In this document: one piece after another, positions 1 to 26,335 of the stretch
How the letters are laid out: the number at the start of each line of letters is the position of its first letter
Numbering within the stretch: the stretch's first letter is position 1
IMG/VR virus record: IMGVR_UViG_3300036985_006824
Span: 1-26,335 of that record
Length of the DNA: 26,335 bases
Source: a virus
Reading direction: 5' to 3' (one strand)
Made by a program: the position numbers and the translations under genes
The notes under the pieces: model-generated
Database searches by the model: none
Told to the model about the DNA's origin: nothing
What the model saw: only the letters and a program-made list of their open reading frames with translations

Positions 1-1463
1 AATTTTGATTGTTTAAGAACGTCTAACAATCCCATGATAGATTTAGCGCCAGAAACTGGATTAGATGAGAAAGCACTGGCGATCTTATCGACTTGGGCAG
101 CTACTGATTGTCCGGTCCTGATGATCATTCTTGAAACAATGATCAAAAACCCTGCGCTTGGGCTGTCAGACAATGTTGCTGATGCCGCTGAAGATACAGC
201 ACTTGTGAGTTGTTCGCCAAGACTTTGTTTAGCGGCGTCGCTGCCAAGAAAAAAAGCGCTAGCGCCAACTTTTAACGCATCGCCAAAAGGAAAACGAGTG
301 CCGCGGATTCCAAAGATCGCTGAGATATCTGGCGGGATTCCAACGTTGTTCGGGTCTGATAACGGCTTTGCAAGATAACTGCCTTTGACGTATGAACCGT
401 CATTTTTTTTCGAAATACTTGGAGGCGCGCCTGCGTTACCAATCACGCCAATCAGTACACCTAGACCTTCAAAAGCCAACAGTAGAGCAACTTGCATTGC
501 AAGTGCCATGGCAATCATGCCGACATTCAACGTTCCGGACCAGGGTTCTTCTACGTTGTTTAACGCTCCCCATGACTGATTACCGATTGGCGAAATATCA
601 AATGCGGCCGGCTCATCATCCGTGTCAGCTAACGACGTTAACGCATCCTTTGCTTCTAATAACGTAACAGGAATCTTTAGAACGCCAAGTTGAGCTGGGC
701 TTGGTAACAATGCTCCCGCAACAGATCCTGCATTGATTGGATTCACTGTATCATTGAATGCCGCTGGAAACTCTTGACTACCACGAAGCGAAAGCATCAC
801 ACCAACTTGTTTGAGTTGACTTGGCGAATACGTTTTTCCTTTGATTCGAAATCCGGATTCATTTGTCATCAATGAATTTGCAGTGAATCGATTCATCGTC
901 AAAACAGTTTTACGATACGTTTCGATTGGTTCTTGTGTCTTGTTCTTCTCAACGTTAAGAAGCAACGTATGACCATTAACGTCCTTGCCTTGTTTGCCTT
1001 TACCTAAAGTGTCTAATGTTGTAGACGCATCAACAACAGCGTTCGTTGAAACACGTAAATCAGGCGAATCGAAAACAGTTCCAGTTGTTCCTTGCGGGTG
1101 TTTTTCATTAAGTACTGAAACGTACTTATCACCGTTTGATGATTCAACAACCGGGAGCGGCAAACCTTTTTCGTCAGTAAGAAACGAATTTTCAACTTCT
1201 CCCGGGGCGGGAGGTGGATCGATCGTAAATTGATTTGGTACGCCTTTAGAATAACCAGCTTTCCCGAGCGTTAAATCACTAAGATATTTTCCGAGTGTTG
1301 ACTTCGTTTTTTTGCTAAGATCCTTAACAGAGTCATCGATGACAATGTCGCCGTGATCAACGTTCGTTGGCTCTAGACCGGGTGCATCGAGCGGGCCGGG
1401 GTCGAAATCATGGACCTTTCCATCGATTTCAAATCCGGCATTTCCAGTCTTAGTTTCACTCAT
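1..1463 (-). CDS. Large unknown protein downstream of tape measure, incomplete at left edge
   Basis: An uninterrupted reading frame of 487 codons starts at ATG 1463 and runs off the left edge, so the C-terminus is missing. The start overlaps the stop of the preceding 91-codon gene (ATGA), indicating translational coupling. The N-terminus (MSETKTGNAGFEIDGKVHDF) is acidic and polar. The first 250 residues carry no transmembrane segment. A strongly hydrophobic stretch lies near residues 310-340 (MIAMALAMQVALLLAFEGLG), and the later part is Ala/Ser-rich and helical. I do not recognise the family. Its position directly after the tape measure gene is where baseplate hub or tail-tip genes lie in contractile phages, so a tail or baseplate structural protein is the likeliest role, by context only. 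Confidence 0.75.
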   Translation of the reverse strand, partial: MSETKTGNAGFEIDGKVHDFDPGPLDAPGLEPTNVDHGDIVIDDSVKDLSKKTKSTLGKYLSDLTLGKAGYSKGVPNQFTIDPPPAPGEVENSFLTDEKGLPLPVVESSNGDKYVSVLNEKHPQGTTGTVFDSPDLRVSTNAVVDASTTLDTLGKGKQGKDVNGHTLLLNVEKNKTQEPIETYRKTVLTMNRFTANSLMTNESGFRIKGKTYSPSQLKQVGVMLSLRGSQEFPAAFNDTVNPINAGSVAGALLPSPAQLGVLKIPVTLLEAKDALTSLADTDDEPAAFDISPIGNQSWGALNNVEEPWSGTLNVGMIAMALAMQVALLLAFEGLGVLIGVIGNAGAPPSISKKNDGSYVKGSYLAKPLSDPNNVGIPPDISAIFGIRGTRFPFGDALKVGASAFFLGSDAAKQSLGEQLTSAVSSAASATLSDSPSAGFLIIVSRMIIRTGQSVAAQVDKIASAFSSNPVSGAKSIMGLLDVLKQSK

Positions 1464-1735
1464 TTGTTAATCGACCCACTAACAACGTATGGTTTTCCGT
1501 CGCTCTCCCTAACTACCTTTCCATTGTTGATCGCTTCCTTTATCTCGTTAGCTAAAGTTGGATCTTGCTGCGCCATTTTGATGACAGGCGAGAGTGATTC
1601 AAAAAATGTTGTCAAAAAGCCTTCAGTCGTTGCGATGATCTTTCGACGCTCTGCGTCTGAACCTGCAATCTTGAGTGCTTGTCTATACGTCGGGTCAGCC
1701 TTAAGTCGTTTTATCAATTCATCGCGATCAAACAT
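1460..1735 (-). CDS. Small helical protein between tape measure and next gene (91 aa)
   Basis: The ATG at 1735 is preceded by GGTGGAG about 8 nt upstream, a good ribosome binding site. The start lies 2 nt after the tape measure stop, and the TGA stop overlaps the next ATG (ATGA). The protein begins MFDRDELIKRLKADPTYRQA, is highly charged and mostly alpha-helical, and has no membrane segment. An AGSDAERRKIIATTEGFL segment looks like a helical turn. I cannot assign a family. The tight packing between the tape measure gene and a large structural gene suggests a tail assembly or baseplate accessory protein. Confidence 0.8.
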   Translation of the reverse strand: MFDRDELIKRLKADPTYRQALKIAGSDAERRKIIATTEGFLTTFFESLSPVIKMAQQDPTLANEIKEAINNGKVVRESDGKPYVVSGSINK

Positions 1736-1737
1736 GA

Positions 1738-4700
1738 TTAATCTCCACCAGACGCTGCGATATCTGCTAGCGTTGACTGATATGCCGGCGGTACGGGCGG
1801 TTGTCCTTCTTCGCCGGCGGTTCCAGCGCCGGTAGCGAAGTTCAATCGTTGACGTATGATAGAACTCTGGCGCATAATCATGATCTTTTCAACTTCATCA
1901 ACGTTCATTGTAACGCTTAGGTTAACATTCAGAACGATTTCCTTGCTCCTAATCGTATAGTTCGTCTTTGAACCTAGACCAACTGCCTGCGCTAACTTCG
2001 TTAGTTTTGTCGGCGTGTTGATGCTGATGCCATCAGACAATGCTTTGTCAAGTTCATTTGCTTTCTTGACCATGTCGCTTGCCGCAGAAAGCGCAGTGCC
2101 GATCGCATCTCTCTTAAGGACCTCAACGACCTTATTGATTTGCGTACCGTATTCTGAGATCCGAGCAACTGATTCTGACACGCTCTTCATAGCTTCAGGC
2201 GTTAATGAATCCTTGATCTTAGAGACTGTTGGGAGCGAAACCTCAACAGCACCGACCATTTGTGAGACTGCATCACCGACAGATGCGGGATCAACTGATG
2301 ATTTTTGAACGTTGCGCAATGCGGTTGTCAATGACGATAATGCACCGAACAGTTCTTTCATCTGGTCGGCTATTTTCATCACTTTACCACCACCCATTGA
2401 ATCTATCAGTTTACCGACTACATTGATGTTATTAAGAAGATCGCCTAATGGACTGCCACCAGGACCCATGCCGCCGACTAACCTTTCCATGAAAGTCGAA
2501 ATCGATATGATAGACTGAACCATCGGATCAATGTTGCCGACGTCACCGCCCTCTTTACCATGAGTCTTTGATATCGACTCAGCAAGTTTCGGAATCTCAC
2601 CAATGAAACTAAACAGAGTTTTTGCAATCTCAAGATTTTTCGTGAAATCCTTGCCAGTTGGCATCTGCTTCACGACTTCAACGAGTGAATACATCAACAT
2701 TGGTAATGTTGCAGTCATTTCGATAATCGTCTTTGACAGATCTGGTATCTGCGACGTAATGTCAACTATTGATCCAAAGCTAATTGAACCAACGCTGACT
2801 GGGGCACCCTTCGTTGCGTTGCCCATAGACGTCATCAAATCAATAGCAATCTTAAGAATGTCACCTAAAACTTTGACGCGAGCAATATCGCCATCATCAA
2901 GACTTTGAGCCTGTGTAGTAACAGACGTAATCACGCTTGACATTAGAACTGGGAGCAGTTCTTTGAATTGATCACCCATAATCGTGATCGTATCGCCAAG
3001 ACCTTCTGTGTCAAGCTCTGACGATTTGGTCTTTAAAAGACCCCAAGCGCGAGATGTCTCACCGGTCATTTGAAATTGTTTAAGCGCTTCGGGATCTGGC
3101 GTGATGAACTTTAGGATTTGTGCAGTTGAATTTATAAGGTCAGAAACCACTTTAGTAGCTTCAGGGTTGGGCACATGAACATCGCTTAATTTGCTGATCA
3201 ACCCTAATATGCCGGTTGAACCGGTGCCATCGCTTTTTCCCGTCAACATCTCAAGCGCGCCTTCTCTCATCTTTGTCGCGTACGTGTTAACGTCAACTGC
3301 TAGATTTGCAAAGTTATGCGTTGGGTCAGCGAGTTTGTTAATAAAGCTTCCACCTTCAGTATAAAACGCTTCTGGTGGTGCCGCGGCAGTCATGAATCCA
3401 GTGACACCATTCATAACGCTCGAAAATACTTCAGCAGCTTCTGCCATTCCTGGCCCACCTATGTTTAGCTGCTTTATAGAATCCATGACTGTTTCGATGA
3501 TGCCGATCAAACCAGTATTTCCGCCGCGTTGACCGACCATTTCTGCTAATAATTCGCGAGCAGAATTAGCTTTTTCTGCGAATGAACTTGTAGTCCCTGT
3601 AACGAACTCAATGAATGTTGGGTTCATCATGTTAATGAGATTGACAAGCGTGTCAGCAAAGGCTTGGATGGCCTTCATGATACCCAGGAAGGCATCAATC
3701 TTTCGTTGGAAAGTTGCATCAATCTTTAGTTTCGCAATTTCTTTAACGATGTCTGTAGTGATTACTGCCATCTCAGCGATCGCAACACCAATGACCGCCA
3801 AGCCTACTGCAGCCGCTGCAAGAGCTACTGCTTGTGGGCCAGAAGCTAGTACACCTATCGCCATCGAGGCAAAGATCAATGGGACCATTGCGAGGAAGAC
3901 TAATGACATCTTCAACATCAAATCACCAGCTGCAGACATATCGCTAGCTGTTCCGACCTGTTTCAGAAGATACGTTATCCCAGCAGCGACGACGCCAACA
4001 ATCCCAATTGCAACAGAGATAATCAAACCGCCTTTGATGACATCAGCAAGCGAGCTAGCCTTAGCCGCTAGTTTCATCGCAAACATCAATGGAATCGATC
4101 CAATGACCATTGCACCTAATATCGCTAATGGCGCAATGATATCGGTGATACTAGAGATGCCACCTGCGTCTAAGATTTTTTTCATTGCAACGATGGCAGT
4201 AACCATCATGACGCCACCGATTGCTATAGCACCTGCGATCGCAACTAACTTAAGTCCAAGCTTAACAGCGTCTTTAACACCCCAATCTTTAGCACCTGTT
4301 GGTTTAGTAGCTTCGCCAGCAGCCTTATTAAGAGCTCCGACTTTTTCTAAATCAGCGGGTCCTCCTTTAGAAGCCACCTTATTTGAGGCTTCCATGACTT
4401 GTTCGGCAGCCTTTTTGGCAACGCCTTCCATGATTTTTTTAGTGCCACCGTCAGTGAAAAGTTTGATAGCTGCTTGCCCTAAAGCTGCAGTACCAGCGCC
4501 TAATAAAGCTCGCGCAAAAGCTGGCCCGAATAACGCAGCAGCGATGTAAGGAAGCGCCGGGGTGACAAGATCAGTGAATTCTTTTGACGTCAGGTAATCA
4601 TAAAGTTTTTTGCCGAGAATCTTAACGAGTTCCCAAAGTTTCGGTGCAATGACTTGCCAAGCATGAACCAAAGCTTCGCCTAATGGCAATAAGATCTCGC

Positions 4701-6642
4701 CTAAAAATCCAAGAGCATCAGATCCAGCAGAAAGATCTCCTAACTTCTTTTTCCCGGTGACTAAGTCAGTAATATACTGAATGCCTTCGCCGACTTGTTC
4801 TGATGCCCACTTGATCGCGCCGGCTAAAACCGTTGTAATCGTTTTTGCAAATGTCTTAAAGCCAGCCAACATCTCTTTGCCGGCTCCGGTAGAGCCGTCA
4901 AAGAAATTAAAGAACTTCTTTTGGAGCTTTTCCATCAAGTCGCCAAACGAAGCTTTGCCATTTTTACCAGACAAATCTTGCATCCAACTCTTGAGAATAT
5001 CGACAGTACCACCGACCATCTGTTTGAATTTGTCCGGCCTAAAGAAATCAGCAATGCCACTTAGGAATTGCTTAACACCTGGAAACAATTCAACGAAAGC
5101 TTTTCCTAGTTTTACGCCTTCGATGTACACCAAGTTAAGACTTCTCTTGATGTTCATGATGATCGTTCTGAATTCTTTAGATGACTGAATACCACCTAAA
5201 AATCCTTTAACGAACATCTGCCAGAAACTACCAACTTGACCGCCGTCGCCGGGCTTAATCATTCGTTCGATCGAGTCTGCGAGCTTACCCATTGCCTCAG
5301 CTTGAGACATTGTTTTCTTTTCGGCTGTTTCGCTCTTCTTTTGAATATCGGTTAGAGACGCACCGTAATTGCTAGTTGCAAATGCTTGACGAACTGTAGC
5401 TTCATCTAGACTCGTTGTTTGCGCTAGCAATTTTGCTTGTTGACGAGTGAACTTACTAGCATCGATCCCGGCGTCGCTAAAGGACTTTCGCAACATTTCT
5501 AGTTGCTCAGCAGGATTTTGGGCTTCCATCAGTTTGAATGCATCGATGTTGACACCGAATGCCTGAGAAAGTTTAGCGGCATTTTCTGCAGCAGAGTCAA
5601 ACGTTTCGAAAGCGTCTAGCGTACCAGTGATCGCTGTAAGTTCAAGACCTAACTTTCTTGCGTAAACAGATGCCTGAGCAATTTCCTTAACTGTTATCGC
5701 ACCAAAGTGTTTAACACTTTGCAAAGCTTTGACCATGTCTTTACCGATCAATTTTTGATCGATATCAAACGCTTTTCCTAGCGCTAGCGTTTGCTTTGTC
5801 ATATCTAGGAAGACCTTGGCCATGGGCTTACCCATGCGAATCGCCGTGTCGCCTATCGCCTTCATTCCTTCATCAGAAACACCAAGGCCCTTTTGGAATG
5901 CTAGTAACGCGCCGCCATTATCTTTGAACTCTTGAGTCAATACACCAAACGTTGCACCCATCGCAACTGCGACCCTAGTCACTAATTCGATGCGTTCAGC
6001 TAACGTTCCAAAAACCTTGAATGCTGAAAGACCGGTATCTGAGAACCCTTTAAGGGCATTAGCAGCCCCTAAAACTGCGCTAGTGCCTGGGCCTTTTAGA
6101 TCACCCATCTGCTCGCGAAGCTTTTCGAGTGCAACAGCTAATTCATTCGTTCCACCTCCAGCTTGCGCGGCCATGTCAACAAGCGCGCTAAACATCTTGA
6201 ATGGAATCGCGATGATAGAAGCAGCAATGTTAACTGCACCATCAATGAATGATGCAAAGAAACCTGATAGACCTTTTCCTAAGGCGATAACGTTTCGTAT
6301 GCCTTGACCGAACCCGGTAACAGCAGCAGCGCCAATAATAGTAGCAGCGGGCAATTTTTTGGCCATTGCCGAACCCATGTCCTTAATGCGACCGGTTAGG
6401 CTTTTCACTTCTTTTTCGGTTGTCGTAAGCTCCTTTTGAACGTTATTGAATTTCGTTGAATTAAGTTGGCTTAAGTCTTGACCACGAAGTGCTTCAATGG
6501 CTTGCGTCAGTTTCTCAACTGTCGCTATTTGATTATCGTACGATGATTCGACTCGTTCCATAGAACGAGCCATGGCATCAGTCGCAGCGGCTAATTTCTG
6601 CGTAATTGACAGTTGTTCGCTGAGTTCTTCTTTAGACGCCAT
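1738..6642 (-). CDS. Tail tape measure protein
   Basis: At 1634 residues this is the longest gene in the window. It has the typical tape measure make-up: an N-terminal coiled coil (residues about 1-90, rich in Glu/Lys/Gln), hydrophobic Ala/Gly helices (about 95-160), a long amphipathic helical middle, a cluster of membrane-like helices at about 795-955 (for example AGAIAIGGVMMVTAIVAM), and a Met/Val-rich helical C-terminus. Tape measure proteins sit in the tube lumen, set tail length and take part in DNA passage. At about 0.15 nm per residue, 1634 residues would correspond to a tail near 240 nm, which is long for a myovirus. It follows the baseplate-hub/chaperone genes and is followed after 2 nt by the next gene. 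The start ATG at 6642 has only a weak upstream site (AAGATCTAA). No enzymatic domain such as a lysozyme was recognised. Confidence 0.85.
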   Translation of the reverse strand: MASKEELSEQLSITQKLAAATDAMARSMERVESSYDNQIATVEKLTQAIEALRGQDLSQLNSTKFNNVQKELTTTEKEVKSLTGRIKDMGSAMAKKLPAATIIGAAAVTGFGQGIRNVIALGKGLSGFFASFIDGAVNIAASIIAIPFKMFSALVDMAAQAGGGTNELAVALEKLREQMGDLKGPGTSAVLGAANALKGFSDTGLSAFKVFGTLAERIELVTRVAVAMGATFGVLTQEFKDNGGALLAFQKGLGVSDEGMKAIGDTAIRMGKPMAKVFLDMTKQTLALGKAFDIDQKLIGKDMVKALQSVKHFGAITVKEIAQASVYARKLGLELTAITGTLDAFETFDSAAENAAKLSQAFGVNIDAFKLMEAQNPAEQLEMLRKSFSDAGIDASKFTRQQAKLLAQTTSLDEATVRQAFATSNYGASLTDIQKKSETAEKKTMSQAEAMGKLADSIERMIKPGDGGQVGSFWQMFVKGFLGGIQSSKEFRTIIMNIKRSLNLVYIEGVKLGKAFVELFPGVKQFLSGIADFFRPDKFKQMVGGTVDILKSWMQDLSGKNGKASFGDLMEKLQKKFFNFFDGSTGAGKEMLAGFKTFAKTITTVLAGAIKWASEQVGEGIQYITDLVTGKKKLGDLSAGSDALGFLGEILLPLGEALVHAWQVIAPKLWELVKILGKKLYDYLTSKEFTDLVTPALPYIAAALFGPAFARALLGAGTAALGQAAIKLFTDGGTKKIMEGVAKKAAEQVMEASNKVASKGGPADLEKVGALNKAAGEATKPTGAKDWGVKDAVKLGLKLVAIAGAIAIGGVMMVTAIVAMKKILDAGGISSITDIIAPLAILGAMVIGSIPLMFAMKLAAKASSLADVIKGGLIISVAIGIVGVVAAGITYLLKQVGTASDMSAAGDLMLKMSLVFLAMVPLIFASMAIGVLASGPQAVALAAAAVGLAVIGVAIAEMAVITTDIVKEIAKLKIDATFQRKIDAFLGIMKAIQAFADTLVNLINMMNPTFIEFVTGTTSSFAEKANSARELLAEMVGQRGGNTGLIGIIETVMDSIKQLNIGGPGMAEAAEVFSSVMNGVTGFMTAAAPPEAFYTEGGSFINKLADPTHNFANLAVDVNTYATKMREGALEMLTGKSDGTGSTGILGLISKLSDVHVPNPEATKVVSDLINSTAQILKFITPDPEALKQFQMTGETSRAWGLLKTKSSELDTEGLGDTITIMGDQFKELLPVLMSSVITSVTTQAQSLDDGDIARVKVLGDILKIAIDLMTSMGNATKGAPVSVGSISFGSIVDITSQIPDLSKTIIEMTATLPMLMYSLVEVVKQMPTGKDFTKNLEIAKTLFSFIGEIPKLAESISKTHGKEGGDVGNIDPMVQSIISISTFMERLVGGMGPGGSPLGDLLNNINVVGKLIDSMGGGKVMKIADQMKELFGALSSLTTALRNVQKSSVDPASVGDAVSQMVGAVEVSLPTVSKIKDSLTPEAMKSVSESVARISEYGTQINKVVEVLKRDAIGTALSAASDMVKKANELDKALSDGISINTPTKLTKLAQAVGLGSKTNYTIRSKEIVLNVNLSVTMNVDEVEKIMIMRQSSIIRQRLNFATGAGTAGEEGQPPVPPAYQSTLADIAASGGD

Positions 6643-6671
6643 TTAGATCTTATTGACGATTAAAAACAAAC

Positions 6672-6959
6672 TCAAATCGGCCAGGGAATTCCCAGAATTC
6701 TGGAAAACTCTGAGGACGAGGCGTGTTTCAAATTCAGTTTGTTCATCACGCTATCAACAGTTGCGCCTGGTTTCTTGAGCTCATCTTGAAATCGGTGTGA
6801 TGCCAACATTGCATTCGTCACTGCTTGAATTTCTTGTGGGGTTCCACGAACCTTAAGATTCACTGCTTTTCCAACAAGCCAAGCAGCACATGCAGTAAAA
6901 AACAGTTTACCAATAAGGTTGAACTGAAGTTCGTTAAGTTGTTGTCTTGTGTCAGTCAT
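6672..6959 (-). CDS. Small protein before the tape measure gene (95 aa)
   Basis: The ATG at 6959 has AAGGGTGA just upstream, a reasonable ribosome binding site. One hydrophobic helix lies at about residues 14-32 (LIGKLFFTACAAWLVGKAVN), followed by a helical region and a C-terminus ending GIPWPI. The gene lies immediately upstream of the tape measure gene, where many tailed phages keep tape measure chaperones. A tail-assembly role is inferred from position only; the single hydrophobic helix would also allow a small membrane protein. No catalytic motif is visible. The 29-nt gap to the tape measure start supports co-expression. Confidence 0.75.
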   Translation of the reverse strand: MTDTRQQLNELQFNLIGKLFFTACAAWLVGKAVNLKVRGTPQEIQAVTNAMLASHRFQDELKKPGATVDSVMNKLNLKHASSSEFSRILGIPWPI

Positions 6960-7012
6960 CGTTCACCCTTGATAGATAGGTTAGCTCACAAAACAAGGCT
7001 CATTACAAAACG

Positions 7013-7228
7013 TTACGTGAACCTACGCAAGCGACTTGGTGTTTGAGCCCGGGCTTTATTTTGCATCGAACGAACGTCCGGAGAATTTTGATGTAAGGCT
7101 CTAGACTGGTTTTCACCGTTGTCTGAACCTTTGTTCAATTCTTTAACGATACGTTCAACGAACCAGCGCTTATAAGCAACTGGTAATTGCATCGTTTCAG
7201 ACCATACAAACCCACCATAATAGATCAA
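7013..7228 (-). CDS. C-terminal extension of gp26-like protein, probably reached by +1 frameshift
   Basis: Read alone this is a 71-codon frame from TTG 7228, but no Shine-Dalgarno sequence precedes that codon. The same frame is open upstream to 7306, overlapping the end of the gp26-like gene by 47 nt, with no ATG, GTG or TTG before 7228. The translated overlap (FFGLQPEDKEQL, then ILEPAFLLIYYGGFVW) reads like genuine protein continuing into LPVAYKRWFVERIVKELNKG. A +1 slip at the end of the upstream gene would therefore fuse the two. Extended products of this kind are well known for tail assembly chaperones located just before tape measure genes. Alternatives are initiation at the weak TTG, or a gene split by mutation or sequencing error. 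The basic Arg/Lys-rich tail ends SRLRRFT. Confidence 0.6.
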   Translation of the reverse strand: MIYYGGFVWSETMQLPVAYKRWFVERIVKELNKGSDNGENQSRALHQNSPDVRSMQNKARAQTPSRLRRFT

Positions 7229-7259
7229 TAAAAAGGCGGGCTCTAATATGAGCTGTTCT

Positions 7260-8126
7260 TTATCTTCCGGCTGAAGGCCAAAGAAACGTGACGCCGATCG
7301 GCATACTCACCTCTTCAGCGTGACCGCAAGAAGGACACACAGTCTCCTGTTTCATTCGAATACCTGGCTCTTTGTCCTTGATGTAATTACGCAGTGCAAG
7401 TGAGTCTCGTGCAGGCATCATCCGGACGAAATTTGCGATCTTTGCGCGATCAGAGATTCCGTCGATTGAAACAATGCTATAAAGTAAATTCGTTGTTACT
7501 GCCGCGTCGGACTGAAGATTGAGCTTCTTTTGACGCTCTTGGGTTGCAAGGATCTCTTCCTCGTCACGACCGGTCATAAACTTGAAACGAACCGTCTTTT
7601 TGCAGAATGGAAGTAAGAACTCAAAGACGTTTGCTCCGGGTTCTGTTGGCTCAATTTCAAGACTCTGAATTGGTAGAGTTCCTAAGTTGAATTGTTGCGG
7701 TGCTTTTGTGTTACACTCGCCACACTCGATCTCGGCGTCATACTCTGCACCATAACCGGTGATTCGAATAGCAACCATGAGTGCGTTACGATCACCAGTC
7801 AATAGATCAATAGGATTCACTGACTTGTCAGTCAGACATGACTTGATTAACTCAGAGATAACTGTTCCCTTCTTCAAGAGTGCCCTTGATGTTAGGATAT
7901 CCTCTTCTCGAGCTGTCATCGCCTTAATCTCAACACGATCACGGCCATGAAGCGCGTGATCATTTGGATATACTTTTCCGCCAGACGGCAACGGCACGAT
8001 TTCGACTGGAATCTCTAAACCAAAGTCAGACTTGGCTTTATCGGCTGACGTAGTCGTCTGCATGCGTGGGTCTACACCGGGTGGTGGTGCAAAAACTTGG
8101 TTCTTCTGCTCTCGTTCTTCAGACAT
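7260..8126 (-). CDS. T4 gp26-like baseplate hub protein with zinc-binding cysteines
   Basis: The 288-residue protein matches the character of the T4 baseplate hub family (gp26-type). After a disordered N-terminus (about 1-37) come a beta segment ending LPSGGKVYP, the conserved region MTAREEDILTSRALLKKGTV (about 70-89), a CxxC pair at Cys135/Cys138 (ECGECN), a long middle with MTGRDEEEIL, and a second CxxC at Cys264/Cys267 (CPSCGH) that probably completes a zinc ribbon. In T4, gp26 belongs to the central hub assembly pathway of the baseplate. The ATG at 8126 is preceded by GAGGAG at ideal spacing. The gene lies upstream of the tape measure gene. The last codons overlap a +1 frame that probably encodes a translational extension, making this resemble a chaperone pair. 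Confidence 0.8.
   Translation of the reverse strand: MSEEREQKNQVFAPPPGVDPRMQTTTSADKAKSDFGLEIPVEIVPLPSGGKVYPNDHALHGRDRVEIKAMTAREEDILTSRALLKKGTVISELIKSCLTDKSVNPIDLLTGDRNALMVAIRITGYGAEYDAEIECGECNTKAPQQFNLGTLPIQSLEIEPTEPGANVFEFLLPFCKKTVRFKFMTGRDEEEILATQERQKKLNLQSDAAVTTNLLYSIVSIDGISDRAKIANFVRMMPARDSLALRNYIKDKEPGIRMKQETVCPSCGHAEEVSMPIGVTFLWPSAGR
7281..7289 (-). promoter_or_regulatory. Candidate +1 translational frameshift site
   Basis: The minus strand reads ACG TTT CTT TGG in the gp26-like frame. Skipping the C after TTT gives V-T-F-F-G-L-Q-P in the +1 frame, which stays open to 7013, whereas the zero frame stops at 7260. A small hairpin (GCTC-ATATTA-GAGC, about 7238-7251) lies roughly 30 nt downstream. 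The exact slip codon cannot be fixed from sequence alone. Confidence 0.4.
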
Positions 8127-8198
8127 TGTGCTCCTCGCTAGAAACTAATCTCTAACTTGTAACACGTAAATGTTAGAACGCTTATGTTGCTGAGCAAG

Positions 8199-8504
8199 TT
8201 AAGTGCGTTTTGACAATATCGTATAACTTGGGCGCTTTCGAACAGCGTAAATCGCCGCTAAAGCCTTTGAAACGTCACCAAATCCAACACGACCAGATTG
8301 CCATTGTTTGATAACGCGAGCTAACTGCGACAACAGGAGTTTATGACTTGTTGGAAGCTGCATATCAATTTTTGACAAAACGCGTGAAATCGCTTCTTGG
8401 TCAAACTGCGATGACTGAACTAATGCTTCTGTTTTTTCTAAGTCAGGAAGTTCAGCTAGACCTTCCTTGATAATCTCACGTAGCTCTTGGATCGTTAGTC
8501 TCAC
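8199..8504 (-). CDS. Small protein opening with the QLR/ELR-IIKE module (101 aa)
   Basis: I place the start at GTG 8504, 20 nt after the previous gene's stop, because it gives the N-terminus MRLTIQELREIIKEGLAEL, the same module that opens several other proteins here. A longer reading back to 8582 would overlap the upstream gene and begin with an unlike, Cys/Arg-rich stretch. A weak AGG lies 3 nt before the GTG. The remaining sequence is helical and ends in a basic tail (IYAVRKRPSYTILSKRT). No known domain was recognised. If the N-terminal module is a capsid-targeting peptide, the product would be a small internal virion protein; that is inference. Confidence 0.7.
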   Translation of the reverse strand: MRLTIQELREIIKEGLAELPDLEKTEALVQSSQFDQEAISRVLSKIDMQLPTSHKLLLSQLARVIKQWQSGRVGFGDVSKALAAIYAVRKRPSYTILSKRT

Positions 8505-8524
8505 TGACCTAACTATGGAGCACC

Positions 8525-8755
8525 TTACGCCAGACCAAAAGCGACACTGGGCGATTTTCGAAGCGAATCTAATCGATCCCACCTCTCATCTAACAGTGTT
8601 AAATAATCAAACTCATCATACCCTAATGATGACAACAATGAATTCCATTCAACAACATATTCAATAGACGTCAACTCTTCATTAACGAGTTTTTGATCGA
8701 GAACGTCCTGCAACATCAAAAGATGTTCGAACGAAAGGCGTTGTTTGACAACCAC
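8525..8755 (-). CDS. Small acidic helical protein (76 aa)
   Basis: The GTG start at 8755 lies 1 nt after the upstream TGA and is preceded by AAGGA about 6 nt away, a good ribosome binding site. The protein (MVVKQRLSFEHLLMLQDVLD at its start) is helical, acidic and lacks Cys and membrane segments. It belongs to a run of three tightly packed small genes (9032-8199), so co-translation is likely. I recognise no family. A structural adaptor or assembly factor would fit the surroundings, but nothing in the sequence proves it. Confidence 0.7.
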   Translation of the reverse strand: MVVKQRLSFEHLLMLQDVLDQKLVNEELTSIEYVVEWNSLLSSLGYDEFDYLTLLDERWDRLDSLRKSPSVAFGLA

Positions 8756-8756
8756 C

Positions 8757-9032
8757 TCACGTCCTTATATCTGCTGTCAATGGACACGAAATCGCTGCAT
8801 ACACAATTGAAGCTATTTCAACTTGCAAACCGCGCTTCTCAACATCAGAAAGCACTCGCAATCGACCTTCTTCAATCAAGACGTCACAAGCTGCCTGGGC
8901 CATGGCTAAAGAACACCCTGCTTCAACTGCAAGATATCCGAGATACATCGGTTGGTTAATCCTCTGACAGTGAGCAACGATCTTTTCTAGGACCGCCTGA
9001 GAGGGTTTAAAAGAGATCAAGCGACCGTCCAA
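8757..9032 (-). CDS. Small winged-helix-like protein (91 aa)
   Basis: The frame opens at TTG 9032 immediately after an in-frame TGA, without a clear ribosome binding site, so the exact start is uncertain. The pattern from residue 12 onward (AVLEKIVAHCQRINQPMYLG, then AVEAGCSLAMAQAACDVLIE and EGRLRVLSD) has the helix-turn-helix-wing spacing of small winged-helix domains. Three Cys are scattered and not paired. It could bind DNA or simply use this fold in virion assembly. The next gene starts 1 nt after its stop. Confidence 0.65.
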   Translation of the reverse strand: MDGRLISFKPSQAVLEKIVAHCQRINQPMYLGYLAVEAGCSLAMAQAACDVLIEEGRLRVLSDVEKRGLQVEIASIVYAAISCPLTADIRT

Positions 9033-9061
9033 TCAGATGACAAAACGTAAAATGCTCTTTA

Positions 9062-9089
9062 ATCATATTCTAGACATACACTGTCTTAA
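9062..9089 (-). promoter_or_regulatory. Possible sigma70-like promoter before the 9032 gene
   Basis: On the minus strand TTAAGA (9089-9084) and TATGAT (9067-9062) are separated by 16 nt, a partial match to the -35/-10 consensus. The implied start of transcription is about 23 nt before the TTG at 9032. The region 9033-9135 otherwise holds no gene or hairpin terminator. Confidence 0.25.
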
Positions 9090-9135
9090 CGACCGGTTAC
9101 ACTAAAACTCATTAACATATGACATCTTTTTAACG

Positions 9136-9738
9136 TTAACGTGGTGCCTGTTGACGAGCTTCAGCAAGGATCGCCTCGAGTACTTCGCCGTACCAACAAT
9201 TCACACTCTTCGGGAACGGCCACATCCAACCGTATGCTGCGCTTGTGAAGTGTGAAACGATACGTTCGCGCAGAGCATCTGAACGCATTGCCTTTTCGCC
9301 TTTGAGCTCGAGCGTTGCTCGAAGCGTCTCTGTATAAGCCTCCCACTCCATTCTTGCACGAAAATAAGCAAGACCAAATGGTAATGGCGCTAGCAAATAG
9401 AGAATGGTCATCCCAAACAAAGTGTATCGTTGTCGCTGACGAAGGTGAACGCGTTCGTGTCTGAGGGTGATTGTCGCAGTAACAGGATCACGATCTTCAA
9501 AACCTAGCGGGGTATACAACGTATTACCAATGACTGTGCTGTACCTCGTCATGAACTCGCGTTGACCGCCAAACGTAATGATCTTAAGAGCGATATCAAT
9601 GACCTTTGCGAAATTGCTCTCGGCTTTCTTCACAACACGGAACGAAGGGAATTCCTGTTGGATTTCCTTAATGAACAAGTCGCGAATATTTTGATCACTT
9701 TCACTCATTCGTTCGAACCTAACTTCGTTAAAACTCAT
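9136..9738 (-). CDS. Putative HExxH zinc metalloprotease with a membrane-like helix
   Basis: I choose ATG 9738 because it overlaps the preceding mini-gene's stop (TGATG), giving a 200-residue protein. Residues 94-98 read HERVH, the HExxH zinc-binding/catalytic signature, followed by a hydrophobic segment (about 109-125, GMTILYLLAPLPFGLAYF) and an EWEAY motif (Glu131/Glu133) that could supply the third zinc ligand, as in many gluzincin-type peptidases. The N-terminal 60 residues are helical and the C-terminus is aromatic-rich (AAYGWMWPFPKSVNCWYGEV). A protease in a virion gene cluster could act in virion maturation, host entry or lysis; the sequence does not decide. It does not resemble the serine-type T4 gp21 prohead protease. 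A second possible start is the internal MSESDQ at residue 11. Confidence 0.65.
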   Translation of the reverse strand: MSFNEVRFERMSESDQNIRDLFIKEIQQEFPSFRVVKKAESNFAKVIDIALKIITFGGQREFMTRYSTVIGNTLYTPLGFEDRDPVTATITLRHERVHLRQRQRYTLFGMTILYLLAPLPFGLAYFRARMEWEAYTETLRATLELKGEKAMRSDALRERIVSHFTSAAYGWMWPFPKSVNCWYGEVLEAILAEARQQAPR

Positions 9739-9824
9739 CAACGTGCGACGTAAACTGTCACTTCACCTTCGAAACCAATCGCCTCATTGACCATCTCACG
9801 AAGTTCTTTAACTTTGATTTTCAT
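9738..9824 (-). CDS. 28-codon mini-gene consisting mostly of the MK..ELR module
   Basis: ATG 9824 overlaps the stop of the upstream gene (TAATG), and the TGA at 9738 overlaps the next ATG (TGATG). AAGGA lies 9 nt before the start. The predicted peptide, MKIKVKELREMVNEAIGFEG followed by EVTVYVAR, is almost nothing but the module found at the start of several neighbours. The coupled arrangement on both sides argues for real translation. It could be a remnant of a larger module protein that lost its C-terminal domain, or a free peptide. Confidence 0.55.
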   Translation of the reverse strand: MKIKVKELREMVNEAIGFEGEVTVYVAR

Positions 9825-10654
9825 TATCGTGATCCTTGTGGCATCCAAGCTTTGCCGGTTTCTGGATCCCAGCGCAGGCTTATGTTGTTATCTGATGACC
9901 TTGCTGAAATGCGACCATCACCACCTGCAGTGAACTGAATCGTTGAATCATCGATCATGTCCTGGACAAAAACGTTGAAAGCTTCTTTGTCAAATGCCTG
10001 AAGATCGTGGAGGGTTCCAATACGCTGGTTTGAACGAGGCCGAGGCGCTTCTTTAAGAGCCGCCGATTTTGTTAGCTCTTCTTTGATGATTGAACGGAGT
10101 TGTGATTGTCGAAGTTTCATGTGACGATTACTTTCAGAAATAACGGGTTTCAACGTGTCAAGCATTTCTTTCGATGATTCATAATCATCGATCGTGATGT
10201 CGTTAGCAAAATTCTGTAATGCTTCTTTAGTACCGATGACTTTAAAGTTACCACTACGAAGTTTTTTAATCTCGCCGTTCATGATGCCCACATCATCAAT
10301 GATGAATTCATAACTCTTATTGACCAACATCGTAAACTTTGGTGCCGATGGAACTGGGCTGCGAGCTGAATGTTTTTTCTTCGAAAGTTTATTGTATGAA
10401 TCCGAATATGGCGGATCCATCGTATTCAACATTTTCTTATATTCACGAGGATGCTCACCGAATTTGGTAAGATCATCTAAAAATAACTCTAAGACGCCGT
10501 CATTGTGACTTGAAACTTTAAAATCGCCATTTGATAACTTCTCAATCTTGACTTTATGCGGAGCAAGTATAAAATGAGATTTAGGATTTTTTATCGCAAA
10601 AGCCCACTGTTTGTCAACTATAACTGAAACTGAATGCTCTTGCGTTTTGGACAT
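9824..10654 (-). CDS. Modular protein: duplicated domain + QLRSIIKEEL module + variable tail (276 aa)
   Basis: Two diverged copies of a domain of about 70 residues occupy positions about 7-82 and 106-174. Each has a beta-rich core with an I(E/K)KL.(N/S)G.FKV segment and ends MLNTMDPP or MLDTLKP. Residues 171-194 read VISESNRHMKLRQSQLRSII then KEEL. The C-terminal 80 residues form an unrelated small domain (DDSTIQFTAGGDGRISARSS). The downstream neighbour at 11511 has the same plan with a different tail. Met179 (codon at 10120) is exactly where free-standing module proteins would begin, so an N-terminal domain pair seems to have been fused in front of a module gene. The ATG at 10654 has no Shine-Dalgarno sequence and sits just after TATATAAT. 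Function is unknown; an injected or internal virion protein is my inference. Confidence 0.75.
   Translation of the reverse strand: MSKTQEHSVSVIVDKQWAFAIKNPKSHFILAPHKVKIEKLSNGDFKVSSHNDGVLELFLDDLTKFGEHPREYKKMLNTMDPPYSDSYNKLSKKKHSARSPVPSAPKFTMLVNKSYEFIIDDVGIMNGEIKKLRSGNFKVIGTKEALQNFANDITIDDYESSKEMLDTLKPVISESNRHMKLRQSQLRSIIKEELTKSAALKEAPRPRSNQRIGTLHDLQAFDKEAFNVFVQDMIDDSTIQFTAGGDGRISARSSDNNISLRWDPETGKAWMPQGSR
10118..10167. repeat. 50-bp module-boundary repeat, copy 1 (partner 10981-11030)
   Basis: The stretch matches 10981-11030 with a single mismatch (C at 10154, T at 11017). It encodes the end of the second domain copy and the Met that opens the QLR module (TLKPVISESNRHM). Flanking parts of the two genes are much more diverged, so this block looks recently exchanged. 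Confidence 0.8.
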
Positions 10655-10675
10655 ATCATTATATATTCGGGTGCG
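10652..10675. repeat. 24-bp start-region repeat, copy 1 (partner 11509-11532)
   Basis: The plus-strand sequence catatcattatatattcggg and the following four bases are identical at 11509-11532. On the minus strand this contains TATATAAT followed by GATATG, where ATG is the start codon of each paralogue. It marks the tandem duplication of the two genes with their start regions. Confidence 0.8.
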
Positions 10676-10683
10676 TGATTAAC

Positions 10684-11511
10684 TCATAGATCAGGCATTT
10701 GCTTCATGACTACTTCGAGCCCTTTTATCATTGTTTGTAAACCTTCAATGTCTTGCAAATGAAGAATAGTGTACTTGATTAAATGATCTTTTTCCTCGTC
10801 GCCAGTTAGAAACCTTTGACAAATTTGTATAACTTTTTTCTTTTTAGCGGCAATATCTTTGAGATCATACGCAAGTCTTCGAACATCAAGAATTTCACCT
10901 TCTGCTTTAGTGACTTCATTCAAGGTCTTTCTTGTGAGTTCTTCTTTGATGATTAAACGGAGTTGTGATGTGTTGATCTGCATGTGACGATTACTTTCAG
11001 AAATAACGGGTTTCAATGTGTCAAGCATTTTTTGTGAAGAAGACTGATCACCAATCGTGATGTCATCTGCAAAGCTCTCTAAAGCACTCTCTTCACCAGT
11101 GACTAGAAAACTTCCACGAGGACCTTTCACAATCTTGATACCATAATTTGCTTCTTGATCTTCAATTTCATCTTCGAACGCGAAAGCATAATGTTTGCCA
11201 ACACGCATCGTGAACTTCTCTGCTGGGCGTGATTTTTTCAGTGGAGTTTCCGATCGAGTATTATCTAACGATGCCGGCGGATCCATTGTATCGAGAACTT
11301 TAAGCATCTCATCAGAAGTTATTTCTCCTTCTTCAACGAGATCTCGTACAAGTTTTTTTAGTGACGATTCAAGGCCATAAACCTTGATATCGCCGCGTGG
11401 TGACTTCTCAATCTTAATGCCATAAGCCATTGGCCAATTAGTTTTAAGATCGATCATATAAGAAGCGCACTTCGCTGGCAAAGTAATTGAACGCTCTTGT
11501 GCTTTTGGCAT
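10684..11511 (-). CDS. Modular protein paralogue: duplicated domain + QLRLIIKEEL module + different tail (275 aa)
   Basis: Paralogue of the 10654 gene. Two domain copies lie at about residues 6-80 and 99-171 (each containing GIKI.K.PRG followed by a DIKV or SFLV strand, ending KVLDTMDPP or MLDTLKP), then SESNRHMQINTSQLRLIIKE with EL (module at 182-192). The last 80 residues are a helical, Lys-rich domain (AKKKKVIQICQRFLTGDEEK) with no similarity to the tail of its neighbour. The two genes share a 24-bp start region and a 50-bp block at the domain/module boundary. ATG 11511 is preceded by TATATAATGAT rather than a ribosome binding site. The plan of constant front, short module and exchanged tail recalls polymorphic secreted effectors, but no toxic activity is recognisable. 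Confidence 0.75.
   Translation of the reverse strand: MPKAQERSITLPAKCASYMIDLKTNWPMAYGIKIEKSPRGDIKVYGLESSLKKLVRDLVEEGEITSDEMLKVLDTMDPPASLDNTRSETPLKKSRPAEKFTMRVGKHYAFAFEDEIEDQEANYGIKIVKGPRGSFLVTGEESALESFADDITIGDQSSSQKMLDTLKPVISESNRHMQINTSQLRLIIKEELTRKTLNEVTKAEGEILDVRRLAYDLKDIAAKKKKVIQICQRFLTGDEEKDHLIKYTILHLQDIEGLQTMIKGLEVVMKQMPDL
10981..11030. repeat. 50-bp module-boundary repeat, copy 2 (partner 10118-10167)
   Basis: Second copy of the near-identical block in which the duplicated-domain region joins the QLR module in the two paralogues; one mismatch in 50 positions. Confidence 0.8.
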
Positions 11512-11532
11512 ATCATTATATATTCGGGTGCG
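11509..11532. repeat. 24-bp start-region repeat, copy 2 (partner 10652-10675)
   Basis: Exact 24-bp match to 10652-10675, covering the start codon and the TATATAAT element upstream of the 11511 gene. Confidence 0.8.
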
Positions 11533-11611
11533 GGATCAATTCGTATACGGAATTGCCACAGCCCCATAGTTGAACAACAGTGATTGAACGGAGTTGTGAT
11601 GTGTCTTTAAT
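11516..11611 (-). pseudogene. Decayed module gene joined to a repeat-encoded C-terminus
   Basis: A 31-codon frame reads IKDTSQLRSIT directly followed by VVQLWGCGNSVYELIPHPNI and TAA. The front matches the QLR module, and 23 nt (ACATCACAACTCCGTT... on the minus strand) match the module region of the neighbouring gene near 10955-10978. The position where ATG is expected is ATT (11611-11609), so there is no normal start. The end carries the 44-bp repeat also found upstream of the ADP-ribosyltransferase-like gene. It overlaps the last codon of that gene. I interpret it as the product of a deletion joining a module start to the tail of another gene. Expression from ATT is possible but unlikely. 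Confidence 0.5.
11535..11578. repeat. 44-bp direct repeat, left copy (partner 12424-12467)
   Basis: Aligns to 12424-12467 with two mismatches; the core gccacagccccatagttgaa is identical. The two copies are 889 bp apart and bracket the 11607-12401 gene. Both copies encode VVQLWGCGNSVYE on the minus strand. Confidence 0.85.
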
Positions 11612-12401
11612 TCTTAACCGGTTTCATATCGATTAATTTTTCAACGACTTGAAAAGAATCATTTGTGAGAAAACATATTTGTGGAATTTCATATTCAATC
11701 AAAACGTATGGATCAATAATAGCATCGTACTTTTGCCCAAGTAGATATTGTTGTGTTTCCACATGACCTTTTATCGCAGCCATTGATTTCACTGTATTCC
11801 AAGATTTCTTGTTAAGAACAAGCGGATTCTTAAAGTTACATTTCAAAATGTAACCATGCTTCGTTGTTACTGCGATATCTTCAAAATAAATGCCCATCCC
11901 CTTATCATCATTACCAATTAACATTTGATAAACATCTTTAGTGAATACAAAAGCATATACACCGTTAGGCATCTGATGGTGATTTCCAATACGTTCAGCA
12001 TTTGGTAATGAGGATGGATTTTCAACAAATCTAATCGCATATTTGGGATCGAATGGATCTGACACATATTGATGAAAATGTTTTGTCAAATTAAGATCTA
12101 CGACAGCAACGGGTTTTTGTGTCAATTCAAAAATTGGTACATATTGAATCTTATTAGATTGATTTTGTATGATGTATGCATACCATTTGGATGGTATTAT
12201 TGTTCCGCGACGACGATCAGTTTTCTCTGATTCTGCAGAATCAAGTGCGTCGTTTTTATTTGAAGCAGACGAACCCCACATTACTTCATATGTTTCACCG
12301 TCTCGAGACCAAATAACGTCATCACGTACTTTAATTTGATGTTTGCCGACCTCAATAGATTCAATTAACAACGCACGTAATTTGCCTATTGTGATCTTCA
12401 T
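11607..12401 (-). CDS. Putative ADP-ribosyltransferase-like protein with N-terminal QLR-type module (264 aa)
   Basis: The N-terminus, MKITIGKLRALLIESIEVGK, is a variant of the module found in neighbouring genes. The C-terminal half resembles ADP-ribosyltransferase folds seen in phage and polyvalent proteins: NGVYAFVF (146-153), GIYFEDIAV (170-178), a beta strand plus NP (YILKCNFKNPLVL, 184-196), KYDAIID (224-230), and a final IEYEIPQICFL..FQVVEKL (235-256) in which Glu236/Glu238 could be the catalytic glutamate. T4 Alt is a precedent for an ADP-ribosyltransferase carried in the capsid and injected to modify host RNA polymerase. This protein is much shorter, and a clear N-terminal Arg/His-Gly motif is not obvious, so the assignment is tentative. 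No ribosome binding site precedes ATG 12401. The gene is bracketed by 44-bp direct repeats, suggesting cassette insertion or duplication. Confidence 0.55.
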   Translation of the reverse strand: MKITIGKLRALLIESIEVGKHQIKVRDDVIWSRDGETYEVMWGSSASNKNDALDSAESEKTDRRRGTIIPSKWYAYIIQNQSNKIQYVPIFELTQKPVAVVDLNLTKHFHQYVSDPFDPKYAIRFVENPSSLPNAERIGNHHQMPNGVYAFVFTKDVYQMLIGNDDKGMGIYFEDIAVTTKHGYILKCNFKNPLVLNKKSWNTVKSMAAIKGHVETQQYLLGQKYDAIIDPYVLIEYEIPQICFLTNDSFQVVEKLIDMKPVKN

Positions 12402-12413
12402 ACAATTAAATAA

Positions 12414-12545
12414 CTACGTTGACATCATTTCGTATACGGAGTTGCCACAGCCCCATAGTTGAACAACGCCTCGCTCTAAAGCTGCCTGTGCTTGTGTTAA
12501 CCCGAGTGCTTTATTCGTTCGTAAGCCATGATAAAATGTATCACG
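12414..12545 (-). pseudogene. C-terminal gene remnant carrying the right copy of the 44-bp repeat
   Basis: A 43-codon frame without a start codon reads RDTFYHGLRTNKALGLTQAQ, then AALERGVVQLWGCGNSVYEM and MST, ending at TAG 12414. It is closed upstream by TAA at 12546. The VVQLWGCGNSVYE segment is the same as in the 11516-11611 remnant. It looks like the tail end of a gene whose front has been lost. It could instead be a frame that is open by chance, but the protein-level match of both copies in the same frame argues against that. Confidence 0.4.
12424..12467. repeat. 44-bp direct repeat, right copy (partner 11535-11578)
   Basis: Right copy of the repeat bracketing the ADP-ribosyltransferase-like gene, two mismatches to the left copy. 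It lies 23 bp upstream of that gene's start codon. Confidence 0.85.
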
Positions 12546-12610
12546 TTAAACGAAGTTGTTTAACTCAGAATGAACTTAACATCAAGGCAATTTCTAACCA
12601 TTCAATGGAG

Positions 12611-12639
12611 TAAAAACACAAACGGCCCATAAAGGGCCG
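12611..12639 (-). terminator. Rho-independent terminator after the tail tube gene
   Basis: On the minus strand CGGCCC-TTTAT-GGGCCG is followed by TTTGTGTTTTTA, a 6-bp GC stem with a T-rich tail, 25 nt past the tube stop codon. A 9-bp outer inverted repeat (AACCATTCA at 12596-12604, TGAATGGTT at 12642-12650) encloses it. Confidence 0.8.
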
Positions 12640-12663
12640 AATGAATGGTTTTGATCGTTGATC

Positions 12664-13152
12664 TCAGTACTGCAACACGGCGTTGTCATAACGCAGTGTT
12701 AGAGAAATCTCTGCTAGACCGCCATCTTCATACGTAAGCTCACCGAAGTTGGCTTCCGTGATGAAGGCACCTTTTACGTCCCAATACTCGACGACTGTTC
12801 CGACCGGATCTAAGAGTTTAAGCGCAATGTCCCTCTTGTAAAAGTCAGCATAGCCTGAACGACCAGACACTGACTCATAATGAAGGCGAACCCATTCCAT
12901 GACCTGTTGAGCACCAGATGGTGCGATTGGATCATGAAGTGTTACTGACATTGTGCTGAACTTGGTCGTATCAGCAAGATAGCGCCTCGTGTTGATAAAA
13001 GGCACTTCAATTTCACCCGTAGAAATAGTCGGACGTTGCGCAGTTTTCAGGATGTAAGCATCAATGCCTTCTATCATAAGAACCCAACGATTCTTGCGTT
13101 TAGGCTCGAACCGATTATTTAGCATACTAGTTACGTCTAATGTCTCTGCGAT
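12664..13152 (-). CDS. Tail tube protein, T4 gp19-like (probable ATC start)
   Basis: The protein has the gp19 tube signature: FEPKRKNRWVLMIEGIDAYI near the N-terminus, PTISTGEIEVPFINTRRYLA, HDPIAPSGAQQVMEWVRLHY and a beta-rich C-terminus ending DNAVLQY. Hexamers of this protein form the inner tube through which DNA passes. The first ATG (13125) has no ribosome binding site and gives 153 residues. Nine codons upstream, ATC 13152 lies 8 nt after a perfect AGGAGG (13166-13161) and gives a natural N-terminus, AETLDVTS before MLNNRF, for 162 residues. I therefore prefer the ATC start, or a G-to-C change of an original ATG. The ATG directly abutting AGGAGG encodes only MRQSQRH and is too close to be used well. 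A terminator follows. The gene is separated from the sheath genes by an inserted opposite-strand nuclease gene. Confidence 0.85.
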   Translation of the reverse strand: MAETLDVTSMLNNRFEPKRKNRWVLMIEGIDAYILKTAQRPTISTGEIEVPFINTRRYLADTTKFSTMSVTLHDPIAPSGAQQVMEWVRLHYESVSGRSGYADFYKRDIALKLLDPVGTVVEYWDVKGAFITEANFGELTYEDGGLAEISLTLRYDNAVLQY

Positions 13153-13160
13153 TGTCTCAT

Positions 13161-13166
13161 CCTCCT
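13161..13166 (-). promoter_or_regulatory. Strong ribosome binding site that decides the tube start
   Basis: AGGAGG on the minus strand lies 8 nt before ATC 13152 and 35 nt before ATG 13125, so it supports initiation at ATC. Confidence 0.6.
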
Positions 13167-13219
13167 GTAGCTTTGTTGAATTGCCTACTTGATGTAGGTA
13201 TACAGATTATTTTTTTTCT

Positions 13220-13248
13220 TTGTATTTCAAGCTACAAATTCGTATAAT
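13220..13248 (+). promoter_or_regulatory. Sigma70-like promoter for the homing endonuclease-like gene
   Basis: TTGTAT (13220-13225) and TATAAT (13243-13248) are separated by 17 nt. The -10 box ends 6 nt before the ATG at 13255, so transcription would start at or next to the start codon, giving a leaderless message. No ribosome binding site is present between them. Confidence 0.5.
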
Positions 13249-13254
13249 AGCAAG

Positions 13255-14505
13255 ATGGTTGATATCAACGATGAAAAGGTCAAACAAGGCCTTGCAAAAT
13301 TAAGCGCCAGTGTAAAGGCCGCATGCAATGAGCCTGCACTTAGAAAATACCTTGACGATAAAAAACGCCTACCGAAAGAGCGTTTGTTTGAGATGATTTC
13401 TAAATCAAAAGTTTGGTCAGTCGCAAATCTAGACGATTACAAACGCCTGACAACAAAAAATATTGAGGCAACGTGTTCTCATGGACACAGTGAGATCGTG
13501 TCTATTCAAAGTGTGATTGATGATAAACCTTGTCAGACATGTTCTCCGGGAAAACGCAAACGATCGTTCAAACCGTTTAAACAGTTCGTTAACGAACTAT
13601 TGGCAATTCGACGTGAAGACGAATTCATGTTTGATGAATCGACGTATAACAGCGTATCACGACCAATGTCGATTAAATGTGTCAAATGCAAGTTTGAATT
13701 TGAGAAGATGCCAAAACAATTAATCTATGAAAAAATTGGATGTCCCCGATGCGCGAACAAAGCAAAGGTGACTACGCAAAGAAAGTCATGGCATAGCTTT
13801 TTGAAACTAGCGAAAGAGCGACACGGCGATTCATTTGAATATTTCAAAAACGAAGATGATCGTTATGGAAACGCTGATTCGATCAAAAGACGTTGCAAGG
13901 GATGCGATGCAATTATAAAGCAATCGATACCTGATCATCTTTTTGGAAACGGATGCAAAACGTGTTCGAATAAGAGGAAACAAACTACTGAATCATTCAT
14001 CACGCTTTCTAAAGAAATCTGGGGAAAGAACGTTTATGATTACTCGCAAGTCGTATTCGTTAACAACAAAATGCCAGTAAAATTCACATGTAAAAACGGA
14101 CATGCATTTACAACCCAACCCTTGAACCACTTAGACATTGGCGGATGTCCAACATGCAATCACAAGAAGTTCAAGTGTATTGGCGAAACTGAGTGGTTAG
14201 ACTCACTAAAGATCCCTGAGAATTGTCGGAATGTTTGGATCAACGTTAATGGTCAAAAGCTAAATGTAAGCGGGCTTATCAATCAAACAATCTACGAATA
14301 TCATGGTGATTACTGGCGTGGTAATCTGGCACGATTCGCACCGAATCTCATCAACAATTTCAATGAGATGACAATGCAAGAACTTAACGATTACACGTTA
14401 GAAAAAGAAAAAGCATTACGAGATGCAGGATTCGTTGTGATTACCATGTGGGAGTCTAAGTGGATAGAACTACGAAAGACCCGACCTAAGGCTTTGTTGA
14501 CATAG
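13255..14505 (+). CDS. Zinc-ribbon repeat protein with C-terminal Vsr-like nuclease domain; probable free-standing homing endonuclease
   Basis: Encoded on the opposite strand to the structural genes. After a helical N-terminus (1-60), the 416-residue protein has successive treble-clef/zinc-ribbon units marked by paired cysteines: CSHGH..CQTC, CVKCKFEFE..CPRC, CKGCDAII..CKTC and CKNGHAFT..CPTC (about residues 70-305). The C-terminal domain contains EYHGDYWRGN (348-357) and, after YTLEKEKALRDAGF, MWESKW (398-403). This is the pattern of Vsr-related nucleases, including EDxHD-type homing endonucleases of phages. Such genes spread by cutting homing-site DNA in related genomes and commonly interrupt phage gene clusters. 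Its own promoter, its insertion between sheath and tube genes and its strand all fit a selfish insertion. It could alternatively act in exclusion of competing phages. Catalysis is not proven from sequence. Confidence 0.75.
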   Translation: MVDINDEKVKQGLAKLSASVKAACNEPALRKYLDDKKRLPKERLFEMISKSKVWSVANLDDYKRLTTKNIEATCSHGHSEIVSIQSVIDDKPCQTCSPGKRKRSFKPFKQFVNELLAIRREDEFMFDESTYNSVSRPMSIKCVKCKFEFEKMPKQLIYEKIGCPRCANKAKVTTQRKSWHSFLKLAKERHGDSFEYFKNEDDRYGNADSIKRRCKGCDAIIKQSIPDHLFGNGCKTCSNKRKQTTESFITLSKEIWGKNVYDYSQVVFVNNKMPVKFTCKNGHAFTTQPLNHLDIGGCPTCNHKKFKCIGETEWLDSLKIPENCRNVWINVNGQKLNVSGLINQTIYEYHGDYWRGNLARFAPNLINNFNEMTMQELNDYTLEKEKALRDAGFVVITMWESKWIELRKTRPKALLT

Positions 14506-14560
14506 ACCTATCACCAGACAATTCATCGATCAATAAACAACGGTCAACCTTTGAAACGAC

Positions 14561-14582
14561 AAAAGCACCCTAAACGGATGCT
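14561..14582 (-). terminator. Terminator after the 15070 gene
   Basis: The minus strand forms AGCATCC-GTTTA-GGGTGCT (7 bp with one T-G pair) followed by TTTT, 60 nt past the stop at 14642. The plus strand has no T tail, so it serves the minus-strand genes. Confidence 0.65.
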
Positions 14583-14641
14583 AATGAGGTTTGAAATTGG
14601 TGTTCACGTTAAGAACCGTCAGGAGAACCGCGAAGGCCTCA

Positions 14642-15070
14642 TCAGCGTACTACTGGTTTAAATGTCCAAGGCACGTCTTTATCGTTAAATGAAACTGGCT
14701 GCGAAACAATTCCAGGTGATTTTGTTGTTAAATCAACATCCTGATTTATATCTTCAACAACATTTGATATCAATTGATGAATTGAACTTCTTAAATCTTG
14801 ACTAGAAAGAACACTATCAACAGTTGCCTCGATAAGCGTATTTGCATTTTCAGGTGTCATCTCTTGAATGATCCCTTCATCTCTAACCATTACCATTAAA
14901 TCATCTTTATTATCGACGATAAAGTCACTCAAAAATGTAATGCAAAGATCTGAGAGTAATTGTGCACCAGCATTCTCTTTGATGATGCGCTTACCGGTTG
15001 ATCGTTTAACCTCTGTCGTAATGAGGCTACGCAGTTGAGATTCTGAGAGTTTAATTGCCTTGTTTTTCAT
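14642..15070 (-). CDS. Small module protein 2 of a tandem pair (142 aa)
   Basis: I choose ATG 15070, which gives MKNKAIKLSESQLRSLITTE, over an upstream TTG (15085) that has no ribosome binding site. The N-terminus is the QLR module. The rest is acidic and helical (for example FIVDNKDDLMVMVRDEGIIQ) and ends in a Pro-containing tail. It follows a similar gene (15411), and the DNA at its start (TCATCACATCATCTTTC on the plus strand) repeats the DNA at the end of that gene, suggesting tandem duplication. No known domain was recognised. A capsid-internal protein is possible if the module is a targeting peptide. Confidence 0.7.
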   Translation of the reverse strand: MKNKAIKLSESQLRSLITTEVKRSTGKRIIKENAGAQLLSDLCITFLSDFIVDNKDDLMVMVRDEGIIQEMTPENANTLIEATVDSVLSSQDLRSSIHQLISNVVEDINQDVDLTTKSPGIVSQPVSFNDKDVPWTFKPVVR

Positions 15071-15083
15071 CACATCATCTTTC
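15067..15083. repeat. 17-bp direct repeat, copy 1 (partner 15118-15134)
   Basis: TCATCACATCATCTTTC occurs here, over the start codon of the 15070 gene, and again at 15118-15134, over the stop codon of the 15411 gene; spacing 51 bp. Confidence 0.7.
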
Positions 15084-15117
15084 AAAGATTGTCCATAGCT
15101 GAGTTAACTAACTGTTC

Positions 15118-15134
15118 TCATCACATCATCTTTC
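15118..15134. repeat. 17-bp direct repeat, copy 2 (partner 15067-15083)
   Basis: Exact second copy, spanning the last codons and stop of the 15411 gene. Confidence 0.7.
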
Positions 15135-15411
15135 TGTACGCGCTCTTCAAAAGAGCTGTGATCGTTGACTGTAGAGAAGCCGTGATTTCTCGACTAGCGT
15201 GTTCGGCAAAATCATCGATATCTTCAATCCTAACCGGACGCTCGATGTTTGTATTTGAGAGTTGCCTTGCTATGCTGTCTCTATTTGCCATCAACACACC
15301 GCCGATGATCTTGCTCGTTTCATCTCCTACAACTGACGTCATTTCATCAAGTTGAATCGCTTCTTTGATCAATGAACGAAGTTGTTTGCTGTTGAGCTTA
15401 ACTGATTTCAT
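15121..15411 (-). CDS. Small module protein 1 of a tandem pair (96 aa)
   Basis: ATG 15411 is preceded by AAGGA about 8 nt upstream. The N-terminus MKSVKLNSKQLRSLIKEAIQ is a clear copy of the module. The rest is helical with an acidic middle (RIEDIDDFAEHASREITASL) and a basic end (LLKSAYRKMM). It sits between the terminator of the second sheath gene and its neighbour 15070, so it probably begins a separate transcription unit. No family is recognised. Confidence 0.75.
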   Translation of the reverse strand: MKSVKLNSKQLRSLIKEAIQLDEMTSVVGDETSKIIGGVLMANRDSIARQLSNTNIERPVRIEDIDDFAEHASREITASLQSTITALLKSAYRKMM

Positions 15412-15435
15412 GCGTTTATCCTTATTTTAATCTTA

Positions 15436-15482
15436 CAAAAATGATCGCCTAATTTCACATTGAAGTTTATTAGGCGATCGTC
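15436..15482 (-). terminator. Terminator after sheath gene 2
   Basis: A perfect 11-bp stem GATCGCCTAAT (15443-15453) and ATTAGGCGATC (15469-15479) with a 15-nt loop is followed on the minus strand by TTTTT. It lies 35 nt past the stop at 15517. Confidence 0.8.
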
Positions 15483-15516
15483 AATTATACGTTAGCCATA
15501 CACAAGTTTAAACGAC

Positions 15517-18500
15517 TTACGGTGTACCGCTATTGCTTACAACGAAGTCAAGAGAAACAAACTCGATACTTCGTGTAGGTTGGATGAAGATTTTACCCCT
15601 AATCGTATTGTTATCAACGTCAGCTTGCGTCGTCGTTGAAGAATCAATGATGACCTTGAATTTCGTAACACCTGCTAGAGCCTGCACTCTTTGCAACCTA
15701 GGCGTAACTGCTGCAGAGAACCTGGAAAGAGTTGCCTCACGGTTCGGCTCGAAGATAATGGTTTGCGCGATGTCCCTGACCTGTCGCCTAATATCGATAA
15801 GCAAACGCCTAACGTTAACGCGATCAAGTGCTGAAGCCGCTGCTTGGATTGTCTTCTGACCCCAAACCACAACGCCACCTTTAGGATTTGTTCCGGATGT
15901 TGCAGTCCCAGGGAATGCAACAAGTGGATTGATGCTAACGTCATAAAGAGCATCCATGTTTGTCTTTGACAACTGGACCCTAGCTTCAAGTGTTGTTTGC
16001 AACGCACCGCGTGTCATTCCAGCCGGAGCGAACCAAGGATGGCCAACTGCATCGTTTAACGCCAAGGCACCAAGAACAACAACGGAAGGTGGAACGATAA
16101 CGTTCGTTTTCGTGTTTGGATCTGGCAATGCAACGTCTGGGAAGTATGCAGCAGCAAAGCTTGTATCTAATGCCCTATCACGGAAGTTGTTAACTGTTAA
16201 CGTGACCGAAGGAAGTTGGCTATCAGTTACAACGTTCTCGTCGTTGTTGTCTCTCTGTTCAATGTCCATTAAGAACAACGCATCAAAGCGTTCTTCAACT
16301 GCGTTGATCGCAGAATTGGTCACGATTGGGTGCCTGATACCAGGAATTGCCAATAGTTGAACATCTACGTTGACAACGTTCTTCATGATATCAAGCGCTT
16401 TGGTGTATGCCTTAACAGACGGACCATCTTGACGACCACGATTTGCGTCATTCATGTCTGCAACGACAGCATTATCATTAATCTCAGATTCATCCTTATC
16501 AAAGAGGTTGACACCGTCAAATCCGCCCTGCATAAAGAACGTGTACTTGAGGAATCGCCTATTGGCTTGGATGAAGTCGGACGCTGCGATGCGGCGGGTC
16601 TTTGCAGAATCATCCACGTTGATGTTTCCGTCGCGTACGTATGTTGCAGTATCCCATTTTGTTGAATCAGCTAGTCCAGTTGAACCAGTCATGATCTTGA
16701 GATTTTCAAGCGTGAATACATTCCTACAGAATTTATCAGAATCTAACTCACCGTTCTCTGCGGTTGCCGGCGTCCCAGCGTTATCACCAACAACGAAGTT
16801 CTGTTGAGTTTCTGAAAAATCTGGGTAGTATTTTGCAAAGCTAAGCAATGACTTATCCTGCAAAACGCTAGCATTTGGTGTCGTCAAACTTGTCACGTGT
16901 TCAAATCGCGTTCCCCAATAGAGCAACGGATTTACAGAAAGCTTAACGCCAGAACCTTGAGTAATGTTCTTTCGCAAAGGCAATGGCGCTTCGATAACTC
17001 TCTTTAGAACGTTAGAAGCACCAACAGATGACGTGATCTGTGATAATGACGATGAAACAACTGGGCTAGACAATGGCATTGTGCCAGACGTGATTAGATG
17101 TTGAATACCGCGAACGCCGAATGGCAATGCAGTAGCATCGACAGTTTCATTATCAACATCACCTGAAACCTCAACTCGAACTAAATTCGATCGATTTGGG
17201 TAGTTTCCATCGATGATTAACTTTTGTCCAGCCTCTGACTGATCAAAATTAAAGAATACGTGAGCATCGCCGATGACCTTTGCAATGTAACGATCTGAAT
17301 TTGGGTCAAGGTTCAAACCTCTCCACTGTTCAAGCGCGCGGATTGAGCTATCTTGATCATTCCAATCACGAATGATCAAGTCAAAGCTACCATAACGATT
17401 CGCTGGATCAGTTGAAGGTGAGATGTTTTCAATCGATAATTTGTAATTTGTGACAACATTAGCGCCGGCGTCAAGTGCATGCAATCTAAACAAATTCGTT
17501 GCAACACCACCGAAGCGCTGTGATATGACCCATGGTGAAAAACCATGTGCGTACCTATCAGTCCAAGCTTCGTAATTTGGAATAACTGAATTTCCAACGT
17601 TGCGAGCTAATGCTCCACTCGTTAAGAACGCAGCTGATTCAGCTCCTACGCGAGGTGCAGTTGAAGCGCCAGAACCTGATAGAATCGAAACTAATCCAGA
17701 ACCTGTCACTGTTGCTGTTGACGGGTGAATATCCCAATGTGAGTACAGGTAATGACCTGCCTGTTGGACTTTCAAAGGATCCTTATTCAAAACGTTCGCA
17801 AAATAATTTGGAGACGTCATGTCAAACGAAGCAGTAATCACGTTTGGATAAAGTGGATCAGTTCCTTGATGACCATTAAGCAAAAGAACGAAGTCTTGCT
17901 TGGCGACTAAACCATCCATTAACACGACTGCCCCAATTGCCTGTCCTTGTGAACTCTGTTCAGTTGCCAAAAGGTTACTAACTGGTGCCGACGACGAAGT
18001 AACCGATGAAGACAGGCGGAGAATGACACCCGAAGGGGCCATCATAATTCCGCGAATGATTGGAACAGCAGTATTAACACCAGGCGTGATACTTCCCTGA
18101 CCTTGTAATCCAGCCTCGGAAAACACTGTCGAGCCGGCTGACTCTGACATGAAGGCCCCGAGGAAGAACGTTCGTCCTGCAACGCTATTACTTCCTGATA
18201 CAGCGTATGGATTTCCAAACAAAGTACCATCGCCAGATCGAGGTTGGTTTTCGCCAACTGTAAATCCAGCACTCGTTACAGATCCATCCTCTGCACGGCG
18301 CTTACCATCACCAACTCCAAGTACACGAAGGTACGTTACTGCGCCGGCGTTTCGAAGCCACTCAGTGACTGCTAAAGGCCCAAACTTCTTTCCGTCAGTA
18401 AGACCAAACTTAGCGTAAAAGTCGCTAAGTAAACCAACAGTCACTGGGACGAATGCCGGCCCTTGTTTTGCGGTGCCAATAACACCTGCTGGGATCCCAA

Positions 18501-18579
18501 CGGGTTCCTGTGCGACCGGACCAGAAAGGTCAATTTCCTTTGCTGAAACCCCTGCGCTTCCGAATTTTAGCTGTGCCAA
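15517..18579 (-). CDS. Tail sheath protein, T4 gp18-like, paralogue 2 (TTG start)
   Basis: The 1020-residue protein has the hallmarks of contractile tail sheaths. N-terminal VSAKEIDLSGP and IPAGVIGTAKQGPAFVPVTV are followed by a large insertion region and GGFDGVNLFDKDE (about 685). The conserved C-terminal domain contains HPWFAPAGMTRGALQT, NPLVAFPG, VVWGQKTIQAAASALDRVNV and RRLLIDIRRQV, and ends in beta strands used for subunit interlocking (RSIEFVSLDFVVSNSGTP). The start is TTG 18579, set by AGGAGAA 6 nt upstream. It is a diverged copy of the gene just upstream (21717) and far longer than T4 gp18 (659 residues), so it probably carries extra surface domains. It is bounded by terminators on both sides, consistent with independent high expression. 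Confidence 0.9.
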   Translation of the reverse strand: MAQLKFGSAGVSAKEIDLSGPVAQEPVGIPAGVIGTAKQGPAFVPVTVGLLSDFYAKFGLTDGKKFGPLAVTEWLRNAGAVTYLRVLGVGDGKRRAEDGSVTSAGFTVGENQPRSGDGTLFGNPYAVSGSNSVAGRTFFLGAFMSESAGSTVFSEAGLQGQGSITPGVNTAVPIIRGIMMAPSGVILRLSSSVTSSSAPVSNLLATEQSSQGQAIGAVVLMDGLVAKQDFVLLLNGHQGTDPLYPNVITASFDMTSPNYFANVLNKDPLKVQQAGHYLYSHWDIHPSTATVTGSGLVSILSGSGASTAPRVGAESAAFLTSGALARNVGNSVIPNYEAWTDRYAHGFSPWVISQRFGGVATNLFRLHALDAGANVVTNYKLSIENISPSTDPANRYGSFDLIIRDWNDQDSSIRALEQWRGLNLDPNSDRYIAKVIGDAHVFFNFDQSEAGQKLIIDGNYPNRSNLVRVEVSGDVDNETVDATALPFGVRGIQHLITSGTMPLSSPVVSSSLSQITSSVGASNVLKRVIEAPLPLRKNITQGSGVKLSVNPLLYWGTRFEHVTSLTTPNASVLQDKSLLSFAKYYPDFSETQQNFVVGDNAGTPATAENGELDSDKFCRNVFTLENLKIMTGSTGLADSTKWDTATYVRDGNINVDDSAKTRRIAASDFIQANRRFLKYTFFMQGGFDGVNLFDKDESEINDNAVVADMNDANRGRQDGPSVKAYTKALDIMKNVVNVDVQLLAIPGIRHPIVTNSAINAVEERFDALFLMDIEQRDNNDENVVTDSQLPSVTLTVNNFRDRALDTSFAAAYFPDVALPDPNTKTNVIVPPSVVVLGALALNDAVGHPWFAPAGMTRGALQTTLEARVQLSKTNMDALYDVSINPLVAFPGTATSGTNPKGGVVVWGQKTIQAAASALDRVNVRRLLIDIRRQVRDIAQTIIFEPNREATLSRFSAAVTPRLQRVQALAGVTKFKVIIDSSTTTQADVDNNTIRGKIFIQPTRSIEFVSLDFVVSNSGTP

Positions 18580-18594
18580 CGTAGTTCTCCTGCG

Positions 18595-18606
18595 ATAGGT
18601 ATTGTG
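18595..18606 (-). promoter_or_regulatory. Conserved upstream element before sheath gene 2
   Basis: CACAATACCTAT on the minus strand sits about 16 nt before the TTG start. It matches GACAATACCTAA before the neck operon (25033-25044) and, more weakly, TGTATACCTAC before the tube gene (13194-13203). It is partly similar to the T4 late promoter TATAAATA, but its position very close to the ribosome binding site makes the exact role unclear. Confidence 0.35.
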
Positions 18607-18646
18607 ACGCTAACGTACTCTTGGGCCAAATCACCCCAAGTTACGA

Positions 18647-18689
18647 GTAAACAAAGGCGATGTGACAATTTTATATCACATCGCCTTTT
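18647..18689 (-). terminator. Terminator after sheath gene 1
   Basis: A perfect 13-bp stem, AAAGGCGATGTGA (18653-18665) with TCACATCGCCTTT (18676-18688) and a 10-nt AT loop, is followed on the minus strand by GTTTAC. It lies 20 nt past the stop of the first sheath gene. The symmetrical T-rich flank might also stop plus-strand transcripts. Confidence 0.8.
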
Positions 18690-18708
18690 CGTTTGATTCA
18701 TGATTTTA

Positions 18709-21700
18709 TCAGACGAATTCTACGCCTGATGCTGTGATTATGAAATCAAGCGCAATGAATTCGATTGTCTTTGTTGGAACAATGACGATACGACCGTTAA
18801 GCTTGTTCAAATCAATATCTTCTTGTGTATTGTTCGTTTCGTTACATACAACCTCAAACCGCTCAATACCTGACTGGGCTTGAATCAAACCCAATTGTTG
18901 CACACTATCGGAAACGAACTTATTGCGAACGGCAAGTGTATTGTTTTCAAAGACCATTAGGTTTGCGATTCCAATGATGATCCTTTTAACCTCTAACAAT
19001 AGCCTTCTAACGTTAACACGATCCAATGATGATTTTGCGATTTGAAGCGTCTTCTGCCCATAGATCACATAACCTAATTTAGGAAATGTTGCGATTGGGT
19101 TAATTCTTGAATCATAAAGACGGTCGCGATCAGTTACGTTTAGACGAACTTCAACGTTTGTCACGAAATCAAGTGCAGCTCTATTGAATCCTGCCGGAGC
19201 AAACCAAGGATATGATACTCGGTCGTTATAGGCTAATGCACCCATTGCTGCGACTGAACTTGGAACCTTAAGTCGACGCTTGTTTGAAAGATCATCAATG
19301 AATACGTTTGGAAAGTAACAACCAGTGAAGTTGTTATCAACCGCCCGAGCGTCCAAAGCTGATGCAGATTTATCAACGTCTGGTCGAGTGACCGAATCAT
19401 CATACAACCGCGTTGCTTCATCATCGTAAGAAGCAATGTCCATGACATAAAATGCTAGACCATAATCACGAACATTTTTCATTGTATAGTCAGTAATGAA
19501 CGATTCCCTAATGCCTGGGATGTTCAAAATGTTAATGTTAACAACCATTGGATCTGTCATGATGTCGACCGCGGTCAAATATGACAAAACTGTTGAGTTA
19601 CTCTGACCAGTACCATTTGGATTTACCAACATTCCCGGAGCAACATAACTCAATTCAGCGCCACCGCCGGCATCGAACGACGTTGATCGATCATTCAACC
19701 TTCTGGCATTGTTGTCAAGAAAGTTAACGCCGTCATAACCACCGAACATCATGTTCGTGAATTTCGTGAAAGACGAAAACTTATTGAAGTTTGCAGCAGT
19801 ATCCTGTGCCAACATTGTAGCTAGTGTGATTCGCTTTCCGATCGAAGTGTTGACTGTGTAGTCTGACAAATCTAACGTTGCATTTCTGATGTATGCAGCT
19901 TCACGCATATGATCATTGATCGTACCGGTGAGGTGCGTGATGCTTGTGTTCGAAAATGCAACCTTTGCCAAAGTGAACTTATTGTTATTGAAAGTATCAG
20001 CGCCAGAACCGGTAACAAGAACATCAAGTTTCTTGATACCCATGAACTTTGTATACGATTCTAAGAGCTTGTTCTTTTCTGAGGAAAGATTTGCGTTAAG
20101 TGGAGTTGTATTTCTCTCAAACTTCACACCCCAGTGAAGCTGAGTGTTCGCTAATTCAGTCGGACCTGGTGCTCCATCAAACGCTGGTGCTGCCGGAATT
20201 TCGCCTTTGGTCACCTTGAATCTAAATGGAACTGGCGGGAGAATCGAACCTGACACTGCAGACCCAGAGCTAATGCCTAAAACACCAACAAGACGTGGTG
20301 TAGTTGAACCAGTGTCAGTGAAAGAATTGTTCGTCTTAAGAACTTCAATACCTCGGAAACCGAATGGCAGAGATTTTGCCGGGACCAAAGCACGTTCAAC
20401 AGCATCAGACATAGTCACGCGAACTAGCTTTGAATTGTTCGCATATTTTCCAGTTGCAATAACTCGTCGTTCAGTCGTCAACGATGAATCAAAGTTGTAA
20501 TAAACTTTTCGATCGCCGATTAACTTTGCAACGTAATTTCCTGCTAATGGATTCAAAGAACAATTTGGAAACGATTCTAAGACTAATGGATTTTGATCAG
20601 TATCATTCCAATCCCTGATATGAACAGTGAATGTTCCATGTGGTTTTGAATCGTCTAATGACGCTTTAATGTTTGTGATAGAGATCTTGTAAAGTTTGTT
20701 TGCAAACTCACCATCATCTAAAGCTTCGAGTGAGAACAAGTCATATTCCGTCGCACCGAATGGTTGCGAGATGAACATCGTAGTCTTTGGGGTTTGATAA
20801 CGTGTATCAAACGCACCAAAAGCCTGACGCATGATCAACGTTGAATCACCTGAAGTGTTGCTAGTAGCCGTTGAACCTGAAAGAATTGCAACAACAGTAG
20901 GTGTTGCAATCTCATCGTCTACTGCAAAGTCACCATAAAGAACATGTTGTTCCTGTACGAAACGATCCGGATCAGTGTTCAACACCTTAGCGAAATAGTC
21001 AGCATCTGTTGGATTTAGAGACGCCGTGAAAACACGAACACCAGGATTTCCATCAGTGTTAACGAATCCATTACCTAATGTTGAAGAGATAACAAGTTTA
21101 AACTTTCCATTCACCAACGTTGCAAGGTCATCTGGACCGGTCGCTGTAAAAGCTCCAACTGCTGATTCATTTCCATCAAGAACCATCATTCGCGAACCTG
21201 ATGCCATGAACACCATGCCACGAACGAGGTTAGCAAACCCGCCTGAGAAGCTATTGTTGTCTGTAAACATCGGATTACCAGATGCTTCAGCAGTTTGCAA
21301 CATGTGTCGAGCTGTGATGAATTGAACGGCGCCGTTATGACGACCACGATTATCGTGGCTAGCAACTGTTCCATCTAATCTAAATCCGGCGTTCTTTACG
21401 CGGCCGGTTTGAACTGTCGTTGCAATTTCTGCATCTGTGCTATTTGCACCCGCGCCAAGAACGCGAATGAATGTTAGTGCGGCTTTGTGTTTAAGAAATT
21501 CATTGACAGCGTATGGACCAAATCGTTTTGGATCTAGATCACCAAACGTTGCCTTAAATTCATCAAAATTAGCAATCGTGACTGGCACGAAAGCTGGACC
21601 TTTATTCGCTGTGCTGATAACGCCAGCGGGCGTTCCAACAGGACCCCTAGTCTGAGGTGCAGATAAATCGATCTCTCGTTCAAAAAAATTCGGTGACCTA

Positions 21701-21717
21701 AATGTCTGTTCCGGCAT
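18709..21717 (-). CDS. Tail sheath protein, T4 gp18-like, paralogue 1
   Basis: I use ATG 21717 (MPEQTFRSPNFFEREIDLSA), which follows TTAGGAG by 7 nt; an upstream TTG in the same frame lacks such a site. The 1002-residue product shares order and motifs with paralogue 2: TPAGVISTANKGPAFVPVTI near the N-terminus, GGYDGVNFLDNNARRLND in the middle, and YPWFAPAGFNRAALDF, NPIATFPK, VIYGQKTLQIAKSSLDRVNV, RRLLLEVKRII and KTIEFIALDFIITASGVEFV at the C-terminus. Sheath subunits surround the tube and contract on infection. The middle thirds of the two proteins differ strongly. It is the first gene after the neck genes, as gene 18 comes after the neck and terminase genes in T4. Confidence 0.9.
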   Translation of the reverse strand: MPEQTFRSPNFFEREIDLSAPQTRGPVGTPAGVISTANKGPAFVPVTIANFDEFKATFGDLDPKRFGPYAVNEFLKHKAALTFIRVLGAGANSTDAEIATTVQTGRVKNAGFRLDGTVASHDNRGRHNGAVQFITARHMLQTAEASGNPMFTDNNSFSGGFANLVRGMVFMASGSRMMVLDGNESAVGAFTATGPDDLATLVNGKFKLVISSTLGNGFVNTDGNPGVRVFTASLNPTDADYFAKVLNTDPDRFVQEQHVLYGDFAVDDEIATPTVVAILSGSTATSNTSGDSTLIMRQAFGAFDTRYQTPKTTMFISQPFGATEYDLFSLEALDDGEFANKLYKISITNIKASLDDSKPHGTFTVHIRDWNDTDQNPLVLESFPNCSLNPLAGNYVAKLIGDRKVYYNFDSSLTTERRVIATGKYANNSKLVRVTMSDAVERALVPAKSLPFGFRGIEVLKTNNSFTDTGSTTPRLVGVLGISSGSAVSGSILPPVPFRFKVTKGEIPAAPAFDGAPGPTELANTQLHWGVKFERNTTPLNANLSSEKNKLLESYTKFMGIKKLDVLVTGSGADTFNNNKFTLAKVAFSNTSITHLTGTINDHMREAAYIRNATLDLSDYTVNTSIGKRITLATMLAQDTAANFNKFSSFTKFTNMMFGGYDGVNFLDNNARRLNDRSTSFDAGGGAELSYVAPGMLVNPNGTGQSNSTVLSYLTAVDIMTDPMVVNINILNIPGIRESFITDYTMKNVRDYGLAFYVMDIASYDDEATRLYDDSVTRPDVDKSASALDARAVDNNFTGCYFPNVFIDDLSNKRRLKVPSSVAAMGALAYNDRVSYPWFAPAGFNRAALDFVTNVEVRLNVTDRDRLYDSRINPIATFPKLGYVIYGQKTLQIAKSSLDRVNVRRLLLEVKRIIIGIANLMVFENNTLAVRNKFVSDSVQQLGLIQAQSGIERFEVVCNETNNTQEDIDLNKLNGRIVIVPTKTIEFIALDFIITASGVEFV

Positions 21718-21811
21718 TACCGTGCTCCTAAGCGCATATTGCGTTAGCAATAACTATCCGGCGCGTAGATGAAAACTCGAGCGATCAGCGGCAAGTAAGT
21801 ATCGTGTTAGA

Positions 21812-23113
21812 TCATTCGTCGATGATAATGGTCAAACCACTGAGATCTGTACCGGCAGCAAACACTGTTTCACCCGAGTGTCGGTTTGTTGCGACAACTC
21901 TAGCTAAACGTGTCTGCTGTTGACCGTCATTACCAACACCAATAAATTTTTTGAATCGTCCTGGTTTTCGTCCACGAGGTAATGCTAGTAGCGCAGGGTC
22001 ATGTTCTGAATCTATGCCTGAATACAATTGCGTGCCTCCAACGTTTCTCTGATCACGCCTTCTAGATTTGCCATCTGCTAAAGGTAATGTTGGATCATCA
22101 GCACCAAGAAACGGATCATTAATTCCACGTTCATCTAACATTTCTGAATCATCACCAAGGCTAACATCAAACGAAACAGATGGAGAAGACACATAACGTT
22201 TAATTGGTAACGGCGCGCCCGGAATAGATGATGCCATGATGTATGCCGGCACTTTCACAGTGAACCTATATTTGATCATGCGCTCTTCAGACGACATGTC
22301 ATCAGCATTATTTTCAGCACTAAATGTATTGTTATCGACAGTCGCGACGAACCAATAACCCTTTGGCGTTTCAATTCGCCACGCGTTCCCCTGTGGTAAA
22401 AACGATGCCATTGCCAGTTCAATCATCTGTGACATTTGAACAGTATACTGTGCCCAAAATGTTACATCATACATCGCAGTGTAAAATTGTGGTGCAGGAA
22501 TAACTAGCGTTTCGTATATGTTATTTTTTCGATTTGAGGCTAGTAATCCACCATCTATAACCGTCGGATCATTCGCTAACTGCCCAATCAAACGATCAGT
22601 CACGAGATTGTTGTTCTCATTAGCTGTAGTTGGTGACACGGCAAGATTGGTCTGATCACCTAATAACAAACGATTGATTAACCTCTGATATGATCGATCT
22701 GAATTGTTTAAACGGCGCTGGATAGTGATCTCGCCAGTTTGCTGATTAATACCACGACCGGTTATGTCATCATTAGCTGATTGTTGAATCGTCGTTCGAA
22801 CTACAGTTATAAGCGGAAGAATAAGCAGTCCATTTTTATCCCTAAGACCTTTTTTTCGCTTAGCTAATGCCCACTTTTCGCCGGCGGCGAAGATAACTGG
22901 AACAATTCTTATTTCTTTACGATTAGAATCAGACGTACTAACTTGAAATCGTATTTGTTTATCAAACAAATTAAACAGTGCAATATCTGCATCTTCAATG
23001 CCAACTGATGGAATTGTTAAGCCGAGAGTGTCAACATCACCATCATATCCTGTCGATAGACCTGATATGCCAAAACGCTGTGAACTTCGGTCGTTAAATC
23101 GTGTTGCCATCAT
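21812..23113 (-). CDS. Tail completion/sheath-stabiliser-like protein (T4 gp15-like)
   Basis: ATG 23113 overlaps the preceding stop (ATGA), so translation is coupled. The 433-residue protein has a gp15-type core: ALFNLFDKQIRF (about 45-56), an IVPVIFAAGEKWALAKRKKG segment, LPLITVVRTTI, and the later APQFYTAMYDVTFWAQYTVQ..IELAM followed by a beta-rich domain with YRFTVKVPAYIM. The last 100 residues are low-complexity and charged, longer than expected for the family. T4 gp15 caps the tail and joins it to the neck. The order gp13-gp14-gp15-sheath supports the call more than any single motif. Confidence 0.65.
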   Translation of the reverse strand: MMATRFNDRSSQRFGISGLSTGYDGDVDTLGLTIPSVGIEDADIALFNLFDKQIRFQVSTSDSNRKEIRIVPVIFAAGEKWALAKRKKGLRDKNGLLILPLITVVRTTIQQSANDDITGRGINQQTGEITIQRRLNNSDRSYQRLINRLLLGDQTNLAVSPTTANENNNLVTDRLIGQLANDPTVIDGGLLASNRKNNIYETLVIPAPQFYTAMYDVTFWAQYTVQMSQMIELAMASFLPQGNAWRIETPKGYWFVATVDNNTFSAENNADDMSSEERMIKYRFTVKVPAYIMASSIPGAPLPIKRYVSSPSVSFDVSLGDDSEMLDERGINDPFLGADDPTLPLADGKSRRRDQRNVGGTQLYSGIDSEHDPALLALPRGRKPGRFKKFIGVGNDGQQQTRLARVVATNRHSGETVFAAGTDLSGLTIIIDE

Positions 23114-23787
23114 TCATCCGAGTAAAAACTAGACGCGTGATGACTGTTATCATCAACAGCACCAAGTTCAGAAATTTCTTTTGGACCGGTTAAAGGTCTC
23201 TCTAGAACGTTTGCCTTCACAAGATCTCTAACATCGCCAGTTAAACCTTCGTTATTTTCTGATTCACCCCTTTGTTGATTGAACGTTTTTTGTACTGCGC
23301 CCTCATCTGTAAATGAGATATCAGTAGGTCCTAAGATCGCTGTTTTAAACTGACCTTCACGTGCCTTTGTTCCAGTGATCTTGATTCCGTCTTTATGTTC
23401 CGGTAACCCATAGATGTTTCGCAAAAGAGCTTCTTCAGTCACTTCATAAAACACGCTGCTAAATGAAAAGAAATCACCGATACTAAGTTTGATTCCTTTT
23501 TCTACAAGATCTCGATATTGAACAAACACCTCAATTTTGAGTCTTTCATCGACACCAAAAGCGCTAATTTTTGTATCTTCTTGAATATTCGCATCGACTA
23601 GCGCATCTATGATGATTGGATTATCGAACACCTTTTCCATTGATTCATCATAAATCCCATGCGTTTGCGTTTTGATCTCAGAAATCGGATAATAATAGAT
23701 CTTTTGACCAACGACATCCTTTATTAGTTCTTTGGTAATGTCACTAAAGAAGTTCAATTCACGTGGTGTAATAAAAAGTCTAGACAT
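23110..23787 (-). CDS. Neck protein, T4 gp14-like
   Basis: The 225-residue protein opens MSRLFITPRELNFFSDITKE and continues with a beta-rich domain containing VVGQKIYYYPIS, LKIEVFVQYRD and SIGDFFSFSSVFYEVTE, as in gp14-type neck proteins, which bind to the portal-proximal connector and receive the tail. The C-terminal 60 residues are charged and probably disordered (NQQRGESENNEGLTGD). It starts 16 nt after the gp13-like gene and its stop overlaps the next start. The start ATG has only a weak upstream site (GAAAGAA). Confidence 0.65.
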   Translation of the reverse strand: MSRLFITPRELNFFSDITKELIKDVVGQKIYYYPISEIKTQTHGIYDESMEKVFDNPIIIDALVDANIQEDTKISAFGVDERLKIEVFVQYRDLVEKGIKLSIGDFFSFSSVFYEVTEEALLRNIYGLPEHKDGIKITGTKAREGQFKTAILGPTDISFTDEGAVQKTFNQQRGESENNEGLTGDVRDLVKANVLERPLTGPKEISELGAVDDNSHHASSFYSDE

Positions 23788-23803
23788 GTAATTCTTTCAA
23801 TAA

Positions 23804-25015
23804 TCAACCCACAATTATTGCTTTGCCTATTGGAAACGGAATTAGTTTAAGTTGCGATTGAAGCGATTGTGCTAACGAAACTTGTGATTCCATCAATGCT
23901 TGGTTCGTTAACTTAGCCAACCACTCCTTCATTTGATCTCGTAACCTAACTTGATCATCACGACCGTCTGTCCTTAACGCTTCACCATTCAATTGAAGAT
24001 CTGCATTGGGAATTGGAATCGATTGAAACTTGCTACGAATCAATCCTAAGATTTCTTTTGCTAATGCAAATGTATATTGTCGTATCCATTGTCGACCGGG
24101 CTGAGTTATGGTTGAATATGGGAGATTGTTTAATGGAACGTTGCTTGGTCCAGATATCCCGTATAGTGAACTGTCTCCACTAGATCCAGATAGCGATAAC
24201 GTTCCACCAATATTACTCGCAAGAGGATTATTCGGCTTCAAATAAGCCCGCAAATACAATCTGTTAGGTTGATTAGATGACATTAAAGGAATGGGAAAGA
24301 TCCTCAGTTTACTACCGAGGATCTCATAACTGTACTGTGATCTTCGAACTCTTGTTGCCGTTTCTAACATTCCGCGGCGGAGGATGTCTTCAAAGACTGG
24401 CAATACGTAAAACACAGTGCTATTGACGTATGATTCGTAATTGAAATTCGTTGCTAAAAAGTTAGTCATGTTAGACGCGTTCAACAATGAAGATTGTCCC
24501 GCGCTAGGTTCAAAATGATACACTTCAACGATTCTCATCTTACCACGAGAACCTGACGGAACTGACAACCAGAGATTGCTTCCACTCACGGCATCTTTAA
24601 CGCTAGCATAAATATCGTAATCTTGAACGCCTGGAATCAAGTCAATATAGCCGAGTTGAGCATCATAGTTTCCACCCATAAATGCCTCGGTTGCGTACGG
24701 CTGGGCTAGTCTCACTAAAAATTCAAGAGATTGCTGCGGATAAATGTTTGTCAGATCTGTTGATCCGGTTGGCAAACCAAGAACGTTGATGAGTTCTGAT
24801 TGAATTTTCATCTCATGAACGAGCCGACTGTATTCACAGCAAGCTTCTTCAAAACAGGACCATATCTCTTTTTTTGTGAGTTCAACTGATAATACGTCGT
24901 CGCCGAGCTTTCGCTTGACAAACGTCACCATACCATCAGCTTCTGTCTGAAACTGCGTATCAGAATCGAAAAAACCGAACGGGGTCGGCTGAATGGTTTG
25001 TACGAAAGTCGGCAC
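23804..25015 (-). CDS. Neck protein, T4 gp13-like
   Basis: GTG 25015 gives MPTFVQTIQPTPFGFFDSDT. The region VKRKLGDDVLSVELTKKEIW..FEEACCEYSRLV (about 33-66) has the gp13-like pattern of a short LG..V.VELT segment followed by a helix with an EA..EY core. FYVLPVFEDILRRGMLETAT and RSQYSYEILGSKLRIFPIP follow near 200-240, and a helical C-terminal region ends IPFPIGKAIIVG. gp13 forms part of the head-tail connector. At 403 residues it is longer than T4 gp13 (309). No good ribosome binding site precedes the GTG. The neighbours downstream are the matching neck genes. Confidence 0.65.
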   Translation of the reverse strand: MPTFVQTIQPTPFGFFDSDTQFQTEADGMVTFVKRKLGDDVLSVELTKKEIWSCFEEACCEYSRLVHEMKIQSELINVLGLPTGSTDLTNIYPQQSLEFLVRLAQPYATEAFMGGNYDAQLGYIDLIPGVQDYDIYASVKDAVSGSNLWLSVPSGSRGKMRIVEVYHFEPSAGQSSLLNASNMTNFLATNFNYESYVNSTVFYVLPVFEDILRRGMLETATRVRRSQYSYEILGSKLRIFPIPLMSSNQPNRLYLRAYLKPNNPLASNIGGTLSLSGSSGDSSLYGISGPSNVPLNNLPYSTITQPGRQWIRQYTFALAKEILGLIRSKFQSIPIPNADLQLNGEALRTDGRDDQVRLRDQMKEWLAKLTNQALMESQVSLAQSLQSQLKLIPFPIGKAIIVG

Positions 25016-25032
25016 GTTGATAACTATCGTCG

Positions 25033-25044
25033 TTAGGTATTGTC
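25033..25044 (-). promoter_or_regulatory. Conserved upstream element before the neck operon
   Basis: GACAATACCTAA on the minus strand, about 18 nt before the GTG start, shares GCGT..ACAATACCTA.CG with the region before sheath gene 2. A promoter is the simplest reading, unproven. Confidence 0.35.
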
Positions 25045-25080
25045 AACGCAACAATCATCTAATTCGAGTTAATCAAAACA

Positions 25081-25476
25081 ATGAAATACACAAAATGGGA
25101 TGAACTTGTTCTCAAAATCAATGATCATTTTGGGTACAAAGATAAGGTTGTCTTAAGCCTTAAGGTTATGATCATTGGAATCGATAATGATACACGATCA
25201 TTATGGACACAATATCTTTGCTACGTTCCATCTTACGTTAGCCTTCCATTTGGTTTCTCTGTCTTTAAAATTAACGCATACCATGCTCAACATTTTGACA
25301 TAGATAACAAATTTATTGGTGATCGTGGATGTTTTATTGACGATGAAACGCCTATATTTTCTCGCATCGCAACAATTAAAGGTGCTAAATGCTCACGCTG
25401 CAAAGAATTTTTTGCAGGGATTGAAGATATTGAAGGTTATGCGTGCCGCGCATGCCGCGAAAACCCGTGGCGTTAA
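25081..25476 (+). CDS. Opposite-strand zinc-ribbon protein (131 aa), accessory insertion
   Basis: One of two plus-strand genes in the window. The N-terminal 100 residues form an alpha/beta region (MKYTKWDELVLKINDHFGYK, later LPFGFSVFKINAYHAQHF), and the C-terminus is a compact zinc ribbon, CSRCKEFF then CRACRENPWR. The TAA stop shares a GTTAAC palindrome with the stop of the convergent 26039 gene, so the two genes overlap by 4 nt. No ribosome binding site precedes ATG 25081. It is likely an accessory gene inserted next to the neck operon; function unknown. The zinc ribbon suggests nucleic-acid or protein binding. Confidence 0.65.
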   Translation: MKYTKWDELVLKINDHFGYKDKVVLSLKVMIIGIDNDTRSLWTQYLCYVPSYVSLPFGFSVFKINAYHAQHFDIDNKFIGDRGCFIDDETPIFSRIATIKGAKCSRCKEFFAGIEDIEGYACRACRENPWR

Positions 25477-26039
25477 CGCTTTTTCTGTTGTGATCGAATG
25501 AATGATTGAGCAGTTGCAATAATTTGATCTTCATTTAATTCACTAATCTGTGGATGAGAATCATGTTCTTGTAACGAACGGAACGTTTGTTCGTGTTTCT
25601 GGATTACAGTTTTAGCAATTTGCCTGACTGATTCAACATGTGAAACAGAACGTTGCACAGGTTTGATTGGATTTACTGAAGTCGCAGTGACGGAAATTTC
25701 CGGAACTGGCTTTTTGATTGGCATCACAGCTTCTGCAACGACTCTAACTTTTTTCTTCAAGTTAACGTCAAATTCAACCGGCGCGAAGTAACGATTTTCA
25801 ACAAGAACCTCAATACGTGCACGGTACGTGCCTTCTTGAAGTCTTCCTTTCATTGAAGGCATATTGAACTGCAACACATCGCGCACATCAGTCTGACGAC
25901 CCATAACCAAGAACGAAAGATCGTTTGATTCACAAACTAACCTCACTTTTGAAGGTGAAGGATCAGTTCCTTCAACGACAACTTTAAAAAGGAACTCGTG
26001 AGGTTCATCGATATCAATGTCAATGGTTTCTAGGCTCAT
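25473..26039 (-). CDS. Unknown protein with N-terminal beta domain and charged C-terminus (188 aa)
   Basis: ATG 26039 gives MSLETIDIDIDEPHEFLFKV. Residues about 1-105 are beta-rich with alternating hydrophobic strands (KVRLVCESNDLSFLVMGRQ, EGTYRARIEVLVENRYFAPV), like a small Ig-type or jelly-roll domain. Residues 105-145 form a Pro/Val-rich linker, and the end is helical and basic (FIRSQQKKR). No family is recognised. Lying immediately upstream of the neck operon and in the same direction, it is most likely a virion structural or head-associated protein. It converges with an opposite-strand gene at its 3' end. Confidence 0.7.
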   Translation of the reverse strand: MSLETIDIDIDEPHEFLFKVVVEGTDPSPSKVRLVCESNDLSFLVMGRQTDVRDVLQFNMPSMKGRLQEGTYRARIEVLVENRYFAPVEFDVNLKKKVRVVAEAVMPIKKPVPEISVTATSVNPIKPVQRSVSHVESVRQIAKTVIQKHEQTFRSLQEHDSHPQISELNEDQIIATAQSFIRSQQKKR

Positions 26040-26055
26040 CGTCTTGTCTTAAGTA

Positions 26056-26335
26056 TCACGTTTCATAACGTGTGATCATGATCTTGATATCCCTATCGTC
26101 TAAACACACGTTTGTCTCGAGGTGTTCAACAATAGTTCGAATTGATGAATCATCAAGTCTTACTCGAATCGTTCCTTGAATCTTTTTCTTAGGTTCACGC
26201 CCGTCAACTTCGATGAGTTTAGCAGAGATAACGATCTCTCTTATTTCATCAAGAAGTTCTCTTGGTTTTCCATTCCCACGAAGTTTAAACTGTCGTACTG
26301 CTTCATCGACCTGATCAAGTACCGCGCGAGGGATC
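26056..26335 (-). CDS. C-terminal part of an unknown gene entering from the right edge
   Basis: A frame of 92 codons is open from the right edge to TGA 26056, 16 nt before the next start. It begins within the protein (IPRAVLDQVDEAVRQFKLRG) and reads on through KPRELLDEIREIVISAKLIE and IQGTIRVRLDDSSIRTIVEH to LDDRDIKIMITRYET. The pattern of helix followed by two beta strands looks like real coding sequence. The N-terminus and therefore the function are outside the window. Confidence 0.65.
   Translation of the reverse strand, partial: IPRAVLDQVDEAVRQFKLRGNGKPRELLDEIREIVISAKLIEVDGREPKKKIQGTIRVRLDDSSIRTIVEHLETNVCLDDRDIKIMITRYET

Follow-up and report, generated by a model that had tools for sequence, protein, structure and literature searches.

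Frameshifting in the genes for tail assembly chaperones has been described as conserved in long-tailed phages, with T4 as an exception (PMC5009743). According to PMC10885494, which cites Vladimirov et al. 2022 (a study also cited in PMC12846349), T4-like phages carry separate short and fused chaperone genes, and PMC12846349 mentions polyT signals for −1 shifts in chaperone genes of the T4-like type. For the chaperone of the haloarchaeal myovirus HSTV-2, the shift is reported as very likely +1 (PMC5009743). One predictor failed to find any of the 481 forward shifts in its test set (PMC10885494). No earlier report of the +1 site described here was found in the literature searched, outside which most subscription papers lay.

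The window is the whole 26,335-nucleotide stretch of DNA that was analysed (positions 1 to 26,335 of IMG/VR record IMGVR_UViG_3300036985_006824), and the site lies on its minus strand (Table 1). A gp26-like ORF ends there with GTC ACG TTT CTT TGG CCT TCA GCC GGA AGA TAA, giving the protein C-terminus ...VTFLWPSAGR*. Recomputed coordinates bear out the first-pass annotation, which had placed the opening of a +1 frame at 7306 inside this gene: a TGA (7309-7307) stands directly before the opening, and the frame runs on to the TAA at 7015-7013. The annotation had also noted the lack of a usable start before a poorly placed TTG, and the earliest TTG in this frame indeed falls 26 codons in, at 7228, with no ATG until 7192. 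The slip that it had proposed at ACG TTT C (7289-7283), giving V-T-F-F-G, yields a joined reading with a predicted product of 370 aa.

Table 1. Features of the chaperone locus and its surroundings in the window.
Feature	Position	Strand	Remark
Predicted short form of the chaperone, 0-frame ORF	7260..8126	-	288 aa, gp26-like, PF12322
Putative shift site TTT CTT TGG CCT	7275..7286	-	near-invariant across 171 loci
Inferred slip	TTT 7286-7284 to TTC 7285-7283	-	within shift site
0-frame stop TAA	7260..7262	-	
Extension, +1 frame, FFGLQPEDK...RLRRFT	7013..7285	-	90 aa including FF; stop TAA 7015-7013
Purine-rich SD-like stretch GAAGAGGTGAG	7306..7316	-	then 0-frame ATG 7304; synonymous codon bias in relatives
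Tape-measure candidate	1738..6642	-	1634 aa; position and size; no family match
ORF between extension and tape-measure candidate	6672..6959	-	95 aa

Very probably, a programmed +1 frameshift at this site makes the long form of a T4-type tail assembly chaperone whose short form is abundant. Comparison among loci reveals that the two frames overlap and are both conserved, that a slip motif is shared and that many loci lack a usable start; the slippage itself, the slipping codon, its efficiency and the role as a chaperone are what we infer.

The same overlap occurs in eight IMG/VR homologues that are 50-79 % identical to the window, with TTTCTTTGGCCT at the site in seven and TTTTTTTGGCCT in one. 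Because these homologues keep the overlap at such distances, the layout is not a product of chance or of sequencing error. From wider scans and phage records together, 180 loci were assembled that have a gp26-like ORF; in 175 of them, a match to the extension lies next to the 0-frame stop. The nine closest loci served to build the extension HMM; aligning all relatives gave too divergent an alignment for scanning. Of the five loci without a match, two are truncated contigs and the others (L015, L018 and L019) are −1 forms, and three further loci are matched yet not in the +1 frame: L020 and L101, both −1, and L013, where the match is weak. The +1 arrangement is therefore present in 172 of the 180 loci. 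A scan of genome assemblies added 15 intact loci, every one of them also +1 (two are identical here and come from one contig), bringing the loci with this layout to 187. Identical copies of the locus (L194 and L195) lie far apart on one 306-kb contig, possibly as a terminal repeat or an assembly duplication.

Purifying selection is acting on the extension, judging from pN/pS values of 0.14-0.44 for relatives against the window. This, with the 172 of 180 loci that carry the extension, agrees with the first-pass view of the +1 frame as a natural-looking continuation, and the comparative data support its broader proposal, modeled on lambda chaperone pairs, that a T4 gp26-type gene just ahead of a tape-measure-type gene undergoes a programmed +1 shift. 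It had singled out such a case in a gp26-type protein; the shift appears real, but it is not special to the window genome, being conserved over a large phage group.

The pattern TTT YTT TGG CCT is near-invariant at the site. Among 171 aligned loci, the 0-frame sequence is TTTTTTTGG in 123, TTTCTTTGG in 33, TTCTTTTGG in six and something else in nine, with CCT as the next codon in 164. Much of this conservation can be attributed to double coding. At the first Phe codon, however, the third base can vary in the 0 frame without changing the amino acid and stands ahead of the part read after the shift, and it is still T in 164 of the 171 loci, where 120 TTT codons would be expected from the same genes. 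In constraint, the two slip codons take ranks 1 and 2 among 31 twofold codon columns, although the +1 frame adds a constraint of its own on the second. The locus counts overstate independence, because the loci share ancestry; the tree shows about seven and about six changes of the two slip codons.

Wherever the second codon is CTT, the first is TTT (36 of 36), and TTC never precedes it. The site of L011 (TTT CTA TTC) permits only UUU_C, and the six TTCTTTTGG sites permit only UUU_U. Thus, every +1 site offers at least one UUU_Y, a pattern consistent with a slip by re-pairing of tRNA-Phe. Peptidyl-tRNA-Phe on UUU (7286-7284) would re-pair with UUC within UUU YUU UGG CCU in a minority of ribosomes, and in some homologues the slip may fall on the second UUU instead. 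Stimulatory RNA structure was sought around the site: the mean folding z is about −0.8 in every segment tested, and none appears in the broad alignment. In a consensus fold of the close clade, the upstream purines are paired with the slip site itself.

A credible, though less likely, alternative is that the +1 shift takes place as proposed but with the second codon slipping, such that peptidyl-tRNA-Leu moves from CUU to UUU before a slow UGG and the product reads V-T-F-L-G. This is how RF2 shifts, at CUU_U or, in a few species, at UUU_U (PMC5009743), and YTT TGG fits 162 of the 171 loci. However, if CUU_U were enough, TTC CTT TGG would be expected among the 36 loci with CTT and is found in none, an absence that an E-site effect of UUU could explain; at L011 such a slip is impossible. 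We give considerably less credence to a change made in the mRNA, by which RNA polymerase would drop one U in a run of T and so join the two frames. The run of seven T in the 123 TTTTTTTGG loci is what such slippage would use, but TTTCTTTGG, whose longest T run is three, stands in the window as well as in 32 further loci, and six loci have TTCTTTTGG. In addition, transcriptional slippage would favor longer runs, and a T before the slip codons is avoided (5 of 171 loci, with 85 expected). Because TTTCTTT sites exist and a preceding T is avoided, this explanation, which we regard as extremely unlikely, does not fit. That a one-base indel or an assembly error disrupted the frame in the window genome has next to no probability: in one genome taken alone such a disruption would look no different, but the same layout in 187 loci and the purifying selection on the extension refute it.

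Two separate genes, with translation of the extension beginning at a start codon of its own, through internal initiation or translational coupling at the SD-like sequence, would also account for the overlap. An AGGAG or GGAGG lies 22-32 nucleotides upstream in 112 of the 171 loci, with strong synonymous bias; an ATG, GTG or TTG stands in the +1 frame before the site in 106; besides the ATG-bearing loci, about 38 % of all loci have some candidate start, mostly GTG or TTG; and in the window, the SD-like stretch is followed by an ATG at 7304. No start position is shared, however, and before the site the +1 frame has no ATG in 135 loci, none of the three codons in 65, and a stop directly before the TTT in 11. 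Conservation of FFGL extends ahead of any later ATG, this model would leave the Phe-codon constraint unexplained, and initiation at 7304, a 0-frame ATG, would still call for the shift. The homologues were also searched for a distinct second gene that has a start of its own, which the first-pass annotation had named as what would speak against a shift, and no such general pattern was found in this group. On the strength of these comparisons we consider an own start very unlikely for this locus, and unlikely as a general mechanism. Upstream of the site, the synonymous bias is seen at several positions: GAG at −30 occurs 55 times against 17 expected and GGG at −9 occurs 51 times against 7 expected, and C-ending codons are favored at −3. 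At −32 to −22, AGGAG or GGAGG is too far from the site for an SD effect of the RF2 type, and the element might instead cause ribosomes to pause or support internal initiation in the 0 frame, for example at the ATG at 7304.

The base before the slip codon differs between +1 loci and related −1 forms. In the 171 +1 loci it is C in 114, G in 43, A in nine and T in five, where 85 T would be expected; since all five T cases are TTT CTT, a preceding T is absent from all 128 TTTTTT sites. In contrast, sister lineages appear from their sequences to shift −1 at T_TTT_TTY in the same gene, and T precedes the slip codons in all 11 of the −1 forms listed (a list that leaves out L013 and VAP7, with its GTTTTT site). 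The −1 forms include the Kyanoviridae P-HM1, S-RIM8 and Melnitz-1, along with VH1_2019, ZPAH1, PhiW-14, PA5oct, RaK2, Atu_ph07 and XacN1. As in the +1 group, their extension frame is open from the FF codons of gp26. L101 stands among +1 relatives, yet it has AAT TTC TTC TGG, and only its −1 frame is open into the extension, which may reflect a sequencing error. Two frame changes suffice on the tree, which was built without the Kyanoviridae and the other forms in the L205-L210 comparison. In those phages (Kyanoviridae, KVP40-like and other T4-like; L205, L206, L207, L208, L209 and L210), a short downstream gene is open in the −1 frame back to T_TTT_TTY in gp26, and in some it is annotated as gp51.

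The chances seem to us about even that one orthologous chaperone family uses opposite programmed shifts in sister lineages (+1 at UUU_Y and −1 at T_TTT_TTY), with the base just ahead of the Phe codons as the main determinant of direction. The same proposal would make L101 a natural switch and would have T4 replace the shift by gene duplication.

The short form matches PF12322 (T4_baseplate) with an E value of 8e-18 and 65.3 bits, against a Pfam cut-off of 24.5; T4 gp26 and gp51 score 215.6 and 177.5 bits with the same family. The two window ORFs were predicted apart in structure prediction. Among 710 aligned chains of solved structures, the one closest to the short-form model (pLDDT 89) is the HK97 tail assembly chaperone 2ob9 (Z 6.2, rmsd 6.0, 86 residues), although a Z of 6.2 is middling and may reflect a common arrangement only. 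The first-pass label of a gp26-like hub protein stands in its first half, given the PF12322 match; for its second half, a role as tail assembly chaperone is most likely the better reading than one as a structural protein of the hub.

The extension is modeled as a small three-helix domain. Its score against DUF6760 (PF20546) is 14.9 bits in the window, below the curated cut-off of 27, and 11 of 29 relatives match DUF6760 at E ≤ 0.5 (best, 1.6e-5). Profile comparison of the extension with the gp51 tail gave a match that is 29 % probable. A search of the sequences of solved structures with both parts gave no meaningful match, and Foldseek returned none at E ≤ 0.001 for the short form against the PDB or for the extension against viral models; VIA-align of the extension compared four chains. 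By tblastn, no matches were obtained to the extension in phage records or to the long form in plasmids.

Fusions of the two parts in a single frame, which had been suggested as a check, are absent from the 180 loci, and in none of the annotated relatives looked at are the parts joined. T4 gp51 does have that layout, being a gp26-type domain plus a C-terminal tail of about 48 residues; gp26 ends where this tail starts. The 309-kb contig L008 from a relative, possibly incomplete, showed no second gp26-like gene at E ≤ 1. Enterobacter phage EC-F2 (L202, 1501-2794) carries, downstream of a gp51-like gene and on its strand, a second and shorter gp26-like gene, an order unlike the divergent one of T4.

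The gene lies just upstream of the tape-measure candidate, with one small ORF between, and the next large gene after the extension is annotated as tape measure in Flavobacterium phage immuto, in LIS04 and in Bacillus phage SP-15. Elsewhere in the window, two long tail-sheath genes (15517-18579 and 18709-21750, minus strand; 1020 and 1013 aa, both phrog_23 tail sheath) are adjacent. A motif like MKLRQSQLRSIIKEEL recurs in several otherwise unlike ORFs (starts 10120, 15402, 12401, 9824 and 8504, minus strand). On the strand opposite to the tail genes, 13255-14505 (plus) holds an HNH endonuclease-like gene (phrog_559), probably a homing endonuclease.

We conclude that the two products would form a G/GT-type chaperone pair, with the long form predicted to arise by the +1 shift. 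Most ribosomes would stop at 7262-7260 and release the short form, whereas slipped ribosomes would append the three-helix domain. By analogy with lambda gpG and gpGT, holding the tape measure protein would fall to many short copies, and recruiting tube subunits to a few long ones. If so, a large phage group with a T4-type gene uses a chaperone shift, even though T4 is cited as the exception (PMC5009743), and does so in the rarer +1 direction. Because more than 180 natural +1 sites exist together with −1 sites in the same gene of sister groups, the determinants of frameshift direction are directly testable.

As with lambda gpG and gpGT, a short protein is accompanied by a presumably rarer, C-terminally extended form whose extension lies in another frame, just upstream of the tape measure gene. 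However, the shift here would be +1 at UUU_YUU_UGG rather than −1, and the short form is of the T4 gp26 type (PF12322). T4 gp26 and gp51 belong to this same family, but T4 has two paralogous genes in place of one gene with a frameshift. The −1 forms of gp26 differ in the T before their T_TTT_TTY site, which the +1 group avoids. The site resembles that of RF2 (prfB) in its proposed +1 slip at YUU_U with a next codon beginning UG. It departs from RF2 in having TGG in the A site rather than a stop, an SD-like sequence at −32 to −22 rather than about 3 nucleotides upstream of the slip codon, and a predicted second product as the outcome in place of autoregulation. The HSTV-2 chaperone, likened by its published description, would very likely share the +1 direction, although its carrier is an archaeal virus.

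Follow-up and report, generated by a model that had tools for sequence, protein, structure and literature searches.

What is the short peptide that recurs in several reading frames of this viral DNA? The first-pass annotation of the window (the whole stretch analysed, 26,335 nucleotides) had listed a QLR-x-II-x-E module at eight places, and had read it as a candidate capsid-targeting signal. A six-frame profile scan of the window gave eight matches scoring at least 8, namely seven modules and an additional match at 15010, within gene 14642..15085 and 39 bases beyond that gene's module. As a control, 30 first-order Markov sequences gave a mean of 0.37 such matches, with a maximum of 2. The modules are all on the minus strand, at 8504, 9824, 10120, 10983, 12401, about 15067 and 15402/15411. 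Seven of the eight places listed carry the module, whereas the decayed copy described at 11611 is absent; only nine places in the whole window score at least 2, none of them at 11611. The features of the locus are as follows (a slash marks the candidate cut).

7260..8126, minus strand: baseplate hub protein (phrog_150)
8199..8504, minus strand: tagged gene of 101 amino acids, GTG start, VRLTIQELREIIKEGLAE; module at 8504, VRLTIQELREIIKEGL; body function not assigned
9136..9738, minus strand: gene immediately behind the tag-only ORF, its own frame without a tag (phrog_13834, E 0.0036, weak)
9738..9824, minus strand: 28-codon ORF, nearly the tag alone (MKIKVKELREMVNEAI...), from the profile scan
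9824..10654, minus strand: gene of 276 amino acids whose tag is internal, at 10120 (MKLRQSQLRSIIKEEL...LKE/A), from the profile scan
10684..11511, minus strand: gene of 275 amino acids whose tag is internal, at 10983 (MQINTSQLRLIIKEEL...LNE/V), from the profile scan
11607..12401, minus strand: tagged gene of 264 amino acids (MKITIGKLRALLIE/S...), from the profile scan; body function not assigned
12664..13125, minus strand: tail tube protein; anchor for finding relatives
14642..15085, minus strand: tagged gene of 147 amino acids (KLSESQLRSLITTEV...IIKE/N), TTG start, module at about 15067, between sheath and tube, from the profile scan
15121..15411, minus strand: tagged gene of 96 amino acids (KLNSKQLRSLIKEAIQLDE/M), between sheath and tube, from the profile scan
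15517..18579, minus strand: tail sheath protein

The tagged genes of the window stand among tail genes. The open frame of the 8504 gene extends upstream to 8582, and no homologue of this gene was found among the relative loci compared. The frame at 9824 had been described as a gene with an N-terminal module; the module is present, but the ORF comprises only 28 codons. Its TGA overlaps the ATG of gene 9136..9738 (TGATG), whose product has one homologue among the relative loci compared (L059) and contains a HERVH stretch, presumably suggesting a metallopeptidase. In the two proteins with internal modules, VISE/SNRH precedes the module, and VISE is itself an I-x-E site. These proteins are paralogues (residues 1-196, 42% identity, E 2e-35 in a set of seven proteins) that part company just past the module, and the 15085 and 15411 proteins showed a weak likeness in the same set (22% over 100 amino acids, E 7e-4). 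The earlier statement that the proteins are otherwise unrelated is therefore not quite right. The 12401 protein had no family match below 0.05 in Pfam or PHROGs, and no relative in PDB or the viral contigs. Its motifs had raised the possibility of an ADP-ribosyltransferase; none of these searches supported it, nor did an AlphaFold model made without an alignment (mean pLDDT 29), and we therefore do not claim this identity. Six tagged genes of the window were without homologues among the relative loci compared, and three untagged neighbours had them.

The module belongs to a widespread N-terminal tag of uncultured phages, MKITK.QLR.IIKEE[LI]. A search of viral contigs, proposed as a check in the first-pass annotation, showed the motif again at the N-termini of proteins from many phages, with at least 120 stretches as compared with none for a mis-spaced pattern (two bases missing, an off-frame control). 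The collection comprises 466 tagged frames, whose bodies fall into 348 families; the 466 are start-defined entries in 460 frames, six of which carry two. The short N-terminal peptide was common to otherwise unlike proteins of one phage, and about 30 tagged genes were found in one 273-kb genome, as compared with none in its reversed sequence. Among 241 copies with dissimilar bodies, positions 1-16 are conserved, and conservation is near background from about position 23. Because this set was drawn from motif-found loci, positions 2, 3, 7-9 and 11-14 were partly selected; the tag residues T4 (78%) and E15 (63%) were not selected by the search. The loci used to train the profile included parts of genomes G001 and G005, and the window and G037 lay outside the training set. 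When the tail tube protein was used as the anchor, 80 relatives were kept, at 79-84% identity, and the tag was seen in 26 of the 80 loci, within the sequence available for each.

In cellular genomes the motif was rare, as the capsid-targeting reading would predict, with 21 stretches in 257 Gb. The multi-copy matches lie in MAG contigs, which we take for misbinned phage (the protease described below was present in 3 of 14 genomes searched); two isolate genomes contain the motif in frames of 23 and 9 residues only, and a Lachnospiraceae MAG (L294) in one 113-residue frame. A tblastn search of 50,697 phage records with consensus peptides of 22 and 23 residues, at E up to 10, returned LR756508.1 alone, a search that weaker or divergent copies would escape. 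In the control genome G076, the tag profile matched no gene and a loose regular expression matched three (shuffled maximum 2). It is extremely improbable that the tag arose by chance, or from a mobile DNA cassette inserted where genes begin, and encodes a functionless peptide. Neighbouring tagged genes are directly adjacent in 205 of 300 pairs, resembling the outcome of tandem duplication, but the codons differ while the peptide stays, among the matches listed, and reversed and shuffled controls were at or near zero.

According to passages of PMC9026906, the T4 prohead protease gp21 cleaves after L/I-X-E, and the propeptides of T4 internal proteins, 10-19 residues in length, serve in targeting to the core. 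In the 241-set, [LI]xE occurred at positions 18-25 in 118 copies, as compared with a permuted mean of 34.6 (maximum 55), with 19 in reversed order, and with 15 and 21 in windows 26-33 and 34-41, respectively. Among all 466 tagged frames, this candidate prohead protease site, as judged from sequence only, was present at 18-27 in 257 and absent from 209. An I-x-E at 12-14 was seen in 96% of the 241 copies, a position partly selected by the search. Of 30 capsid propeptides, 28 have L[KR]E at the boundary, one has IKE and one ISE, and the next residue is A, S, Q, T or V; this reading replaced an earlier pass, which had given frames in 12 of 20 loci. A weak PF07068 match, at G035:174556, proved not to be a copied propeptide. 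The tags thus often end in a putative cleavage site, [LI]xE, like that of the capsid propeptides.

The T4 gp21-type protease (PF03420), whose presence the first-pass annotation had named as a second check, is encoded in long relatives. It was detected in 19 of 36 records of the first set, 11 of 18 further motif records and, among the 16 longest tube relatives, 9. The record from which the window comes is fragmentary and has no PF03420 match, and both this protease and the gp23-type capsid protein, present in the relatives, are missing from it. Among records of at least 100 kb, a T4-type prohead protease was found in 20 of 21 tag-bearing records, drawn from these three sets, as compared with 10 of 20 neutral records (Fisher p 0.0014, ignoring relatedness); this comparison replaced an earlier test on 14 records (p 0.0017). 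The 21 records were first reached via the motif (15) or the tail tube (6, of which G036 was reached via both), and the neutral set comprised the 20 records of at least 100 kb among the 80 listed out of 120 matches. The sole exception, G009 (135 kb), is also without a visible gp23. The protease does not predict the tag: the 10 neutral records that encode it carry no tag, and the same holds for Mel-JY01, immuto and RM378.

Between the protease and the scaffold lies a small gene that has the tag at its start in 9 of 10 genomes, the tenth being weak. In 19 aligned orthologues of this head-cluster gene, the only invariant residues are L10, K15, E20, E24 and W143; in every one of the 19, E24 is the last residue of an [LI]xE, and G follows in 13. 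AlphaFold predicted a helix at residues 7-27 of the product, with mean pLDDT values of 76, 91 and 65 for residues 1-10, 11-20 and 21-30, respectively. Of the head-cluster genes searched against PHROGs, none had a match below 0.01. By sequence, the conserved tag is carried both by hundreds of dissimilar bodies and by this gene between prohead protease and scaffold, and the [LI]xE at the tag end, in the head-cluster gene and about half of the putative cargo, is like the capsid propeptide site.

These observations bear on the place at which the tag might act. The helix might dock the tagged proteins to the tail or baseplate, so that they would be tail accessories loaded into the tube or baseplate and not into the head, and tagged genes do flank the tail tube gene (between sheath and tube, and downstream) in the window and several tube relatives. 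In G005 and G001, however, tagged genes are scattered over several clusters, one in G005 following the capsid gene immediately, and those tagged genes that are conserved sit in the head cluster, with an [LI]xE end resembling the capsid propeptide; we consider tail docking quite unlikely. Alternatively, the tag may drive assembly, with the cargo remaining in the head as core or scaffold accessories without being injected. The tagged genes adjoin the scaffold gene, and the scaffold ends resemble RWAxLAG, as the end of the first tagged gene resembles KWAxLAF. This explanation seems unlikely, as the bodies, which number in the hundreds, are dissimilar, are often specific to a lineage and include enzymes, all of which fits delivery better than structure.

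We prefer the hypothesis that the tag loads proteins into the head for delivery, on which the bodies behind the tag also bear. Some resemble intracellular enzymes, namely a tRNA nucleotidyltransferase, a polynucleotide kinase, an RNA-repair HAD domain and an exonuclease. Alignment with phage homologues begins at residue 28 of the tagged tRNA nucleotidyltransferase and at residue 21 of the tagged polynucleotide kinase, in each case at most three codons from the homologue's own start. Domain scans covered the 150 longest of the 348 family representatives; PADLOC on these 150 gave four families with one member each, the best being a DEDDh exonuclease (1.2e-7). A tagged protein of 467 amino acids (L097) had no match in phages. 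With 22% of 458 bodies basic, the bodies did not conform to the small basic cargo of T4. When genome G002 was compared with 104 kb of its relative G004, homologues were found for 15 of 25 cargo bodies and 62 of 93 other genes, with identities of 49% and 71%, respectively, suggesting that the cargo diverges more, yet is not wholly variable. Such enzymes would also suit a tag that localises proteins within the infected cell (to a replication compartment, to a membrane, or to some host protein, for instance RNA polymerase) and is no virion signal. We regard this as very unlikely, since it leaves the tagged head-cluster gene with its invariant [LI]xE, and the similar capsid site, unexplained.

The best explanation as a whole, and in our judgment a probable one, is that, in large contractile-tailed phages whose heads are of the T4 type, the amphipathic N-terminal helix is both a tag for capsid loading and a propeptide. 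The protease association, the head-cluster gene, the capsid-like site, the tagged enzymes and the cargo distribution support the capsid-targeting reading of the first-pass annotation; the tagged head-cluster gene, the similar capsid propeptide site and the enzymes whose homologues begin at the apparent tag end are evidence beyond it. The many-genome comparison suggests that the tag loads proteins into the head and is trimmed by the head protease, for delivery into the host cell. The tag helix would dock proteins in the prohead core, and the prohead protease would cut at the helix end, behind [LI]xE, or behind the I-x-E within the helix; the propeptide would be lost, and the mature cargo would exit with the DNA and function at an early stage of infection, tRNA repair being one example. 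Where a tag is internal, as it is twice in the window, one polypeptide would carry two cargoes, to be separated by the protease. If this is right, the first 16 to 25 residues mark, among the many uncharacterised proteins of uncultured large phages, those that enter the host with the DNA. Sequence alone would then yield candidates for counter-defence and takeover by the hundred, and a new loading signal would be open to testing; it would also suggest that phages pre-load tRNA-repair enzymes.

Like the signals of T4 IPI, IPII and IPIII (and the Alt propeptide), which are cut by gp21, the tag is a short N-terminal MK peptide on unlike proteins with an [LI]xE end, and, as in T4, the phages have a T4-type protease and a gp23-like capsid protein, with diverse and changing cargo. 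However, T4 IPI, IPII and IPIII score -38 to -43 on the ungapped tag profile and are not similar to the tag. Its helix is longer, one genome has about 30 tagged genes as compared with T4's few, basic bodies are few, and repair enzymes are among the cargo; the tag also occurs on a head-cluster gene and as internal second copies (17 of 466). In phage P1, N-terminal residues of DarB suffice to bring a reporter to the head, according to passages of PMC9024508, placing a capsid localisation signal likewise at the N-terminus. Unlike the tag, the P1 signal is described there for DarB, and P1 is said to have no separate scaffold system; the likeness considered here is one of arrangement. Head and ejection proteins of SPN3US type similarly carry N-terminal propeptides cut by a prohead protease, gp245, as stated in parts of PMC10052503, but with the cut motif A-X-E, and those parts describe no common short tag. 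Literature searches with peptide strings found no paper, and topic searches, which brought up work on the tags of T4, P1 and SPN3US, showed none on this tag among the papers listed, although one may exist.

Other tag types are present both in such tag-bearing genomes and in one phage that has been cultured. Gene starts were compared blind, with a single shuffle of each genome as control and at most 12 members of each group inspected. In Alishewanella phage Slicko01, we recognised a cluster of proteins, annotated as hypothetical proteins, that start with MKI[DE].LYES[LM][LI].E. This sequence differs from the tag described here, but it is likewise common to different bodies, one of which is an ADP-ribosyltransferase domain (PF18760). 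We tentatively raise the possibility, which we hold with less than even confidence, of a general capsid-loading code in large T4-headed phages, in which several sequence-unrelated N-terminal tag types with one protease site would operate side by side in a genome. The proteins loaded for injection would amount to as much as about a tenth of the gene set, with tRNA-repair enzymes and ADP-ribosyltransferases among them, some cargo as tandem polyproteins cut by the prohead protease. With an analogous tag cluster available in a phage in culture, the loading idea can be tested directly. Slicko01 carries PF03420 and gp23, its capsid site is ISE/S, and all eight of its tags end in [LI]xE/[SGA].

The window is a 26 kb piece of a contractile-tailed phage with genes for a tail tube, two tail sheaths and a baseplate hub, together with a long gene that we take for the tape measure from its size and place. 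The first-pass annotation had placed the tag, a short N-terminal peptide with a QLR core common to otherwise dissimilar proteins, at eight sites; six-frame searches bore out seven, all on the minus strand, and the eighth, a 'decayed' copy at 11611, was absent. Profile scanning gave eight matches, as compared with a mean of 0.37 in 30 first-order Markov sequences, one of the eight being a second match within the gene at 14642-15085. Two modules are internal, each in one of two paralogous genes that are similar as far as the module and dissimilar beyond it, and VISE followed by SNRH precedes each. Six tagged genes had no homologues in the collected loci, which cover parts of the relatives only, and three untagged neighbours tested had 3, 10 and 1 in the same partial loci. 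Further features of the window were as follows:

9738-9824: tag-only open reading frame, with a TGATG overlap with a possible metallopeptidase gene
13255-14505, plus strand: HNH endonuclease-like gene with a treble-clef zinc-finger match, on the strand opposite to the surrounding tail genes
15517-18579 and 18709-21750: tandem tail sheath genes, about 1,000 residues each

The TGATG overlap may reflect coupling, a frameshift or an assembly error, and the gene at 13255-14505 is probably a homing endonuclease. Each sheath is roughly twice as long as the general profile phrog_23 (496) and close in length to the longer sheath profiles.

The consensus of 241 copies whose bodies are dissimilar is MKITKRQLRRIIKEE[LI] over positions 1-16, with conservation fading by about residue 23. 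An [LI]xE, the motif cut in T4, occurred at 18-25 in 118 of the 241, as compared with 34.6 (sd 5.3, maximum 55) over 2,000 permutations. Among 466 tagged entries, which formed 348 body families (294 singletons), 257 had [LI]xE at 18-27, as compared with 51 of 458 in an equal-width downstream window; the residue after its E was most commonly A, G, Q or S. Single genomes carried many copies: 31 at score >=8 and 29 at >=10 in G005 (273 kb), and 15 and 13 in G001 (190 kb), with no matches in the reversed sequences of either under the same profile scan. When gene starts were compared blind, all against all and without use of the motif, 40 genes were linked in G005, 21 in G001 and 15 in G037, of the window clade; shuffling left groups of at most two. 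In G076, which has the protease and lacks the tag, this comparison gave two groups of five, by inspection one GIY-YIG-like and one of membrane segments.

The motif recurs in other phages, as the first-pass annotation had proposed to check. A correctly spaced DNA pattern encoding M-K-x-xxx-Q-L-R-x-[IL]-I-[KR]-E hit at least 120 viral contig stretches, and none when two bases were missing; in bacterial and archaeal genomes (257 Gb) it hit 21 stretches in 14 genomes, three of which had a T4-type protease. The multi-copy cellular matches lay in contigs of MAGs and most probably stem from misbinned phages. The frames in two isolate genomes were only 23 and 9 residues long, three further ones 14 to 33, and one, in a Lachnospiraceae MAG, 113. 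The MAG contigs NHDW01000006.1 and PBIO01000025.1 (L300, L303, L307) bear many tag copies, with protease and capsid genes in the same MAGs, and are probably misbinned jumbo phages. A consensus-peptide search of 50,697 annotated phage records matched only the uncultured LR756508.1.

A gp21-like prohead protease (PF03420), the partner sought for the proposed capsid-targeting role, was found in 19 of 36 records of the first motif set, 11 of 18 further motif records and 9 of the 16 longest of 80 relatives collected through the window's tail tube (79-84% identity). In the pooled tag-bearing records of at least 100 kb the count was 20 of 21, the sole exception being G009 (135 kb), which matched neither protease nor gp23; window relatives of at least 97 kb had it in 6 of 6. 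A gp23-type capsid protein was present in 18/21 and 11/11 records searched. The protease does not suffice for the tag, since 10 of 20 neutral records (>=100 kb, picked by tRNA pattern) carried it and a loose tag pattern matched none of the 20. Of the six long relatives of the window, five matched this loose pattern; the head-cluster gene of the sixth, G040, is identical to that of G037 and bears the tag in a form that escapes the pattern. In shorter stretches surrounding the tube, the tag reached score >=10 in 26 of 80 relatives (48 matches, as compared with 0 in reversed sequence). Two genomes, G002 and G004, each have two neighbouring gp23-type capsid genes (L269, L277, L270, L278).

The most telling result came from the head gene cluster. 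A small gene between protease and scaffold starts with the tag in 9 of 10 genomes, the tenth being weak, and continues with sequence such as ECLVEILSEG; in five genomes a second small tagged gene comes after it. Across 19 aligned orthologues, some at 16% identity to the first, L10, K15, E20, E24 and W143 are invariant, and in every one of the 19 E24 ends an [LI]xE, the next residue being G (13), E (4), A (1) or D (1). AlphaFold predicted a helix at residues 7-27. In T4, gp21 is described as cleaving after L/I-X-E, taking 65 residues off gp23 (PMC9026906). All 30 gp23-type proteins inspected, one from the untagged Mel-JY01, have [LI]xE at the propeptide boundary (28 with L[KR]E, the other two with IKE and ISE), and the next residue is A, S, Q, T or V; from its position and the T4 precedent, this site would be the capsid cut. 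At the C-termini in head clusters, scaffold-position proteins end RWAxLAG-like and the tagged head gene KWAxLAF-like, and the tagged cargo at L173 5518-6315 ends RWQRLAGIVK; the common ending is a possible capsid-binding motif.

Taken together, the observed occurrence, anatomy, association and head-cluster membership fit a lineage-specific capsid-loading tag, analogous in its working to the T4 signal although the two sequences do not match. Tagged proteins would dock in the prohead core, the tag would be cut off and the cargo injected, perhaps to serve in counter-defence or RNA repair. Three points speak against a simple copy of T4: few cargo bodies are basic here, the second site is missing in 45% of tags, and the window's tagged genes sit among tail genes.

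Pfam searches at 0.01 gave no match for at least 118 of 150 cargo family representatives. The matched cargo fell into 31 Pfam families and, among 25 listed, one had two members and the rest one. They included CCA-adding enzyme/poly(A) polymerase head, polynucleotide kinase-like AAA_33, RNA-repair HAD domain, tRNA ligase phosphodiesterase, RNase T and HNH, besides L,D-transpeptidase, LysM and PAP2. In the tagged CCA-adding enzyme and kinase, the alignment to phage homologues starts at residues 28 and 21, respectively, and the homologues in Brevundimonas phage Bambus and Ruegeria phage RpAliso begin within three codons of that alignment start; in both, the tag is an added piece ahead of a complete enzyme. 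In the roughly one third of G004 compared, 15 of 25 G002 cargo bodies were found at 49% identity, 18 of 18 head genes at 78% and 62 of 93 other genes at 71%; cargo bodies are less kept and more diverged than head genes between these genomes.

Further start patterns were found, typified by MKNLRQYIRKIL.ES in eight genes of G005 (0 expected from shuffles) and by MKKLLTEWRQFLKES in six of G001 (0.14 expected); we read the latter as similar to the T4 signal at its cut site (aromatic, F, [IL], x, E). Relatives of one protein with such a start led to the cultured Alishewanella phage Slicko01, in which seven linked genes within 12 kb share the start MKI[DE].LYES..., ending in [LI]xE followed by S, G or A. 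One of these proteins has an ADP-ribosyltransferase domain from residue 19 (PF18760, E 2e-11); the T4 head is described as carrying the ADP-ribosyltransferase Alt and anti-restriction proteins (PMC9026906; PMC12373910). Slicko01 encodes PF03420 and gp23, and its capsid propeptide carries ISE followed by S. In OQ508956.1 139259-141377 (L522), the gp23-type protein is annotated DNA polymerase I and a scaffold-like gene major head precursor, so that the Slicko01 annotation looks shifted in this stretch. In the cultured Microcystis phage Mel-JY01, three genes at 60276-62718 (L506) share the start MIKL.SL..E..SDRVWH.T.
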